From Rhizobium sp. Leaf371 (GTDB lineage: Bacteria > Pseudomonadota > Alphaproteobacteria > Rhizobiales > Rhizobiaceae), in the NCBI RefSeq assembly GCF_001424045.1, contig NZ_LMQB01000003.1, positions 147,871 through 211,870 of the forward strand: a DNA stretch of 64,000 bases. The letters run 5' to 3'. The position numbers and the translations under genes are program-made. Of the stretch, positions 1 to 64,000 are shown one piece after another (positions within the stretch are counted from its first letter, which is position 1; every line of letters begins with the position of its first letter). The notes beneath the pieces are model-generated. The model was given only the letters and a program-made list of their open reading frames with translations. It did no database searches and had not been told where the DNA came from.

Positions 1-642
1 AAGATCGAGGAATCCTCCAACCAGATCTCGTCCATCATCGGGGTGATCGACGAGATCGCCTTCCAGACCAACCTTCTGGCGCTGAATGCCGGCGTCGAGG
101 CCGCGCGCGCCGGGGAAGCCGGCAAGGGCTTTGCCGTCGTCGCACAGGAAGTGCGCGAACTCGCCCAGCGCTCGGCCAAGGCCGCCAAGGACATCAAGGA
201 ACTGATCCGCAATTCCTCCGTCGAGGTGCAGAACGGCGTCCGACTGGTCAGCGAAACCGGCGACGCGCTGAAGACGATCGAAGGCTATATCGTCACCGTC
301 AACCAGCACATGGATTCGATCGCGACGTCGGCCAGGGAGCAATCGGTCGGTCTCGCCGAGGTCAACACGGCCGTCAACCAGATGGACCAGGTGACCCAGC
401 AGAATGCGGCCATGGTCGAGGAGACCAGCGCGGCCGGCGCCACGCTGGCCACCGAAAGTTCGCGCCTGCGTCAGCTTATCTCGCAGTTCCGGCTTGCCGG
501 CGCGCTCCGCCAGACCGCATCCGTCATGGCCGCCACCCCGTCCCACCAACCCATCGCCTCGCCGGCCAGAAAACTGTCGGGAAAAGTCGCCCAGGCCTTC
601 GTCGGCAATGCCGCGGTGAAGGAAAGCTGGGAGGAGTTTTAA
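1..642 (+). CDS. Methyl-accepting chemotaxis protein, C-terminal part (5' end outside window)
   Basis: The reading frame is open from base 1, so the N-terminal sensor, membrane segments and HAMP domain lie upstream of the window. What remains is the cytoplasmic signalling hairpin, including the highly conserved tip ([20 protein letters not shown]) that contacts CheA and CheW, followed by a methylation helix. The protein ends in SWEEF, which fits the xWxxF pentapeptide that tethers the CheR methyltransferase and CheB. By eye the signalling domain is about 90% or more identical to that of the next gene (1035-3002), so the two look like a recent tandem duplication. The ligand cannot be inferred from this fragment. 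Confidence 0.93.
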   Translation, partial: KIEESSNQISSIIGVIDEIAFQTNLLALNAGVEAARAGEAGKGFAVVAQEVRELAQRSAKAAKDIKELIRNSSVEVQNGVRLVSETGDALKTIEGYIVTVNQHMDSIATSAREQSVGLAEVNTAVNQMDQVTQQNAAMVEETSAAGATLATESSRLRQLISQFRLAGALRQTASVMAATPSHQPIASPARKLSGKVAQAFVGNAAVKESWEEF

Positions 643-710
643 GACGATCACAGAGATGTGTTCGCCGGACCCGCGATCCTGAAAAACACAGAAAAAAACG
701 CTGAAACGTT

Positions 711-733
711 CGGGAGCGCCGCAGACGCTCCCG
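711..733 (+). terminator. Hairpin after the first MCP gene
   Basis: CGGGAGCG pairs perfectly with CGCTCCCG (8-bp stem, 7-base loop), about 70 bases after the stop codon at 642. There is no proper T run after it, so it may be a weak or factor-assisted terminator, or an mRNA-stabilising structure. Confidence 0.4.
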
Positions 734-807
734 ACGCGCTTTCCGTGCACGTCCGGCAAAATGCCGATCGATTGCGCATCTGAACTTATATGAAATCAAC
801 GGCGTAG

Positions 808-855
808 AGCGTTTCCGCAATCGGGGGAAAAGCCAAAACGATTCGGGAGGAAATG
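808..855. repeat. Imperfect palindromic intergenic element
   Basis: GCGTTTCCGCAATCG near 809-823 is answered by an imperfect inverted copy, CGATTCGGGAGGAAATG, near 839-855. The layout resembles short palindromic elements scattered between genes in rhizobial genomes, but family membership is inferred from appearance only. Confidence 0.3.
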
Positions 856-1034
856 GCCGGAGCCGCACGCCTTCCGCATCGCCGAAGCTGACGCCGGTCG
901 CTTGCGTGCAATTATCGTATATCACGCATTTTTAACGCAACTTGTGGTCAGAATGTTCCCGGCCTCTTACCGGCCGTGGGAAGGTGCTGCGCCAGCTCAC
1001 GGGCCGCTCTCTTGGCAACATTCTAACGTGAGAA

Positions 1035-3002
1035 ATGCGTCCCATGAAACGTCCAAAACTGAGTACAGCTCTCATCGGCACGGTCATCGGGCTGTTTGCC
1101 ATGACCGCGATCCTTGCGGGAACGTCCATTCATTCGATGACCTCCATCGACGGCAACAATGATGCCATCGTCGATGACTGGATGCCCAGCGTCTCCCGTT
1201 CGAAAGACATCGATATCGCCTTGGGCGATCTCCGCATCGCCTATCGCGACCACGTTCTCGCGACCAGTGACGACGAGCAGAGCGCGGCCGAACAGAAGAT
1301 CGCCTCTTCGCTCGACAGCGTGCAGAAGGCGATCGAAAGCTACGCTCTCCTCGTGAAAGAGCCGAGCGAAATCGCCGATCTCGCTGCACTCAAGGGCAGT
1401 CTGGAAACATACATCACGTCCGGCACGCAACTCGTCGCCCTCTCCCGCGCCAACAAGGATGAAGACGCAAAGCTGCTGATCGCCTCGCCCGCGATGAAGG
1501 GTGCAGCGCTCGGCATAGACTCCGTGATCGACAAGGTCGTGGCGACGAACGAAACGGGGGCGGCAGCCGACGGGGTCGAGAACCAGCATCTGATCGAAGA
1601 CTCCATCAATCTTGCGTACATTCTCGCCGCGCTCGGCGTGATCTTCGGGGTGTGCGCCATCGCCTTCGTCATCGCCGGGATCGCCAAGCCGATCGCGCGC
1701 ATTACCGGCGCGATGCGACGTCTGGCCGATGGCGACACGAAAAGCGAGGTCCCTTTCGCGGACCGGACCGACGAGATCGGCGCGATGGCGGGCGCCGTGG
1801 ATATCTTCCGGCAGGCTGCCATCGCCAACAAACAGCTCGAAGCCGATGCCGAGGAGAACCGGCTGCAGGCGGAACGAGATCGTGTCCGCCTGACGGCGGA
1901 AGCGGAGGCCGCCGCCCAGCTCCGCCTCGACGCGGCGACGGCGGGGCTGGCAGCCGGCCTGAAGCAGCTTGCTGCCGGTGACCTCTCCTTCACATTGAGC
2001 GAACCCTTCGCACCCGATTTCGAAGCGCTGCGCCATGATCTGAACGGTGCGGTGGCGCAGCTGGCCGAAACGCTTCAGGCCGTCGCCCAGGCGACGGGAT
2101 CGATCGACAGCGGAAGCCAGGAAATCAGCCGCGGCGCGGACGATCTGTCGAAGCGCACGGAACAGCAGGCGGCCTCTCTCGAGGAAACCGCCGCCGCGCT
2201 CGACCAGATCACGGCCAACGTCTCGAACTCTTCCAAGCGTGCCGATGAAGCCCGCAGCGTCGCCGTGCAGGCCAATGCCAGCGCGAGCGAGTCCGGCAAG
2301 GTCGTTTCGAAAGCCGTGGAGGCCATGGGCAAGATCGAGGCCTCTTCGAACGAGGTCTCCAACATCATCGGCGTTATCGACGAGATCGCCTTCCAGACCA
2401 ATCTTCTCGCGCTGAATGCCGGCGTGGAAGCCGCGCGGGCCGGGGAAGCCGGCAAGGGCTTCGCCGTCGTCGCCCAAGAAGTGCGCGAACTGGCGCAACG
2501 CTCGGCAAAGGCCGCCAAGGAGATCAAGGAACTGATCCGCAACTCCTCGATCGAAGTCCAGAACGGCGTCAAGCTGGTGAGCGAGACGGGAACCGCCTTG
2601 AGAACGATCGAAGGCTACATCGTCACCGTCAACCAGCACATGGACGCCATCGCCACCTCGGCGCGCGAGCAGTCCGTCGGCCTCGGCGAGGTCAACACCG
2701 CCGTCAACCAGATGGATCAGGTGACCCAGCAGAACGCCGCCATGGTCGAGGAGACCAGTGCGGCCGGCGCGACGCTTGCCAATGAAAGCGGAAAGCTGCG
2801 TCAGCTGATCGGGCAGTTTACCCTGGGCGGCGCGCCTTCCAATGCCGCGATCCTGCGCCAGACGGCCGCCGCGATGGGTGGTTCCCTGGTCCACCGGACG
2901 GCGGCCTCCCCTGTCCGCAAGCCGGCACCCCGACCGGCCGCCAGGACAGCCGCGGCCTTTGTCGGAAATGCCGCCGTCAACGACAGCTGGGAGGAGTTCT
3001 GA
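1035..3002 (+). CDS. Methyl-accepting chemotaxis protein, 4HB-type sensor
   Basis: This is a complete transmembrane chemoreceptor of 655 residues. A first membrane helix (about 10-32) is followed by a helical periplasmic region (about 33-190) of four-helix-bundle type, a second membrane helix (about 191-216), a HAMP domain (about 217-270) and a long cytoplasmic methylation and signalling hairpin. The conserved CheA/CheW-binding tip is present. The C-terminus SWEEF fits the CheR/CheB tether pentapeptide. An alternative start at 1044 gives MKRPKL; neither start has a strong ribosome-binding site. The signalling part is almost the same as in the upstream partial MCP, while the sensor presumably differs. 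The ligand is unknown. Confidence 0.93.
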
Positions 3003-3022
3003 CCGCGCCGGGAGCGACCGTT

Positions 3023-3062
3023 AGGCCCCGGTAACGGCAGGCCCCGTAACGCCAGGCCCCGT
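3023..3062. repeat. Short tandem repeat after the MCP gene
   Basis: Three degenerate copies of a 15-16 base unit, AGGCCCCGGTAACGGC and close variants, lie back to back just downstream of the stop at 3002. This is probably slippage-derived; no function is evident. Confidence 0.5.
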
Positions 3063-3172
3063 CTTGACGAAGGCGCCTGACGCCGCACGGGGGTCTAGCC
3101 CGCCGACGCCTGAAATCTAAAGTGCCCGTTCGTCGCCAGAACCGTCGGCGTCGGGCCGTTTGAAGCCGAAAG

Positions 3173-3213
3173 AACCTGGGACGCCGCGCAGCGGGATCCC
3201 AGGTTTTTCTTTG
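3173..3213 (+). terminator. Intrinsic terminator for the MCP gene ending at 3002
   Basis: AACCTGGGA (3173-3181) pairs with TCCCAGGTT (3197-3205) and runs directly into a T-rich tract ending near 3212. This is a textbook rho-independent structure on the + strand, about 170 bases beyond the stop codon. Confidence 0.75.
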
Positions 3214-3339
3214 TCATGTCGAAGACGCTTGCGGCGACCATCACGTCGATGGCTTGCCCTCCGTCCGTCGCTGCGATCGCTGCGATCGCTGCGAAAAGCA
3301 GGTCACGCGAGCTCCCGACGGAGGCAGCCGGGCCGACGT

Positions 3340-5283
3340 TTAAAAGTCCTGCCAGGCCCCCTTCGAGATATCGACCGCGGCATTGCCGGAGAAGGCGGAG
3401 GCGATCTTGCGGCCCAGCGCCTTCACGGGCGACCCGTGGGAGACGTCCCGGTCATTGATCTCACGCGGTGCCGTGACGTGTGCCCGCGCATGCGACGGGG
3501 AAAGCCTGAACTGCCCGAGCATCGCGTTCAACGAGGCGACCTCGCGGGCGAGACCGTGGCTTGCCGCCGTGGTTTCCTCGACCATCGCCGCGTTCTTCTG
3601 CGTGTCCTGATCCATGAGGTTCACCGCCGTGTTGATCTGCTGGAGCCCGGAGGACTGTTCTTGGGCGCTGTCCACGATGGCGGAAACGTGCCGGTTGATC
3701 TCCTGTACCTCCGAGACGATCGTCTCCAGAGCCTTGCCGGTATCCCCGACCAGCTGGACGCCTCCATGGACCTGTTCGTTCGACGTGTGGATCAGCGCCT
3801 TGATCTCTTTTGCCGCCGTTGCCGAACGCTGCGCCAGTTCGCGCACCTCCTGTGCGACGACCGCAAAGCCCTTGCCTGCGTCTCCGGCGCGGGCCGCCTC
3901 GACGCCGGCGTTCAGCGCCAGCAGATTGGTCTGGAACGCGATCTCGTCGATCACACCGATGATGTTGGAGATCTCGCCCGCCGATTTCGCGATTTCCTCC
4001 ATGGCGTGGACGGCGCGGCGCACCACATTGCCGGATTGCTCCGCGCCCGCTTTCGTGCGGCTGACGAGCGTGCCGGCCTCCTGGGCGCGCCGGGTCGAAT
4101 CCTTGACCACCGTTGTGATCTCCTCGAGCGCCGCCGCGGTTTCCTCGACCGCTGCCGCCTGCTGCTCCGTCCGCTTGGCGAGTTCGTCGGCGGCCGACTT
4201 GATCTCATTGGCGCCGGCATCGATGCCGCGTGCATTGTCCGAGACCTTGGTCAGCGCCGAATGGAGCATTTCGGCCGAGCCGTTGAAGTCGCCGCGAACA
4301 CTGTCGAGAGCCGCGTTGAACGGCTGCTGGATGCGATAGGACACGTCGCCCTCGGCAAGTTTCGCAAGACCGGCCGCAAGGTTCTCGACAGCAAACCGGA
4401 CCTCCTCCGCCTCTCTCGTCCTTTCAAGCTCCCGCTCGATCCGCTCCTTCTCCAACAGGGTCCGGTTGGCTTCCGTCTCCTGCTCAAGGCGGATCCGGGC
4501 GATGGCATTGTCGCGGAAGACCTGCACGGCCGCGCCCATGGCGCCGATTTCGTCCTTCCGGTCGAGGCCTTCGATGCGATCCTCGGTATTGCCGGCTGCC
4601 AGTGACTTCATGCGTTCGCGCAGGATCGCGATGGGTGTCGTGATCCCCCGCGTCGAGACCAACAGAGCGAGAAGGATCGCCAGGGTGAACGTGATGCCGA
4701 TCGTGAGCAGGGATGCGAGGATGGTGAAATTCGTGTCGGCTGACAGCGCATTGCTCTCGTTGCCCAGCTCCTGCACATTCGCGTCGATCCATTCCTTGAT
4801 GTCGGATTGCCAGGCGGATGCCAGTGGCCCGACGTCATCGAGCACGGTTCTCGCCTGATCGATCTGTCCTTCATCGTGAAGGGCGATCATACGGTCGGCC
4901 TTCGCGATGATATGGGTGAAGCGCTCGCGGAAGCCTTTGATGCCGTCGGCCAGTTCCGGGTTCTTGACGACAGCGGTATCGAAGCGCGTGATCGTGATGT
5001 CGATGTAGTTCCGATAGGCTTTCTTCAGCTCCGCTCCGCGCGGCGCCCCGGCTTCATAGGCCAGCAGCATGAAGGCATTGCCGATCGCTGCCCCGAAGCT
5101 GGAAGAAGACCTTGCGCTCCAAAGCGCGGCAGAGCTCTCGTTGTCGATGAAATTCGAATAGGTCGTGTCGGTCTGCTTCAGCTGGTAAGAGACGAACCCA
5201 AGGCTGGCGATACCGAGAAAACTGATCGGGATGACAAGCGCAAGGATCTTGGTGCGAATACTGGCGTTCGTGAGGAAGGACAT
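3340..5283 (-). CDS. Methyl-accepting chemotaxis protein
   Basis: This is a complete chemoreceptor of 647 residues. It has membrane helices at about 12-32 and 187-210, a helical periplasmic domain between them, a HAMP domain to about 265, a coiled linker and the conserved signalling hairpin. The last residues, AWQDF, match the xWxxF tether for CheR/CheB. The periplasmic sequence differs clearly from that of the neighbouring + strand MCP, so it probably senses another ligand. The gene is convergent with the MCP at 1035 and divergent from the PAS-HTH regulator at 5644. Confidence 0.93.
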   Translation of the reverse strand: MSFLTNASIRTKILALVIPISFLGIASLGFVSYQLKQTDTTYSNFIDNESSAALWSARSSSSFGAAIGNAFMLLAYEAGAPRGAELKKAYRNYIDITITRFDTAVVKNPELADGIKGFRERFTHIIAKADRMIALHDEGQIDQARTVLDDVGPLASAWQSDIKEWIDANVQELGNESNALSADTNFTILASLLTIGITFTLAILLALLVSTRGITTPIAILRERMKSLAAGNTEDRIEGLDRKDEIGAMGAAVQVFRDNAIARIRLEQETEANRTLLEKERIERELERTREAEEVRFAVENLAAGLAKLAEGDVSYRIQQPFNAALDSVRGDFNGSAEMLHSALTKVSDNARGIDAGANEIKSAADELAKRTEQQAAAVEETAAALEEITTVVKDSTRRAQEAGTLVSRTKAGAEQSGNVVRRAVHAMEEIAKSAGEISNIIGVIDEIAFQTNLLALNAGVEAARAGDAGKGFAVVAQEVRELAQRSATAAKEIKALIHTSNEQVHGGVQLVGDTGKALETIVSEVQEINRHVSAIVDSAQEQSSGLQQINTAVNLMDQDTQKNAAMVEETTAASHGLAREVASLNAMLGQFRLSPSHARAHVTAPREINDRDVSHGSPVKALGRKIASAFSGNAAVDISKGAWQDF

Positions 5284-5643
5284 ATCGGAGCTTTCTATCG
5301 GTTAGCAAAAGACGATGGGTCCGCGACAATAAGACGCTCCTGCGAAACGCGTCGCATCCGGCTGAAACAGACCTTTATCGGAAGCGAGCCGCAGCTTCTG
5401 GGAGGGAAAGCGGGCCCGACTTCCAACGATCTCTGATGCTAAGGGGGATAAATTCCTGTTTTCTAAATTAAAGATGGCAAATTTTGCTATCTGCGCGCGA
5501 AATGAGCCGAAACCTGTCAGCCCTCGGCGAACTGACGGCGCGGAATTGACCCAAAGGCTCTCATTTTATAGGGTGATGGTGCCATCGTTGGAGGAGCCGG
5601 TGTCACATGCTGATGTCGTAGGCTCTCGACGAAAGGAAGACAC
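5284..5643. other. Divergent regulatory region with AT-rich centre
   Basis: This 360-base region lies between the divergent MCP (start 5283) and the PAS-HTH regulator (start 5644). Its centre, about 5440-5495, is notably AT-rich against the local background and carries a 19-bp near-palindrome. It should hold promoters for both genes. Confidence 0.5.
5473..5491. promoter_or_regulatory. 19-bp near-palindrome, candidate operator
   Basis: GATGGCAAATTTTGCTATC reads almost the same on both strands: 9-base arms, one mismatched pair, one central base. It sits in the AT-rich middle of the divergent promoter region. The PAS-HTH protein encoded at 5644 is the obvious candidate to bind it, but that is inference. 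Confidence 0.5.
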
Positions 5644-6717
5644 ATGCCGACCAGGCGCCTCATGCATCTCCACGGTGCAACTTCAAATGGCGAGCGTCTT
5701 GAGCGTCGCAAGTTCCAGGGCGTGTCTTCCGTCCATTTTCTGAAGCTGATCGAAGACCAGGGCGAAGTCGGCTTCTGGACGAAGGACTTTGCAACGGGTG
5801 CGACGACCTGCTCGGCCGGTATCTATCGGATGCTGAGCGCGGAGGCCGGCATGCCGATCGACCTCCTGCACATGATCCATCCCGAGGACCGCGAGCAGCA
5901 TGATCTGGTCGAGGCCGGGCTGATGCACGGTCATCCGATGGATATCGATTTTCGCATCATTCGCGCCGACGGAACGATCCGGTGGATCAATCATCGCGCC
6001 GAGGTGATCTTCGACGAGCATGGCGCGTCGATGCGCGCGATCGGCGTTCTCCGGGACGTGACGGAGCGCCGGGAACTGAAACGGATCGTCGATCGAAGCT
6101 GGGCCCGGCATCAGAAACTTCTCTCCCTGATCGGGGGCGTCGAGTGGGGTCTCGATCTCAGCGGTCGTCTCCTGTTTCGGCAGGCCTGGTCGAAGTTTTC
6201 AGGGCAAAGCGTCGCCGATGCCTCGGGCCTGGGCTGGCTCGACAGGCTTCCTCCCGAAGGCCGCCTTGCGGCACAGCGTCATTGGGAGGAGGTTCTCGAC
6301 CAGCAGACGAATTTCGACCTCGAAACCTCCCTGCTCTGCGCGGACGGAACGGTGGCCGACATCCAGCTGATCGCTGCCCCCATTGCCGAGCTGGATGGAA
6401 CGGTGACGGAATGGATCGGCATGGTGCGCCCGCTGTCCGCACCGGTGACCATCAGCGCGGACCGCACGACGCCGCCCCTGAACCTGACGCGCCGTCAGAT
6501 CAGGGCAGCGCGGCTGCTGCTGGGATGGACCCACGAGGATCTGGCCACCGAGGCGCGGATATCCGTCTCCTCGATCCGGCGGGTCGAGGAGGGTGAGCGC
6601 GCCATGCGATCGACGACCTATCACGCGATATCGAGCGCACTGCTTGCCAACGGCATCGAATTCGGGCCGAACGACACGACATCGACGACCATCACCGTTC
6701 ATCACAACGAGGCGTGA
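5644..6717 (+). CDS. PAS-PAS-HTH (XRE-like) sensory regulator
   Basis: This cytoplasmic protein has 357 residues. A PAS_3-type domain (about 45-150) contains the usual DFRIIRADGTIRWI strand and ends in GVLRDVTERRELKR. A second PAS-like segment lies at about 155-270. The C-terminus (about 283-345) is an XRE-type helix-turn-helix: it begins LTRRQIRAARLLLGWTHEDL and continues through SVSSIRRVEEGER. PAS sensors are usually joined to kinases or cyclases; here the sensor is fused directly to a DNA-binding domain, giving a one-component signal-responsive regulator. The start is supported by AAAGGAAG about 6 bases upstream. It lies between chemoreceptor and diguanylate cyclase genes, so it may control motility-related genes. 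No membrane segment is seen. Confidence 0.82.
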   Translation: MPTRRLMHLHGATSNGERLERRKFQGVSSVHFLKLIEDQGEVGFWTKDFATGATTCSAGIYRMLSAEAGMPIDLLHMIHPEDREQHDLVEAGLMHGHPMDIDFRIIRADGTIRWINHRAEVIFDEHGASMRAIGVLRDVTERRELKRIVDRSWARHQKLLSLIGGVEWGLDLSGRLLFRQAWSKFSGQSVADASGLGWLDRLPPEGRLAAQRHWEEVLDQQTNFDLETSLLCADGTVADIQLIAAPIAELDGTVTEWIGMVRPLSAPVTISADRTTPPLNLTRRQIRAARLLLGWTHEDLATEARISVSSIRRVEEGERAMRSTTYHAISSALLANGIEFGPNDTTSTTITVHHNEA

Positions 6718-6773
6718 GTCATGCGTTTGCGCGCATTCGCGAGCACGCGGCCTCGACGGTCACGCGGCACGGG

Positions 6774-7979
6774 TCAGGCTCTTTTCGCCTCGACGGATGC
6801 GCTTGCTCCCGGCTGCGGCCAGACCTGGTTGCGGCCGTTCGCCTTGGCTGCGTAAAGCGCCGCGTCCGCCGCTATGATCAGCTCCGCGACCTCGCAGCTT
6901 TCCACCGTCGCGGAGGCCACGCCGAAGCTTGCGGAAACCACGGCATCCGGCCCGAGCGCCGGGTGCGGGACAGCCTCGTCCAGAATCGCGCAGCGGATCG
7001 CCTCGGCGATGCAGCGCGCACTGGTGAGATCGGTATTCGGCAGGAAGAGCAGGATCTCCTCGCCTCCGAAGCGGACGGCGAGCCCATCCGTGCCGGCGAG
7101 CCCGGCGACGACCCGCCCCGCGATCCGCTTCAGGCAGAGATCGCCCGCCGAATGGCCGTAGCTGTCGTTGAAGATCTTGAACCGATCGACGTCGAGCAGA
7201 ATGATCGCGACCGGCTTGCGTGCCGCCGTCTTGTTCGCCCAGTGCCGGCCGGTCGCCTGTTCGAAGGAGCGCCGGTTCGCCAGGCCCGTCAGCGGGTCCG
7301 TCAAGGCCTGGATGTTCAGCGCCGCGTTCAGATATTTGATGCGCTGGTCGAGCAGGAAGGACTGGCGGACGGATTTCTCCGCGGCATAGGCGGTGAGGAT
7401 CGAGACGACCGCGCCGCTGATGTAGAAGAGGATGCTGACCGGCTTGCTATCCGCCGGAAAGATGTCCGTTACCTGCAGCACCGCGAGATAGCCGATGAAC
7501 TGAAGGGCAACGATGACGGCGACGAACTGGGTGCGCGGCCGACCGACGACGCAGCCGCAGACCATCAGCAGGATGTTGCCGAAGACATAATGCGGCCGGT
7601 AGTCTCCCTCCGACAGCACGAGGCCCGTGGACAGGCCGACCACCATCGTCGCCGGGATCAGGCTGACCAGGAGGTCGTAATACGGGCTTTTTCGCCAGAT
7701 GCCCCAGAGCAGGACCAGACAGATCGGCGTGACGAACAACAGGCGGATGACGACATAGGTTTGGAAATAGGCCCCTGTCAGGACATAGTCGCTGATGATG
7801 AAGAGGTCGTAGAGAAAAAGGCCGATCAGCCAGCCGATGAACACGAGCTTGTACTGCTGCTCGACGTTCTGACGCCTGAACAGCACCTCCGCCTCGGCTG
7901 GGAACGCCAACGGCCAAGTCCGGATGACATGATCATCGAGACTTTCTAATGAAGCGTTCTCTCGCATGGGACTTTTCAT
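6774..7979 (-). CDS. Membrane-bound diguanylate cyclase (GGDEF domain)
   Basis: The N-terminal half (about 43-200 of 401 residues) has five to six hydrophobic segments, forming an integral-membrane sensor without a recognised name. The C-terminal GGDEF domain (about 215-385) makes cyclic di-GMP from two GTP. The active-site loop reads GGEEI at 305-309, an accepted catalytic variant, and the metal-binding LLDVDRFK is intact. The product-inhibition I-site (RxxD five residues before the GGEEI loop) reads AGTD, so the arginine is missing and feedback inhibition is probably lost. No EAL domain is present. A second possible start lies at 7967. Confidence 0.88.
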   Translation of the reverse strand: MKSPMRENASLESLDDHVIRTWPLAFPAEAEVLFRRQNVEQQYKLVFIGWLIGLFLYDLFIISDYVLTGAYFQTYVVIRLLFVTPICLVLLWGIWRKSPYYDLLVSLIPATMVVGLSTGLVLSEGDYRPHYVFGNILLMVCGCVVGRPRTQFVAVIVALQFIGYLAVLQVTDIFPADSKPVSILFYISGAVVSILTAYAAEKSVRQSFLLDQRIKYLNAALNIQALTDPLTGLANRRSFEQATGRHWANKTAARKPVAIILLDVDRFKIFNDSYGHSAGDLCLKRIAGRVVAGLAGTDGLAVRFGGEEILLFLPNTDLTSARCIAEAIRCAILDEAVPHPALGPDAVVSASFGVASATVESCEVAELIIAADAALYAAKANGRNQVWPQPGASASVEAKRA

Positions 7980-8170
7980 CAGCCAAACATTTCACCACGT
8001 CACTCTAACATATACACCTTAAGGTATTCTAAGCGCAAACCCTTGAACGGCAGGAGCTGGACCGCACCGCACCGGGCTTTTCCGGATATCCGGGAGGCCT
8101 GAATGCCGAAGGGCAAATAGCATCCGTCGCCCGGCATACGGCCCGGAATACAGCTTGAGCGCGCATCTGG

Positions 8171-8199
8171 AAAAGCGACGGCGCCTTCGCGCCGTCGCC
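8171..8199 (-). terminator. Intrinsic terminator for the MCP gene ending at 8243
   Basis: A perfect 10-bp stem, GCGACGGCGC with GCGCCGTCGC, closes on a 4-base loop (GAAG on the minus strand) and is followed on the minus strand by TTTT. It lies about 45 bases beyond the MCP stop codon, before the diguanylate cyclase gene. Confidence 0.85.
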
Positions 8200-8242
8200 T
8201 GATGCTGCCCGCTCCCGCCGCGAGGACGGGCCGGCCTGTGCC

Positions 8243-10039
8243 TCACGCCGCGAAGCGCGTTCGCTGCTGCGGCTCCTTGTCGAGCCGGAAGTTCTGCAGC
8301 AGGGTCTTCAGGGCGAGGCTTTCCTGCAGGAGCGTCTGGCTCGCGGCCGTCGTTTCCTCGACCATGGCCGCATTCTGCTGCGTCATCTGGTCCATGCTGT
8401 TGACGGCGGTGTTCACCTCCTGAAGTCCGGTCGCCTGCTCGCGCGCGGCCGTGGCGATAGCGGCCACGCGGTCGTTGACCTTGTTCACCAGCGTCTCGAT
8501 CTCCCCCAAGGCCCGGCCCGTCGAGCGGACCAGCGACACGCCGGCCTCCACCTCGTTGGCGGAACTGTGGATCAGGCTCTTGATTTCCTTGGCAGCCTTT
8601 GCCGAGCGCTGGGCGAGTTCGCGCACTTCCTGCGCAACGACGGCAAAGCCGCGTCCCGCCTCGCCGGCCCGTGCGGCCTCGACGCCGGCATTCAGAGCCA
8701 GAAGGTTCGTCTGGAACGCGATCTCGTCGATGACGCCGATGATCTGGCCGATCTGGGTCGAGGATGCCTCGATCCGCTCCATCGCGGTCACCGCGTCGCG
8801 GACGATGTCGCCGGATTTCACGGCGCTCGTCTTGGTGGCGTTGACCATGTCGCGCGCCTCGACAGCGCCGTCGGAGGCGTTGCGGACGGTCGAGGTGATC
8901 TCGTCGAGGGCTGCGGCCGTTTCTTCGAGCGCCGCGGCCTGCTGTTCGGTCCGTCGCGAGAGATTATTGGCCGCATCGCAGATCTGGTCGGCATTCTCGT
9001 GCACGATGTTGGTGGAGAGGGCGATCGAGCGGATCACGCCGCCGAGCGCGGCCACCGCCTGATTGAAGTCGTCCTGAAGTTTCGCGTATTCCGGTGCGAT
9101 ATCGACGATCTCCTTCGTCAGGTCGCCACGGGCCAGCGCCTCGAGCGCAACGCCGAGCGTCGCCATCGCCTCCGTCTGCAGATCGGTCCGCGCGCGATCC
9201 CGCGCGCCTGCGACATCCCGCTCGCGATCGAGCTGCTCCTGCTGCGCCGATTCCCGGATGCGCGCGGCGACGCTGTTGGCCACGCTGTCGCGCAGGACAT
9301 CGAGCACCACCGCCATCTCGCCGATTTCATCCTTGCGGTCCATCTCCGGCACGGGCTCCGAGACGTTTTCCTCGGAGATCGCCTGCATCGACGCCTTCAG
9401 GCGCTCGACCGGGCCGACCACGCTGCGCACGACGCTGAATGCGAGCGCCAGAATCAGAAGCGCGGATACGCCGGTCGTCGCGGCGACCTTGATCAAGCCC
9501 TGCTGGAAAAGGGCTGCGAGATCGTCGGCATAGACGCCGGTGCCCACCACCCAGCCCCAGGGCGCAAAGCCTGCAACATGCGAATACTTCAGAACGGGTT
9601 CGTCCACGCCGGGCTTCGGCCAGTAGTAATCGACATAGCCCTGCCCCTGCGCCTTCACGACATTGACGAATTCGACAAACAGATGCTTGCCGTTCGGGTC
9701 CGTATTGCCCGAGAGGTCCTTGCCGTTCAGCTCCGGCTTGATCGGATGCATGATCATGCGCGGGGCCATATCGTTGATCCAGAGATAGCCCGTCCCCTGA
9801 TAACGCATGGCCTTGACGGCATCGATCGAAGCGGCCTGCGCCGCTTCCCGCGTCATCGTCCCGCCGGTCTCGAGCTTGTTGTAATAGGCGAAGATCGCGA
9901 CCGCGTTCTCGTCCATCGCCGCAAGCATCGCTTTTCTCTCGGCGATGAGCGCATCATGCGACTGGAACAGCGAAAAGGTCATGGCTCCCGCCATCAGGAC
10001 GACGGCTGCAAAAACCAGTGCATAGAGTCGCGTCGACAT
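8243..10039 (-). CDS. Methyl-accepting chemotaxis protein with single-Cache sensor
   Basis: This chemoreceptor is about 598 residues long from the ATG at 10039 ([10 protein letters not shown]). An in-frame GTG five codons upstream is also possible, while longer extensions lack membrane or domain character. TM1 (about 4-26) precedes a periplasmic sCache_2-type domain with the diagnostic run [18 protein letters not shown] and a [13 protein letters not shown] end. A second membrane helix (about 190-215), HAMP, and the MA signalling hairpin with the conserved tip follow. Cache domains commonly bind small organic acids, amines or amino acids. Unlike the other MCPs in the window, the C-terminus ends RTRFAA without an xWxxF tether, so this receptor probably depends on the others for methylation assistance. 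Confidence 0.92.
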
Positions 10040-10196
10040 TCTCAAATACTTCACGTGCCGTCCCGCAAAGTCATTTTGACGAGAGGATGACAGGGTATGA
10101 TTGAGAAATGGTGAGTTCTTTGTGAGCGCTCGCGCGAACGTTACCAAAACCGTACCGTTACTTCTTCCGGACCGCGCAGCAACAGAGCTTCTTAGG

Positions 10197-11108
10197 TCAA
10201 CTCTTTCTTTTCCTGAAGAAAAAATGTGCAGGCAGCGTCATGGCGATAACGCTTGCTACCACGAAAATGAGGCCGAGCACTGCGTTCGGGCTCGGGGTTT
10301 CCCCGAGAAAGAGTACGCCGATGCCGACACCGATGGGCACGCGAAGGTAAGCTTGTGCCGTGGTGCCGACCGAGCCCATCCTTTGCAGCAGCGTGAAATA
10401 GAGCACGAAGGCAAGCGCGGTCGAGAAGACGGACAAGACGAGGAGGGCTGTAATCGAGGACATGGCGGGCGCAAGCGTCCATGGCTGATCGACCAGCAGG
10501 CTGACGGGCAGCAGGATCGCGCCGCCCCAGATCAGCGAGCCCGCGGCCGGCATCATCGGGTCGAGATCGCGAAAGGTCCGGCCGAAGGTCACGGCACCGC
10601 CATAGGCGACCGCCGCAAGGATGATGGCGAGCTGCGCGACGACGCCGCTGCCGAAGCCGCCGAGAACCGAGGGGCCGACCACGAGGCAGATGCCGACGAT
10701 GCCGAAGGCGACGCCGAACAGTTTCGCTCCGGTCACGGCTTCATGCCGGGTGATGAGCGCGTTGATCAGAAAGGCAAAGACCGGCGTCAGCGAATTCAGA
10801 ATGACGGCGAGGCCCGCATCGACATGCTGCTCCGCCCAGGCAATCAGCGTGAAGGGCAGGACGGAATTGAGGGCCGCCTGGATGATGAAGCGACGGGTAT
10901 TGCGCCGATCCGTCGGCAGCCTCAGCCCGCGCAGATGAAGAACGACCAGCAGCAGGCTGCCGGCAATGATCGTGCGCGCGGCAATCAGCGTGATCGGCGG
11001 GATCGTGGCAACGCCGATTTTGATGAGGCTGTAGGAGCCTCCCCAGAGCGTTGCGAGTGCCAGCAGCATCAGGAGGCTGACGGCAAGGCGGGGCGGCTGT
11101 TCGGTCAT
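10197..11108 (-). CDS. DMT-family (EamA) transporter
   Basis: This inner-membrane protein of 303 residues has about ten hydrophobic helices in two repeated EamA halves, the layout of the drug/metabolite transporter family (RhaT/YdcZ/PecM types). An opening [21 protein letters not shown] and the WGG-containing motif are typical. Such proteins usually export amino acids, nucleosides or toxic metabolites; the substrate here is not predictable. It is divergent from the ArsR-like gene at 11231, with a 122-base shared promoter region that holds an inverted repeat, so that regulator probably controls it. Confidence 0.85.
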
Positions 11109-11167
11109 GCGGGGTCCGGATCGTTGCTATCGATGAAGCGCACCCTTACAGCTTTTTCGCCGCAGAC

Positions 11168-11187
11168 GCTTCGGCCCACGCCGAAGC
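11168..11187. promoter_or_regulatory. Inverted repeat between DMT transporter and ArsR-type gene
   Basis: GCTTCGGC and GCCGAAGC form a perfect 8-bp inverted repeat around CCAC in the shared promoter region. It is a candidate operator for the neighbouring ArsR-type regulator, or a leader hairpin of either transcript. Confidence 0.45.
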
Positions 11188-11230
11188 TTTCGGGCCTGAC
11201 AGGCAGACCTCGACGAGGTAGTCTTCGCGC

Positions 11231-12007
11231 ATGATCGACCTTCCCACCGGCAACATGATCGCGCAGTCCGCCCATCTCATGGGCGACCCCACCCGCGCCA
11301 GCATGCTCGCCGCCCTCCTCGGCGGCGAAGCCTTGACGGCGGGCGAACTCGCCTCGCAGGCCGGTATCACGCCGCAGACGGCAAGCGGCCATCTGGCAAA
11401 GCTTCTCGACGGCCGCCTGATTGCCGCGGAGCGACAGGGGCGTCACCGCTATTTCCGGCTCGGCTCCCCCGCCGTCGCGCAGGCCATGGAGGCGATGATG
11501 GCGCTCTCGCCTGTCGCGCCTGCCTCTCCGGCCAAGCGCCATGGCCCCCGCGACGAAGCGATGCGGCAGGCAAGGACATGCTACGACCATATGGCAGGCC
11601 GCCTTGCCGTCGCATTGACCGCCGCCTTCGAACGGCGAGGCTTCCTTCACCGGTCGGAGGGCGTCGGCGTCGTCTCGGACGAGGGTCACCGCTTTCTCTG
11701 CGATTTCGGCATCGACCTTGCCGGCACCGATTTTGCCGGCATCGCCAGATCGAAACGCCCGCTCTGCCGCATGTGCCTCGACTGGAGCGAGCGCCGGCCG
11801 CATCTTGCAGGTCGGCTCGGCGCGGCGCTGCTCACGCGCACTCTCGCGCTCGGCTGGGTGGTGCGGACGCCGAACAGCCGGACGCTGACGATCACCCAAG
11901 CCGGCGACCGGGGCTTCTCGGATCTCATCGCTCATCCCCGGACGGAACAGGACCGCGCCGCTATGAGCGCCGGTCCGGCGCCAGGGTCTGCGCCACGGTC
12001 TGCGTAA
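11231..12007 (+). CDS. ArsR-family winged-helix regulator with C-terminal extension
   Basis: The N-terminal 90 of 258 residues are an ArsR winged helix-turn-helix: LMGDPTRASMLAALL, GELASQAGITPQTASGHLAK, and the wing RQGRHRYFRLG. The remaining 160 residues form an extra domain seen in larger ArsR relatives. It includes a CxxC-like CRMCLDW, but I see no clear metal-sensor site, so the inducer is unknown. It is divergently arranged with the DMT transporter and probably represses it. Its last 47 bases overlap the 3' end of the convergent response-regulator gene, and its stop codon lies within a 12-bp tandem repeat. Confidence 0.83.
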   Translation: MIDLPTGNMIAQSAHLMGDPTRASMLAALLGGEALTAGELASQAGITPQTASGHLAKLLDGRLIAAERQGRHRYFRLGSPAVAQAMEAMMALSPVAPASPAKRHGPRDEAMRQARTCYDHMAGRLAVALTAAFERRGFLHRSEGVGVVSDEGHRFLCDFGIDLAGTDFAGIARSKRPLCRMCLDWSERRPHLAGRLGAALLTRTLALGWVVRTPNSRTLTITQAGDRGFSDLIAHPRTEQDRAAMSAGPAPGSAPRSA

Positions 12008-12356
12008 GGGTCTGCGTAAGAGCCTGGGCCAGTTCGTCTGGATGATAGGGCTTGGCAAGGGTCGGCGTGTCGGGAAAGGCGGTACCCCGATCGATATGTC
12101 CGTAGCCGGACGCGAAGATAAACGGGATGCCCCGCGCCTGCAGCATGTCCGCAACGGGATAGGACCGTTCGCCGTTGAGATTGATGTCGAGCACGGCGAC
12201 GTCGAGCCGCTCGTGCGATGCGCGTTCCAGCGCTTCTTTCAGATGCATGGCAACGCCCACCACCACGAGGCCGAGATCGATCAAGGTATCCTCGAGCGTC
12301 ATCGCGGCGAGCATTTCGTCCTCGACCACGAGAACGCGTTTTCCGGCAAGCGTCAT
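11961..12356 (-). CDS. Stand-alone response-regulator receiver protein
   Basis: This is a single receiver domain of 131 residues with no output domain. The acidic pocket (E12, D13), the phospho-acceptor D57 in AVLDINL, and the conserved lysine in TLAKPY are present. Receivers of this FixJ/HWE-associated type commonly act as phosphate donors or sinks for HWE kinases. Its ATG overlaps the TGA of the large hybrid kinase (TGATG at 12354-12358), so the two are translationally coupled and almost certainly partners. The C-terminal tail (AQALTQTLTQTVAQTL) is encoded by a 12-bp tandem repeat and is likely variable in length. Confidence 0.9.
   Translation of the reverse strand: MTLAGKRVLVVEDEMLAAMTLEDTLIDLGLVVVGVAMHLKEALERASHERLDVAVLDINLNGERSYPVADMLQARGIPFIFASGYGHIDRGTAFPDTPTLAKPYHPDELAQALTQTLTQTVAQTLAPDRRS
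11985..12032. repeat. 12-bp tandem repeat in overlapping gene ends
   Basis: Three good units (GGTCTGCGCCAC, then GGTCTGCGTAAG twice) and one degenerate unit lie in tandem. The repeat covers the end of the ArsR-type gene, including its TAA at 12005-12007, and encodes the QTLTQTL tail of the response regulator on the other strand. Confidence 0.8.
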
Positions 12357-15300
12357 CAGCGACCTTGTATGCTGGCAAGAGGGGTCGTGATCTCGCAGAC
12401 GACACCGTCCGCGCGGTATTGAAGCGCCACCGTTCCGCGCAGTTCGGCCGCCAGGCCCCTCTCCACGAGGCGCGAGCCGAAGCCTGTGCGGTTCGGCACG
12501 GTCACCGGCGGCCCGCCCTCCTCCGTCCAGATGAGCCGGAAGGTCGGTTCATGCCCGCCCTCCTTGAACCAGCTGATCCGCACACGACCTTCCGCGCCCT
12601 GCAGCGCCCCGTATTTTGCAGCATTGGTGCAAAGCTCATGGAAGGCGAGCGACAGGCTGACGGCCGCCTTCGGCCCCACCCGCAGGTTGGGACCCTGCAG
12701 GAGGAAGCGGCCGGGACCGCCGAAGGGCTGAACGGCATTCTCGATGACCTGCCGCAAGGGCGCCGATTCCCAGCTTTCCCGGGTCAGGAGATTGTGGGCT
12801 TGCGACAAAGCGAGCAGGCGCCCCTGAAACGCCGTTTTGGCCTCGGCGGGAACGCGATCGTCCTTGAAGGACTGGATGGCGATCGACTGGACGACGGCCA
12901 GCGTATTCTTGACCCGATGATTGAGCTCGTTGACGAGGAGTTCGCGGTGTCGCTCGGAAAGCTTGCGCTCCGTAATGTCGGAGAAGGAGGCCGCGATGCC
13001 GCCGCCTTCCTTGGGGGCGAGCCGCACCTCGATCACCTGATCGATATGCGGAAAGTCGGTCAGCTCGAAAACGCACGTCACGCGCTGCGTCATCGCCGCC
13101 TCGACAAAGGCGTCGTAGGGTGGCTGGAGAAGTTCGGGCACCACATGCGCCAGCGGTTGCCCGAGCACTGCCTCGCGCGACAGGCCCAGGGCCTCCTCGG
13201 CGGCCCGATTGAAGAGGGTCACCTGCCCTTCGACATTGACCGCGAAGAAGCCGTCCGACACGGCATCGAGCACGGTGCGCATCCGCCGCTCGCTGTCGGC
13301 CAGCCGCCGCGCCTGGCTCTGCACCTCGGTAACATCCTGCACGAGGCCGTAGAACCCTTCGACCTGCCCGTCTGCGCCCCGTTCCGGGATGTAATCGGCC
13401 CGCACGTGGCGCGTTCCAAGCCCCGGATAGTGAACCATATCCTCAAAGCACAGGCGTTCGCCCGCAAGCACGGCGTCGAGCCTCGGCCGGATCTTGGCGA
13501 AGGCGGTTTCCCCGACCACGTCGATGACCGGCCGGCCGATCACAGCGCTCCGATCCTGCCCGAACCATGTCTCATAGGTGTGGTTGACGAAGCGGTAGCG
13601 CAGATCCTTTCCGACATGCGCAATGAGAACCGGAAGCGCATCGGTCAACGTCTGCAGGTGCTGCTCGCTGCGCGCGAGCGCGCTGGCCGCCTGTTCGGCC
13701 GCAAGCTCGGCTTCGAGAATGCGTTGGCGTGCCGCGGCTTCGCCGCGCAGGGCCGCAAGCCGCAGCGCGCCGTCGATGCGGGCGAGCAATTCCTGCGACC
13801 CGAAGGGCTTGACGATATGGTCGTCGGCCCCGGCATTGAGGCTCTCCACACGCGCCTCCTCGCCGGCCCGCGCGGAGAGGAAGATGATCGGCAAGGCCGC
13901 GGTCGCATCCTGCGTCCGCAGGTGGCGAAGCAGGGAGAACCCGTCCATCTTCGGCATCATGATGTCGCAGAGAACGAGATCGGGCCGAAAGGTCCCGATG
14001 GTGGACAGCGCCTCCTCGCCGTTCGCGGCAAGGGAGACGCTGTACTGGTTGCGCAGGAGACGCTGGATATAGGCGCGCATGTCCCTGTTGTCGTCCACGA
14101 CGAGAACGCGTCGCCGATCCCCGGAGCGAGGCTCGGCGACATCCGCATCCTCCGCGTCCGGCAACCAGCGAAATGCCTCCTCCACGAAGGCACGGCTCTG
14201 CGACCGCGCGGCGCGCGGCGCGTCTTCGCCGTTTCCGTCCTGGGCCGGCGTCGCGCTGCCATAGGGAAGGATCACGGTGAACCGCGTCCCCCGGCCGGGC
14301 CCTTCGCTTTCCGCCGAGATCGTCCCGGCGTGAAGCTCCACCAGCTGCTTGACCAGGGCAAGGCCGATGCCCGAGCCTTCGTGGCTTCGCGCGCCCTGCG
14401 CCTCGACCCGGTGAAAGCGCTCGAAGACGCGATCCCGCTCGGCAGCGGGAATGCCGACCCCGGTATCCTCGACGCTCAGCGACACCGCCGCTCCGCCAAG
14501 ATCCTCAAGCCGCACGGTAATCGTGCCGGCCAGCGTGAACTTGAACGCGTTGGACAGGAGATTGAGGACGATCTTCTCGTACATGTCCGGATCGACAAGG
14601 ACGGGCTGCGGCAGAGGCTCTGTCTCGACGCGCAGTTCCAGCCCCGCCCGCTCGATGGCCGAGCGGAAGATCGATGCGAGATCGGCGGTCAGCCAGGCGA
14701 GGTCGCAGGCCACGAGATGCGCTTCCACCCGTTTCGCCTCGACGCGGGAGAAGTCGAGCAAGGTGTTGACCAGCCGCAGGAGACGCAAGCCGTTGCGATA
14801 GGCGATGTCGAGCTCGTCGCGATGATCGGGCAGCCGCTCCGGCAGATCGGAGACGGCCCGCTCGAGCGGACCGAGCAGCAACGTCAGGGGCGTGCGGAAC
14901 TCGTGCGAGACATTGGAGAAGAACGTCGTTTTCGCCCGGTCGAGTTCGGCGAGATCGGCCGCCCGGCGGCGCTCGTCCTCGCGCGCCCGCGCATTGCGGA
15001 CGGCAACGGATACCTGCGTCGCCAGAAGTTCGAAGAAGGAGCGATAGACGTCGTCGAGCGCCCGGTTGGGCGAGATGCCGGCAACGAGCGTGCCGAGCAC
15101 CGCGCCGTGCGCGCCGACGATCGGCAGGCATATCGCCGTCTCCACGGGATCGTCGAAGGCGCCGCCACGCGCTGTCGTCAGACGATCGACGGCGTGGACC
15201 AGCGAGGTCTCGCCCTGCATGGCACGGTCGAGCGGAGACGGGCCGACCGCATCCCCCGTTCGCCAGTCCAGATCCGCTGCCGTCTCGGGCGACGACAGAC

Positions 15301-15973
15301 CCTGCGATGCCGCCAGTGCGTGACCGTCTTGATCGCGCAGGTAAAGGCAGGCGAAGGGCACGTCGAAGCGATCTTCGGCAAGCGCCGCCACGAGGTCGCT
15401 TGCCGCCTGCGCGGTTTCCTCGGCGTCGCCGGCGCGGGCGGCGAGTTCGCGGAGCAGGCGAAGGCGGCGCTCGCCGACGATCTGGTCCGTGACCTCCGAG
15501 CAGACGGCGAGCATGCCGACGATCCGGCCGCGATCGTCCTCCGCCGGCGCATGGCTGACCGAGAAATAGGCTTCTTCCCGATAGCCCGAGCGGTGCATCT
15601 CCAGCGGCAGGGCCGGCGTCCAGTTGGCGATGCCCGTGGCCATGACCCGCGCGATCATCGGTCCGAGCGTTGCCCACGCCTCGGCAAGCGTGATGCGGAT
15701 GTCGCCCCCGAAACCGGACGGATGACGATCGCCGATCAGCTTGGAATAGGCGTCATTGTAGATCTGGGTGAAATCCTCGCCCCAGGTGAGCACCATCGGA
15801 TATTGAGACGATAGAAGCGTGCGCACCGTCGATCGCAAGCTCTGCGACCAGCCCTGAACAGGCCCGAGCGGGGTCGCAGCCCAGTCGAGAACGCGGCCCA
15901 AAGCCCGCACGTCCCCGGGACCGGAAAACAGCGATGCGGAGGACCACGCCTCAGGTTCTTGGCTCTCAGGCAA
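12356..15973 (-). CDS. Hybrid sensor kinase with both a HisKA and an HWE kinase core
   Basis: This soluble 1205-residue protein has, in order: a PAS-like domain (about 25-160), a GAF domain (about 170-330), a HisKA dimerisation domain with H357 in SHEFRTP, an HATPase domain (about 455-570; N box LLSNAFKF, G boxes DTGVGIP and GSGIGLAL), a receiver domain with D670, two PAS domains (about 770-880 and 895-1003), and a HisKA_2/HWE core with H1019 in NELNHRVKNT running to the C-terminus. Two different histidine kinases in one chain are unusual. The first core can phosphorylate the internal receiver; the second probably signals to the coupled response regulator at 11961. The start is TTG, supported by GAGG about 7 bases upstream. 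No membrane helices are seen, so the signal is intracellular. Confidence 0.92.
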   Translation of the reverse strand: MPESQEPEAWSSASLFSGPGDVRALGRVLDWAATPLGPVQGWSQSLRSTVRTLLSSQYPMVLTWGEDFTQIYNDAYSKLIGDRHPSGFGGDIRITLAEAWATLGPMIARVMATGIANWTPALPLEMHRSGYREEAYFSVSHAPAEDDRGRIVGMLAVCSEVTDQIVGERRLRLLRELAARAGDAEETAQAASDLVAALAEDRFDVPFACLYLRDQDGHALAASQGLSSPETAADLDWRTGDAVGPSPLDRAMQGETSLVHAVDRLTTARGGAFDDPVETAICLPIVGAHGAVLGTLVAGISPNRALDDVYRSFFELLATQVSVAVRNARAREDERRRAADLAELDRAKTTFFSNVSHEFRTPLTLLLGPLERAVSDLPERLPDHRDELDIAYRNGLRLLRLVNTLLDFSRVEAKRVEAHLVACDLAWLTADLASIFRSAIERAGLELRVETEPLPQPVLVDPDMYEKIVLNLLSNAFKFTLAGTITVRLEDLGGAAVSLSVEDTGVGIPAAERDRVFERFHRVEAQGARSHEGSGIGLALVKQLVELHAGTISAESEGPGRGTRFTVILPYGSATPAQDGNGEDAPRAARSQSRAFVEEAFRWLPDAEDADVAEPRSGDRRRVLVVDDNRDMRAYIQRLLRNQYSVSLAANGEEALSTIGTFRPDLVLCDIMMPKMDGFSLLRHLRTQDATAALPIIFLSARAGEEARVESLNAGADDHIVKPFGSQELLARIDGALRLAALRGEAAARQRILEAELAAEQAASALARSEQHLQTLTDALPVLIAHVGKDLRYRFVNHTYETWFGQDRSAVIGRPVIDVVGETAFAKIRPRLDAVLAGERLCFEDMVHYPGLGTRHVRADYIPERGADGQVEGFYGLVQDVTEVQSQARRLADSERRMRTVLDAVSDGFFAVNVEGQVTLFNRAAEEALGLSREAVLGQPLAHVVPELLQPPYDAFVEAAMTQRVTCVFELTDFPHIDQVIEVRLAPKEGGGIAASFSDITERKLSERHRELLVNELNHRVKNTLAVVQSIAIQSFKDDRVPAEAKTAFQGRLLALSQAHNLLTRESWESAPLRQVIENAVQPFGGPGRFLLQGPNLRVGPKAAVSLSLAFHELCTNAAKYGALQGAEGRVRISWFKEGGHEPTFRLIWTEEGGPPVTVPNRTGFGSRLVERGLAAELRGTVALQYRADGVVCEITTPLASIQGR

Positions 15974-16283
15974 AGCGATACCTCGACGATCTTACCGTAA
16001 GCGTAGACAAACGGATCAGCTCCCCTCTGCTCCTTGCTGAAAGCATTCCGACATTGCTGTCAAGCAGTCCAGACAAGGATGCGTATTTTTATCGGCTCGG
16101 GTGCTTTCGGCTCCGTTTCCGTGAGGATATCCGTGCCGCGCGGAGTGCCCCTGTTTTATTTAGTGCGTATAAACTAACCATATACCCGCGTTCGCAGAAA
16201 AGGCTCCTGAGGCCGACAGGGGGTGCTATAAGCGCGCCGAGCCGGTCCCGTTTCGGCAGGTCGATACGCAGAATGGCACGCCG
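15974..16283. other. Divergent intergenic region
   Basis: This 310-base region lies between the hybrid kinase (minus) and the small membrane protein (plus). It holds an 11-bp palindrome, CTTACCGTAAG, at 15991-16001, just upstream of the kinase gene, and an AT-rich stretch near 16150-16185. No gene is seen. Confidence 0.45.
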
Positions 16284-16841
16284 ATGAACTTTCCGATTGT
16301 CGCAACCGTCATCTCCATGGTCCTCGGACTGTCCGTCACCCGGCTTCTGACCGGGCTCGTCACCGTTTTTCGCATCCGCAGGTCATCGCAGTTGGACTGG
16401 GTGCCCCTCGCCTGGAGCGGCATCCTGTTTCTCACGCAATTGCAGTATTGGTGGGCGATCAATCAGCTGTCGGCGCTTCGCCCGACGTTTCAGTTCGGCG
16501 AGTTCCTCTTCCTGGTCCTGATGACCCTGATGCTGTTTCTCACCGCCGCACTTCTGCTGCCCAGTCGCGGTGAGGACGAAGCGCGAGGGCTGCGCGTCTA
16601 TTTTGAGGAGGACGGTCGTTTCGCGCTGCTGTCGTTGACGGCATTTTTCCTGTTCGGCCTCGTCGTGAACGTCTTCGGTTTCCAGAGCCCGATCGAATCG
16701 GCTTGGGCTGTCACGGATATCCCGATGATCGTCTTGCCCGTTCTCGCGTTTCTCTCGCGAAAGCGAAACTATTATGCCGCCATCACGGCGCTCTATCTCC
16801 CTCTCTGCGCGCTCGACGTCTGGATTTCGCTGGCGCCGTAG
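16284..16841 (+). CDS. Small integral membrane protein, unknown function
   Basis: This protein of 185 residues has about five hydrophobic segments (roughly 5-25, 42-62, 75-95, 112-132 and 140-180) and little soluble sequence. I do not recognise the family. The composition and frame are consistent with a real gene, but the ribosome-binding site is weak and it stands alone between the kinase and serA. It might be linked to the divergent sensor kinase. Confidence 0.68.
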   Translation: MNFPIVATVISMVLGLSVTRLLTGLVTVFRIRRSSQLDWVPLAWSGILFLTQLQYWWAINQLSALRPTFQFGEFLFLVLMTLMLFLTAALLLPSRGEDEARGLRVYFEEDGRFALLSLTAFFLFGLVVNVFGFQSPIESAWAVTDIPMIVLPVLAFLSRKRNYYAAITALYLPLCALDVWISLAP

Positions 16842-17054
16842 GTGTCGCGGAAGCTTGCATCCCGGCCGTCAATCCGCGCCTCCCATGCCCGCCCGACCAG
16901 ACCGCCGATCGGCCTGCCCCTCTCGGACCATGCGCGTCGGCAGCCTATTGTTGCTTGCAGTTTTTATCGGATGGTCGCAAAGCATCGTTGAAATGCGCCG
17001 CAAAGACCGGCAAACGACATCACCTGTTCCCCTACGGAAAACGAAGGTTCATCC

Positions 17055-18293
17055 ATGCCTATTCAGCTCTCTCTCGCGCGTGACCGCATTTCCGTGCTCC
17101 TGCTTGAAGGCATCAGCCAGAGCGCGGTGGATTACTTCCTGTCCTGCGGATACACCAACCTCGTGCATCTGCCGAAGGCGCTCGACGACAAGGATCTCAA
17201 AGCCCATATCGCCGATGCCCATATCATCGGCATCCGGTCTCGAACGCAACTGACGGAAGAGATCTTCGATTCCGCCCGCAAGCTCATCGCCGTCGGCTGT
17301 TTCTCCGTCGGCACCAACCAGGTGGATCTGGACGCGGCCCGTCACCGCGGCATTCCGGTCTTCAACGCGCCGTATTCGAACACACGCTCGGTGGCCGAAC
17401 TGGTGATCGGCGAGATCATCATGCTGACCCGGCAGATCTTCCCGCGGTCGGTTTCCGCGCATCAGGGCGGATGGCAGAAATCCGCGGTCGGCAGCCATGA
17501 AGTCCGCGGCAAAACCCTCGGCATCGTCGGCTACGGCAATATCGGCTCGCAGTTGAGCGCCCTTGCCGAAAGCATGGGCATGGTCGTCCGCTATTTCGAT
17601 CTCTCCGACAGGCTGCGCCGCGGGAACTCGGAATCGATGGCGTCCCTCGGCGAGCTTCTCGAAATTTCGGACTACGTGACGATGCACGTTCCGGAAACGG
17701 CATCGACGCACAATATGATCACCGAAGCCGAACTGCGCCGCATGAAGAAGGGCGCTATCTTCATCAACAATTCCCGGGGGACCGTGGTCGATATCGATGC
17801 GCTTGCAAAGGTCCTGAAGGACGGCCATCTGGCCGGCGCTGCGGTCGATGTGTTTCCCAAGGAACCGGCCTCCAACAACGATCGTTTCGAAAGCCCGCTG
17901 CAGGGCCTGGACAATGTCATTCTGACACCGCATGTCGGCGGCTCGACCGAAGAGGCCCAGGAGCGGATCGGCGGGGAAGTCGCCAGAAAGCTGGTCGAGT
18001 ATTCCGACATCGGCTCGACCATGGGCGCCGTGAATTTTCCGCAGGTCCAGCTGCCCGAGCGCCCGAACGGGACGCGCTTCATCCATGTCCACGAAAACCG
18101 CCCCGGCATGCTCATCCGGTTGAACGAGATCTTCTCGTCGCGCGGCGTGAACATCACCGCCGAATTCCTGCAGACCCATGGCGACACCGGTTACGTCGTC
18201 ATCGAAGTCGAGAGCCTGACCCAAGCCGCCGACGAAATCCTTCAGGTGCTGCGCGCGATACCGGGAACGATCAGAACGCGGCTGCTCTACTGA
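17055..18293 (+). CDS. serA: D-3-phosphoglycerate dehydrogenase (ACT-domain type)
   Basis: This cytosolic enzyme oxidises 3-phosphoglycerate to 3-phosphohydroxypyruvate with NAD+, the first step of serine synthesis. Its length (412 residues) matches the short, E. coli-type SerA with a single C-terminal ACT domain. The NAD-binding fold carries GIVGYGNIGSQL near 155-166, the substrate-domain motif INNSRGTVVDIDAL is present, and the catalytic histidine lies in LTPHVGGSTEEAQ. The ACT domain (about 340-412, FIHVHENRPGML) is the usual site of serine feedback inhibition. It appears monocistronic. Other D-2-hydroxyacid dehydrogenases are less likely because of the ACT domain and the good length fit. 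Confidence 0.93.
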   Translation: MPIQLSLARDRISVLLLEGISQSAVDYFLSCGYTNLVHLPKALDDKDLKAHIADAHIIGIRSRTQLTEEIFDSARKLIAVGCFSVGTNQVDLDAARHRGIPVFNAPYSNTRSVAELVIGEIIMLTRQIFPRSVSAHQGGWQKSAVGSHEVRGKTLGIVGYGNIGSQLSALAESMGMVVRYFDLSDRLRRGNSESMASLGELLEISDYVTMHVPETASTHNMITEAELRRMKKGAIFINNSRGTVVDIDALAKVLKDGHLAGAAVDVFPKEPASNNDRFESPLQGLDNVILTPHVGGSTEEAQERIGGEVARKLVEYSDIGSTMGAVNFPQVQLPERPNGTRFIHVHENRPGMLIRLNEIFSSRGVNITAEFLQTHGDTGYVVIEVESLTQAADEILQVLRAIPGTIRTRLLY

Positions 18294-18361
18294 GCCATCC
18301 CGCACGGGCGGATCGTCGTTACGACGGACAGACGCTGTGCGTCGCGCGAGACGGATGCGCT

Positions 18362-18376
18362 TTCAAGGAACTTGAT
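18362..18376. promoter_or_regulatory. Operator copy upstream of the XRE-cupin gene
   Basis: TTCAAGGAACTTGAT is a TTCAAG-N3-CTTGAA palindrome with one mismatch. It has the same half-sites and spacing as the two copies at 19187 and 19207 in front of the transport operon. This suggests autoregulation of the XRE-cupin gene. Confidence 0.65.
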
Positions 18377-18474
18377 CCTGATTAAAGCTGGATGTTACAC
18401 CTTGGAAGCGAAGCACGATGAGCCGTGGATTTTGAGACTTTGCAAACCTGCCTGATCTGCTCGAAGGATTGAAT

Positions 18475-19077
18475 GTGACCGCCGCAAAGCCTGATCTCCC
18501 CGACGTGCCTCTTGCGAACCCCTCCCGGCTTGGCATGCGGTTGCGGCTGTCGCGGCAGACGCGCGGGATGACCTTGAAGGCACTGGCACTGGCGGCGAAC
18601 TGCTCGGAGAGCCTGCTGTCGAAGATCGAGAACGGAAAGGCATCCCCGTCACTTCCGATGCTGCATCGCCTCGTCGGTGCGCTCGACACGAATATCGGAT
18701 GGATGTTCGAGGAATCCGACGGCGAAGAAGGCATCATCTTCCGGGCGGGAACGCGTCCGATGATCGCCCTCGATCCCCTGCGCCGGGGGGAAGGCATTTC
18801 CCTGGAGAGGATCATTCCCTACTCCGCCGGCCACCTTCTCCAGTGCAATATTCACCACATCGAAGAGGCTGGCGAAAGCGCCGGGCCCATTCAGCATGCG
18901 GGCGAAGAGGTCGGGTATCTCTTGGCCGGCGAGATCGAGCTGATCGTCGACGGCAAAAGCTTTCGCCTCGCGGCCGGTGATGCGTTCGTCTTCAACTCGG
19001 AGCTTCCGCACCATTACCGCAACACGGGCACGGAACGGGCGAGCATCTTCTGGGTGAACACGCCCGCCACGTTCTAG
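18475..19077 (+). CDS. XRE-family regulator with cupin sensor domain
   Basis: This regulator of 200 residues has an N-terminal XRE helix-turn-helix (about 20-75: GMRLRLSRQTRGMTLKALAL, SESLLSKIENGKASPS) and a C-terminal cupin domain (about 110-190: HAGEEVGYLLAGEIEL, GDAFVFNSELPHHYRN). Such proteins bind a small metabolite in the cupin and repress nearby catabolic genes. The GTG start at 18475 is preferred over TTG 18469 because AAGGA lies 6 bases upstream of the GTG. It is followed by the CUT2 transport and hydrolase operon, and palindromes of one consensus occur both before it and before the operon. It is very likely the local regulator. Confidence 0.88.
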   Translation: MTAAKPDLPDVPLANPSRLGMRLRLSRQTRGMTLKALALAANCSESLLSKIENGKASPSLPMLHRLVGALDTNIGWMFEESDGEEGIIFRAGTRPMIALDPLRRGEGISLERIIPYSAGHLLQCNIHHIEEAGESAGPIQHAGEEVGYLLAGEIELIVDGKSFRLAAGDAFVFNSELPHHYRNTGTERASIFWVNTPATF

Positions 19078-19186
19078 AGTTCGTCAGGGGGACGTGGAAT
19101 CCGGTTCCCGAATGGACAAACGACCCAAAAAGGATCCAGAGTTTGTCCCGGTCTCGCACCGGACAATCGCCGCTCGAAAATTTGCA

Positions 19187-19226
19187 TTCAAGTCTGTTGA
19201 CAAAAATTCAAGTCTCTTGAATTATA
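19187..19226 (+). promoter_or_regulatory. Promoter of the CUT2/PTE operon with two overlapping operators
   Basis: Two palindromes, TTCAAGTCTGTTGAC (19187-19201, two mismatches) and TTCAAGTCTCTTGAA (19207-19221, perfect arms), are exactly 20 bp apart, two helical turns. A -35 box TTGACA (19197-19202) lies across the end of the first site, and a plausible -10 (ATTATA, about 19221-19226) touches the second. Binding at these sites would block RNA polymerase, which fits repression by the XRE-cupin protein just upstream. A third copy precedes that regulator gene. Confidence 0.7.
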
Positions 19227-19285
19227 AGGGTGCGCTTAACGAGAGGGAGGTCCATCGGGCCTTCCCAAAAACAAGGGGAACCCGA

Positions 19286-20227
19286 ATGCGCCTTTCGAGA
19301 ATTCTGAGCAGCAGCGCTGCGGCCATCGCACTGACATTCGTCTTCGGTACGGCATCCGCCAGCGCGGAGACCTTCGCTCTCGTCACCATCAACCAGCAGG
19401 CCCTGTTCTTCAACCAGATCAATGACGGCGCGCAGAAGGCGGCAAAGGCTGCCGGTGCCGACCTCGTCATCTTCAACGCCAACAACGTGCCGGCCGCGCA
19501 GAACGACGCGATCGAGACCTATATCACGCAGAAGGTCGACGGCATCATCCTCGTCGCGATCGACGTCAACGGCGTGAAGCCCGCCATCACGGCCGCCAAG
19601 ACGGCCGGCATCCCGGTCATCGCCATCGATGCGCAGATCCCGGGCGGCGACAACGTCTCCTTCATCGGCGTCGACAATGCCAAGGCCGGCGAAGATATCG
19701 GCAAGTTCTTCGCTGACTACGTCAAGTCCGACATGTCGGGAACGGCCAAGACCGGCATCGTCGGCGCACTTAACTCCTTCATCCAGAACCAGCGTCTGGA
19801 CGGCTTTAAGAAGGCAGCGGTTGCAGGCGGAGACGGCGTGACCTTCCTCGACACCGTCGATGGGCAGAACCAGCAGGACGTCGCGCTCGGTGCCGCCGAA
19901 AACCTGATGACGGCCAATCCCGACATGACGGCGATCTACGCCACGGGCGAACCCCAGCTGATCGGCGCCGTTTCCGCCGTGGAAAGCCAGGGCCGCCAGA
20001 AGGACGTCAAGGTCTTCGGTTGGGACCTGACCGCCCAGGCCGTCAAGGGCATCGAGGAAGGCTGGGTCACCGCCGTCGTCCAGCAGGATCCGGCCGGCGA
20101 AGGCAAGGCCGCCGTCGAGGCCCTGGTCAAGCTGAAGAAGGGCGAGACCATCGAGCCCGTCATCAATGTCCCCGTGACCATCGTCACCAAGGACAACGTC
20201 GCCCAGTTCAAGGACATGTTCAAGTAA
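19286..20227 (+). CDS. CUT2-type ABC substrate-binding protein
   Basis: This periplasmic binding protein of the RbsB/PBP1 class (313 residues) has a Sec signal peptide at about 1-27 ending SASA-ET. The mature part begins TFALVTINQQALFFNQINDG, and the usual ribose-binding-type hinge region and DGIILVAIDVNG segment follow. The start is supported by AAGGGGAA 5-6 bases upstream; upstream in-frame codons are non-coding leader. It is the first gene of the operon running to 27130 and lies directly downstream of two palindromic operators. The ligand is presumably a sugar or nucleoside-like compound, judging from the PfkB kinase and hydrolases that follow. Confidence 0.9.
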   Translation: MRLSRILSSSAAAIALTFVFGTASASAETFALVTINQQALFFNQINDGAQKAAKAAGADLVIFNANNVPAAQNDAIETYITQKVDGIILVAIDVNGVKPAITAAKTAGIPVIAIDAQIPGGDNVSFIGVDNAKAGEDIGKFFADYVKSDMSGTAKTGIVGALNSFIQNQRLDGFKKAAVAGGDGVTFLDTVDGQNQQDVALGAAENLMTANPDMTAIYATGEPQLIGAVSAVESQGRQKDVKVFGWDLTAQAVKGIEEGWVTAVVQQDPAGEGKAAVEALVKLKKGETIEPVINVPVTIVTKDNVAQFKDMFK

Positions 20228-20268
20228 GGCAGTGTTTCCGCCGGGCTCCCGTGCACCGACCCGTCGTC

Positions 20269-20308
20269 GGATGCCGGGATGCCGGGATACCTGGGTGCTT
20301 GGGTGCGC
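20269..20308 (+). repeat. Octamer tandem repeat in the gap after the binding-protein gene
   Basis: Five degenerate 8-bp units (GGATGCCG twice, then GGATACCT, GGGTGCTT and GGGTGCGC) run in tandem in the 142-base space between binding protein and ATPase. They lie just before a stem-loop. Copy number may vary between strains. Confidence 0.6.
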
Positions 20309-20310
20309 GG

Positions 20311-20339
20311 CCGCAGCAGGTCTCCCAGGCCGGCTGCGG
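20311..20339 (+). terminator. Stem-loop between binding-protein and ATPase genes
   Basis: CCGCAGC pairs with GCTGCGG across a 15-base loop and is followed by a pyrimidine-rich stretch. Such structures often protect or attenuate the transcript so that the binding protein is made in excess over the membrane components. Confidence 0.4.
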
Positions 20340-20369
20340 TTCCCGCCCTCTCTTTAAGGACATTCCATC

Positions 20370-21179
20370 ATGACCGACGGTCACCCCTACCGCGTCCGGA
20401 TGACGGGCATTTCCAAACGCTACAATCCCATCCAGACGCTCGACAATGTGACGCTCACACTGAAGCCGGGCGAGGTTCTCGGCCTCGTCGGTGACAATGG
20501 AGCGGGAAAATCGACGCTGAGCAAGGTTCTCTCCGGTGCGGTCATCCCCGACAGCGGGACGATCGAAATCGACGGCGAGCGCGTCTCCTTCTCGTCTCCG
20601 GCGGATGCGCGCGCCGCGCATGTGGAAATGGTCTATCAGGACCTTTCGCTCTGCGACACGGTCGATGTGGCCGGCAACCTCTTCCTCGGGCGCGAGCCGC
20701 GCCGCCGCGTGCTCGGCGTGCCCTTTCTCGACACCAAGACCATGCACGCTGAGACCCGCGCCATGCTCGATCGCCTCGGCATCGTCATCGCCGACACGCG
20801 CCTGAAGGTCGAGAACCTCTCGGGCGGCCAGCGCCAGTCGATCGCCATCGGCCGCGCCGCCTCTTTCGAGCCGAAGGTGCTCATCATGGACGAACCGACG
20901 GCCGCCCTGGCCGTGGCCGAGGTCGAGGCGGTGCTGGAACTGATCCGCACGGTCAGCGCCCGCGGCGTCAGCGTCATCCTCATCACCCACCGCCTGCAGG
21001 ATCTGTTCCTCGTCTGCGACCGGATCCAGGTCATGTACGAGGGCCGCAACGTTGCCGAGCGGCGGATCGAGGACACCAGCATCGAGGAGGTCGTCAACCT
21101 CATCGTCGGCCGCAAGTTCTCCGCGCGCTCGGCAAGGCACGGGCTCGATCGCGAACCCGAAACGGGAGCTTCCGCATGA
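20370..21179 (+). CDS. CUT2 ABC transporter ATP-binding protein, single-domain (FrcA-like)
   Basis: This ATPase of 269 residues has one ABC domain, like FrcA, not two as in RbsA. The Walker A (GDNGAGKST), signature (LSGGQRQSIAIGRA), Walker B (VLIMDEPTAAL) and H-loop (LITHRL) are all intact. It powers import with the permease whose ATG overlaps its TGA (ATGA at 21176-21179). It could also serve the Frc-type system at 30.5-33.3 kb, which has lost its own ATPase, but that is speculation. Confidence 0.92.
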   Translation: MTDGHPYRVRMTGISKRYNPIQTLDNVTLTLKPGEVLGLVGDNGAGKSTLSKVLSGAVIPDSGTIEIDGERVSFSSPADARAAHVEMVYQDLSLCDTVDVAGNLFLGREPRRRVLGVPFLDTKTMHAETRAMLDRLGIVIADTRLKVENLSGGQRQSIAIGRAASFEPKVLIMDEPTAALAVAEVEAVLELIRTVSARGVSVILITHRLQDLFLVCDRIQVMYEGRNVAERRIEDTSIEEVVNLIVGRKFSARSARHGLDREPETGASA

Positions 21180-22219
21180 CCCCCTCGCCGCCTCCCGCAT
21201 CCTCATCGGCCGGTTCCGCTCCTGTCGGTGCGCATGCCGCCGGCGCGCGCCATCGCAAGTCCGGTCTCTGGGACAAGCTGCTCGAAAACGGCAGCGTCGT
21301 CTCCATCGCCCTGTTCTTCGTCGTCGTCTGCGTCGTCTTCTCCGTCATCACCGGCGCGTTCCTCTCGGCGCCGAACATCCTGAACATCATCCGGCAGTGC
21401 GCGCCGCTTTTGATCGTGGCCGCCGCGATGACCTTCGTGATCACCACCGGCGGCATCGACCTTTCGGTCGGCTCCGTGCTGGCGCTGGTGGCGACCCTGT
21501 CGGCGACGGCTTTGCAGGCGGGCCTGCCCTGGCCGGTGGTCATCGTCCTGATGCTCGCGCTCGGCGCGGCGATCGGCGCGATCCACGGCTTCTTTATCGC
21601 CTATGAGAAGATACCGTCGTTCATCGTCACCCTGGCGGGTCTGTCGATCATTCGCGGGCTGGCTCTCCTGATCACGGGCGGCTACTCGATCCCCGTCGAT
21701 CCCGCCAGCACCTTCACCCTCATCGGCCGCGCCTGGTTCCTCGGCGTGCCCGTGCCGGCTCTGATCGCGCTCGTCGTTCTCGGCATCGCCTATGTCGTCT
21801 TCAACCGCACGCCTTTCGGGCGCTATGTCACCGGCATCGGCGCCAACGCGGAAGCCGTGCGCCGGGCGGGCATCGACACGCGCTTCACGACGCTGTTCGT
21901 CTACATCCTTTCCAGCAGTGCCGCAGCCCTGGCCGGTATCATCGTCACCGCCCGCCTCGGCTCCGGCTCGTCCAATGCCGGACAAGGCTTCGAACTCGAG
22001 GTCATCGCCGCGGTCGTGCTCGGCGGCACCAGCCTCTTCGGTGGCCGCGGCACCATCATCGGAACGGTCCTCGGGGCGCTCACCGTCGCCGTCATCGCCA
22101 ACGGCCTCATCCTGGCCCATATGTCGCCGTTCCTGACGCCGATCGTCACCGGCACCATCATCCTGATCGCCGTCTGGCTCAATTTCCGCCTGTTCCGCGG
22201 CGCGGTGAAAGGGCGATGA
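21176..22219 (+). CDS. CUT2 ABC transporter permease
   Basis: This membrane component of 347 residues has about eight to ten hydrophobic helices and the RbsC/FrcC family hallmarks TTGGIDLSVGSVLAL and VVLGGTSLFGGRGTI. The N-terminal 35 residues are an alanine- and proline-rich cytoplasmic tail. It overlaps the ATPase upstream and the phosphotriesterase downstream by 4 bp each. Confidence 0.92.
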   Translation: MTPSPPPASSSAGSAPVGAHAAGARHRKSGLWDKLLENGSVVSIALFFVVVCVVFSVITGAFLSAPNILNIIRQCAPLLIVAAAMTFVITTGGIDLSVGSVLALVATLSATALQAGLPWPVVIVLMLALGAAIGAIHGFFIAYEKIPSFIVTLAGLSIIRGLALLITGGYSIPVDPASTFTLIGRAWFLGVPVPALIALVVLGIAYVVFNRTPFGRYVTGIGANAEAVRRAGIDTRFTTLFVYILSSSAAALAGIIVTARLGSGSSNAGQGFELEVIAAVVLGGTSLFGGRGTIIGTVLGALTVAVIANGLILAHMSPFLTPIVTGTIILIAVWLNFRLFRGAVKGR

Positions 22220-23310
22220 CCATGGACCACCTGTTCGCGTCGGCACCCCGCGAGCGCGCGGAGATCGGCGTCGCCTCGGGAACGGTGATGACCGTGCTCG
22301 GACCGATCCCCGTCAGCGAGATGGGCGTCACGCTGATGCACGAGCACATTCTGCTCGACGGCGCGAAGTCCTGGCGCTGCCCTTGCCATCCGGAAGCCCA
22401 GGCGATCGGCACGCAGCCGGTCAGCATGGAGATCATCGGCGAACTGCGGATGAATCCCTACATGAACCGCGACAACGTCTCGCTGGACGACAGCGACCTC
22501 GCTCTGTCGGAACTCAAGCGCTTCCAGGCGCTCGGGGGGCACACGGTCGTCGATACCACCAATATCGGCATCGGCCGGGAGCCGGCAAAGCTCGCCCGCA
22601 TCGCCCGCATGTCCGGCCTGAAGATCGTCATGGGCACCGGTTTCTACCTCGAGTTCAGCCATCCCGAATGGCTGAAGGCCATGGATGTGGACGATGTCGC
22701 CCGCTTCATCGTCGACGATGTCGGCGGTGGCGAGACGCAGCCCGACGTCATGGCCGGCATCATCGGCGAGATCGGCGTCAGCAAGGATTTCACGCCGGAA
22801 GAGCGGAAGTCGTTGCGCGGCGCAGCACGGGCCTCGAAGATCACCGGCGTGCCGCTCTCCATCCACCTGCCTGGCTGGGAGCGCCTTGCCCATGAGGTTC
22901 TCGACATCGTGGAAGACGAGGGGGCCGATCTCAGGCACACGGTGCTGTGCCACATGAACCCGAGCCACGAGGACCTTGCCTACCAGAAGGCGCTGGCCGA
23001 ACGCGGCGCCTTTCTCGAATACGACATGATCGGCATGGACTTCTACTATGCCGACCAGGATGCGCAGTCGCCCTCCGACGAGCAGAACGCGCGCGCCATC
23101 CGGTCGCTGATCGATCTGGGCCACGCCGACCGTATCCTCCTGTCGCAGGATGTCTTTCTCAAGATCATGCTGACCCGCTATGGCGGCTTCGGCTACGGCT
23201 TCATCCTCAAGCACTTCCTGCCGCGGCTGAAGCGCCACGGCGTCGAACAGGCCGCCATCGACCGTATGCTGATCGACAACCCCAGATCCGTCTTCGCCAG
23301 CGCGCGCTGA
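22216..23310 (+). CDS. Phosphotriesterase-family metal-dependent hydrolase
   Basis: This cytosolic TIM-barrel hydrolase of 364 residues carries the HxH metal motif in LMHEHILLDG (H42, H44). The bridging residue is probably E185 in GIIGEIGVS rather than a carbamylated lysine, as in the Php/YhfV branch. The later metal histidines are likely those in SIHLPGW and CHMNPSH, and the terminal aspartate that in LLSQDVF. Members hydrolyse lactones, phosphoesters or N-acyl bonds; the genuine organophosphate hydrolases are a minority. Its place between a CUT2 importer and a PfkB kinase points to opening a lactone or cleaving a conjugated sugar derivative before phosphorylation. Confidence 0.88.
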   Translation: MTMDHLFASAPRERAEIGVASGTVMTVLGPIPVSEMGVTLMHEHILLDGAKSWRCPCHPEAQAIGTQPVSMEIIGELRMNPYMNRDNVSLDDSDLALSELKRFQALGGHTVVDTTNIGIGREPAKLARIARMSGLKIVMGTGFYLEFSHPEWLKAMDVDDVARFIVDDVGGGETQPDVMAGIIGEIGVSKDFTPEERKSLRGAARASKITGVPLSIHLPGWERLAHEVLDIVEDEGADLRHTVLCHMNPSHEDLAYQKALAERGAFLEYDMIGMDFYYADQDAQSPSDEQNARAIRSLIDLGHADRILLSQDVFLKIMLTRYGGFGYGFILKHFLPRLKRHGVEQAAIDRMLIDNPRSVFASAR

Positions 23311-23337
23311 GCGTCCACCCAACTTTCAGGAGTGTCC

Positions 23338-24114
23338 ATGTCCACCACCAAGTCCAAAGTTCTTCTCGCAGGCGAATCCTGGGTGTCCACCGCGACCCAT
23401 ATCAAGGGCTTCGACCAGTTTCCGACCGTGACCTATCACACCGGCGCCGACGAGCTGCTCGCCGCCTTGAAAGAGGGCCCGTTCGACGTGCAGTTCATGC
23501 CGGCGCACGAGGCGCAGCGGGATTTTCCGCAGTCGCTGGAAGCGCTGCAGGCCTATGACGCGATCATCCTGTCGGATATCGGCGCGAACACGCTGTTGCT
23601 GCATCCGGATACCTGGATCCACTCCAAGACGACGCCGAACCGCCTGCGCCTGCTGCGCGACTATGTCCGCGAAGGCGGCGCGCTGCTGATGTTCGGCGGC
23701 TATTACAGCTTCCAGGGCATCAATGGCGGCGCCCGCTATCGCAAGACCCCCGTGGAAGAGGTCTTGCCGGTCGATTGCCTGTCCGTGGACGACCGTGTCG
23801 AGGTTCCCGAGGGCTTCGCGCCGGTCGTGACGGGCGATGCCGGCCACCCGATCCTGAAGGGTCTGGGCCCCGACTGGCCGATCCTGCTCGGATACAACGA
23901 AGTGACGGTGAAGGACGGAGCCGAGATTCTCGCCACCGTTTCGACCGATTACGGTTCCCAGCCGCTGCTCGTCACCGGCACCTACGGCAAGGGGCGCACC
24001 GTCGCCTGGACATCGGATGTCGGCCCGCATTGGCTTCCGTCTTCCTTCATCGCCTGGCCGGGCTACAAGACCTTGTTCGAACAGATGCTGTCCTGGGCGA
24101 CATCCAAGGCCTGA
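23338..24114 (+). CDS. ThuA/glutamine-amidotransferase-like protein
   Basis: This 258-residue protein has a class I amidotransferase-like Rossmann fold. YDAIILSDIGANTLLL, LRDYVREGGALLMFGGYYSF and TYGKGRTVAWTSDVGPHW are typical of the trehalose-utilisation (ThuA)/GATase1-like group. The ATG at 23338 is chosen because AGGAG lies 5 bases upstream; an in-frame GTG at 23332 overlaps that site. No catalytic Cys-His-Glu triad is obvious: the nucleophile-elbow position reads GGYYS, so it may not be an amidotransferase at all. It probably acts in the same catabolic route, as an isomerase/hydrolase-like or binding protein. Confidence 0.72.
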   Translation: MSTTKSKVLLAGESWVSTATHIKGFDQFPTVTYHTGADELLAALKEGPFDVQFMPAHEAQRDFPQSLEALQAYDAIILSDIGANTLLLHPDTWIHSKTTPNRLRLLRDYVREGGALLMFGGYYSFQGINGGARYRKTPVEEVLPVDCLSVDDRVEVPEGFAPVVTGDAGHPILKGLGPDWPILLGYNEVTVKDGAEILATVSTDYGSQPLLVTGTYGKGRTVAWTSDVGPHWLPSSFIAWPGYKTLFEQMLSWATSKA

Positions 24115-24117
24115 ACC

Positions 24118-25032
24118 ATGACCGTGCATGTCGTCGGCAATGCCTGTATCGACACGACATTCCGTCTCCCCCGATTTGCCGTCGCCGGGGAGACGCTGAA
24201 CGCGAGCAGCCATTCGCAGGGCCTCGGCGGCAAGGGTGCGAACCAGGCCGTGGCGGCGGCGCGCACCGGGGCAAATGTCGCGCTCTGGACCGCGATCGGA
24301 CGCGACGGGGACGGGCGCCGCATCAGCGAGATGCTGGCCGGCGAGATTGCCGCGCTTCGCGCGACGACGTTCGATCGTCCGAGCGACTGCTCGACGATTG
24401 CCGTGGATGCGGCCGGCGAAAATATCGTCCTGAGCGGCGTGGCCTGCGCGCAGGCGTTCGACCCCATCCGCCAGACCGCGCTTGCAACCGAGGTCGGACC
24501 GTCCGACGTCGTCGTGATGCAGGGCAATCTGTCTCCCGATGCGACGATCGCCTGTCTTGCCATGGCGCGAGCGGCTGGAGCCCAGACGATTTTCAACGCC
24601 AGCCCGCTTGCGGTCGGTGCCGCGGTCGATCTTGCCTGCGTCGATGTCGTCATCGTCAACGAGGGCGAAGCCCTGTCGATCTCCGGCAAGGCGACAGCAC
24701 AGGAGGCCGCCGCTGTCCTGCGGGAGCGTGGCGCCCGGTCCTCCGTCATCACTCTCGGCGCTCGCGGATGTCTTTTTCTTCCGCAGGGGCCGTCCGACCC
24801 GATTGTCATGGCGGCACCCGCGGTCAAAGTGGTCGATTCGAGCGGCGCGGGAGACGTGCTCTGTGGCGTGTTTGCCGGCTACGTCTCGATCGGCCTGTCG
24901 CCGCTTGCTGCCCTGAGGATGGCGGTGCAGGCCGCGGCATTCGCCGTGACCCGGCACGGCACGATGGCATCCTGCCCCTCGGCGGCCGACCTTGCCGGCA
25001 GACTGAAAACAACAAGATTGGAAGAGATATGA
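24118..25032 (+). CDS. PfkB-family carbohydrate kinase
   Basis: This cytosolic ribokinase-fold kinase of 304 residues has the N-terminal signature GLGGKGANQAVAAARTGANV and the C-terminal catalytic signature DSSGAGDVLCGVFAGY, which contains the catalytic aspartate and anion hole. It starts 3 bases after the previous stop. The family phosphorylates ribose, nucleosides, 2-keto-3-deoxygluconate and similar compounds. The GGKGANQAVA pattern is closest to ribokinases, so the imported compound probably yields a pentose-like intermediate. Confidence 0.9.
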   Translation: MTVHVVGNACIDTTFRLPRFAVAGETLNASSHSQGLGGKGANQAVAAARTGANVALWTAIGRDGDGRRISEMLAGEIAALRATTFDRPSDCSTIAVDAAGENIVLSGVACAQAFDPIRQTALATEVGPSDVVVMQGNLSPDATIACLAMARAAGAQTIFNASPLAVGAAVDLACVDVVIVNEGEALSISGKATAQEAAAVLRERGARSSVITLGARGCLFLPQGPSDPIVMAAPAVKVVDSSGAGDVLCGVFAGYVSIGLSPLAALRMAVQAAAFAVTRHGTMASCPSAADLAGRLKTTRLEEI

Positions 25033-25871
25033 CAGAGGTTGCGAAACCCGTTGGACCGGGCACCGGCGATGCGATCACCGCTGTGTTCGGCAAGAGCAAG
25101 GCCGTCATCGGCGTCGTCCACCTCGCAGCGCTTCCCGGTGCGCCGCGCTACAAGGGCGAGGCTGTCGAGGATGTCTATCAGCAAGGCCTGGACGATGCCC
25201 GCGCCTATCTGGACGGTGGTTGCGACGGCGTCATCATCGAGAACCACGGGGACATTCCCTTCTCCAAGCCCGACGATATCGGCCCGGAAACCTCCGCATA
25301 CATGTCGGTGATCTCGGATCGCATCCGCCGCGAACTGGGGCGCCCGATCGGCATCAACGTCCTTGCCAATGCCGCGATACCAGCCCTTGCGATCGCGAGT
25401 GCCGCGGGCGCCGGCTTCGTGCGGGTCAATCAATGGGCCAATGCCTATGTCGCCAATGAAGGCTTCATCGAAGGCGAGGCAGCGCGGGCCATGCGCTACC
25501 GCGCAAGGCTGAGGGCGCAGGGCATCCGCATCTTCGCCGATGCGCATGTGAAGCACGGGGCGCACGCCATCGTTTCCGACAGGCCCGTCGAGGAGCAGGT
25601 GAAGGACCTCGTCTTCTTCGACGCCGACGCCATCATCGCCACCGGACAGCGCACCGGTCACGCGGCCGATCTCGGCTACATCAAGATGATCAAGGAGGCG
25701 GGCGGCCTTCCGACACTGGTCGGCAGCGGGGTCACGCCGGACAATGCGCGCGATATTCTCGACATCGTCGATGGCGTCATCGTCGCGAGTTCGCTGAAAT
25801 ATGACGGCGTCTGGTGGAACCGCGTCGAGAAAGCGCGCGTCACCGCCTTCATCGACGGCCTGAAAGGATGA
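25029..25871 (+). CDS. BtpA/SgcQ-family protein
   Basis: This predicted TIM-barrel protein has 280 residues. The opening KAVIGVVHLAALPGAPRY, the central CDGVIIENHGDIPF, and the late LVGSGVTPDN are characteristic of the BtpA/SgcQ family. BtpA was named for a role in photosystem I biogenesis in cyanobacteria; E. coli SgcQ sits in an uncharacterised sugar operon. Proteobacterial members tend to occur with sugar importers and kinases, as here, and are probably sugar-phosphate-active enzymes with no established reaction. The ATG overlaps the kinase TGA (ATGA at 25029-25032). Much longer upstream extensions are frame shadows. Confidence 0.87.
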   Translation: MTEVAKPVGPGTGDAITAVFGKSKAVIGVVHLAALPGAPRYKGEAVEDVYQQGLDDARAYLDGGCDGVIIENHGDIPFSKPDDIGPETSAYMSVISDRIRRELGRPIGINVLANAAIPALAIASAAGAGFVRVNQWANAYVANEGFIEGEAARAMRYRARLRAQGIRIFADAHVKHGAHAIVSDRPVEEQVKDLVFFDADAIIATGQRTGHAADLGYIKMIKEAGGLPTLVGSGVTPDNARDILDIVDGVIVASSLKYDGVWWNRVEKARVTAFIDGLKG

Positions 25872-27130
25872 CAGGGTCCATCGACATAGACGGTGCGCGT
25901 CTCCTGCGACGGCTCGACGGCTTCGCAGCCATTGGCGCAACGCCGGCCGGCGGTGTCAACCGGCAGGCGTTAAGCGTCGAGGATCGGCAGGCACGGGCGC
26001 TGCTTGCGGACCTTGCGATGAAGCGCGGGTTCCGCGTCTACCAGGACCCGCTCGCAAACCTCTTCATCCGCCGCGACGGAACGCGCGACGACCTGCCTCC
26101 GTTTCTGATCGGAAGCCATCTCGACAGCCAGCCGACCGGCGGCCGCTTCGACGGCGCGCTCGGCACGCTCGCGGCCTTCGAGGTTCTCGAAACGCTGGAG
26201 GACCGCGCCATCGTGACTGACAGGCCGGTCGAAGTCGTCGCCTGGACGAACGAGGAAGGCAGTCGCTTCACGCCGGGCGTCATGGGCTCCATGGCTTTTG
26301 CACGCGGACATATCCTTGACGAATGGCGGGAGATCCATGACGCGGAAGGCACCTCGCTTCGCGACGCTCTCGCCGAGACGCTTGCCGCATTGCCACAGGC
26401 GGAAACCCGGGCCCTGGGAACGCCCGTTTCCGGCTATCTTGAACTGCATATCGAGCAGGCGCCGACACTGGAGCGCGAGGGAATTCCGATCGGCATCGTA
26501 ACGGGTGTCCAGGGCACCCGCTGGCTGGAGATCCGGGTGACCGGCCAGGCGGCCCATGCGGGCACCACGCCTCTCGCACATCGCCGCGACCCCCTGCTCG
26601 CGACGACGACCGCACTCGGCGCACTCTATGCCAGCATCATGCCGGACGACCCGGAGGCGCGCTTTACCGTCGGCCGCCTCTCGGTCGAACCCGGGTCGGT
26701 CAACGCCATCCCCGGCGCGCTCAGCCTCACGATCGACCTTCGCCATCCCGATGCCGAACGGCTCGCCCGGATCGAAGCGCTTGCCATCGCCCGTTTCCAG
26801 TCCGCATCGGACATGAACGGCTGCGTGCTCGAGACCCACAGACCGTTCGACGTCCCGCCGACGATCTTTTCCGAAAGCATCGTCCGGCAATCCGAACAGG
26901 CAGCGCACCGTCTTGGCCTGCCGTTCCGGCATATGATTTCGGGCGCCTTCCACGATGCCCTCTACATCTCCCGTGTCGCGCCGGCCGCGATGATCTTCGT
27001 GCCCTGCCGGGATGGCCTGAGCCATAACGAGGCCGAACATGTCGAGCCGGCCCACTCGATTGCAGGCGCGAGAATGCTGTTCGAAACGTTGCGCGGCATC
27101 GTGTGCGATGAGACAGCGGGAGAAACGTAA
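25868..27130 (+). CDS. M20-family amidase/hydantoinase-carbamoylase-type hydrolase
   Basis: This zinc-dependent hydrolase of 420 residues belongs to the allantoate amidohydrolase/N-carbamoyl-amino-acid hydrolase group. GSHLDSQPTGGRFDGALG carries the first metal ligands, and NEEGSRFTPGVMGS and LELHIEQAPTLE follow. The dimerisation lid and the C-terminal metal histidine in GLSHNEAEHV are present. The family cleaves C-N bonds in ureido or amide compounds. As the last gene of the operon, overlapping btpA by ATGA, it suggests that the imported compound contains an amide or ureido nitrogen. Exact substrate unknown. Confidence 0.87.
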   Translation: MTGSIDIDGARLLRRLDGFAAIGATPAGGVNRQALSVEDRQARALLADLAMKRGFRVYQDPLANLFIRRDGTRDDLPPFLIGSHLDSQPTGGRFDGALGTLAAFEVLETLEDRAIVTDRPVEVVAWTNEEGSRFTPGVMGSMAFARGHILDEWREIHDAEGTSLRDALAETLAALPQAETRALGTPVSGYLELHIEQAPTLEREGIPIGIVTGVQGTRWLEIRVTGQAAHAGTTPLAHRRDPLLATTTALGALYASIMPDDPEARFTVGRLSVEPGSVNAIPGALSLTIDLRHPDAERLARIEALAIARFQSASDMNGCVLETHRPFDVPPTIFSESIVRQSEQAAHRLGLPFRHMISGAFHDALYISRVAPAAMIFVPCRDGLSHNEAEHVEPAHSIAGARMLFETLRGIVCDETAGET

Positions 27131-27562
27131 CGTCCGCTCGGGCGTTACACCAACGCGCCGACCGCCGCCCTCCCGGACCATGAGGCCCTCTACACCGGAC
27201 CAATTCAAGGCATGTCGAACGCATCCACCATTCGAGGTTGATGCGACGACATCGTCCTTGCGTGAAACATCGGCCTTCATCGCAAGCGCCCGGCCGCCTT
27301 TGTTCCCGATCTTTTAAACCAGCTCGTCGGCCGATTGCTGGTGCGAGCGACGCTTCCGTCTCGGCGCCAGAACCAGAGAGGGCTCGCTTCTGGGTAGGAA
27401 AGGACTGAGACAGCGTCCCAGACGTCCTGATGGCTAGGCAAGCCGGCTGGGAGAGATCGTCATAGAGGGATAGTTTTTTACATTACGCTGCGCCGTCCCG
27501 CCGAGATTTGTCTTTATCAACATCGGCATAGCGATTAAGAACGGCGGCTGGAGGCGCATTTC
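27131..27562. other. Intergenic region before the ROK regulator
   Basis: This 432-base gap follows the M20 operon. Short open frames exist but show no coding character or ribosome-binding sites. The last 100 bases include an AT-rich segment (about 27468-27485) that may hold the ROK gene promoter. I see no clear terminator for the operon. Confidence 0.45.
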
Positions 27563-28786
27563 ATGAAGAAATCCAGTATTCTGTCTGACGCCACCTTGCT
27601 CGCCAATTCTGCAGAGCTCCTGTCCCTGATTGCAACGGGCGCTGCCTCGTCACGGGCGACGCTGCTGGATGCTTCCGGGTTGTCGAGGGTGACGGTGACC
27701 CAGCGTCTCAACGCACTTCTGGCGGCCGGCCTTGTGAGAGAGACCGAACGAACTCTGCCGAGTGGCGGGCGACCGACGCGGGTGCTGGCAATCGGAGAAA
27801 ATGCCGGCGTGATCCTGGTTGCGAACATTGGTGAAACCCATATTCACATTGCCGCAATGGATCTGCAGCCCGCGATCGTATCGCAGCTGACGATCGAGGT
27901 TTCATCGCAAGCCGATCCCGACGGAACGCTCGAGCGCATTCACCACGCTTTTTCGGACTTACTGTCTCGAGCCGACGTTGCCGATCGGTTGCTCTTCGCC
28001 ATCAGTTTGAGCCTTCCGACCCCCGTCGATCACAAACGCGGCTGTGTCGTCGGCCCGTCGGTTCTCCCGAAATGGGATGAGTTTGACATCCGAGGCTGGC
28101 TCGGACGGCACTATGAGGCGCCGGTCTTCGTCGAAAACGACGTGAACCTCATGACGATCTGTGAACACCGCCAAAACTTTCCGCATGTGGAAGACATGTT
28201 CTTTATCAAGGCGGGAACAGGCATCGGCAGCGGAATCGTGACGGGCGGCAAGATATTTCGAGGCGCTCAAGGTGCAGCCGGCGACATCGGTCACATTCAA
28301 TTTACGTCTGACGATCCGCCCTTGTGCCGTTGCGGGAAGCTGGGCTGTGTGGAAGCGCGCGCGGGTGGCTGGGCGATCGCCCGCGACTTGACGGCCAGGG
28401 GATTCCCTGCCGAAAATGCACGCCACGTCGTGCAGTTCGTTGAAACCAATCGACCGGAGGCCATCATGTTGGTTCGGCGGGCCGGACAGACGATTGGCGA
28501 AGTGGCGTCGGATGTCGTCAGCATCCTCAACCCAAGTCTCATCGTGATTGGCGGTACACTCGCGAAAGCCGGAGAGTATCTTCTCTCCGGCGTCCGGGAA
28601 CTTGTCTATCAACGCTGCCTGCCGCTTGCCGTCCGGGAACTTCAGATCGTTCTGTCCGATCCTCAACGCGACAGCGCGTTGTTCGGTGCTGCCCATCTCG
28701 TCCTCGATGACATCTTCAGCAGGGGAAACGTCGACGCGTTAATCGAGCGTTTCGTAAAGCGGAGCGAAACGGCACGTATCGTTTGA
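27563..28786 (+). CDS. ROK-family transcriptional regulator
   Basis: This regulator of 407 residues has an N-terminal winged helix (about 15-80: SSRATLLDASGLSRVTVTQR) and a C-terminal ROK sugar-kinase-like domain. The domain includes VENDVNLMTICEH, the glycine-rich KAGTGIGSGIVTGG and the zinc-binding CRCGKLGCVEA near 260-270. ROK repressors sense sugars or sugar phosphates. It converges on the Frc-type operon (33301 down to 28967), the likely target. Apart from GGCGG runs there is only a weak upstream ribosome-binding site. Confidence 0.9.
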   Translation: MKKSSILSDATLLANSAELLSLIATGAASSRATLLDASGLSRVTVTQRLNALLAAGLVRETERTLPSGGRPTRVLAIGENAGVILVANIGETHIHIAAMDLQPAIVSQLTIEVSSQADPDGTLERIHHAFSDLLSRADVADRLLFAISLSLPTPVDHKRGCVVGPSVLPKWDEFDIRGWLGRHYEAPVFVENDVNLMTICEHRQNFPHVEDMFFIKAGTGIGSGIVTGGKIFRGAQGAAGDIGHIQFTSDDPPLCRCGKLGCVEARAGGWAIARDLTARGFPAENARHVVQFVETNRPEAIMLVRRAGQTIGEVASDVVSILNPSLIVIGGTLAKAGEYLLSGVRELVYQRCLPLAVRELQIVLSDPQRDSALFGAAHLVLDDIFSRGNVDALIERFVKRSETARIV

Positions 28787-28966
28787 ATGGAGCTGTTCTC
28801 TAGCGGACCGGAGATCGATCAGACGGTGATAGTCGCTGGCTTTTCATGCTCCAGCATCGGCTTTCTTGACGCGCGTCATCCCCAGCGCGGCACGGCGTCT
28901 CTGCGGCCGTTTGCAGTGCAGCCTCGCTCTTGCCTGTCCCTGTGCTGACGCCAAGCCGACAAGCCT

Positions 28967-30541
28967 TCAAGCGGGGTTTTCGGCTGTCGGCATTCCGCTC
29001 AAAGTATGCATCGCAGCACGGGCGCGCACAGAATTGCTCATTTCACGGTAGAGCTGAAACAGGGTCTCGTAAACCCTGACATGCCGTCGTTCGGGACTGT
29101 AATGGCGGTAGCTTTTTGCACCGAACCGCGCCGCCCCTTCCTCATAAGACGACACGACCCCGGCGGCGACGGCACCATGGATGGCTGCGCCGACAGCCGT
29201 GGGATTGCCGATTTCCGGCACGTCTATCGGTCTGTTCATGACGTCTGCCATGATCTGGAGAAGAAGCGGGTTGTTCTGAGCCAAGCCACTGGTCATCAGC
29301 ACACGCTCGACGGCGATGTCGCCGGCGGTAAACAGGTCGCAAATCGACCTCGCGCCGAAACAAAGCGATTCCATGAGCGCGCGATAGATTCCGACCGAGG
29401 TCGTATCCATCGAGAGCCCCATCAGGACTCCGCTGAGCCTCGAATCCGCGAGTGGGACACGATTGCCATTCCACCAGTCGAGCGCGACGAGTCGATTTTC
29501 CCCCGGCGCGAGCATGGCGGCCTCGAAATTGTAAAGCTTGAAGCTTTCGTCCGCACTGCCGGCCCGTGGGAAATTTCTGACGAACCAGGCAAGCGTATCT
29601 CCGAAACTTGCCTGTCCTGATTCATAGCACCAGAGGCCCCGGATCGAGCCATTATAGGCGACGCCCTCAATACCCGTGGGCAGAGCGTGGAAACGCTCGC
29701 TCAGGAACAGATAAGCGGCGGAGGTCCCGAGGGCTCCAACGAGGCTTCCCGTCCGAACAGTGCCGGTTGCCGGGAGAGCGACATGTGAGTCAATGACGGC
29801 AACGGCAACGGTCGCCTTGCCTTGGATTCCCGTCTCGATGCGCCACGCCTTGGTCAGATCTCCCGCCGGAGAGCCGACGGGATGGGGTGGTGCGAGCCGC
29901 TGTTCCAAGCCGTCGATAATGCCTTTCGGGTATCCATCGGACTCGGAATATTGAGCCTTATAGGCGGCAAAGCCCAAGCTCCGCCGTTCCTGACCCGACA
30001 ATTGCCAGACGAGCCAATCGCCAGCTTCGATGAAACGTGCCGTCTCCGACCAAAGCTTCGGCGCTTCATCGGCGATTTGAACGGCCTTCGCAAGAAGCCA
30101 CTCGCCAGAGACCTTACCGCCGAAATTATCAAGGTAGGAACCACCCCTCACATTGATGTCGTCTGCAAATTTTTGCGCGGCGGCGTGCTTCCATAATTTC
30201 ACATAGGCGTGAGGATCGTCTGGGTAGAGTTCGGAGAGTGGCTGACCGGTCAACGTTGTCGGCAGGGGAGAACTGGCCGTAAAGCCAAGTCCGATACTAT
30301 CAATGTTTCTCCCGCTCCCGAGTTTAGAGAGAATGTGCTGGGCGGCTTCGAGATAGTCGGCCGCATTCTGCAAGGCCCAGCCCCTGGGGAGAGCGCCGCC
30401 GCCTGGCAATTGCTGGGTCATGATCCCATGGCGATAGCGATGGGTATGACTGCCGATCTGCTGTCCGCTTGCCGTGTCGATGAGAACGCCGCGGGCCGAT
30501 TCCGAGCCGTAGTCCAAGCCAATCAGAAAAGTGTCCGTCAT
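28967..30541 (-). CDS. FGGY-family carbohydrate kinase (ribulokinase-like)
   Basis: This ATP-dependent sugar or polyol kinase of 524 residues belongs to the FGGY family. It shows the N-terminal phosphate motif LIGLDYGSESARGVLIDT, the domain-joining MTSGLAQNNPLLLQIMADVM, and an NPTAVGAAIHGAVAAGV end. The AraB-like length and opening place it with the ribulokinase-type branch, suggesting a ketopentose or related ketose. It is the last gene of the Frc-type operon; its ATG overlaps the TGA (30538-30540) of a degraded upstream reading frame. The kinase itself looks intact. Confidence 0.9.
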   Translation of the reverse strand: MTDTFLIGLDYGSESARGVLIDTASGQQIGSHTHRYRHGIMTQQLPGGGALPRGWALQNAADYLEAAQHILSKLGSGRNIDSIGLGFTASSPLPTTLTGQPLSELYPDDPHAYVKLWKHAAAQKFADDINVRGGSYLDNFGGKVSGEWLLAKAVQIADEAPKLWSETARFIEAGDWLVWQLSGQERRSLGFAAYKAQYSESDGYPKGIIDGLEQRLAPPHPVGSPAGDLTKAWRIETGIQGKATVAVAVIDSHVALPATGTVRTGSLVGALGTSAAYLFLSERFHALPTGIEGVAYNGSIRGLWCYESGQASFGDTLAWFVRNFPRAGSADESFKLYNFEAAMLAPGENRLVALDWWNGNRVPLADSRLSGVLMGLSMDTTSVGIYRALMESLCFGARSICDLFTAGDIAVERVLMTSGLAQNNPLLLQIMADVMNRPIDVPEIGNPTAVGAAIHGAVAAGVVSSYEEGAARFGAKSYRHYSPERRHVRVYETLFQLYREMSNSVRARAAMHTLSGMPTAENPA

Positions 30542-30771
30542 TTTTCGTCAGCCTTTGCGGCGCTGAATCCGATCACCCGCTGGACTGCCGGTCGCATGCC
30601 AGGATGTCGAGAAGTGGCTTTCTGGACCGCATCGATGGGCAAGGGGCGGTTCGCGCTCGCCATTGCAGATCCAAGGGGTAAATCTCGCATTTGCAGCATT
30701 GCTGGTGTCCCGTGTGTGGCGGTTCGCATCAATCCTTCCGGATGTGGCTGCCGTCTGAAATCCGGCGGTGC
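30538..30771 (-). pseudogene. Fragment: C-terminal remnant of an unidentified operon gene
   Basis: A frame of 77 codons runs from just after consecutive TAA and TAG codons (30777-30772) to a TGA that overlaps the FGGY kinase start by ATGA. This coupling is what an intact preceding gene would show. A good ribosome-binding site (AGGAG, 7 bases before ATG at 30783) precedes it, but the frame reads ATG-CCG-TAA-TAG, so translation would stop after two codons. The peptide (for example GMRPAVQRVIGFSAAKADEK at its end) is not recognised. It is best read as the tail of a gene whose body has been deleted. Confidence 0.5.
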
Positions 30772-30774
30772 CTA

Positions 30775-30992
30775 TTACGGCATCCTTCCGCTCCTTGATT
30801 GTCTTGGACGTTCGACGGAGGCGACGGTGATCGCCCCGATCATAATCGTGACAGCGTCGGGCATGGTGACGTCCGCCTGCCCTTCATCCGGATTTCACCG
30901 GCGCGAAGTTCGAAGTCGGCACCATCCAGTGCCACGACGTTTCCGAAATGTTTGGTCAGCCCGCGGGCTTCCAGAGCCGCATGCTGGCTCAT
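30775..30992 (-). pseudogene. Internally deleted FrcA-type ABC ATPase gene
   Basis: The ATG at 30992 overlaps the permease TGA by ATGA. The first 34 codons (LEARGLTKHFGNVVALDGAD and on to RAGEI) are a normal start of a CUT2 ATPase, but the sequence breaks just before Walker A should begin. After a junction near 30875-30893 a different frame encodes QADVTMPDAVTIMIGAITVA, like the C-terminal tail of FrcA proteins (TMSDVVAIMTGA type), ending at TAA 30775-30777. From family length (about 260 residues), roughly 190 residues including Walker A, signature and Walker B are gone. In the original frame translation ends at 30840, giving a 50-residue peptide. No ATPase function can remain. Confidence 0.8.
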
Positions 30993-32074
30993 GCCGAGAC
31001 CCTCCGGATCCACTGGTCGATACCGACGGCAGCCACGATCAGAATGCCAACCGAAAACTCCTGCCAGAGAGCATCAAGGCCGGCCAGGGCGAGACCATTG
31101 CGGAAAACGCCGACGATGACGGCTCCGATCAGTGTCCCGACAATCGTTCCGCGTCCGCCAAACAAGGATGTCCCGCCGATGACTGTTGCGGTGATGGAGT
31201 CGAGATTGGCTGTCGAGCCCGATGTCGGGCTGATGGCGCCGACACGTCCGATCAGGGCCCAGGCACCGATTGCCGAAATCAGCCCCGCGCATCCATAGAT
31301 CGCAAGCAAAACGCGGCGAGTGTCGATACCTGCCAGTCTTGCAGCGTCCGGGTCGTCTCCCGTCGCATAGACATGGCGACCGAAAGCCATCCGATTGAGC
31401 ATGTACCAGACGCCGATACCCAGCGCGAGCATCAGCAGCGTCCCCATCGTGATGCGCGCGCCCCCGAACTGCAGTGCGGCCCCCATCCACTGAAGGATAG
31501 GCGCAGCTTCCGCGACCTCCTGGGCGCGGATTGTCTGGCTCCCAGAGTACCATAGGTTCAATGCACCGAAGACGCTCCAGCTACCCAGCGTCACGATGAA
31601 TGGTGGTAGACGGACATAGGTAACGAGGAAGCCGTTGATCAGGCCGCATCCCAGCCCGGCGGCTATCCCGATCACAAACGCTAGTTCAGCGGGAAGGCCA
31701 GCAACGATCGCCAGGCGTCCCATGAGTGTCGATGTGAGGACCATGATCGCCCCAACCGACAGATCGATACCGGCCGTCAGGATGACCAATGTCTGGGCAA
31801 TGCCGATAATGCCGATAATGGTGACTTGCTGCAGGATGAGTGAGAGGTTGAAGGGCTGAAAAAAGCGGCCTCCCACAATCATGGAAAAGACGGCCACGCT
31901 CGCAACGAGAACGATGAAGGGAACCATTGTGGGATTGGCGTGCAAGAACCGCTGAAACCTTCGGATCGGGCTCGCCTCGCGGGTCTCGAAGACAGCAACC
32001 GAACCTTCGGCAGGGGCCAAACCGCCTTCAAAGTCGGTGGCGCGAACCGGCGCCTCATCACGCAGATTGTTCAT
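30989..32074 (-). CDS. frcC: CUT2 ABC transporter permease (FrcC-like)
   Basis: This inner-membrane permease of 361 residues has a 50-residue cytoplasmic N-terminus, about eight to ten helices and the family motifs TAGIDLSVGAIMVLTS and VIGGTSLFGGRGTIVGT. It is intact, but the ATPase gene that follows in the same operon has been internally deleted. The permease could only work if another CUT2 ATPase from the genome, for example the single-domain one at 20370, can substitute. Naming follows the FrcB-type binding protein upstream. Confidence 0.85.
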   Translation of the reverse strand: MNNLRDEAPVRATDFEGGLAPAEGSVAVFETREASPIRRFQRFLHANPTMVPFIVLVASVAVFSMIVGGRFFQPFNLSLILQQVTIIGIIGIAQTLVILTAGIDLSVGAIMVLTSTLMGRLAIVAGLPAELAFVIGIAAGLGCGLINGFLVTYVRLPPFIVTLGSWSVFGALNLWYSGSQTIRAQEVAEAAPILQWMGAALQFGGARITMGTLLMLALGIGVWYMLNRMAFGRHVYATGDDPDAARLAGIDTRRVLLAIYGCAGLISAIGAWALIGRVGAISPTSGSTANLDSITATVIGGTSLFGGRGTIVGTLIGAVIVGVFRNGLALAGLDALWQEFSVGILIVAAVGIDQWIRRVSA

Positions 32075-32233
32075 GGGGTTGCCCTGTCTCAGTCTTGCAT
32101 ATCGGTATTCGAGGACACGGCCGCGATCTCGCGATGCAGGACCGTGTCCCCGTCTTGGGGTATCATTGCACTGGCATTGTCTTTTCGACAGACGTGCGGA
32201 CTATGCAGCCCGTCAATGGCGGATCAGAGCAGG

Positions 32234-33301
32234 TTAGCCCCAGCACGCTTTCAACGCCTCGTCGGACGTGATCGACTCGACGCCGGCCACCGGCTTGTCG
32301 GTTACGAGAGTCACACCGGTGTTGAAGAATGGCAGGCCTGGGCTGGCGACAGGTTTTGTCCCGGTCTTCATGTAGTCGACAATGGCCTCCACACCGAGTG
32401 ACGCCATTTTCAGCGGATACTGCATCGACGTTGCGCCGATCACGCCTGCCTTCACGTTCTTGACGCCCGGGCAACCGCCGTCGACAGACGTGATGAGCAC
32501 GGAGCCTTCTTTTCCAGCCGCCTTCAGCGCTTCGTACGCACCTGCCGCCGTCGGTTCGTTGATCGTATAGACGACGGAGATGTCGTTGTCCTTCTGGAGG
32601 AGTGTCTCCATCCCGGTTCGCCCCCCTTCTTCAGAACCCTGGCCCCATTGGTGCCCGACGATGCGCTCGTCCTCTTCGTCGAGGTAACGCGTGACGTCCT
32701 TGGGATCCAAGCCGAAACCCTTCATGAAGCCCTGATCACGCGCCACATCGACGGTGGGCTGATTTTCAAGCGCATCCAGAAAGGCGATTTTTGCCTTCGA
32801 AGGATCCGCGACCGTCTTTGCGGCCCACGCTCCAATCAACTCGCCCGCCTTGAAATTGTCTGTCGCGAAGGTTGCATCGGCGGCGTCGGCAGGCTCCAAG
32901 GGGGTATCAAGCGCAATGACCAGGATGCCGGCCTTGCGGGCCTGTTCGACCGCTGTCACGAGTGCCTTCGTATCACTCGCGACGATCAGGATGCCTTTGG
33001 CCCCTGCCGAAATCAGATTCTCGATGGCGGCGACTTGGCTGTCGTTGTCTCCGTCAAACTTCCCAGCGAAGCTCTGGATTTTGACACCACCAATTTCGGC
33101 TGCCTTGCTTGTCGCCCCTTCACGAATCTTCGCAAAAAACGGATTGGCCTCCGTCTTGGTGATAACGCCGATCAAAATGTCCTCGGCCTGAGCGCTGGCC
33201 GGCAGAAATGCCAGGCCGGCGCTGAGAAGAGCCGCTGCTGCTGTCAGGCGTGCGGTCAATGCAGCGCCGTCCACAGACGTGAACCGGATAAATTTTTTCA
33301 T
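32234..33301 (-). CDS. frcB: Frc-type ABC sugar-binding protein
   Basis: This periplasmic binding protein of 355 residues has a signal peptide (about 1-39, cleavage near ASAQA-ED). The mature opening [21 protein letters not shown], the segment [34 protein letters not shown]-like sequence, and the KACWG C-terminus closely resemble rhizobial FrcB, which binds fructose, mannose and ribose. The start has GGAGG 7 bases upstream. It heads the operon binding protein, permease, broken ATPase, fragment, FGGY kinase. Three short palindromes lie in the upstream DNA. Confidence 0.85.
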
Positions 33302-33373
33302 ATGAGTCCTCCCGATAGATCGACTGTCGTGCCTCCTCCGAAGATTGATCAGCCGATATCGACAGTGATGACC

Positions 33374-33430
33374 TCCATTATGGATGATGTCAACATTATC
33401 GATAATGGCTTTTGCCTATGTTTAAACATA
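33374..33430 (-). promoter_or_regulatory. Three palindromes upstream of the Frc-type operon
   Basis: Between the GlxA-type gene and frcB lie TCCATTATGGA (33374-33384), the perfect 14-bp CATTATCGATAATG (33394-33407) and the perfect 14-bp TATGTTTAAACATA (33417-33430). The cluster is AT-rich and 70-130 bases before the frcB start. These are candidate binding sites for the ROK protein encoded at 27563. Confidence 0.55.
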
Positions 33431-33551
33431 AAGGATGGAGCAAGGAGAATTGAGGCCGACGATTGCAACACGGCAGGGGACAGGTGCGCTCTCAAAACCG
33501 CGATTTGCAATGCGGCTGCCGCGACGAGGATGATCCGCGGACGAGGCACCA

Positions 33552-34514
33552 TCACCCATGAAATCGGCTCCTGTAGGCACTGGGGCCGACGCCAAGCCGC
33601 TGGAGGAAAACGCGCCGCAGGGTCTCGGTCGATCCGAAGCCGCAGCGCGCCGCGGTTCGCGTCACGCTCGCGCCCTCTTCCAGAAGCTGGCGCGCGCGCT
33701 CGAAGCGGATGGTTTCGACGGCGTCAGCAGGTGTGCGGCCGGTGCTTTGACGATAGCGTCTCGAGAAGGTGCGAAGGCTCATGCCTGCCTGGTCGGCCAG
33801 CACGCCGAGCGACAGATTATGTTCGAGATGGCTGGCGATCCAGCCGTGCAGCCGCTCGAAGGTGCCGTCCGACTGCTGCAGGGCCAGCGCGGCGCTGAAC
33901 TGCGCCTGACTGCCCGGACGTTTGAGAAACACGACGAGCTGGCGCGCGACGGCCAGTGCGAGCGGCCGGCCGTGGTCCGCCTCCACCATCGCCAGAGCCA
34001 GATCGATACCGGCCGTCACCCCGGCCGAGGTCCAGACCGATCCGTCCCGCACGAAGATCGGATCGGGATCGAGGCGAACTGCGGGAAAGCGGGCGGCGAA
34101 CTCGGCGCACCGGCCCCAATGCGTCACGGCCCTGCGGCCATCGAGAAGTCCGGCCTCCGCGAGCAGAAAGGCACCGCTGCAGACGGATGCGGTGCGCGAT
34201 GCGCGGGCCGCGCGTCGTCGAACCCAGGTCAGAAGCGCTTCATCGCGGCATGCGGCATTCACGCCGTGGCCGCCGGAGACGATCAGCGTTCCCCCGCCGC
34301 CCTCTTCCGGAAGCGCCTTGGATCGCAGGACGATGCCGGAACTGGTCACGACCTCCCCGTCGGCCGAGACGATGTCGATCGCATAGGGCTTGTTCGCACC
34401 AGCCGGCGCCAGGTCGTTCGCCGTGGCGAAGACCTGCGCCGGCCCCGTCACGTCCAGAATCTGGGCGTTCTCGAAGGCGAGGATCTCGATGGAATGCGGC
34501 AGGTCATTTGGCAT
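33552..34514 (-). CDS. GlxA-type AraC-family regulator (DJ-1/PfpI domain plus HTH)
   Basis: This regulator of 320 residues has an N-terminal DJ-1/PfpI-like domain (about 1-190) and a C-terminal AraC double helix-turn-helix (about 215-315: HLEHNLSLGVLADQAGMSLR, then GRTPADAVETIRFERARQLL). The DJ-1 elbow still carries a cysteine (ASVCSGAFLLAEAGLL). The ATG at 34514 is preferred over a TTG at 34544. It is divergent from an isonitrile-hydratase-like DJ-1 enzyme with a 74-base gap, the classic pairing, and probably activates it. Confidence 0.9.
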   Translation of the reverse strand: MPNDLPHSIEILAFENAQILDVTGPAQVFATANDLAPAGANKPYAIDIVSADGEVVTSSGIVLRSKALPEEGGGGTLIVSGGHGVNAACRDEALLTWVRRRAARASRTASVCSGAFLLAEAGLLDGRRAVTHWGRCAEFAARFPAVRLDPDPIFVRDGSVWTSAGVTAGIDLALAMVEADHGRPLALAVARQLVVFLKRPGSQAQFSAALALQQSDGTFERLHGWIASHLEHNLSLGVLADQAGMSLRTFSRRYRQSTGRTPADAVETIRFERARQLLEEGASVTRTAARCGFGSTETLRRVFLQRLGVGPSAYRSRFHG

Positions 34515-34588
34515 GATATGAGCGATGATTGGCGCAAAGGCCAATCTGTGCTGCAGTAGGGTCGCTCCGTCAACAAGGAAACGGGCTC

Positions 34589-35266
34589 ATGACGCTTCAC
34601 TTTGGAATTCTCTGCTTTCCCGCCGTCCAGCAGCTGGACCTGACCGGGCCTTATGAGGTCTTCGCCTCCGCCACGGGCGCGAAGGTCCATCTCGTGTGGA
34701 AGGATCTTGAGCCCGTGCGAGCCTCGACCGGTCTCTGGCTGCAACCCGACATGCGCTTTGTCGACGCGCCGGATTTCGACGTCCTGTGCGTGCCGGGCGG
34801 CGCGGGCGTCAACGCGCTGCTCACCGACGACGAGACGTTAGCCTTCGTGCGGGACAAGGCCGCCAAGGCGCGCTTCGTGACGTCGGTCTGCACCGGTTCG
34901 CTTGTCCTTGGCCGCGCCGGTCTTCTCCGGGGCCGCCGTGCCACCACGCACTGGAACGCCCATGATTTCCTCGCGAGCTTCGGTGCGGTGCCCGTCAGGG
35001 AGCGGGTCGTGCGGGACGGATCGCTCATCACGGCCGGCGGCGTCACCTCCGGCATCGACTTCGGGCTTGCCGTCGTCGCAGAGCTTATCGGGCAAGAGGA
35101 AGCCGAAACGATCCAGCTGTCGCTGGAATACGCGCCCGAGCCTCCCTTCGGCGCAGGCCTCCCCGAAACCGCCTCGCCGGACGTGCTCGCATCCGCCAGG
35201 GCCCGCATGGCGGGATCGCGGCGGGAGCGAGAGGTGCTCCTGTCCGCGATAGGCCCGGAAAGTTGA
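34589..35266 (+). CDS. DJ-1/PfpI-family protein, isonitrile hydratase-like
   Basis: This 225-residue cytosolic protein has a DJ-1/PfpI fold. The nucleophile elbow is TSVCTGSLVLGRAGLL, with C101 and T102, and D17 lies in QQLDLTGPYEVF. These positions agree with the residues described for Pseudomonas InhA, which hydrates isonitriles to N-substituted formamides. The length (InhA about 228) fits as well. AAGGAA precedes the start. The divergent GlxA-type regulator carries a related domain. Other family members are deglycases or of unknown function, so the substrate remains inferred. Confidence 0.85.
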   Translation: MTLHFGILCFPAVQQLDLTGPYEVFASATGAKVHLVWKDLEPVRASTGLWLQPDMRFVDAPDFDVLCVPGGAGVNALLTDDETLAFVRDKAAKARFVTSVCTGSLVLGRAGLLRGRRATTHWNAHDFLASFGAVPVRERVVRDGSLITAGGVTSGIDFGLAVVAELIGQEEAETIQLSLEYAPEPPFGAGLPETASPDVLASARARMAGSRREREVLLSAIGPES

Positions 35267-35386
35267 GTTCGGTGGCTTGGCTCACGGCGGAAAACGCCGT
35301 CAGTCAACAGATCGTCGAACCCATGCGCGATCGGACCGGCCCGTCAAAGCGGCGCGAAGCCGGGGATTGTGAAACCATTGGGTTCG

Positions 35387-35414
35387 CCCGCTGCTGTCAT
35401 CCCGCTGCTGTCAT
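35387..35414. repeat. Perfect 14-bp tandem duplication
   Basis: CCCGCTGCTGTCAT occurs twice without a gap, about 120 bases upstream of the LysR gene. It may be chance slippage or part of the promoter. Confidence 0.6.
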
Positions 35415-35536
35415 GGAGAGCTCATCCTCCAAGCCGCAAAGCCCTGACGCCCATCATGCCGTGTCGTCTCACGGGGTGGCATGAATTATGCGTCTTCTCC
35501 ACCGTTGGTGCGGCGTTCGAAAGGAGAAGGCTGGTC

Positions 35537-36529
35537 ATGACGCGACAGGCGAATGGGATGATGGATGTGCGTCTGATGCGGACGCTTCTGACCTTGCTGA
35601 CGGAATGCAGCGTTTCGAAGACAGCCGACATTCTGGGGCAAGCGCAGCCGACGGTTAGCCTGACGTTGAAACGGCTGCGGGAAATGCTGGACGATCCGCT
35701 TCTGGTCCGGTCCGGAGGAGCGCTGGTGCCCACGGAGCGCGGTCTCGCTTTGAAGGATACATTGCGCGATATTCTCGGCACGATCGACGCACACCTATCG
35801 CCGCACGCCACCTTCGACCCCGACACTGCGACACGAAACTTTCGCATCGTCGCAGACAACTGCCTCGGAGCCGTGTTTCTGCCCCGGCTGGTCGGAAACA
35901 TTGCACAAAAGGCGCCCAATGTCAGTGTCGATGCGTCGCATATGCCGAGCTATGACGATCTGATCAGCCAGCTCGCGGATGGGTCCATCGATGCGGTCAT
36001 CGGAAACTGGCCGCATCCGCCGGAAAATCTGCGGATGTCGCCCTTGTTGAGCACCGACATCGTCTGCGTCGTTCGCCCGAGCCATCGACTGGCAAGTCTC
36101 CAGGAACCGATGGCGATGGGCGAGTTCCTGAAGGAAAAACATCTCTCTCCGACATCCGACAAGCGCGCCCATCTCAGCCCGATCGACGGACGGCTGATCG
36201 AGCTCGGGCTCAAGCGCAACATCGCCGTCTCCGTACCGGAATATGCGATCACGCCCTACGTGCTGACGCAATCGGACCTCGTCTTCACCACCGGTCGAAT
36301 TTTTGCCGAGCAGATCGCACAATCCTTTCCGCTCGTCGTTCTGGAGGCACCGCGCGAACTCGGTCAGATGCAGTTTTACATGCTCTGGCACGAGTGCAAG
36401 CACCAGTCGCCCGATCACGTCTGGCTGCGACAAACGATCAAGTCGGTTGCGGCCGGCGTTCGCGTCTTCGATCCGACGGGATCGATGCCAATGACCTTCC
36501 TGCGGTCCGAAGCGCCCGTCTTTGTTTAA
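35537..36529 (+). CDS. LysR-family transcriptional regulator
   Basis: This regulator of 330 residues has an N-terminal winged helix (about 10-70: LMRTLLTLLTECSVSKTADI, GQAQPTVSLTLKRLREMLDD) and a LysR substrate-binding domain of NodD/NahR-like type (RNFRIVADNCLGAVFLPRLV). The ATG at 35537 is preceded by AAGGAGAAGG. It is co-directional with, and 138 bases upstream of, a ten-gene transport and degradation operon, and is its probable activator responding to the substrate or an intermediate. Confidence 0.9.
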   Translation: MTRQANGMMDVRLMRTLLTLLTECSVSKTADILGQAQPTVSLTLKRLREMLDDPLLVRSGGALVPTERGLALKDTLRDILGTIDAHLSPHATFDPDTATRNFRIVADNCLGAVFLPRLVGNIAQKAPNVSVDASHMPSYDDLISQLADGSIDAVIGNWPHPPENLRMSPLLSTDIVCVVRPSHRLASLQEPMAMGEFLKEKHLSPTSDKRAHLSPIDGRLIELGLKRNIAVSVPEYAITPYVLTQSDLVFTTGRIFAEQIAQSFPLVVLEAPRELGQMQFYMLWHECKHQSPDHVWLRQTIKSVAAGVRVFDPTGSMPMTFLRSEAPVFV

Positions 36530-36667
36530 CACCAGTGACGCGGGATCGGACGCGAGCGGACCCAGGTTTTGCGCCGTGCAATATAGTCTATTTGGATCGC
36601 GTTATAGGTTTTCCTGTCACGGCGGGCGACATTGGCTGCAGTTCACTCGCAACCATATGAGGGCATC

Positions 36668-37750
36668 ATGGCAGGTTCACAAGTTAGCCGACGTGACGTG
36701 CTTGCAGGGATCGCCGCCGGCGCGGCGGCAGGGATGTTCGGTTCTCTCGGCAGCGCGAGAGCTGCCGTTTCCGAGATGGTCTGGGCGACCTGGGATTCCA
36801 ACGGGCACCCCGAATACGTCGCCGCCTTCGAGGCGCAGACCGGCGTCAAGGTAAAGCTGTCCTTTCTTTCCAGTGAGGATGCGCAGTTTGCGGCCCTGAA
36901 AACCGGCTCGGCCTCCGACTGGGACATGATCAACCCATCGTTGAACGGAAGCTGGCGCTACATCAAGGCTGGATTGCTCGAAGAAATCGACATGGCGAAG
37001 ATCCCCAACGCCGCCAAGATGTACGATGTTTTCAAGACGACGCCAAAGGTTCTCGACGCCTCCGGCAAGCAGTTCGCGGTTCCCTATCTCTGGGGTCTGA
37101 ACCCGATCGTCTACCGCAAGGACAAGTTCGAAAGCGAGCCCGACTACACGACCTTGTTCAACGAGACATACAAGGGCCAGCTTGCCATGCGCGATTATGC
37201 GTTGGAATCCATCGCCATCGCAGGTCTGGTGGCCGGCGTGCCGCGCGACAAGGTCTTTCTCATGGAAACTAGGGAATTGGCGGAGGCCAAGAAGCTGCTG
37301 GTCGCGCAGAAGCCGCTGTTACGCACCTATTGGCAGACGATCGGCGATCTCACCAATCTGTTTGCCACAGGCGAGGTTTCCTGCGCGTTTTCGTGGCGGG
37401 TTCCCTACGATACGCTGAAAGACACATTGCCGATGGGGATGGCCAAGCCGAAGGCCGGCATCATGGGCTGGTGCGACTGCTTTGCCATGCCGGCCACCTT
37501 GTCGGCCGAGAAGAGCGAGATCGGCTACAAGTTCATCGATTATCTGCTCGGGCCGGAATATGCCACGCAGATCGCCAAGATCGGCAATTACGCGACCACG
37601 TCCTCGGTCATCCGCGACGATTTGTCGAAGGAGCAGCAGGAGCCGATCTTCGTCGACGACATGGAGGTGATGAAGTCGTTCATGTGGCCGGTCGCCCCGG
37701 AGAATTATCCCGAGTGGTTGAAGATCTGGAATGAAGTCAAGGCAAGCTGA
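36668..37750 (+). CDS. Spermidine/putrescine-type (PotD/F-like) ABC substrate-binding protein
   Basis: This periplasmic protein of 360 residues has a twin-arginine signal (SRRDVLAGIAAGAAAG) processed near SARA. The mature part (VWATWDSNGHPEYVAAFEAQ, AVPYLWGLNPIVYRKDKF) is of the PotD/extracellular-binding-protein family 1/8 type, used for polyamines, opines and other cationic or N-rich compounds. GAGG 5 bases upstream sets the start. It heads a PotABC-like set, then six catabolic genes, so the ligand is probably the substrate of that pathway. Confidence 0.88.
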   Translation: MAGSQVSRRDVLAGIAAGAAAGMFGSLGSARAAVSEMVWATWDSNGHPEYVAAFEAQTGVKVKLSFLSSEDAQFAALKTGSASDWDMINPSLNGSWRYIKAGLLEEIDMAKIPNAAKMYDVFKTTPKVLDASGKQFAVPYLWGLNPIVYRKDKFESEPDYTTLFNETYKGQLAMRDYALESIAIAGLVAGVPRDKVFLMETRELAEAKKLLVAQKPLLRTYWQTIGDLTNLFATGEVSCAFSWRVPYDTLKDTLPMGMAKPKAGIMGWCDCFAMPATLSAEKSEIGYKFIDYLLGPEYATQIAKIGNYATTSSVIRDDLSKEQQEPIFVDDMEVMKSFMWPVAPENYPEWLKIWNEVKAS

Positions 37751-37752
37751 TC

Positions 37753-38838
37753 ATGGTGACCACGCCTGAAGGGGCGCCAGATTACGCAAGATCGGGATTG
37801 CTGCTGTCCGCCCGCGGCTTAACCAAGACCTATGGTGGGCAATGCGTGGTCGATGGCATCGATCTCGATATTCCGGAAAGGGCGTTCACGACCTTCCTTG
37901 GTCCCTCCGGCTGCGGCAAGACGACCATCTTGCGAATGATTGCCGGTTTCGAAACGCCGGACGCGGGGTCGATCGTGCTCGACGGGCGGGCGCTGTCCGG
38001 GGTTCCGCCGGAGCGCCGGCCGGTCAATACGGTGTTCCAGAGCTATGCCTTGTTTCCACATCTGACGGTGCTCGACAATGTCGCCTTCTCGCTGACCCTG
38101 CGGCGCCAGAGCAATATCGACGTCGCAGCCCGCGTCAAACGCGCGCTGGATGCCGTGCACATGACCGCGTTCGGCGACCGTTATCCCCACCAGCTCTCGG
38201 GTGGCCAGCAGCAGCGGATCGCGGTGGCGCGCGCGATCATCGCCGAACCGCATCTTCTTCTGTTGGACGAACCCCTTTCCGCGTTGGACAAAAAGATGCG
38301 CGGACACCTGCAGATCGAGCTGAAGGATCTGCAGCGGCGTCTCGGTATCGCCTTCGTCTATGTCACCCACGATCAGGAGGAGGCCTTTGCGCTCTCCGAC
38401 ATCGTCGTCGTCATGAACAAGGGGCGCATCGTTCAGAAGGCACCACCGCTGACAATCTACGCCCGCCCTGCCAACGCCTTCGTTGCCGACTTCATCGGAG
38501 CGGCGACCCTCCTTCCGGGCGACATCGTCGCTGGCGAGGAGGCCAACGAATCGGCTGCAATCGACACGGCCATCGGCATCGTCGCGTGCCCGGCGGTGGA
38601 GGGATTGGCGAAAGGAGACAGGGCGGTTCTCGCCATCCGGCCGGAGCACGTCCGCATCGGCACGGACGGCCTGAGCGCGGTGATCCGGCATGTGGTGTTC
38701 AAGGGGGATCGTTACCTTGTCGAGGCCGAGGTCAACGGCTTCATTCTGCAGTTCCTCGCGGATACCCCGCTGACGCCCGGAACGACGGTGGGGCTGATCG
38801 TCGATAAAGACCGCGCCTTCATCACGAGGATCGGCTGA
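37753..38838 (+). CDS. PotA-like ABC transporter ATP-binding protein
   Basis: This ATPase of 361 residues starts 2 bases after the binding protein. Walker A (GPSGCGKTT), the Q-loop (FQSYALFPHLTVLDNV), signature (LSGGQQQRIAVARAI), Walker B (LLLLDEPLSAL) and switch histidine (THDQEEA) are intact. The C-terminal 110 residues are a TOBE domain, as in PotA and other family 3 importers. It energises uptake with the two permeases that follow, and its TGA overlaps the next ATG. Confidence 0.93.
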   Translation: MVTTPEGAPDYARSGLLLSARGLTKTYGGQCVVDGIDLDIPERAFTTFLGPSGCGKTTILRMIAGFETPDAGSIVLDGRALSGVPPERRPVNTVFQSYALFPHLTVLDNVAFSLTLRRQSNIDVAARVKRALDAVHMTAFGDRYPHQLSGGQQQRIAVARAIIAEPHLLLLDEPLSALDKKMRGHLQIELKDLQRRLGIAFVYVTHDQEEAFALSDIVVVMNKGRIVQKAPPLTIYARPANAFVADFIGAATLLPGDIVAGEEANESAAIDTAIGIVACPAVEGLAKGDRAVLAIRPEHVRIGTDGLSAVIRHVVFKGDRYLVEAEVNGFILQFLADTPLTPGTTVGLIVDKDRAFITRIG

Positions 38839-39716
38839 TGGCTCCGGTTTTTCATCGGGCACAGCTTGCCCTCCCCGTGGCCTTGATTCTGATCCCGGGG
38901 TGCGTTCTGCCCCTGGTCGTGCTCCTGGTTTTCAGCGTCTTTGAGGTGGATCTCGATACGTTCACGCTGGTTCCGGCCTTTTCCGGACAGAGCTGGCGCC
39001 AGATTTTCACCAATCCGGTCTTCGCTTTTCTAATCGGCAAGGCGGTCGTCTCCGGCGCGGGCACGGCCGTGCTGGCAGCTTGCGTCGGATACCCGATCGC
39101 CGTTTCGATGACGCGCCTTCCCGTTCTCTGGAAGGGGGTCGGCAGCATCGTCCTTCTGACGCCGCTTTATACGGGCGAGATCGTCAGGATTTATGCCTGG
39201 CGGATCGTCCTTGGCTCCGAGGGGCTCGTCAATGCGGCTCTGGAATGGATCGGCTTGATCGATGAGCCTTTGAAATTTCTGCTTTTCTCGCCGTTCACGA
39301 CCCATCTCGTGCTGCTCTACAACAACCTGCCCTTCATGGTGCTGGCGATCTGGATATCTGCGGAACTGATCGACAAGCGGTTGATCGAGGCCGCACGGGA
39401 TCTTGGCGCCCGCCCGATCGATGCGTTCTTCAAGGTCATTCTGCCACTGACGACGCCGGGACTGGCCGTCGGCATCTTTACGGTCTTCGCGCTGGCCGCT
39501 GGCGATATGATGACGCCGAGCCTTCTCGGCGGAACGTCCGGCGCGACCCCGATGGCGATGATCGACAACCTGTTCGGAACCGCATTCGACTGGCCGCTGG
39601 CCTCCGCTTTGTCGCTCAGCCTTCTCGTTGTCCTGTTCGCCTTTGCCACCGGGTTCGTGACGGTCCTTCTTCGGTTCGAGGGCGCGCGAGCGGTCTTCCA
39701 GAGGGGGACGCGATGA
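38838..39716 (+). CDS. PotB-like ABC permease
   Basis: This inner-membrane protein of 292 residues has six hydrophobic segments and the EAA loop EAARDLGARPIDAFFKVILP, which docks on the ATPase. It resembles PotB-type permeases of polyamine and related importers. It overlaps its neighbours by 1 and 4 bp, so the four transport genes are tightly co-translated. Confidence 0.92.
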   Translation: MAPVFHRAQLALPVALILIPGCVLPLVVLLVFSVFEVDLDTFTLVPAFSGQSWRQIFTNPVFAFLIGKAVVSGAGTAVLAACVGYPIAVSMTRLPVLWKGVGSIVLLTPLYTGEIVRIYAWRIVLGSEGLVNAALEWIGLIDEPLKFLLFSPFTTHLVLLYNNLPFMVLAIWISAELIDKRLIEAARDLGARPIDAFFKVILPLTTPGLAVGIFTVFALAAGDMMTPSLLGGTSGATPMAMIDNLFGTAFDWPLASALSLSLLVVLFAFATGFVTVLLRFEGARAVFQRGTR

Positions 39717-40510
39717 GCCGTCTGGTCGTCTTCACGCTCGGTCTTGCCGTCTGTTTCTTCTATCTGCCCATCGTGGTTCTCGGGATTTTCTCCTTCAACG
39801 CCGCGAGCACGATGGCTTTTCCGCTCACCGGTTTCACCCTCTCCTGGTATGCCGATCTTTTCGGCAACGATGCCTTTCTCGGCGGCTTCATCACCAGCTT
39901 TCTGATCGCGCAGCCCGTGGGGGTGCTGGGCGCACTGATCGGATTGATGGCGGCGTTGGCCGTGACATCGCCGCGCATGCAATTCCGCGCCGCGTTCGCG
40001 ATCCTCGTTCTCGTTCCCTTTCTGGTACCGAAGACGGTCCTGTCCATCGCGCAGGCCATGCTGATCAGCTGGGTGGGACTGGGACGCGGGGCGACCGCGC
40101 TCATTCTGGCGCAGACGCTGGTCGTCATCCCCTTCACCACGACCATCCTTGCCGCCGTGATGATCCGGCTCGACCCGCGGCTTGAGGAAGCGGCGCGGGA
40201 TCTCGGCGCCACCCCGTGGCAGAGTTTCCGGCGTGTCCTGCTGCCCCAGCTGAGCGTCGCCTTGAGTGCCGCCTATTCCATCGGGGTCATCCTGTCGCTG
40301 GCCGATCTCACGATCTCGATGTTCCTGGCCGGCCGCACGCAGCCCCTGTCGCTGATCGTCGCATCGGAATTCCGGCGCGAACTGAAGCCCGACCTCAATG
40401 CCATGCAGGTTTCCGTCCTCGTATTGACGGCCCTGATCGTGGCGCTGACCGAAATCAATCGCCGACGCCGTCTGCGAGGACGTCTGGCGCATGGACGAGA
40501 TGACCGATGA
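39713..40510 (+). CDS. PotC-like ABC permease
   Basis: This second membrane subunit of 265 residues has six hydrophobic segments and the coupling loop EEAARDLGATPWQSFRRVLL. The opening FFYLPIVVLGIFSFNAASTM is typical of PotC-type partners. It overlaps the PotB-like gene by ATGA upstream and the flavin monooxygenase gene by ATGA downstream, tying the importer to the enzymes. Confidence 0.92.
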   Translation: MSRLVVFTLGLAVCFFYLPIVVLGIFSFNAASTMAFPLTGFTLSWYADLFGNDAFLGGFITSFLIAQPVGVLGALIGLMAALAVTSPRMQFRAAFAILVLVPFLVPKTVLSIAQAMLISWVGLGRGATALILAQTLVVIPFTTTILAAVMIRLDPRLEEAARDLGATPWQSFRRVLLPQLSVALSAAYSIGVILSLADLTISMFLAGRTQPLSLIVASEFRRELKPDLNAMQVSVLVLTALIVALTEINRRRRLRGRLAHGRDDR

Positions 40511-42021
40511 TGATTGCCCCGATCGACACATCCCGCATGACACTCGACGAGCTGAAGCAGGCGGCGCTCGCCGATCTCACATTGCTCGGCTATCCCAGCG
40601 CCCCGTGGCTCGGCGATCATCCCCGACCCGACGCGGCCGGGATCGCCGATGCCATCATCGTCGGCGGCGGCCAGTCCGGCGTCACGATCGCTGCCGCCCT
40701 GAAGTGGGACGGACTGCGCCGTGTCCGTGTTCTCGACAGCGGCGCGCCGGGGGCCGAGGGGCCATGGCTGACATTCGCGCGCATGGAAGAATTGCGGACG
40801 CCAAAAACCCAGGTCGGCAATGAATTCAACGTCGTCAACCTGTCTGTCCGCCGCTGGTTCGAGACACGTTACGGGCAGCAGGCCTGGGCCGATCTGTCCC
40901 GTATTCCACGAACGGACTGGAAGGCCTATCTCGACTGGTATGCCGACGTCTTCGAGATCGCCATCGCCAATCATTGCGAGGTCCTGAATGTCGCCCCGGA
41001 TGGCGATTTGATCGCCGTTACCACGCGGATCGACGGGACAATCGAAACATCGCTGGCGCGCACCGTGGTGCTGGCCACCGGATACGACGGCGCAGGGGCG
41101 TGGCGTGTTCCAGCGTTCGTCTCGGACACGCTCGGGCCGGAGAAATTCGATCATACCAACGGCCCGGTCGATTTCGACGCGTTGAAGGGATTGCGCGTCG
41201 GCGTGCTTGGCCATGGTGCATCGGCATTCGACAATGCGATCAAGGCGCTGGAAGCCGGTGCCGCCGCCGTGGATCTGTGCTTCCGGCGCGCGCGTCTGCC
41301 ACGCACCAATCCCCATCGTGCGGTCGAGACGCCCGGCATGATGACGCAGTATCCGGACCTCTCCGAGACCACCCGCTGGGACATCGCCCGGTTCTTCCGC
41401 AGCGCAGATCAGCCGCCGCCGGTTCGCAGTTTCGAAACGGCGACACGCTTTGAAAACTTCACGCTTCGTCCGGCAACCCCTTGGCTGGAGGTTTCTCAAC
41501 AGCCCGATGCGATCCGTGTCACCACCCCCGACGGCGATCTGGAGTTCGATCACCTCCTTCTTGCCACAGGCATGGATGTCGATCTGGCCGTCAGACCCGA
41601 ACTCCGGACCCTCCACGACAAGGTGGCGCTCTGGGGTGACCGGTACATGCCACAGGAAGGCAGCGCGGATGCCCGGCTTGCGAGGTTTCCCTACCTCGAC
41701 GGCTTCTATGGGTTTATCCCGAACAATCCGCACGAAACATGGGTCGGCCGGGTCTTTGCCTTCAACAGCAGCAGTTTCGTCAGTCACGGCCCACACTCCA
41801 CCTCGATCAGCGGACACAAGCATGCCGTGCCGCGGCTTGTCCGCGGTGTCCTGCGTCGACTGCTGCTCGATCGGGAAGCGGTCATCCTGCCGGAACTCAA
41901 AGCCTATACCGCACCGGACCTGCCGATCCCGGACGATTTCGAGAACCGGCTGATCGCGGCCAACCGGCAAGCGGCAAGCTCACCCAAGATTGGGAACCAA
42001 GCCAAAAGGGGTGGCGCATGA
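40507..42021 (+). CDS. FAD/NAD(P)-dependent flavoprotein monooxygenase
   Basis: This cytosolic enzyme of 504 residues has an FAD-binding Rossmann motif (AIIVGGGQSGVTIAAALKW, about 57-75) and a second nucleotide site (GVLGHGASAFDNAIKALEAG, about 235-254), the pattern of class B flavin monooxygenases and related oxidoreductases. RTDWKAYLDWY is also typical of these uncharacterised FAD-NAD(P)-binding proteins. The likely reaction is hydroxylation or N-/Baeyer-Villiger-type oxygenation of the imported compound. It follows the importer by ATGA and is itself followed by the creatininase gene by ATGA. Confidence 0.86.
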   Translation: MMIAPIDTSRMTLDELKQAALADLTLLGYPSAPWLGDHPRPDAAGIADAIIVGGGQSGVTIAAALKWDGLRRVRVLDSGAPGAEGPWLTFARMEELRTPKTQVGNEFNVVNLSVRRWFETRYGQQAWADLSRIPRTDWKAYLDWYADVFEIAIANHCEVLNVAPDGDLIAVTTRIDGTIETSLARTVVLATGYDGAGAWRVPAFVSDTLGPEKFDHTNGPVDFDALKGLRVGVLGHGASAFDNAIKALEAGAAAVDLCFRRARLPRTNPHRAVETPGMMTQYPDLSETTRWDIARFFRSADQPPPVRSFETATRFENFTLRPATPWLEVSQQPDAIRVTTPDGDLEFDHLLLATGMDVDLAVRPELRTLHDKVALWGDRYMPQEGSADARLARFPYLDGFYGFIPNNPHETWVGRVFAFNSSSFVSHGPHSTSISGHKHAVPRLVRGVLRRLLLDREAVILPELKAYTAPDLPIPDDFENRLIAANRQAASSPKIGNQAKRGGA

Positions 42022-42836
42022 CGCAATCCTTCTTCTGGGCAGATCATTCCACCGCCGATTTCGCGTCCCGAAATCTCAGCGAGACCGTGGTCATCCTGCC
42101 AATCTCGGCAATCGAGCAGCACGGGCCTCATCTTCCGGTGCAGGTCGATGCAGCGATCAATGCGGCGATCCTCGATCGGATGGTGCGCCTGCTTGATCCA
42201 ACCGCGGATGTCCTCATCCTGCCGGCGTTCAGCGTCGGCAAGTCGGATGAGCATCTGGCCTATCCGGGAACGCTGACCCTATCGGCGCAAACCCTGCGGC
42301 TCGTCTGGCTCGATATCGCCAGAAGCGCGAAGCGGGCCGGTGTCCGCAAGATCGTCCTGTTCAATTCGCATGGCGGGCAGATCTCGCTGATGGAGATGAC
42401 CTGCCGCGATATCCGTGTCGAACTCGATATGCTCGCGGTCGCCTGTTCCTGGTTTCGGATTGCACCGGTCGATGATCTGTTCTCCCAAACGGAGATCGTG
42501 CACGGCATTCACGGCGGCGATATCGAGACCAGTATGATGCTGGCCATCGCCCCGCATTTGGTCGTCATGGACAAGGCGGAGGATTTCGTGCCGCTGACCC
42601 TTGAGATCGAGCAGTCCGGCAGCCCCTTGACGGCGGAAGGCGCGGTCGGTTTCGGCTGGCAGGCGCAGGACCTTCATCCCGCAGGCGTCTGCGGAAATGC
42701 CGCCAATGCCGACGCCGTCAAAGGCGCGCTGGTGCTGGACCGGGCGGCCACGGGGTTGACGCGCCTGATCGCGGCGACGAGGGATTTCGACATGAGCAGG
42801 CTCACCTCCGAAACCCGCTTCTCGGACGGTCGCTAG
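42018..42836 (+). CDS. Creatininase-family amidohydrolase
   Basis: This metal-dependent cyclic-amidase-type enzyme has 272 residues. The metal ligands occur in AIEQHGPHLPVQVDA (E, H and D), FNSHGGQ and GGDIETSMML, matching the creatininase fold. Relatives include creatininase, the formamidopyrimidine deformylase ArfB and the mycofactocin protease MftE, so the family cleaves cyclic or formyl amides, or peptides. The start overlaps the flavoprotein TGA. In context it probably opens a lactam-like ring or removes a formyl group. Confidence 0.88.
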   Translation: MTQSFFWADHSTADFASRNLSETVVILPISAIEQHGPHLPVQVDAAINAAILDRMVRLLDPTADVLILPAFSVGKSDEHLAYPGTLTLSAQTLRLVWLDIARSAKRAGVRKIVLFNSHGGQISLMEMTCRDIRVELDMLAVACSWFRIAPVDDLFSQTEIVHGIHGGDIETSMMLAIAPHLVVMDKAEDFVPLTLEIEQSGSPLTAEGAVGFGWQAQDLHPAGVCGNAANADAVKGALVLDRAATGLTRLIAATRDFDMSRLTSETRFSDGR

Positions 42837-42838
42837 CC

Positions 42839-44503
42839 ATGCTCGAACTCCGCGACGTCGATACGCTTCGGATGCCCATGACGGACGGTGTCCATCTGGT
42901 CGCCGACGTCTATCGGCCTGTCGGCCCGGAGCGCTATCCCGTTCTGGTGATGCGCCTGCCCTATGGGCGAAAGGTCGCCTCGACGGTCGTTCTCGCCCAT
43001 CCCGCCTGGTATGCGGCGCACGGCTATGTCGTTCTGGTGCAGGATGTTCGCGGTCGCGGAGACTCCGAAGGGGTTTTCAGGATTCTCGAAGACGATGTCG
43101 CGGATGGTGCGCGGACGCTGTCGCTCGCGGCGGATCTTGCCGGCGGCAATGGCATGGTGGCAAGCTATGGTTTCAGCTACCACGGAATGAACCAGTATCT
43201 GGCCCTTGCCGGCGCTCGAAAATCCGGCGGCAAGGCCCCCGACGCGATGGCGATCGCCATGGCAGCCTTCGATGTGCGCAATCACTGGGCCTTCGAGGGC
43301 GATGGGTTCCGGATGCAGTCCAATCAGATGTGGGCCTGCCAGATGGCCATCGAAAATGCCCGGCTGGCCGACGACCTCGACGCCGCCCATCTGTTGCAGG
43401 CCGCTTTGCCATCCCTGCATTCCGGCGCAATCTCGGCACGGCCGGATGCTCTGGCGACGACATCGCAACACACACATTACCAGGACTGGCTGGCCGACGA
43501 TCCCACCTATTGGCAGGCACGATCGCCACATGCGCTGTTGGAGGGTGTGACGCTCGACGTTCCCATTCTGCATGTCGGCGGATGGAACGACATCATGCTC
43601 GAGGGCACCTTGGCCGCCTTCCACGCCTTTTCTTCGAGCCGCAGTCTTCAGCGGCTCTCCATCGGTCCCTGGTCGCACATTCCCTGGGGCCGACGGGTCG
43701 GGGCGCTGGATGCGGGACCCGGCGCGGCAGACGGTATCGACCGTGAGATCGTCGCATTTTTCGACGAGGCCCTGAAAGGTCGCGAAAATCCGTCCCCGAA
43801 GATCCGGCTCTTCGATGTGGTGAAACAGACTTGGGCCGGCTTCGAAAGCCTGCCGCGATCGGAAATGCGGGTGCTTCATCTCGCGTCCGGCGGCCGTGCG
43901 GCCACGACGAGTATCGATGGAACGCTTGCGGAGACACCAGGGGTCACGCGTGCCGATCGTCTCGTCCACGATCCATGGCGACCGGCCCCGAGCGTGGGCT
44001 TGCATCTCGGCACCCCTCCGGATTTCACCGACCGGGCGGCGATCGACGACAGGGCCGATGTGCTTGTCTACACCTCCGGTCCGCTCGACCTGCCGCTCGT
44101 TTTGTTCGGCGCCGCGAACGTCGATCTCTTCGTGACCGCGGACAGACCGAGTTTCGACCTGGATTGTACCTTGAGCATGCTCACCCCCGACGGGGCGGCC
44201 ATCAGCATGACGTCGGGACATAAAACCGTAAAGCCGAACACGGCAGCATCGCCGATGTCCGTCACGCTGCGACCGATGCAGATGACGGTGCCGGCGGGGC
44301 ATTGCCTGCGTCTGTCGATACAGGCAGCGTCGTTTCCCGCCTTTCCCGTCAATCCGGGCACCGGCGCGCGGCCCCAGGACGCGACCGTCACCGACCGGCT
44401 GGTCACGACCCTCCTGGTCCGGTCAGGCGATGGCTACCCCTCCGCCCTGCGACTGCCCGTGATGCCGCCACCTGACCGTGAGGAGAATGAATGTGAGCCT
44501 TGA
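42839..44503 (+). CDS. CocE/NonD-family serine hydrolase
   Basis: This cytosolic alpha/beta hydrolase of the cocaine esterase/X-Pro dipeptidyl-peptidase family has 554 residues. The nucleophile elbow is SYGFSYHGMNQYLAL, the acid lies in HVGGWNDIMLEGT and the histidine in IGPWSHIPWG. A C-terminal jelly-roll domain (about 330-550) ends near GDGYPSALRLPV. Family members hydrolyse bulky esters, acyl conjugates or amides. It lies 2 bases after the creatininase-family gene. The N-terminus has no signal peptide, so it acts after import. Confidence 0.9.
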   Translation: MLELRDVDTLRMPMTDGVHLVADVYRPVGPERYPVLVMRLPYGRKVASTVVLAHPAWYAAHGYVVLVQDVRGRGDSEGVFRILEDDVADGARTLSLAADLAGGNGMVASYGFSYHGMNQYLALAGARKSGGKAPDAMAIAMAAFDVRNHWAFEGDGFRMQSNQMWACQMAIENARLADDLDAAHLLQAALPSLHSGAISARPDALATTSQHTHYQDWLADDPTYWQARSPHALLEGVTLDVPILHVGGWNDIMLEGTLAAFHAFSSSRSLQRLSIGPWSHIPWGRRVGALDAGPGAADGIDREIVAFFDEALKGRENPSPKIRLFDVVKQTWAGFESLPRSEMRVLHLASGGRAATTSIDGTLAETPGVTRADRLVHDPWRPAPSVGLHLGTPPDFTDRAAIDDRADVLVYTSGPLDLPLVLFGAANVDLFVTADRPSFDLDCTLSMLTPDGAAISMTSGHKTVKPNTAASPMSVTLRPMQMTVPAGHCLRLSIQAASFPAFPVNPGTGARPQDATVTDRLVTTLLVRSGDGYPSALRLPVMPPPDREENECEP

Positions 44504-44975
44504 TCACCAAAGTCTTCTTCGACTGACCTTTGACATTGCACGGCGGTCGAAAGCGCATGGCAACATGCCCTTCGGCGCGCTGCTGGCCGGTCCCGGCGGC
44601 GATATTCTCCTGGAGCAGGAAAACGAATACTTTCCCGACCATGATGCGACAGGCCATGCCGAGCGCCTGCTGGCAACGCAGGCTTCGAAGCTTTATCGCG
44701 CCCCCTTTCTGGCGGAGTGTACGCTTTACAGCTCGGCGGAACCCTGCGCCATGTGCGCCGGCGCCATTTACTGGGTGGGCATCGGCAGGGTCGTCTATGG
44801 CCTTTCCGAACACCGCCTGAAGGCCATGACTGGCGATCACCCCGACAATCCGACGATGGCCCTGCCGTGCCGCGCGGTGTTTTCGGCAGGCCAGAAAAGC
44901 ATCGAGGTCATCGGCCCCCTGATCGAGACGGAGGCCGAGGCCGTTCACCGGGATGCCTGGCAACCGACCGTTTGA
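44493..44975 (+). CDS. Zinc-dependent nucleobase/nucleoside deaminase
   Basis: This protein of about 160 residues belongs to the cytidine deaminase-like fold. The zinc ligands are in GHAERLLATQ (H, with proton-shuttle E) and AEPCAMCAGAIYW (two cysteines), as in guanine deaminase GuaD and tRNA adenosine deaminase TadA. The GTG at 44493 is favoured because AGGAG ends 7 bases before it; an in-frame ATG at 44487 would sit almost on that site. It overlaps the CocE-type gene by 11 bases. In a catabolic operon, a free-base or heterocycle deaminase is more likely than tRNA editing. Confidence 0.87.
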   Translation: MSLDHQSLLRLTFDIARRSKAHGNMPFGALLAGPGGDILLEQENEYFPDHDATGHAERLLATQASKLYRAPFLAECTLYSSAEPCAMCAGAIYWVGIGRVVYGLSEHRLKAMTGDHPDNPTMALPCRAVFSAGQKSIEVIGPLIETEAEAVHRDAWQPTV

Positions 44976-45047
44976 CAGCACGTGGCCACGCCTTCTTCGA
45001 CAGAGGGTGAAACATGCGCCGCCGGTTTCAGGGAGAAAGGGAGAGTC

Positions 45048-46097
45048 ATGGTTCCAATGCAACGCACATCGCAAGAGCTGGAAACGCTGCTGGCAGGCAT
45101 GCCGAAATGGGGCTCCGAATTTTCGCACACATTCGCCAATCATGCGCCCATGGTCCTTGTCGCGTTGGACCGGATCGGCGGTAAGCCGGATCAGCTCCGC
45201 CGATTCTTCCGTCACTACAGAGACGCCAAACATCTTCTGCCCTTTGCCCAGCCGGTGAACCGCCTGGATGGCGAAAGCTGGAAAACCGCCATCGGATTGC
45301 GCGAGCGCGAACCCGATCTGCGCGTTTTTTTTGCCGGTGAGGTGGCGAGGCTCGGGATACACGAGGCTTTGAAACTTTATCTTCCCGATCTTGCGGACGG
45401 CATTGCCGCCAGTGCCTTTCACGCTCTCATGAGAACCGCTTACGCGGTGCTCCGCGCCGACGAGACCGATGTCACCATTGCCCTCGCCTATTGGGCCGCC
45501 ACCTATCTTCCCCTTCCGGCGTCGCGGAGCGCCCCACCCATCACGCGCGACCCGGCCGAAATCCTGGCCATGACCGCTGCGATCGAACCCTTGCATGGCC
45601 TGAAACTCCACGACCTTCTCTGGCAGAACATGCGCGACGCCGGCAACGTGCCGGAATTTGCGCCCGTCGTCGATTGGCTCGACATCGGGCCGGAGACACT
45701 GGAGAGAATGGCGGCGACGGCGCTCGCCTTGTTCGCGGCAACCCAGCATTTCGCCGCCTTGCACATCATTACCGGGCTGCACTGGATCCGCCTCCTGAAG
45801 CCGCATTGCCATGATGCGACGCTCCATCGGATGTTGCGGGTGTTCTGGCAGGGGATCGCCGCGCTGATGGGCGAGCTCGGCTTTCCCGAAATGCCGGACG
45901 CAGCCGCGGTCGATCGCTGGCGTCAGATCCAAGGGCCGGATTGGCCGGAGATGCATGCGATCGCGGCGCAAAGCTACGACGAGCACGATATCAGCCTTGC
46001 CTTCTCCGCCAGCGAGGAGATGAAAATCTACGGCGATCCCCTGTATCGCGTCGTGGTCGCGCGCCGCCTCGGACTGATCGGAGACTATACGAGATGA
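45048..46097 (+). CDS. Questin-oxidase-like family protein
   Basis: This 349-residue protein opens FSHTFANHAPMVLVALDRIG, a hallmark of the questin oxidase-like family. It includes a histidine-rich helical core (AATQHFAALHIITGLHWIRL). The named fungal enzyme performs a Baeyer-Villiger-like ring opening of an anthraquinone; bacterial members have no established role. The start has AAGGGAG upstream. It overlaps the amidohydrolase gene by ATGA. In this operon it may cleave a ring of the substrate after the flavoprotein step. Confidence 0.75.
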   Translation: MVPMQRTSQELETLLAGMPKWGSEFSHTFANHAPMVLVALDRIGGKPDQLRRFFRHYRDAKHLLPFAQPVNRLDGESWKTAIGLREREPDLRVFFAGEVARLGIHEALKLYLPDLADGIAASAFHALMRTAYAVLRADETDVTIALAYWAATYLPLPASRSAPPITRDPAEILAMTAAIEPLHGLKLHDLLWQNMRDAGNVPEFAPVVDWLDIGPETLERMAATALALFAATQHFAALHIITGLHWIRLLKPHCHDATLHRMLRVFWQGIAALMGELGFPEMPDAAAVDRWRQIQGPDWPEMHAIAAQSYDEHDISLAFSASEEMKIYGDPLYRVVVARRLGLIGDYTR

Positions 46098-47665
46098 GCG
46101 CGGACGCACCGATCACAGGGGACGGCATCATTGAGGCGGGGACCGTGCTGTGCGGACTTTCGGCGGATGGCACCATGTCCATGCGCCACGATGTCGGCAT
46201 CCGCGTCGCTGGTGGCATGATCGCACAGATCGGGCCGCTCGCCGCCGTCGGCTATGGCAATGACCATCTCGCCCGCTTCGGGTCTCCCGACATGATCGCC
46301 ATGCCGGGGCTGGTCAACAGCCATCATCATTTCGGGGTCACGCCCCTGATGCAGGGCGTGCCCTTCGCGCCTCTGGAATTATGGCTGCCGCAATTCCGGG
46401 CAATGCGGCAGATCGATGTCCGGCTGGACACGCTCTATTCCGCGATCGAAATGCTGGAAAGCGGAACCACCATGGTACAGCATCTCAACAGCGGACTTTC
46501 CGGCGCACCGGAGACCTGGATGGCGACGGCAGACGCCACGCTGGAGGCCTACAGCGAGATCGGCATGCGGGCCGGCTTTTCCTTCATGATTCGCGACCGC
46601 AATATTTTGACCTATGAGGCGGATGCCAAGGTTCTGGCCGCTCTTCCGGACACTCTGCGCAATTGGATCTCGCCGAGGCTCGACGCATCGAACATCCCTG
46701 TTGCGGACCTGATGACGTTTTACCGCGCGCTCAGGAGAAAATGGATCGAGGTGCGGCCGGATCACGTGCGCGTCAATCTCGCCCCCGCCAATCTGCACTG
46801 GTGCACGGACGACTGCCTTCAGGCGATTTTCGAGACAGCGCGGGAGACCGACGCGCAGGTCCATATGCATCTTCTGGAGACCGAGCGGCAATCGCATTTC
46901 GCCTGGAACGAATATGGCCATACCGCTGTCCAACATTTGAAGGCGCTCGAATGCCTTGGTCCGAACGTCACGCTCGGGCACGGGAACTGGATGAGCCGCG
47001 CGGATCTCGACATCCTCGCCGATTGCGGCTGTACCCTGTGCCACAATGCCTCGTCCGGCCTGCGTCTCGGCAGCGGCATCGCCCCCGTCAACGAGATGCG
47101 CCGTCGCGGCATTCCGGTGGCCCTCGGCATCGACCAGTCGAACATCGCAGACGATCGCGACATGACGCTCGAAATGAAGCTGGTGTGGGCACTCCACCGT
47201 GAAACGGGTCTGTGGAACGACCGCCCCGACGCCGGTGCCGTCCTGCAGATGGCGACGGAACATGGTGCGAGATCGATCGGCTTCGGCGGCTTTACGGGTC
47301 GGCTGGAACCCGGTCACCAAGCGGATATCGTGCTGATGGACCGCCGCAGGATCGGGCGACCGCATGTCAACCGCCGGACACCGGTGGCCGAGAGCGTTCT
47401 GCACCGCGGCGGACGCCATGCCATCACGCAGGTGTTTGTCGGCGGCCGCCTCGTCGTAGATGACGGAAAAGTGGTCACGATCGACAGAGAAGCGGTTCTC
47501 GCGGACATCGGTGAGCGACTTGAACGGCCGGAAACGCAGGGTGAAAAAGATGCCTGGGACGCGATCAATGCACTCCTGCCCCACCTCGCACGCCATCACC
47601 GAGATGTCACGCAAGCATGCGGATATCGCGCTTACCGTTACAATGCGATGGCAGACAGGGAATAG
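46094..47665 (+). CDS. Amidohydrolase (TrzN/AtzA/SsnA-type deaminase or chlorohydrolase)
   Basis: This metal-dependent TIM-barrel amidohydrolase of 523 residues has VNSHHHFGVTPL with the first metal ligands and HMHLLETERQ. It also shows GHGNWMSRADLDIL, NASSGLRLGSGIAPV and LGIDQSNIADDRDM, which match the subtype III group of TrzA/TrzN, AtzA-C and 8-oxoguanine deaminase. These enzymes remove amino or halide groups from nitrogen heterocycles. It is the last gene of the operon, so the pathway contains two different deaminase-type activities plus a creatininase-type amidase. Confidence 0.87.
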   Translation: MSADAPITGDGIIEAGTVLCGLSADGTMSMRHDVGIRVAGGMIAQIGPLAAVGYGNDHLARFGSPDMIAMPGLVNSHHHFGVTPLMQGVPFAPLELWLPQFRAMRQIDVRLDTLYSAIEMLESGTTMVQHLNSGLSGAPETWMATADATLEAYSEIGMRAGFSFMIRDRNILTYEADAKVLAALPDTLRNWISPRLDASNIPVADLMTFYRALRRKWIEVRPDHVRVNLAPANLHWCTDDCLQAIFETARETDAQVHMHLLETERQSHFAWNEYGHTAVQHLKALECLGPNVTLGHGNWMSRADLDILADCGCTLCHNASSGLRLGSGIAPVNEMRRRGIPVALGIDQSNIADDRDMTLEMKLVWALHRETGLWNDRPDAGAVLQMATEHGARSIGFGGFTGRLEPGHQADIVLMDRRRIGRPHVNRRTPVAESVLHRGGRHAITQVFVGGRLVVDDGKVVTIDREAVLADIGERLERPETQGEKDAWDAINALLPHLARHHRDVTQACGYRAYRYNAMADRE

Positions 47666-47700
47666 TCGTCCCCTCGCGTCGCCGTCGCGCTGCGTGAAAG

Positions 47701-47731
47701 CCCCCGGCGGAGCCGTCAGGATCGCCGGGGG
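47701..47731. terminator. Bidirectional hairpin between convergent genes
   Basis: CCCCCGGCG and CGCCGGGGG form a perfect 9-bp stem with a 13-base loop, 7 bases after the quinone oxidoreductase stop and 36 after the amidohydrolase stop. Flanking T stretches are short (CTTTCA on the minus side, TT on the plus side). It probably serves both operons. Confidence 0.65.
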
Positions 47732-47737
47732 TTGGCG

Positions 47738-48727
47738 TCAGGCTTCGATCCAGGGCTGCAGCACGACCTTGCCGGTGGTGAGGCCATTTTCCAGCAGACG
47801 ATGGGCTTCGGCTGCTTGTGACAGCGGCATCACCTTGCCGATGTTGATGGACAGCTTGCCGGTCGTCAGGAAGCCGATCAGTTCGTTCATCGTCTCGGCC
47901 ATGAGCTCCGGCCAGGCGGCATAGGCCGCGATGTAGATGCCGATGACGCTGTGATTGTAGGCCGTCAGCCGCCACGGGTCGATCTGGGCAGATTTGCCGC
48001 TGGATTGCCCGAGATAGACCATGCGGCCGAAGGGCGCCAGGGCGTCGAGAGCCCTGTTGACGTTGTCGCCGCCGGCGGTTTCCATGATCAGGTCGACGCC
48101 GGGTCCATCGGTCAGTTCCTTCACGCGCTCGGCCCAGTCGGGCTGGCGATAGTCGACGGTGGCGTCGGCTCCGAGCTTTTCGGCGATGGCCCGTTTTTCC
48201 GGCGTGCTCGCGGCGGCGATCACCTTGCCGGCACCGTAGAGCTTGGCGAGCTGCACCAGGAACGAGCCGAGCCCGCCGGCAGCACCCTCGATCAGCACGG
48301 TTTCGCCTTCGACGAGACGACCGGATTTGCGCAGCGCGATTGCCGCCGTCATGCCATGCGCCACCAGAGCGGCCGCGTTCACGGCGTCGAAGCCCTCCGG
48401 CAGAGGGATGACGATCTGCGCGGGAACGGCGATATATTGGGCATATCCGCCGGCGCCCGGGGTCGCGAGCACGAGCGTGCCGACCGCTGGCCCCGCAACG
48501 CCCTCGCCCAGCGCTGCAACCGTGCCGGCAACCTCGATACCGAGCGTAAAGGGCACCGGCGAGGCTTCCGGATAGTCGTCTCCGCGCCGCCGCATCGTAT
48601 CGGCATAGTTCAATCCGACGGCGTCGACGCGAATGAGAATTTCGCCGGGGCCGGCTGTCGGATCGGGAACATCCTCATAGACCAGAACCTCCGGACCTCC
48701 CGTTTGGTGGAAACGCACTGCTTTCAT
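47738..48727 (-). CDS. NADPH:quinone oxidoreductase, medium-chain dehydrogenase family
   Basis: This cytosolic enzyme of 329 residues is of the QOR branch, without zinc ligands. MKAVRFHQTGGPEVLVYEDV opens the protein, the NADPH-binding motif is GAAGGLGSFLVQLAKLYGAG, and VDYRQPDWAERVKELTDGPG follows. It reduces quinones or enones with NADPH, protecting against electrophiles. GGAGAAG lies upstream of the ATG. It is divergent from an HxlR-type regulator, a common pair in proteobacteria, with palindromes in between. Confidence 0.9.
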   Translation of the reverse strand: MKAVRFHQTGGPEVLVYEDVPDPTAGPGEILIRVDAVGLNYADTMRRRGDDYPEASPVPFTLGIEVAGTVAALGEGVAGPAVGTLVLATPGAGGYAQYIAVPAQIVIPLPEGFDAVNAAALVAHGMTAAIALRKSGRLVEGETVLIEGAAGGLGSFLVQLAKLYGAGKVIAAASTPEKRAIAEKLGADATVDYRQPDWAERVKELTDGPGVDLIMETAGGDNVNRALDALAPFGRMVYLGQSSGKSAQIDPWRLTAYNHSVIGIYIAAYAAWPELMAETMNELIGFLTTGKLSINIGKVMPLSQAAEAHRLLENGLTTGKVVLQPWIEA

Positions 48728-48753
48728 GTCACTTCTCCATTTGCATCACGCGA

Positions 48754-48790
48754 TGCATAGGTATATGCAGGAAACCTAGTGTCAATTAGG
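48754..48790. promoter_or_regulatory. Operator candidates between QOR and HxlR-type genes
   Basis: In the 99-base divergent region lie TGCATAGGTATATGCA (48754-48769, 6-bp arms) and CCTAGTGTCAATTAGG (48775-48790, 4-bp arms). The segment is AT-rich. HxlR-type regulators bind such inverted repeats, so these probably control both genes. Confidence 0.5.
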
Positions 48791-48826
48791 CACTTATTGT
48801 CGCTCAGGTATCCCGGAGGAAACCGC

Positions 48827-49240
48827 ATGGCGGATAAGACCTGCACCCTTGGAGAGTCGGCCGAGCTTGTCCGGCTCATTCTCGATCAGATCGCCGATAA
48901 ATGGTCGATCCTCATCATGGCATCGCTTTGCCGCGGACCGATGCGCTTCAATTCCCTGAAACGGGAACTGGAAGGCGTCACGCAGAAGTCTTTGACGCAG
49001 GCTCTTCGGCGTCTGGAACGCTCCGGCATCGTCGCCAGACGCGTCATTCCCGTGTCCCCTGTCGCCGTCGAGTACAGCGTCACCCCTCTGGGTGAAACGC
49101 TCATCGAACCGTTTCAGGCGCTGTTCCAATGGGCGAGCGTCCACAAGGACAGGGTCGAGGCGGCGCAGAAGGCGTTCGATGGGGAAACCGACGGGCAACA
49201 GGCGGCGAAGACCACGATCAAGCTGCGGCTCGCCAGCTAG
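48827..49240 (+). CDS. HxlR-family transcriptional regulator
   Basis: This protein of 137 residues has a single HxlR winged helix: ILDQIADKWSILIMASLCRG, MRFNSLKRELEGVTQKSLTQ, then LRRLERSGIV. The N-terminal cysteine in KTCTLGESAELV is the type of residue that in YodB/QorR-like members senses quinones or diamide. The ATG at 48827 has GGAGGAAA upstream. It probably represses the divergent quinone oxidoreductase gene until electrophiles modify it. Confidence 0.9.
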   Translation: MADKTCTLGESAELVRLILDQIADKWSILIMASLCRGPMRFNSLKRELEGVTQKSLTQALRRLERSGIVARRVIPVSPVAVEYSVTPLGETLIEPFQALFQWASVHKDRVEAAQKAFDGETDGQQAAKTTIKLRLAS

Positions 49241-49302
49241 CGCACGCGCGCAAGCCGCTTGATCTCTCGTCCGCGATCGTGAACGGGGACCGCGAGAGGC
49301 GT

Positions 49303-50700
49303 TCAGCCCCTCGCCACCCGCGCCTCTCTCTCCGCCGCCAACACACGATACGCCGCGCCGGGGTGCGGGGCGGCGAGCCTTGGGCCGGCGTCGAAGAGTT
49401 TCTCGCGCAGGGTGCCCGGTCGATACGCCGTCTTGTAGACGCCGCGTTTCTGCAGCTCGGGCACGAGAAGATCGACCGCGTCCTCGAAGGTTTCCGGGGT
49501 CACGGCGTAAGCGAGGTTGAAGCCGTCGACGTCGGTGTCTTCGACCCATTCCTGCAGGAGATCGGCCACCGTCTGGGGAGATCCGACGAAGACCGGTCCG
49601 AAGCCACCGATGCCCACCCAGTCGGCCATTTCGCGGACGGTCCAGACCTTGTCCGGGTCGATGGTCGTAAAGGTTTCCACGGCCGATTGGACGGCATTGG
49701 TATAGCGATGGCGCAGGGGTTCGTCGGGCGCGAACTGTCCGAAATCGATCCCGGTCCAGCCGGAGATGAGCGTCAACGCCCCCTCGTAGGACACGTGCTT
49801 CCTATACTCGTCGAACTTCCGCTTGGCCTCGGCATCGGTTTCCCCGAGGATCACCGTCTGCAGGTTAAAGGCGAGAATATCGCGCGGGTTGCGCCCTGCC
49901 CGTTCGGCCGCCTCGCGCACATTGGCGACATAGCGTTTCAGCACGGGCTTCGAGGGCGCGGCGACGAAGATGCACTCGGCATGCGCGCCGGCGAAATCCT
50001 TGCCGCGGCTGGAGGCGCCCGCTTGGTAGAGAACCGGCGTGCGCTGCGGCGACGGCTCGCTGAGGTGGATGCCGGGCACGGTGAAATGCTTGCCCCGATG
50101 GTGGATCGGATGAACCTTTTCGGGATGGGTGAAAATGCCGGACTGACTGTCGCGCACCACCGCATCCTCCTCCCAGCTCCCCTCCCAGAGCTTGTAGCAG
50201 ACCTCCAGATACTCCTCGGCAAGGTCGTAGCGATCGTCGTGGTTCGACTGCTGCGCCTGACCGACGTTCAACGCGCCGCTGTTGAGATAGGAGGTGACGA
50301 TGTTCCAGCCGACGCGGCCCTTGGTCAGGTGGTCGAGCGTCGAGATGCGCCGCGCGAACGTGTAGGGATGCTCGAAGGAGAGCGAGGCCGTCAGCCCGAA
50401 GCCGAGATGCTCCGTCACATAGGCCATGGTCGGGATCAGCTGCAGCGGATCGTTGACCGGCACCTGCGCCGAATGGCGCAGCGCCGCGTCCGTATTGCCG
50501 TTGAGAACGTCGTAGACGCCGAGCACGTCGGCGATGAACAGGCCATCGAATTTGCCGCGCTCGAGCGTCTTTGCAAGCTGCACCCAGTAGTCGAGATCCT
50601 TGTAGCGGGAGGATTGGTCGCGCGGATGCGTCCAGAGCCCGGGCGATTGATGGCCGACGCAGTTCATGTCGAAAGCGTTCAGTCGGATTTCACGGGTCAT
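49303..50700 (-). CDS. NtaA/SnaA/DszA-family FMNH2-dependent monooxygenase
   Basis: This enzyme of 465 residues belongs to the bacterial luciferase-like class C flavin monooxygenases. REIRLNAFDMNCVGHQSPGL at the start, the GRVGWNIVTSYLNSGALNVG segment, and QAGASSRGKDFAGAHAECIF are diagnostic of the DszA/NtaA subgroup. These two-component enzymes use FMNH2 from a partner reductase to cleave C-S or C-N bonds in sulfones, nitrilotriacetate and similar compounds. No reductase is seen nearby. The ATG at 50700 has AAAGGA 7 bases upstream. It follows a CUT2 importer in the same direction, 16 bases after the permease stop, so it is the probable consumer of the imported compound. Confidence 0.9.
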   Translation of the reverse strand: MTREIRLNAFDMNCVGHQSPGLWTHPRDQSSRYKDLDYWVQLAKTLERGKFDGLFIADVLGVYDVLNGNTDAALRHSAQVPVNDPLQLIPTMAYVTEHLGFGLTASLSFEHPYTFARRISTLDHLTKGRVGWNIVTSYLNSGALNVGQAQQSNHDDRYDLAEEYLEVCYKLWEGSWEEDAVVRDSQSGIFTHPEKVHPIHHRGKHFTVPGIHLSEPSPQRTPVLYQAGASSRGKDFAGAHAECIFVAAPSKPVLKRYVANVREAAERAGRNPRDILAFNLQTVILGETDAEAKRKFDEYRKHVSYEGALTLISGWTGIDFGQFAPDEPLRHRYTNAVQSAVETFTTIDPDKVWTVREMADWVGIGGFGPVFVGSPQTVADLLQEWVEDTDVDGFNLAYAVTPETFEDAVDLLVPELQKRGVYKTAYRPGTLREKLFDAGPRLAAPHPGAAYRVLAAEREARVARG

Positions 50701-50716
50701 CGACGGTTCCTTTGTG

Positions 50717-51721
50717 TCAGGCCTTGGCATGGCGGCGGCGGGCAAAGCTCAGCGCCAGCACCGCGAAGATCAGCGTGCCGGTGCCGACCTGCTGCCAGTA
50801 GAAATTGAGGCCCGTCAGCAACAGGCCGTTGGCGACGATGCCGAGCAGCAGGACGCCGAGCACCGTGCCGGGAATGTTCGGCCGGCCGAGCGGACTGAGC
50901 GTCGTGCCGATGAAGGTGGCGCCGATGGCGTTCAGCAGGAAGGCATTGCCGGACGAGGGAATGTAGACCGTCACCGTCGCCGTCAGGATCAGCCCTGCCA
51001 CGGCGGCGATCAGCCCGACGAGGATGAAGGTGACGGCGACATGCGCGCGGCTGGCGACGCCGGAATAGCGCACCACATCCGGCTGGATGCCGATCGCGAT
51101 CGCCACGCGGCCGAAGCGCGTGCGCGCAAAGACGAGCGTGGCGACCAGGATGAGCGCACCGGCGATGACGAGCGGGACGGGAATGCCGGCGAGCGTGCCG
51201 CGGCCGAGGAAACGGAAGGCTTCCGGCACGCCGGCCGGAGGCAGGTAGACCGGGTTCCCGCCATTGGTGAGGATCTGCTGCAGGCTGCGGCCGATGAAGA
51301 GCGTGCCAAGCGTCGCAAGGAACGGCGAGATGCCGATGAGCGAGATCAGCACGGCGTTGAAGGCGCCGACCAGCGCGCCGGAGGCAAGGCCCGCCAGCGC
51401 CGCCACGCCCACCGGCTGCCCGGCCAGAACCAGCGAAACGAAGGCGAAACTTGCAAAATCGATCGCCGTGCCGACCGAGAGGTCGATGCCGCCGACGGCC
51501 ACCGCGAAGGTCATGGCGATGGTGACGATGACGAGAAGGGTGACGTTGTTGACGAGGATGCTCTGCAGATTGGCCGCGGTCAGGAAGACTGGGCTCGCCA
51601 GCGAGAACAGCACGATGACGGCGGCGAGCGCCACGAGCAAAGGATAGCGCAGGATGCCGCCATAGGCCGCCTGCAGGATCGTGGACGACGGGCGCGCGGT
51701 GCCGGATGCCGGGACAGCCAT
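50717..51721 (-). CDS. CUT2-type ABC permease (second permease of the system)
   Basis: This permease of 334 residues has about nine hydrophobic helices with AVGGIDLSVGTAIDFASFAF and the GTTLSPLGRPNIPGTVLGVL end motif. The ATG at 51721 is one base beyond the stop of the upstream permease gene; longer open frame upstream is a shadow inside that gene. CUT2 systems commonly use a permease homodimer. Two different permease genes side by side suggest a heterodimer, as in AI-2 (LsrCD) and similar importers. Confidence 0.9.
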   Translation of the reverse strand: MAVPASGTARPSSTILQAAYGGILRYPLLVALAAVIVLFSLASPVFLTAANLQSILVNNVTLLVIVTIAMTFAVAVGGIDLSVGTAIDFASFAFVSLVLAGQPVGVAALAGLASGALVGAFNAVLISLIGISPFLATLGTLFIGRSLQQILTNGGNPVYLPPAGVPEAFRFLGRGTLAGIPVPLVIAGALILVATLVFARTRFGRVAIAIGIQPDVVRYSGVASRAHVAVTFILVGLIAAVAGLILTATVTVYIPSSGNAFLLNAIGATFIGTTLSPLGRPNIPGTVLGVLLLGIVANGLLLTGLNFYWQQVGTGTLIFAVLALSFARRRHAKA

Positions 51722-51722
51722 G

Positions 51723-52751
51723 TCAGGCCTCCTTCTTGCGCAGGAGCGTGGTCGCGGAGACGACCAGCAGGATGAGAATGCCCTGAACGCCGTTGACCAG
51801 CGTGCTGGAGATGTTGAGCAGCTGAAACCCGTTGACGAGGATGCCGACGAACAGCGTCGACAGCAGCGTGCCGCCAATGGTGGGAACCAGGCGACGGGAG
51901 AACACCGCGCCGAGCAGCGCCGTGACCACCACCGGCAGCAGCATTTCGCCCGAACCCGTGGTGCTGCCGCTGAGGTTGGAGACGGAGAGAATGCCGGCGA
52001 ACCCGCCACAGAGCCCGCTCGCGACGAAGGCGCCGGCCGTCAGCCGCCGCACAGGCAGCCCGGCGGCCCGCCCCGCCTCCGGAAACTCGCCCACGGCATA
52101 GAGCCTGAGGCCGGTCGGCGTGAACTGCACGATGGCCCCGACGATGAGGGTGAAGACGACGAGAACGAGGCCGAGCACCGGAATGCCGAGCGGGCCGGAC
52201 GAAGAGAGCGCCGAGAGCAGCGGCGTGGTGGCGGGAATGACTGTGTTCTGGGTGAGGACGAGCTCGATGCCGGCCACGACGTTCATCACCGCCAGGGTGG
52301 CCAGCAGCGGCACGATACCGGCAACCACAACGGCGAAGGCATTGACCGCCCCGATGATGCCGCCGGTCAGAAGCGCGGCCGCAACGGCGGTTCCGTCGCC
52401 ATATCCGGCCTGGGCGAGCGTCGCATAGACCGCGGCGCTCAAGCCCATATTGGCGGCAAGCGACAGGTCGATGCCGCCGGTCACCACGTTCGATCCCCCG
52501 GCGATCAGCACGATCGTCAGCCCCACGGCGAGGACGCCGGGAATGGCCGATTGCCCGACCACATTGCCGATATTGCCGACGCTGAGAAAATAGGGCGCCG
52601 TGATCGCGAAGACCGCGACGATGACGGCAAAGGCGATGAGGGATCCGGCGCGCAGCGCGAGCGCCGCGATCTGCCCGCCAAGCGCAGGCCCCGCAGGCGT
52701 CGCCTCTTGTCCGAGCGGCGAAAGCGGCGTCAGGTCGAGTTCAACCGACAT
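51723..52751 (-). CDS. CUT2-type ABC permease (first permease of the system)
   Basis: This permease of 342 residues has about nine hydrophobic helices, an N-terminal cytoplasmic tail (to about 30), and the motif VVTGGIDLSLAANMGLSAAV. The C-terminus is STTLVNGVQGILILLVVSAT. It overlaps the ATPase gene by 11 bases and is one base away from the second permease, so the operon is translationally coupled. Confidence 0.9.
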   Translation of the reverse strand: MSVELDLTPLSPLGQEATPAGPALGGQIAALALRAGSLIAFAVIVAVFAITAPYFLSVGNIGNVVGQSAIPGVLAVGLTIVLIAGGSNVVTGGIDLSLAANMGLSAAVYATLAQAGYGDGTAVAAALLTGGIIGAVNAFAVVVAGIVPLLATLAVMNVVAGIELVLTQNTVIPATTPLLSALSSSGPLGIPVLGLVLVVFTLIVGAIVQFTPTGLRLYAVGEFPEAGRAAGLPVRRLTAGAFVASGLCGGFAGILSVSNLSGSTTGSGEMLLPVVVTALLGAVFSRRLVPTIGGTLLSTLFVGILVNGFQLLNISSTLVNGVQGILILLVVSATTLLRKKEA

Positions 52752-54276
52752 GGCGGAGCACCTCGGACGAACCGGTCGAGGCCGCGAGCACCGCTTCCGG
52801 TGTCGTCTCGGCGGAGGCGAAGGCGCGGATCACGCGGCCGCGGAAGAGAACGAGGATACGGTCGGTGATGCCGACGAGTTCGGTGAGGTCCGACGACAGC
52901 ACGATCACGCCCGCACCCCGCTCGGCCAGATCGCCGATCAATCGGTAGATCTCCACCTTCGAGCCGATATCGACGCCGACGGTCGGCTCGTCGAGCAGAT
53001 AGATCTGCGAATGGCGGCTGAGCCATTTGGCGATCGCCACCTTCTGCTGGTTGCCGCCGGACAGCGTTCGCACCAGGGCGTCGCGCCCGGCCGTCTTGAT
53101 CTCCAGCCGGGCAATCAGCCTGTCGGCCTCGCCACGCTCGCGCGCCGTCTCGAGAAAGCCGAAGCGGGTGAATTGCTTGAGGGACGACAGCGTGAGGTTC
53201 TCGCCGACCGTCATGTCGAGCGCCACGCCGTTGCGGCGGCGATCCTCGGGCACCAGCGCCAGCTCCCGCTGCGCCGCCCGGACCGGGTCGAGCCTGCGTG
53301 CCGGCTGGCCGTCGATCTCGATCGTGCCGCCATCGGCCTGGTCGAGCCCGAACAGCGTCCGCAGCACGTCCTTGGCGCCGGAGCCGAGCAGGCCCGTCAG
53401 ACCGAGGACTTCGCCGCGCCGAAGCGAAAAGGAGACGTCGTGATATTTTCCGGAAAGCTGCAGCCCGTGCACCTTGAGAATGTCATGACCCGGCACGACG
53501 TCGCGCTTGGGAAACATCTCGCCGATGTCGCGGGCGATCATCAGTCCGGCGATCTCGGACGCCGAGGTCTGCGCGAGCGGCAGGGTCGCGACGTCGCGGC
53601 CGTTGCGCAGCACGGTCACGGCGTCGCACAGCGCCTCGATCTCGTTGAGATAGTGGGAGACGTAGAGGATCGTCACGCCCTCGTCGCGCAGCCGGCGGAT
53701 GAGACGGAACAGGATGTCGGCCTCGCGCCGCACCAGCGCGGCCGTCGGCTCGTCGAAGACCAGAACCTTCGGCTGGTCGAGCAGCGCCCGCGTGATCTGA
53801 ACGATCTGCCGCTCCGCCGTGGAGAGATCGCGGATCAGCGCGCTGTTGGGAATACGGATCCCGAAGTAGTCGTCGAGAATGTCCGCGGCGCGGCGCTGCA
53901 TCAGGCGGCGGTCGAGAAACGGCGTTCCGGCGATCCGCGGCTCGCGGCCGAGAAACAGCGCCTCGCCGACCGTGAATGTGGGAACGAGCAGCCGGTCCTG
54001 GTGGATGAAATGGATGCCGAGCGTTTCGACGAGATGCGGCGTCAGCGTCCGGTGTTCGACGCCATCGATCTCGATCTGCCCGTCATCGGCCTGATGCAGG
54101 CCGGCAAGCAGCTTGATCAGCGTCGACTTGCCCGCGCCGTTCTGGCCGACAAGGCCGTGCACCGTGCCGCGCGGCACGGTCAGCGATGCGCCTGCAAGCG
54201 CCTGGGCCCCGTCGAAATGCTTGACGATCGCCGAAAAGGAAAGCGCGGCGCCTGGCCGGTGTGCCGGGAGTGTCAT
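52741..54276 (-). CDS. CUT2-type ABC ATPase with two ABC domains (RbsA-like)
   Basis: This ATPase of 511 residues has tandem ABC modules. The first has Walker A GQNGAGKSTLIKLLAG and Walker B VLVFDEPTAALV, with a signature degenerated to DLSTAERQIVQITRAL. The second lacks a normal Walker A (LTGLLGSGAKDVLRTLFGL) but has signature TLSGGNQQKVAIAKWL and Walker B YLLDEPTVGVDIG. This asymmetry is typical of RbsA and related proteins. It powers the two permeases encoded next. Confidence 0.92.
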   Translation of the reverse strand: MTLPAHRPGAALSFSAIVKHFDGAQALAGASLTVPRGTVHGLVGQNGAGKSTLIKLLAGLHQADDGQIEIDGVEHRTLTPHLVETLGIHFIHQDRLLVPTFTVGEALFLGREPRIAGTPFLDRRLMQRRAADILDDYFGIRIPNSALIRDLSTAERQIVQITRALLDQPKVLVFDEPTAALVRREADILFRLIRRLRDEGVTILYVSHYLNEIEALCDAVTVLRNGRDVATLPLAQTSASEIAGLMIARDIGEMFPKRDVVPGHDILKVHGLQLSGKYHDVSFSLRRGEVLGLTGLLGSGAKDVLRTLFGLDQADGGTIEIDGQPARRLDPVRAAQRELALVPEDRRRNGVALDMTVGENLTLSSLKQFTRFGFLETARERGEADRLIARLEIKTAGRDALVRTLSGGNQQKVAIAKWLSRHSQIYLLDEPTVGVDIGSKVEIYRLIGDLAERGAGVIVLSSDLTELVGITDRILVLFRGRVIRAFASAETTPEAVLAASTGSSEVLRHVG

Positions 54277-54346
54277 GTCTGAGAGGTCATGTCTGGGCTC
54301 CTGCGGACGGCGCGGACGGAGAGCGGAAAATGTCGGGAGACGGTGT

Positions 54347-54377
54347 GGGCCGGACGTTGGGAGGCGCCGTCCGGCCC
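54347..54377 (-). terminator. Strong stem-loop between binding-protein and ATPase genes
   Basis: GGGCCGGACG pairs perfectly with CGTCCGGCCC (10 bp, 11-base loop), 9 bases beyond the binding-protein stop. There is no T run. It is best read as a stabilising or attenuating structure that raises binding-protein levels relative to the membrane parts. Confidence 0.6.
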
Positions 54378-54385
54378 GATCGGGA

Positions 54386-55393
54386 TCAGCCGATCCCGAG
54401 TTTCTTCGTCACTTCGGCCACATTGGCCTTGTTGGCGAGAAGTGCGGGAACATAGGTCTCGCGCGGCAGCGTTTCGCCGGAGAGAAGCCGGGCGACGTTC
54501 TGGATCGCGGTACGGCCGATCTCTGCCGGTTGCTGGGCGACGTCGGCGCCGGCGGGCGATGCCGGATCGGCGACCAGTTGCAGGACCTCTGGGCTGCCAT
54601 CGACGCCATAGGTGCGGATTTCGGTGCGGCCAGCCGCGGCCAGCGCCTGCGTCGCACCGAGCTGGGGAATATCCCAGGCCGACCAGATGGCCTTGATCGA
54701 GCCCTTCTCCGGATACTTGTTGAGCAGCGCCGTGATCTGGGTGAAGGCGTCCTGCACCGTGTTCGGGATCACGTCGCGCAGTTCCGGTTCAAGGATCTTG
54801 ACCTTGGGGAAGTACTTGACGACGTTGACGAGCTGGTCGTAGCGGATGGCGCAGGGCGTGACGCCGTAAAAGCCGTTGAACACCACGATATTGCCTTCGC
54901 CGCCGATGTCGGAGACGAGCTGCAACGCCAGATCCTTGCCGATACCCCAGTTGTCGGAGGTCGTGTTGTTGATCGAGTTTGTGGAGCCGACATCGACGGT
55001 CAGCACCGGAATGCCGGCATCGCGCGCCTTCTTCAGCCAGGGGTCGATCACGCTCAGCGTGCCGAGGATCTGGACGATGGCGTCCGGCCGCTGGGCGATC
55101 AGCGTCTGGAGCTGGGAGACCAGCTTGCCGTCGTTGCGGCCGGCATCGACCGCGATCGGCTCGCCGCCGAGACGCTTTACCTCTTCGATCTGGGCATTGT
55201 AGGCCTGGAGGTCGAAGAAGTGATCCGTGCCGGTGGCGCTGATGCCGATCCGCTTGCCCTTCAGCGACAGCGCGCCGCTGGCGCTGGCGATGCTCGGACC
55301 GAGCAGACTTGCCGCCGTCAGCGTGGCGCCTGCGGCAGCGGTGAATTTCAAAATATCGCGGCGGCCGAGTGCGGCCATCCAGGTGTCGATCAT
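54386..55393 (-). CDS. CUT2-type ABC substrate-binding protein with Tat-like signal
   Basis: This periplasmic protein of 335 residues has a signal peptide with twin arginines (LGRRDILKFTAAAGATLTAA), cleaved near ASASG. The body is of RbsB/PBP1 type (KRIGISATGTDHFFDLQAYN, VPVLTVDVGS-like strand, FNGFYGVTPCAIRYDQL). It heads the operon binding protein, ATPase, permease, permease, DszA/NtaA-type monooxygenase, so the ligand is presumably the monooxygenase substrate or a precursor. Tat export would imply folding or cofactor loading in the cytoplasm. Confidence 0.87.
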   Translation of the reverse strand: MIDTWMAALGRRDILKFTAAAGATLTAASLLGPSIASASGALSLKGKRIGISATGTDHFFDLQAYNAQIEEVKRLGGEPIAVDAGRNDGKLVSQLQTLIAQRPDAIVQILGTLSVIDPWLKKARDAGIPVLTVDVGSTNSINNTTSDNWGIGKDLALQLVSDIGGEGNIVVFNGFYGVTPCAIRYDQLVNVVKYFPKVKILEPELRDVIPNTVQDAFTQITALLNKYPEKGSIKAIWSAWDIPQLGATQALAAAGRTEIRTYGVDGSPEVLQLVADPASPAGADVAQQPAEIGRTAIQNVARLLSGETLPRETYVPALLANKANVAEVTKKLGIG

Positions 55394-55417
55394 GCGAAAG
55401 GTCCCCGTTCAATAATG

Positions 55418-55434
55418 TCTACAGAATATGTAGA
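55418..55434. promoter_or_regulatory. Inverted repeat upstream of the binding-protein gene
   Basis: TCTACAGAATATGTAGA has perfect 6-bp arms around GAATA, 25 bases before the start codon at 55393. Related sequences occur at 58143-58161 (TGTCTATAAAGATTGTCAT) and 58369-58385 (ATTCTACAAAATTACTG) in front of the second importer, suggesting one shared regulator. Confidence 0.5.
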
Positions 55435-55530
55435 ATTTATTCCCTGCCGAGGAAGAACGTTCCAAACAAAGGGGCATCCGTGGAAAACTTCAGCCGTCCC
55501 GAGGCTTCCGAAAGACCCCTTCCGGCGGTC

Positions 55531-56610
55531 TCAGCGCGTGCGCCGTCCGAGGCCATAGGTCAGCGCCAATGCACCGACGAGCACCGCGCCCTTGACGAAG
55601 TCCTGCGTGTAATAGGGGGCGTTCAGCATTGTCAGCCCGTTGAGCAGCACCCCGACGAACACCGCGCCGACGATCGTACCGAGCACGTTCGGGCGCCGAA
55701 GATTGAGGACGGCGAAGCCGATCAGCGCTGCGGCCACCGCGTCCATCAGCAGGGACCCGCCGGACGACACGTCCCCTCGGCCGACACGGGCGGCGATGAT
55801 GATGCCGCCGAGCGCGGCGAGCATTCCCGACAGCACGTAGGCGAGCGTTTTCAGCCGCAGGGTGGGCGCCCCGGCCAGCCGCGCCGCCACCTCGTTGCCG
55901 CCGGTGGCAAACAGCAGCCGGCCGATCCGGGTCCGCTCGGTCAGCACGGAGAGCGATACCGCGACGACCGCCATCAGCACGACCGAGACCGGGACGACGC
56001 CCGACAGGCTGTACCGACCGATCAGGAGAAAGCGGCCGTCATAGACGCCCATGGCCTTTGCGCCATCGGGAAGCACGAGGCCGGCGGAAATGGAGCGGCC
56101 GGCGGTGGGCAGCAGCTGCAGGCCGGACAGCAGAAACATCATCGCCAGCGTGGCGAGCAGATCCGGCACCTTCAGCCGGACGATGAGGAGGGCGTTGACC
56201 AGTCCGACCGCCGCGCCGAATGCGAGCACGAGCGGCACGGTGGCGAAGACATCCAGTTGCAGGACGATCATCGCATAGCTGGCCGCCATGACGCTGGAGG
56301 CGGCGACCGCGCCGATGGAAAGGTCGAAACCGCCGACGGCGAGCGTCAGCGTCACGCCCGCGCCGAGGATCGCCACCACCGAGACCCCCTGCAGGATGCT
56401 CATCAGGTTGCCGACATTGGCAAAGGCAGGCTCGGCGATGGTGAAGCCCGCAAGCAGCGCGGCCAGCAGCAGAAACACCGCGCTCGCCCGCAGCCCTGCC
56501 GCAATGTCTGCACGTCTTGCGACCCCGCCGCGTCGCGCGGCATCCTGCCTTTCCGCTGTTTCTTTCACGGGCCGCGTGACTGGAATCGGATCGTCAGTGA
56601 GCGCGGTCAT
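55531..56610 (-). CDS. CUT2-type ABC permease of the second importer
   Basis: This permease of 359 residues has a charged N-terminal tail (about 1-38), about nine hydrophobic helices, and the family motifs AVGGFDLSIGAVAASSVMAA and AAALIGFAVLNLRRPNVLGT. It overlaps the ATPase gene by 17 bases. With that ATPase and the divergent binding protein at 58484 it forms a complete single-permease CUT2 system. Confidence 0.9.
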   Translation of the reverse strand: MTALTDDPIPVTRPVKETAERQDAARRGGVARRADIAAGLRASAVFLLLAALLAGFTIAEPAFANVGNLMSILQGVSVVAILGAGVTLTLAVGGFDLSIGAVAASSVMAASYAMIVLQLDVFATVPLVLAFGAAVGLVNALLIVRLKVPDLLATLAMMFLLSGLQLLPTAGRSISAGLVLPDGAKAMGVYDGRFLLIGRYSLSGVVPVSVVLMAVVAVSLSVLTERTRIGRLLFATGGNEVAARLAGAPTLRLKTLAYVLSGMLAALGGIIIAARVGRGDVSSGGSLLMDAVAAALIGFAVLNLRRPNVLGTIVGAVFVGVLLNGLTMLNAPYYTQDFVKGAVLVGALALTYGLGRRTR

Positions 56611-58129
56611 GAGGCCGTCCTTCGGGTAAGGGAGCAGGTGTGCCCTGCAGATCTGCGGGGTGAGGATGATCGTCTGCCATGAGGCTGTGCTGATCGATCA
56701 CGAGAATGCGGTCGGCCACGGCCTCGGCCTCTTCCCGGTCGGAGGTTGCGATCAACGTGGCGCGGTTGGTGCGCGCCCGGATCGCGGCGATGATCTCAGC
56801 CCGCGCGCCGACATCCACGCCCTGGAACGGCTCGTCCAGCATCAGCAGGCGAGAGGGGGCGGCGTCCCAGCGTGCCAGCACCGCCTTCTGCTGGTTGCCG
56901 CCCGAGAGCGACCAGATCGAGGCATCCGGACCGGAGGCCTTGATCGACAGGCGCGCCATCGCCGTCTCCGCCTCGCGCCGTTCCCGGCCGCCGAACAGAA
57001 AGCCGGCGTAAGACCACGCCGCCAGATGCGGCAGGCTGATCGTCGATTTCAGTGCGTGCCCCGGCCAATCCGGCGGCATGAGCGAGGATCGATGCCGATC
57101 CTCCCCGGCCATGACGACACCGGCCGCGATGGCCTGCGCCGGCGAGCGCGGCCGATAGGACCGGCCATCGAGGTGGATGGTGCCCGCGCACAGCGGATGG
57201 ACGCCGAAGAGGGTGGACAGCAGGCGGCTCTTGCCGCCGCCGAGCACCCCGGTCACGGCCACCACCTCACCCGCATGGACCGTCAGGTCGAAGGGTGCCG
57301 CATCCGGACCGAGCCGAAGCTGCCGGGCCTCCAGAACCGCCACGCCACGCGGCCGAACCAAGCCTGCAGACGGCGGCGCGAGGGGCCTGCCGATCATCGT
57401 CTCGATGGCGCGGGAGAAGTCGATCGGCCTTGCGAATGCGCCGGCGACCGCGCCGTTCCGCAGCACGATCGCCCGGTCCGCGAGCGCCGCGAGGTCGGCT
57501 GTGCGGTGGGAGATGTAGAGGACGGCGAGCCCGTCCTGCCGCAGCCGCAGCAGGATCGTAAACAGCCGCCGGCTTTCCGCCGCCGAAAGGCTGGCTGTCG
57601 GCTCGTCGAGGATCAACAGGTGGGGTGGTTCCGCCTGCGGATGGGCGGAAAGCGCGCGCGCAATGGCAAGCAGCTGACGATCGGCGGCCGGCAGGTCGGC
57701 GAAATCGCGCTCGAGCGGCAATGCGATGCCCACCGCGTCGAGCATGGCCTGCGCCTCCCGGCGGACGGTTTTGCGGGACAGGAAGAACGGGCTGTTCCGA
57801 TCGGCGAAGCGCCCGAGCATCAGGGCATCCGCCACGGTCAATCCGGGAATGCCGACGACATCCGTCGACTGGTGCACCGTGGCGATCCCGGCCCGCCCGG
57901 CCTCCGCCGGCGAGCGCGGCCGAAAGGCCTTCCCGTCGAGCGTGATGGTTCCACCGTCGGCCAAAAGCACGCCGGAGAGGATCTTGACCAGCGTCGATTT
58001 GCCGGCGCCGTTCGCCCCCATCAGCGCCACGATCTCGCCCCGCCCGATGTCGAACGACGCGCCATCGAGGGCACGCGTGCCCTCGAAACTCTGCGTCACA
58101 TTGGCGATGGTCAGAAGAGGTGGGGTCAT
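56594..58129 (-). CDS. CUT2-type ABC ATPase with two ABC domains, second importer
   Basis: This tandem ABC ATPase of 511 residues has a first module with Walker A GANGAGKSTLVKILSG and Walker B LLILDEPTASLS. The second module has a modified P-loop (GVLGGGKSRLLSTLFG), signature SLSGGNQQKAVLARWD and Walker B LLMLDEPFQGVDVG. Unusually, the second P-loop keeps a GGGKS run, so both sites might bind ATP. It is divergent from its likely binding-protein partner, with a 354-base shared promoter region. Confidence 0.92.
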   Translation of the reverse strand: MTPPLLTIANVTQSFEGTRALDGASFDIGRGEIVALMGANGAGKSTLVKILSGVLLADGGTITLDGKAFRPRSPAEAGRAGIATVHQSTDVVGIPGLTVADALMLGRFADRNSPFFLSRKTVRREAQAMLDAVGIALPLERDFADLPAADRQLLAIARALSAHPQAEPPHLLILDEPTASLSAAESRRLFTILLRLRQDGLAVLYISHRTADLAALADRAIVLRNGAVAGAFARPIDFSRAIETMIGRPLAPPSAGLVRPRGVAVLEARQLRLGPDAAPFDLTVHAGEVVAVTGVLGGGKSRLLSTLFGVHPLCAGTIHLDGRSYRPRSPAQAIAAGVVMAGEDRHRSSLMPPDWPGHALKSTISLPHLAAWSYAGFLFGGRERREAETAMARLSIKASGPDASIWSLSGGNQQKAVLARWDAAPSRLLMLDEPFQGVDVGARAEIIAAIRARTNRATLIATSDREEAEAVADRILVIDQHSLMADDHPHPADLQGTPAPLPEGRPHDRAH

Positions 58130-58483
58130 GCGCCTGCCTTATTGTCTATAAAGATTGTCATATGTTTCTGCCTGACAGAAGGGTGGCGAGGGCAACGACG
58201 TTCCGAAGACATGCCCTTGCCGGGAATGTCCGTTCCCCTGACGACCCCTGAGGAGAACGATCATCCGCAGCGCGTTTTTCATCGCTCCACGGTTCGGGGC
58301 ACGGATTTTGGCGTTGGCGCGAACATTTGGAACGGCGTTGCGCCGGAGGCCTCAAAAAAGAACCGCTAATTCTACAAAATTACTGGATTAAATATCTAAT
58401 GGCAGAACTGCGTGGCGAACCCGGCATGCAGCAGCCATGGCCGCAGCGCGCAACGATGACCGCGCTCTCAAAGGACCCTGCCG
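58130..58483. other. Divergent promoter region of the second importer
   Basis: This 354-base region between ATPase (minus) and binding protein (plus) is AT-rich near both ends. TGTCTATAAAGATTGTCAT (58143-58161) lies close to the ATPase start, and ATTCTACAAAATTACTG (58369-58385) near the other side; both resemble the 55418 palindrome. No convincing gene is present. Confidence 0.5.
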
Positions 58484-59530
58484 ATGACATCCTTCTTCCG
58501 CCTGGTGGCCTCTGCTGCCCTCCTCACATTTTCCGTCCTTCCCGCTGCGCATGCCGGGGGGATTGCCGGTGCACCTGCACCGTTCGACAAAGGCGGCGTC
58601 AAGGTCGCCCTCGTCAGCTATATCTCGGCCGGCGATTTCTTCCAGGCCTACCAGGCCGGCGCGCAGGCGCAGGCGGATGCGCTCGGCATCGATCTGCGGG
58701 TCTTTCCGGGCCGGCAGGATGCAGCCGAACAGCGCGAGCAGATCCTCCAGGCGATCAATCTCGGGGTCGAAGGCATCGTCATCGATCACGGCCTGCCGGA
58801 ATCGCTTGGCGACGTCGTGCAGCAGGCTCTGGACAAGGGGATCAAGGTCGTCGCCTTCGACGTGAACCTCGACAATCCCAAGATCCCGCAGGTCGAGCAG
58901 AGCGATCACGAACTGGCGCGCCTCGCCCTCGACCAGGCCGTGAAAGAGAACGGCACCAGCTTCAAGGCCGGCTATGTCTATGTCGCGGGCTTTGCGCCGC
59001 TCGACCGGCGCAACGAGGTCTGGGACAGCTTCAGGACGGAAAACAAGGGTGTCGTGGAGAAGGCCCGGTTCGGCACGGTCAACGACACCACGGCGATCGC
59101 CACGGCCGACCAGGCCAAGGCGGTCCTGCGGGCGAACCCCGATATCACCGTCGTCTTCGCCCCCTATGACGAGTTCGCCCGCGGCGTGAAGCTCGCGGCC
59201 ACCGATCTCGGCATCGCCGACAGGATCAAGATCTATTCGGCGGATGTCTCCACCGCGGATATCCAGGAGATCACCGAGGAGGGCAGCCCCTGGGTGGCGA
59301 CGGCCGCAACGAACCCCGCCGTCGTCGGCGCCGTCTCGATCCGTGCCGCCGCCCTGCAGATCGCCGGCCAGCCCGTCGACCACACGCTCGTCGTCAAGCC
59401 GGCGCTTCTGACGCAGGCCGAGCTGCGCGCAGCCGGTGTGAAGACCATCGAGGAGCTCGCCGCCAAGGTGCCCGCCTTCAACGCCAGCGATGCAGCAAAG
59501 GCCGACTGGATCCCGGCCAAGCTGTTCTGA
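58484..59530 (+). CDS. CUT2-type ABC substrate-binding protein, second importer
   Basis: This periplasmic RbsB/PBP1-class protein of 348 residues has a Sec signal peptide (1-25, cleavage near AHA-GG). VKVALVSYISAGDFFQAYQA, IVIDHGLPESLGDVVQQALD and IKVVAFDVNLDNPKIPQVEQ are typical of the fold. AAAGGA lies 8 bases before the ATG. It is co-transcribed with the SfnB-type flavoprotein 49 bases downstream and divergent from its ATPase and permease. Confidence 0.88.
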   Translation: MTSFFRLVASAALLTFSVLPAAHAGGIAGAPAPFDKGGVKVALVSYISAGDFFQAYQAGAQAQADALGIDLRVFPGRQDAAEQREQILQAINLGVEGIVIDHGLPESLGDVVQQALDKGIKVVAFDVNLDNPKIPQVEQSDHELARLALDQAVKENGTSFKAGYVYVAGFAPLDRRNEVWDSFRTENKGVVEKARFGTVNDTTAIATADQAKAVLRANPDITVVFAPYDEFARGVKLAATDLGIADRIKIYSADVSTADIQEITEEGSPWVATAATNPAVVGAVSIRAAALQIAGQPVDHTLVVKPALLTQAELRAAGVKTIEELAAKVPAFNASDAAKADWIPAKLF

Positions 59531-59579
59531 CCCGACCATTGCGCGAACGCGACCGAACCGCGAATTCAAGGACCTGAGC

Positions 59580-60791
59580 ATGAGCAAGACCAATGTCGTC
59601 CCCCTCGCGAGCCATGGAGCGTCCAGAGAGACGCTCTTTGCCCGCGCCACAGAACTCTCCGCCGATTTCGGCAGTCGTGCCGCAGCGCTCGACGAGGCGG
59701 GGCTTGCCCCGGTGGAGGAGATCGCCAGGCTGAAGGCGGCCGGGCTCCTGAACGCGCTGCAGCCGGTCGGGATCGGTGGCGGCGGGCTCGACTGGGTGGA
59801 CGGGTTGCGGCTGGTGCGCATTCTCGCACGCGGCGAAAGTTCGCTCGGGCAGTTGCTCGGCTACCATTTCGTCAACGCCGCCTATATCGGCTGGGCCCAT
59901 CTGGACCGGGCAAAGGCGGAGGCGCTGGCGGCCGAAACGGTGTCCCGCAATCTCTATTGGGGTGCCGCCGTCAACCCGCGCGATCCGGGGCTGACGCTGA
60001 CCCCGCGCGGCAAAGACTATGTTCTGAACGGCCGCAAGTCGTTTTCCACCGCCGCGCGGATCTCCGACTACATCAATGCCAATGCCAGCCTCGGCGACAC
60101 GATCGCCGGGTTTGCCGTGCCGACCGATCGGCCGGGCTACATCGCGCATGACGACTGGGACAATATCGGCCAGCGCCTGTCGGACAGCGGCAGCGTCGAG
60201 TTCCGGGATTTCCCGGTCTATGCGGAGGATCTCGTCGGCCCCCCGGCCGCGCCGGATGCCGTGGGCGCGGTTCTGCCGACCTTCAACACGCCGTTGATCC
60301 AGCTGGTCTTCGTCAACTTCTATCTCGGCACAGCAGAGGGGGCGCTGGCCGCCGCGCTCGACTACGTCCGGACCACGACGCGCCCCTGGGTCACCTCGAA
60401 CGTCGAGCGGGCGGCGGACGATCCCTATATCCTCGAGCGCGTCGGCGAATTCACCGCGGCGTTGAAGGCTTCCGCCGCCCTCGCCGACAGCGCCGCCGCC
60501 GCCGTCGAACGCGCTTTGTCCAAGGGCCATGACGTCACCGCGGAGGAGCGCGGTGCGGCGGCGGCCGAGGCCTATGCGGCCAAGGTTCACGCCACCCATG
60601 TCTCGCTCGACATCACGTCCCGCGTCTTCGAACTGACCGGCGCCCGCTCCACGGCATCGAAATACCGGTTCGACCGCTTCTGGCGCAACGTCCGCACCCA
60701 CACGCTCCACGATCCCGTGTTCTACAAGGCCCGCGAAGTCGGCGATTTCGCCCTGAACGGCACGATCCCGACGGTCAGCCTCTACAGCTGA
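59580..60791 (+). CDS. SfnB/DszC-like acyl-CoA-dehydrogenase-fold monooxygenase (1)
   Basis: This flavoprotein of 403 residues has the acyl-CoA dehydrogenase fold but is of the sulfur-acquisition oxidoreductase type. RGKDYVLNGRKSFSTAARIS, HDDWDNIGQRLSDSGSVEFR and KYRFDRFWRNVRTHTLHDPV are shared with DszC/SfnB-like group D monooxygenases, which use reduced flavin from a partner to oxygenate sulfur compounds. The ATG at 59580 has AAGGA upstream. Its partner binding protein is directly upstream, implying that the substrate arrives through that importer. Confidence 0.86.
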   Translation: MSKTNVVPLASHGASRETLFARATELSADFGSRAAALDEAGLAPVEEIARLKAAGLLNALQPVGIGGGGLDWVDGLRLVRILARGESSLGQLLGYHFVNAAYIGWAHLDRAKAEALAAETVSRNLYWGAAVNPRDPGLTLTPRGKDYVLNGRKSFSTAARISDYINANASLGDTIAGFAVPTDRPGYIAHDDWDNIGQRLSDSGSVEFRDFPVYAEDLVGPPAAPDAVGAVLPTFNTPLIQLVFVNFYLGTAEGALAAALDYVRTTTRPWVTSNVERAADDPYILERVGEFTAALKASAALADSAAAAVERALSKGHDVTAEERGAAAAEAYAAKVHATHVSLDITSRVFELTGARSTASKYRFDRFWRNVRTHTLHDPVFYKAREVGDFALNGTIPTVSLYS

Positions 60792-60806
60792 CGGCGAAAA
60801 CGCCAC

Positions 60807-60846
60807 ACGAGAAAGGCCCGTTCCCTCCGGGGAGCGGGCCTTTCTC
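60807..60846. terminator. Bidirectional intrinsic terminator
   Basis: CGAGAAAGGCCCG pairs perfectly with CGGGCCTTTCTCG (13 bp), and the 14-base loop can pair further. The A-rich and T-rich stem feet give a U tract in both directions. It lies 16 bases after the + gene stop and 30 before the convergent gene stop. Confidence 0.85.
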
Positions 60847-60875
60847 GTTGTCGCGTCGATGAGACGGAAACCGGA

Positions 60876-62123
60876 TCAGAGGGCGCCGCTTCGGGGCGGC
60901 AGGACGCCGTTGAGATGGTAGTTTCCGACCACATGGTGCTTCCAGCGCACCGGATCGTGCAGCGTATGGGTGCGGGCGTTGCGCCAGTGGCGGTTGAGAT
61001 TGAGCGCCACCTTGGTCGAAGACGTGCCCGCCAGCTCGAACAGGGTGCTGGAGGCATCGAGCGCGATCTCCGTCGTCAGAACCTTGGCCGCGGCAACGGC
61101 GAGCGTAGCTTGCAGCACCTTGTCTTCCGTCGGGTCGATCTGCGCGAGATCGACCTTGTGCCCGGCGCTGGCGAGCAGCGCCGTCGCCGCCTCGATCCGG
61201 ATGGCGATCTCGCCGACCTTCGACACGGTCAGCGGATCTTCGGAGGCGCGTTCGACGCCGCTGTGCATCCAGGGGCGCGACTGCGTCTTCACGAAGGTCA
61301 CCATATCGGCAAAGGCGGCGCGGGCGATGCCGAGATCGACGCCGGCATGGATGATCTGGCCGACCGAGCCGATGGTCGTCGGGCGCTCGAACCCGCGATG
61401 ATGGTGCACGACCGCATCGGCGCCGACGGCGACATTCTTCAGGATGGTGGTGCCGCTGCCCGTGGTGCGCTGCCCGAAACCGTCCCAGTCGTCGATGATC
61501 TCGATGCCCTCGGCGCCGCGGGGCACGAAGGACATGGTCAGGTGCTCCTCCTCGTCGAGCGCGAAGATGGTCACCCAGTCGGCAAAGAGCACGCCGGTCG
61601 AATAGAATTTTTGGCCGTTGATCCGGTAGCCGAGCCCGTCGCGCGCGATCCGTGTGTTGTAGTGCCCGACCGTCTTGGTGCCGCGTTCCGACAAGGCGTT
61701 GCCGAACCGGTCGCCCGCGAGCGCCCGACCGAAGAAGAAGCGCTTCTGCTCCTCCCCGCCATCGACGCGCAGGGCCTCCAGAATATAGAAATGGTTCTGC
61801 GGGATCTGGCCGATCGACGCATCCGCCGCAGACAGGATCGCCGTCACCTCCGCCAGCACGGCATTCGACACGTCGATCCCGCCGTATTCCGGCGGAACGG
61901 TGATCGCCAGAAGGCCGGAGCGCGACAGCGCGTCCAGTTCGCGATGCGGCAGCAGGCGTTCCTCGTCGCGCCGGGCAGCGCCCTCGGCGAAATCCGCAGC
62001 CAGGTCCGCAGCGACGGCAAGGGCCTCCTCCTCGCTCCCGATCCGGCCCTGCGGAAGGCTCTCCTCGGAAGGCGGAAACATCGTCACACGACCGGCAGGA
62101 TCGTGAATGGCTAGGATCGTCAT
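60876..62123 (-). CDS. SfnB-like acyl-CoA-dehydrogenase-fold flavoprotein (2)
   Basis: This second flavoprotein of the group has 415 residues. ITVPPEYGGIDVSNAVLAEV, QIPQNHFYILEALRV, YRINGQKFYSTGVLFADWVT and RHWRNARTHTLHDPVRWKHH match the SfnB family of sulfur-starvation proteins (dimethyl sulfone use). The ATG at 62123 has GAGGAA upstream; a longer in-frame extension has no coding character. It lies 70 bases downstream of ssuD in the same direction, probably in one sulfur-responsive operon. It is clearly divergent in sequence from the convergent paralogue at 59580. Confidence 0.87.
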   Translation of the reverse strand: MTILAIHDPAGRVTMFPPSEESLPQGRIGSEEEALAVAADLAADFAEGAARRDEERLLPHRELDALSRSGLLAITVPPEYGGIDVSNAVLAEVTAILSAADASIGQIPQNHFYILEALRVDGGEEQKRFFFGRALAGDRFGNALSERGTKTVGHYNTRIARDGLGYRINGQKFYSTGVLFADWVTIFALDEEEHLTMSFVPRGAEGIEIIDDWDGFGQRTTGSGTTILKNVAVGADAVVHHHRGFERPTTIGSVGQIIHAGVDLGIARAAFADMVTFVKTQSRPWMHSGVERASEDPLTVSKVGEIAIRIEAATALLASAGHKVDLAQIDPTEDKVLQATLAVAAAKVLTTEIALDASSTLFELAGTSSTKVALNLNRHWRNARTHTLHDPVRWKHHVVGNYHLNGVLPPRSGAL

Positions 62124-62193
62124 GGCACGGTTCCTCAATCGAGACGCAGGGAAAGGCGGGCCATCGGCCCGCCATCGAATTTCCGGAAGGGGA

Positions 62194-63363
62194 TCAGGAC
62201 TGGCTGATTTTGAGCGCCGGACGGTGATCGCCGGCGATCGTTTCTCCGAACGGCCCCGTATTGATGGAGGCTTCGCGCGCCTTGACGGGATGGGCCAGCG
62301 GCAGGTTGGGCAGGACCAGCTCACCGAAACGATAGGCTTCCTCGAGATGCGGATAGCCCGACATGATGAAGGTATCGATGCCGATCTCGCGATATTCCTC
62401 CATCCGTGCCTTCACCTGGTCCGGATCGCCGACCAGGGCCGTGCCGGCGCCGCCGCGCACGAGGCCGACGCCGGCCCAGAGATTGGGGCTGACCTCCAGC
62501 TTGTCGCGCCGTCCGCCATGCAGGCGGCTCATGCGGCTCTGGCCGACAGAGTCCATGCGCTCGAACACTTTTTGCGCCGCGGCGATCGTATCGTCGTCGA
62601 GATATTGAATGAGCTCGTCCGCCGCCCGCCAGGCCGCTTCGGCCGTCTCGCGCACGATGACGTGCAGGCGGATGCCGAAGGTCACCTCGCGGCCCTCGCG
62701 ATCGGCGAGCGCCCGAACCTCGGCGATCTTCTTGGCGACGTCCTCCGGCGGCTCGCCCCAGGTCAGGTACTTGTCGATGGTACGGGCCGCGACTTCCTGG
62801 CCGATGCCGGAGGAGCCGCCGAAATAGAGCGGCGGATGCGGCGTCTGGTAGGACGGGAACAGGACGCGCCCGTCCTCGATGTCGAAATGCTTGCCTTTGT
62901 GGTTGACCGTCTCGCCCTGCAGCAGGGCCTTGTAGATGTGGAGGAATTCCTCCGTCACCTCGTAGCGCTCGGCATGGGCGAAGTGGATGCCGTCGCCCTT
63001 GTTCTCGATCGGATCGCCGCCGGTGACGACATTGATCAGCACGCGGCCTTCCGAAATCCGGTCGAGCGTCGCCGTCATGCGCGCGGCCAGCGTCGGCGAC
63101 AGCAGGCCGGGGCGCACGGCGATTAGGTATTTCAGCTTCTCCGTCAGCGGCGCCAGCGCGGACGCGACCACCCAGCTGTCCTCGCAGCTCTTTCCCGTGG
63201 GGATGAGCACGCCGTAATAGCCGAGCGAATCCGCTGCCTGCGCGACCTGCTTGAGATAGGCCAGATCGACATTGCGGCCGCCGATGGTGGTGCCGAGATA
63301 GCGGCTGTCGCCATGGGTCGGCAGGAACCAGAGGACGTTGATCTTTTCGGGCGCGGAAGTCAT
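62194..63363 (-). CDS. ssuD: FMNH2-dependent alkanesulfonate monooxygenase
   Basis: This luciferase-like monooxygenase of 389 residues (E. coli SsuD has 381) cleaves alkanesulfonates to aldehyde and sulfite with FMNH2 and O2. [19 protein letters not shown] opens the chain, with [35 protein letters not shown] and [20 protein letters not shown], all highly typical. GGAGA lies 7 bases before the ATG at 63363. The start overlaps the stop of the ssuB-like ATPase (ATGA). The usual ssuE flavin reductase is not in the window. Confidence 0.93.
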
Positions 63364-64000
63364 GGCGATGTCTCCAGAACGGATGGATGCTGAGCCCGGG
63401 CCGTGCGGATATCCGCAGGCGCCGGGACGGAAAGGGATTGGTGAAGCGCGCTGCGCACCTTGGCGCGCGCCTGCTCGAAAGGAACGCCGCTCCGCTGGTG
63501 CGGATGGGCGATTTTGATGTCGTCGAGGATTCGGCCGGGCCACGGCTTCAAGACGATGACGCGATGGGCAAGGGACACGGCTTCATCGATGTCGTGGGTG
63601 ACGAGGATCATCGTTGCCCGGGTTTGCGCCCAGATATCGAGGAGATGCTGCTGCAGCGTTTCCCGCGTCAGGGCGTCGAGGGCGGAGAACGGCTCGTCGA
63701 GCAACAGGACCTCCGGCCGGGTCACCAGCGCCCGGGCGATGGCGACGCGCTGGGCCTGCCCGCCCGACAGCGCCTTCGGCAGGCGATCGCCATAGGCCTC
63801 GAGATTGACGCGACAGAGCGCCTCCTCGATCCGCGCGGCCTGCTCCGCGCGCGGCAGATGCGCGAGCCCGAAGCCGACATTGTCCCGGACGCTGAGCCAG
63901 GGCAGGAGACGCGGCTCCTGGAAGATGAGGTTGATCAGCGGATGCGGCTCGTGAACCGTTTCGCCATGGATGCTGACCGTGCCGCTGGTCGGCGCATCCA
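63360..64000 (-). CDS. ssuB: Sulfonate ABC transporter ATP-binding protein, partial
   Basis: The C-terminal 213 residues of an ABC ATPase; the start and Walker A lie beyond the window edge. The Q-loop ([20 protein letters not shown]), signature ([16 protein letters not shown]), Walker B ([12 protein letters not shown]) and switch histidine (VTHDIDEAV) are visible, with [18 protein letters not shown] typical of the nitrate/sulfonate/taurine (SsuB/TauB) class. It is translationally coupled to ssuD. The SsuA and SsuC partners are presumably further upstream, outside the window. Confidence 0.9.

What the first reader, a model, noticed from the sequence alone, without database searches (positions are those of the whole stretch)
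35537..47665. Eleven-gene import-and-degrade cluster with an unusual enzyme set
A LysR gene is followed by ten co-directional genes that mostly overlap by ATGA or lie within a few bases: PotFABC-type importer, class B-like flavoprotein, creatininase-family amidohydrolase, CocE-type hydrolase, CDA-fold deaminase, questin-oxidase-like protein and TrzN/AtzA-type amidohydrolase. I know of no described pathway with this combination. Each family is established; that they act on one imported compound is inferred from coupling. Two deaminase-type enzymes, an amidase, an esterase and two oxygenase-like proteins together suggest an N-heterocycle carrying ester or amide side groups (an alkaloid, purine/pterin/flavin-like, or a triazine-like xenobiotic).
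Basis: partly seen in the sequence, partly recalled or inferred. Interest (0 to 1): 0.78.

Follow-up and report, generated by a model that had tools for sequence, protein, structure and literature searches.

The report
Likely ring-opening nutrient operon in rhizobia
A bacterium of the Rhizobium family carries an eleven-gene unit, whose core is kept together in related bacteria, that probably imports a nitrogen-rich ring compound and breaks it open with oxygen, using an enzyme kind better known from fungal pigment and aflatoxin pathways; which compound it uses is unknown.

Summary
Eleven + strand genes fill 35537-47665, with four ATGA overlaps; only two gaps exceed 2 nt. Nine genes (LysR, four-gene ABC importer, flavoprotein, creatininase-family, questin-oxidase-like QOX, TrzN-type amidohydrolase AHY) keep this order in 22 of 80 QOX loci fetched. 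CocE (13/22) and CDA deaminase (12/22) are optional inserts at one spot. A conserved LysR-type palindrome precedes the importer; it is the only exact match in the genome.

The QOX model significantly matches only the dioxygenases PaD, BTG13 and AflY. The flavoprotein model best matches N-hydroxylases. QOX with this flavoprotein recurs in other clusters; those scanned carry 8-oxoguanine deaminase, allophanate hydrolase or BiuH-like genes. The importer's five nearest relatives found sit in hydantoinase clusters. Cyanuric-acid/biuret/allophanate genes lie about 70 kb away on the same contig.

Best reading: a horizontally acquired, LysR-controlled operon that imports a cyclic-ureide-type N-heterocycle (purine-, hydantoin- or pyrimidine-like), deaminates it, cleaves the ring oxidatively and hydrolyses the product. 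Gene order and co-conservation are shown; ring type and chemistry are inferred; the substrate is unknown.

The parts
35537..36529 (+). LysR-type regulator
   Evidence: Pfam HTH_1 + LysR_substrate; present in 22 of 22 core loci
36578..36593 (+). Predicted LysR box GCAATATAGTCTATTT; GTTATAGG element just downstream
   Evidence: Full box, with variants, in 22 of 25 aligned LysR-SBP spacers; in L054, L059 and L061 only its right half lies in the extracted spacer. Only match with up to 3 mismatches in the window, 0 expected; only exact genome match to the core CAATANANTCTATT
36668..37750 (+). ABC importer solute-binding protein, PotD/PotF-like
   Evidence: SBP_bac_8; PotD equivalog not met, 84.7 vs 582 bits; five nearest non-type-A relatives found lie in hydantoinase clusters
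37753..38838 (+). ABC importer ATPase
   Evidence: ABC_tran + TOBE_2; PotA-like 369.9 bits, cut-off 482
38838..39716 (+). ABC importer permease 1
   Evidence: BPD_transp_1, 24.7 bits, below cut-off 26.4; position and co-conservation
39713..40510 (+). ABC importer permease 2
   Evidence: BPD_transp_1, 40.9 bits
40507..42021 (+). FAD/NAD(P)-binding flavoprotein with N-hydroxylase-like fold ('FMO')
   Evidence: Pyr_redox_3; AlphaFold2 pLDDT 88.4; top PDB folds KtzI, SidA, PvdA, E 6e-21 to 3e-20
42018..42836 (+). Creatininase-family metal amidohydrolase
   Evidence: PF02633, 226.9 bits; presumed metal-ligand motifs conserved in 25 aligned sequences (ligand roles recalled)
42839..44503 (+). CocE/NonD-family serine hydrolase (optional)
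   Evidence: TIGR00976, 327.7 bits, cut-off 66.3 met; in 13 of 22 core loci
44487..44975 (+). CDA-fold (TadA/guanine-deaminase-like) zinc deaminase (optional)
   Evidence: PF00383, 69.7 bits; in 12 of 22 core loci, one of them (L049) apparently split between two frames
45048..46097 (+). Questin-oxidase-like (DUF4243) predicted metal-dependent ring-cleaving dioxygenase (QOX)
   Evidence: PF14027; AlphaFold2 pLDDT 94.4; only PDB folds at E <= 0.001 are PaD, BTG13, AflY
46094..47665 (+). TrzN/AtzA/8-oxoguanine-deaminase-type amidohydrolase (AHY)
   Evidence: PF01979, 136.5 bits; directly downstream of QOX in 33 of 36 rows on one side of the QOX tree and in 0 of 45 loci on the other

Best explanation
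This is one LysR-controlled catabolic operon. A four-gene ABC importer brings in a small, amino-substituted N-heterocycle containing a cyclic ureide (N-CO-N) unit, of the purine, hydantoin or pyrimidine kind. AHY, helped in some strains by the CDA deaminase, removes ring amino groups. The flavoprotein (hydroxylase-type fold, presumably NAD(P)H/O2) converts the ring into an electron-rich hydroquinone-like or N-hydroxylated form. QOX, a predicted non-heme-metal dioxygenase, then cleaves a ring C-C bond with O2. The creatininase-family enzyme hydrolyses the resulting lactam or imide. CocE, when present, strips an ester or amide substituent and so widens the substrate range. Ureido fragments can drain into the genome's biuret/allophanate route. 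Shown: genes, junctions, co-conservation, conserved operator-like site, kept active-site motifs, predicted folds. Inferred: single transcript, ring type, order of steps, oxygen chemistry. Unknown: the substrate.
For: Nine-gene core in one order in 22 of 80 loci with a conserved LysR-type palindrome. Presumed active-site residues kept in the 13-25 aligned type A sequences of each enzyme. QOX significantly matches only PaD 'Hydroquinone Dioxygenase', BTG13 and AflY by profile and fold, with five His invariant wherever the column is filled (99 rows, 11 of them repeats of one locus). MinC, with a DUF4243 domain, takes part in an 'oxidative deamination-recombination' of an N-heterocyclic C-nucleoside in minimycin biosynthesis (PMC8724604, section 6 read). 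A flavoprotein relative lies within 6 kb of QOX in 15 of 17 QOX-bearing genomes of 297 searched. Scanned sister QOX clusters hold 8-oxoguanine deaminase (L038, 614 bits, cut-off 532 met), allophanate hydrolase (L039, 667, cut-off 511 met), a BiuH-like hydrolase (L039, 276, cut-off 370 not met) and an AtzH-like protein (L027). The 5 nearest non-type-A binding proteins found (49-51% identical) sit with hydantoinase and carbamoylase genes; cut-offs were checked, and met, in L122 only. AHY relatives in L124-L126 sit near PuuE-allantoinase-like genes, in L125 also a hydantoin-racemase-family gene. AtzD, BiuH, AtzF and a TrtA-like gene lie on the same contig.
Against: No enzyme except CocE/NonD (a broad subfamily) reaches an NCBIfam cut-off. 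The flavoprotein family is not QOX-specific: 56 of 280 genomes without QOX have it. The genome has a canonical PuuE allantoinase (526 bits, cut-off 424.6), so plain allantoin use would be redundant. The Lys after the last His motif in PaD and AflY is Ser in 99 of 99 QOX rows, so the metal site may differ and dioxygenase activity is not assured. The biuret link is co-occurrence only and partly follows phylogeny: G169, same genus, has AtzD but no QOX or type A binding protein; 9 of 17 AtzD genomes and 51 of 63 BiuH genomes have no QOX. PuuE-like neighbours of AHY kin are all below the PuuE cut-off.
Confidence: 0.5

Rival explanations
1. The ring is a larger fused N-heterocycle (pterin, lumichrome/flavin-like) or a plant alkaloid; flavoprotein and QOX open the benzenoid or pyrazine ring and the hydrolases trim the pyrimidine part.
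For: QOX relatives named for hydroquinone or anthraquinone cleavage suit fused aromatic rings; AHY belongs to a superfamily that includes pterin deaminases (recalled). Sugar-type sister clusters with an FGGY kinase and SDR would suit a ribityl or glycosyl form.
Against: No flavin- or pterin-named family among the genes scanned; several of these are of ureide type.
Confidence: 0.2
2. It degrades an aromatic quinone/hydroquinone (plant or fungal polyketide-like) carrying amide or ester groups; N-heterocycle context is incidental.
For: The QOX relatives of solved structure are named for, or (recalled) act in, hydroquinone/anthraquinone chemistry.
Against: The importer's nearest relatives, AHY kin and scanned sister-cluster genes are of ureide/deaminase type.
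Confidence: 0.12
3. It degrades a triazine-like xenobiotic recruited recently.
For: AHY falls in the TrzN/AtzA-type subfamily, and AtzD/BiuH/AtzF occur on the same contig.
Against: Within the 22 loci core proteins diverge to about 60-77% identity while keeping gene order, so the unit is not recent; triazine cut-offs are not met.
Confidence: 0.08
4. Two unrelated pathways under one regulator.
For: CocE and CDA come and go.
Against: The nine core genes stay together in the 22 loci; flavoprotein and QOX recur together with other transporters.
Confidence: 0.07

Closest known systems
Questin-oxidase/DUF4243 dioxygenases of solved structure (BTG13, AflY, PaD)
   Same: QOX predicted fold (TMq 0.70-0.74) and aligned His motifs
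   Different: 15-16% identity; the Lys after the last His motif is Ser; catabolic operon with importer; flavoprotein neighbour instead of the reductase partner recalled for the fungal pathways
MinC (DUF4243 domain) of minimycin biosynthesis
   Same: Bacterial enzyme with a DUF4243 domain acting oxidatively on an N-heterocycle (PMC8724604, section 6)
   Different: Biosynthetic, fused to a phosphatase; MinC itself was not compared in sequence here
Hydantoin/dihydropyrimidine clusters with a Pot-type importer (L122, L123, L128-L130)
   Same: Closest non-type-A importer relatives found, about 50% identity
   Different: No flavoprotein or QOX seen in the fetched stretches; MurR/RpiR-like regulator instead of LysR in those read
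Cyanuric acid / triuret / biuret pathway (AtzD, TrtA, BiuH, AtzF)
   Same: Present in the same genome; BiuH-like and AtzF genes occur inside sister QOX clusters
   Different: Hydrolytic only; none of these genes is in this operon
N-hydroxylating flavin monooxygenases (SidA, PvdA, KtzI)
   Same: Predicted flavoprotein fold
   Different: 14-17% identity; catabolic setting; substrate unknown

Membership tests
PF14027 Questin_oxidase (DUF4243) | Pfam gathering score | tested here: met
   71.6 bits, cut-off 27
PF14027 Questin_oxidase (DUF4243) | Fold of the solved members | tested here: met
   Predicted model; the six PDB matches at E <= 0.001 are all PaD, BTG13 or AflY
BTG13-type iron site (four His plus carboxylated Lys; definition recalled, from no call) | His in the four motifs | tested here: met
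   H32 in 96 of 99 rows (3 gaps), H125, H239, H313 in 99 of 99; motif alignment to PaD
BTG13-type iron site (four His plus carboxylated Lys; definition recalled, from no call) | Lys after the last His motif | tested here: not met
   PaD DGHMCKL and AflY DGHVAKM versus DEHDxS in 99 of 99 rows; so not filed under this site type
s-Triazine hydrolase / 8-oxoguanine deaminase (AHY) | NCBIfam equivalog cut-off | tested here: not met
   174 bits vs 609; 172 vs 532
Creatininase / MftE | NCBIfam equivalog cut-off | tested here: not met
   90.8 vs 235; 112.9 vs 172; Pfam family PF02633 is met
TadA | NCBIfam equivalog cut-off | tested here: not met
   60.8 vs 150
CocE/NonD hydrolases | NCBIfam subfamily cut-off | tested here: met
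   327.7 vs 66.3
Polyamine importer PotFGHI/PotABCD | Equivalog/subfamily cut-off | tested here: not met
   SBP 84.7 vs 582; ATPase 369.9 vs 482 and 337.8 vs 355.6
N-hydroxylating monooxygenases | Fold | tested here: inconclusive
   E 6e-21 at best, TMt 0.69-0.78 in the 50 listed, but 14-17% identity
N-hydroxylating monooxygenases | N-hydroxylation activity | not testable with these tools
   needs assay
Cyanuric acid/biuret pathway | AtzD, BiuH or AtzF in the operon | tested here: not met
   no such match among the operon proteins; genes lie elsewhere on the contig

The most novel reading that the evidence does not exclude
Flavoprotein plus QOX form a bacterial catabolic pair that splits a C=C bond of a cyclic-ureide N-heterocycle with O2, for example the C4=C5 bond of an (8-oxo)purine or urate-type ring, giving an oxalyl-ureide that hydrolyses to biuret/triuret-like products. 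This would be an enzymatic oxygenative exit from purine-like rings separate from the uricase-allantoin route, and an enzymatic source of triuret, whose natural source the TrtA paper calls unknown. Type B clusters would be the nucleoside/glycoside version.
Probability: 0.12. Interest if true: 0.87.

Novelty: new variant of a known kind. Interest (0 to 1): 0.62.

Why it matters
It would place a dioxygenase family known to me mainly from fungal polyketide and aflatoxin biosynthesis into bacterial nitrogen scavenging, and define a modular flavoprotein+QOX core that alpha-proteobacteria combine with at least three importer types (Pot-type, sugar-type, NMT1-type). [quoted passage not shown] these clusters give concrete genes to test an enzymatic origin. 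They also point to an unidentified nitrogen compound for which rhizobia keep a nine- to eleven-gene unit.

Tried and rejected
Polyamine uptake: PotD/PotF/PotA cut-offs not met. Riboflavin/lumichrome and vicine-type substrates were considered from recall only and not tested. TrtA identity of the two isochorismatase-like hydrolases in sister type B clusters: rejected for the first, which has the D-x-C form given for BiuH rather than TrtA's E-x-C, and for the second where the motif could be read, which lacks the Cys (12 of 20 second members; motif not read by my pattern in the other 8; some loci are the same genome fetched twice). The window's BtpA operon (19.3-27.1 kb) as part of the system: rejected, other gene set. 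Baeyer-Villiger assignment of the flavoprotein: one weak sequence hit (6jdk, 8e-7), outweighed by fold. Plain urate/allantoin use: weakened by the PuuE gene. PDB 8wlw/5xkq, the top CDA-fold hits, looked like a mutagen/triazine deaminase from recall; a paper search found nothing, so no claim is made.

Not done: polyamine-site residues of the binding protein; full operon check in the 33 plasmid records with a 90-95% binding protein (regions read: L022, L037, L040); the 66 further QOX relatives that the scan did not return (146 found, 80 kept); a uricase search in the genome.
Full report
OBSERVATION. Pfam and NCBIfam confirm the families; apart from the broad CocE/NonD subfamily no enzyme passes an NCBIfam cut-off. 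The gene before LysR is a DJ-1/PfpI-like gene at 34589-35266 on the same strand; the gene after the unit is on the opposite strand, so the unit ends at 47665.

CO-CONSERVATION. A genome-contig scan (one genome for each of 84,980 species) with a QOX alignment found 146 relatives and kept the best 80 loci. tblastn of the eleven proteins shows the nine-gene core in the same order in 22 of 80, all labelled as Rhizobiaceae genera, Rhizobiaceae or Rhizobiales. CocE and CDA sit only between the creatininase-family and QOX genes: both in 9, CocE only in 4, CDA only in 3, neither in 6. Two further loci are partial or mixed: L057 lacks most of the importer and the creatininase-family gene; L095 has the importer, flavoprotein and creatininase-family genes with a QOX of the other clade and no LysR or AHY match in the fetched stretch. 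In 297 genomes of the family QOX rings in 17 (one, G197, at only E 6.5e-4), and the matches of 64% identity or more for QOX, flavoprotein, binding protein and AHY are the same five genomes. In plasmid records, 33 of 35 binding-protein matches (E <= 1e-90) are 90-95% identical and all 35 are in Rhizobium; three such regions were read. Over the 23-24 loci compared, permease 2 (median 84%) and the binding protein (83%) are the best conserved, QOX (70%) and the flavoprotein (71%) the least.

HORIZONTAL TRANSFER. G283, G229 and G289 match named contigs in length (Ferranicluibacter rubi, Rhizobium sp. PP-CC-3A-592, Allorhizobium taibaishanense; my inference). Three of the four other same-genus genomes sampled have the nine-gene form at 68-71% QOX identity, the fourth (G169) has no QOX, while the window copy is 84-86% identical to R. 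leguminosarum, R. lusitanum and others. The QOX tree puts it in a 12-row group with those (support 100/99), apart from its genus. So the window copy was probably acquired from that lineage. R. leguminosarum-group copies were found on large plasmids, in a collection that holds only plasmids.

REGULATION. The LysR-SBP spacer holds a palindrome (GCAATATAGTCTATTT at 36578-36593; GGCAATAGACTCTATTGCC in L056) in 22 of 25 aligned spacers; in the other 3 only the right half falls in the spacer. It is the only hit in the window with 3 mismatches allowed and the only exact one in the genome. With one mismatch allowed there are 3 genome hits against 4 for the reversed control pattern, so the other two are at chance level. 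This fits a dedicated LysR site; no transcript data were available.

QOX. A profile of 12 QOX sequences hits, in the PDB, PaD 'Hydroquinone Dioxygenase' (3e-10), AflY (0.0016) and BTG13 (0.002-0.006). The single-sequence search had found none of them at E <= 1. The AlphaFold2 model (pLDDT 94.4) has these as its only Foldseek matches at E <= 0.001 (6 entries). His32, His125, His239, His245 and His313 are invariant where present in 99 rows (11 are repeats of one locus), and position 316 is Ser in all 99, against Lys in PaD and AflY. That this Lys is a carboxylated metal ligand in BTG13 is recalled; [quoted passage not shown] In minimycin biosynthesis MinC, with a DUF4243 domain, takes part in an oxidative deamination-recombination of an N-heterocyclic C-nucleoside (PMC8724604, section 6). 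So a metal-dependent O2 reaction on an electron-rich ring is the best guess, with an altered metal site.

FLAVOPROTEIN. Its model (pLDDT 88.4) is closest to N-hydroxylases of the ornithine/putrescine type (the 50 listed of 840 significant matches). A related gene (E <= 1e-30) lies within 6 kb of QOX in 15 of 17 QOX genomes; in G252 it is on another contig of a fragmented assembly, and in G197 none was found. In all 72 of 297 genomes have it, 56 of them without QOX (Fisher test on genomes 5e-10, phylogeny not controlled). Of the 80 loci, 65 carry it in the fetched stretch and 36 have it directly beside QOX.

SISTER CLUSTERS. My grouping of the 80 loci: type A 21 by the gene caller plus L054, which tblastn shows complete, making 22; 40 with a sugar-type importer (type B); 10 with a LysR22 or NMT1-type set (C/D); 7 other; 1 mixed (L095). 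A branch with support 100/99 splits the QOX tree. AHY is directly downstream of QOX in 33 of the 36 rows on one side (types A, C, D; not in L064, L066, L068). On the other side (45 loci, L119 without a called QOX) another amidohydrolase group (AMH4) takes that place in 34 and AHY occurs in none. Type B genes include allophanate hydrolase (L039, 667 vs 511 bits), 8-oxoguanine deaminase (L038, 614 vs 532), a BiuH-like hydrolase (L039, 276 vs 370, not met), an FGGY kinase and BtpA. A type C locus, L027, carries an AtzH-like protein and an NMT1-type binding protein. These were scanned in one representative each; other loci were assigned by sequence clustering.

IMPORTER AND AHY KIN. The five nearest non-type-A binding proteins in the two searches (G097, G171, G161, R. 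daejeonense, Rhizobium sp. ACO-34A; 49-51%) stand beside dihydropyrimidinase/hydantoinase, Zn carbamoylase, N-carbamoyl hydrolase and diaminopropionate ammonia-lyase genes. In L122 the hydantoinase (529 vs 393) and carbamoylase (385 vs 204) cut-offs are met. AHY relatives in L124-L126 (44-68% to the nearest AHY of my set) sit near PuuE-like genes (137-308 bits, cut-off 424.6 not met) and, in L125, an Asp/Glu/hydantoin-racemase-family gene.

SAME GENOME. On the same contig, C3:105.9-120.8 kb, about 63-78 kb before the operon, lie BiuH (423 vs 370), AtzD (527 vs 360), a hydrolase nearer to TrtA than to BiuH (281 vs 213 bits against PDB chains), AtzF (822 vs 511), a creatininase-family paralogue (45%), an NMT1-type importer, a cytosine deaminase (553 vs 403) and a LysR (47% to a type A LysR). 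AtzD occurs in 17 of 297 genomes, 8 of them among the 17 with QOX; by genus 4 of 9 QOX genera vs 4 of 100 (p 0.0014; 0.0008 without G197). BiuH above cut-off occurs in 63 of 297 genomes; by genus 7 of 8 QOX genera vs 29 of 101 (p 0.0017), or 7 of 9 vs 29 of 100 with G197 (p 0.006). Against: 9 AtzD genomes and 51 BiuH genomes have no QOX, G169 of the same genus has AtzD without this operon, and genera are not independent. The genome also has a canonical PuuE.

MECHANISM. Import; deamination by AHY (and CDA); oxygenation by the flavoprotein; ring C-C cleavage by QOX; hydrolysis by the creatininase-family enzyme; optional ester/amide removal by CocE. The order is inferred. For a urate-type ring, C4=C5 cleavage would on paper give a cyclic oxalyl-triuret; this is my chemical inference. 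The TrtA paper says triuret biosynthesis remains to be elucidated and its natural sources are unknown, and suggests formation in plants that is most likely nonenzymatic (PMC7948467, passages). A 2025 study noted, in one archaeal MAG, a biuH near a creatininase-like gene (PMC12625717, passages).

LITERATURE. Searches for questin oxidase/DUF4243/PF14027 (13 papers, 12 listed), creatininase+amidohydrolase+ABC transporter+LysR+Rhizobium+uric acid (1 paper with at least 5 of 6 terms) and triuret/uric acid/dioxygenase/enzymatic (588 papers with at least 3 of 4 terms, 12 listed) gave no listed title or abstract-start that describes this operon or an enzyme that makes triuret. The library holds open-licence papers only.

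VERDICT. A real, diverged, probably transferred operon of a known general kind (import and catabolism of an N-heterocycle) with an enzyme combination I found described nowhere in those searches. My odds: operon about 0.95; N-heterocycle about 0.75; cyclic-ureide type with oxygenative opening about 0.5.

Noticed in passing
window 19286-27130: Separate + strand operon: sugar-type ABC importer, phosphotriesterase-family, GATase1-like PF07090, PfkB kinase, BtpA/SgcQ-family and M20 peptidase genes; unknown pathway.
   Followed up: partly
window 49303-55393: Luciferase-like monooxygenase beside sugar-type ABC permease and binding-protein genes on the - strand.
   Followed up: no
G000:C3:105948-120756 (L143), outside the window: Island with biuret hydrolase, cyanuric acid hydrolase, TrtA-like, allophanate hydrolase, creatininase paralogue, NMT1 importer and a LysR.
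   Followed up: partly
type B loci, e.g. L028:1898-3179, L039:19969-21316: Pairs of adjacent isochorismatase-like hydrolases; in 12 of 20 pairs the second lacks the nucleophile Cys, 8 unresolved by my pattern.
   Followed up: partly
L095: Lichenibacterium locus joins the type A importer, flavoprotein and creatininase gene to a type B-clade QOX and AMH4, with an amidase apparently split in two ORFs.
   Followed up: partly
L057: Contig labelled Methylorubrum zatmanii carries a shortened Rhizobiaceae-like copy (LysR, permease piece, flavoprotein, QOX, AHY); transfer or contamination.
   Followed up: no
L049 about 9500-9900; L040:4763-5799: Possible decay: CDA gene apparently split between two frames in L049; ABC ATPase annotated as two CDS in R. 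beringeri.
   Followed up: no
L131: A cluster of G161 pairs a 43% flavoprotein relative with an 8-oxoguanine-deaminase homologue, PuuE-like gene, HpaB and flavin reductase; no QOX seen in the stretch.
   Followed up: partly
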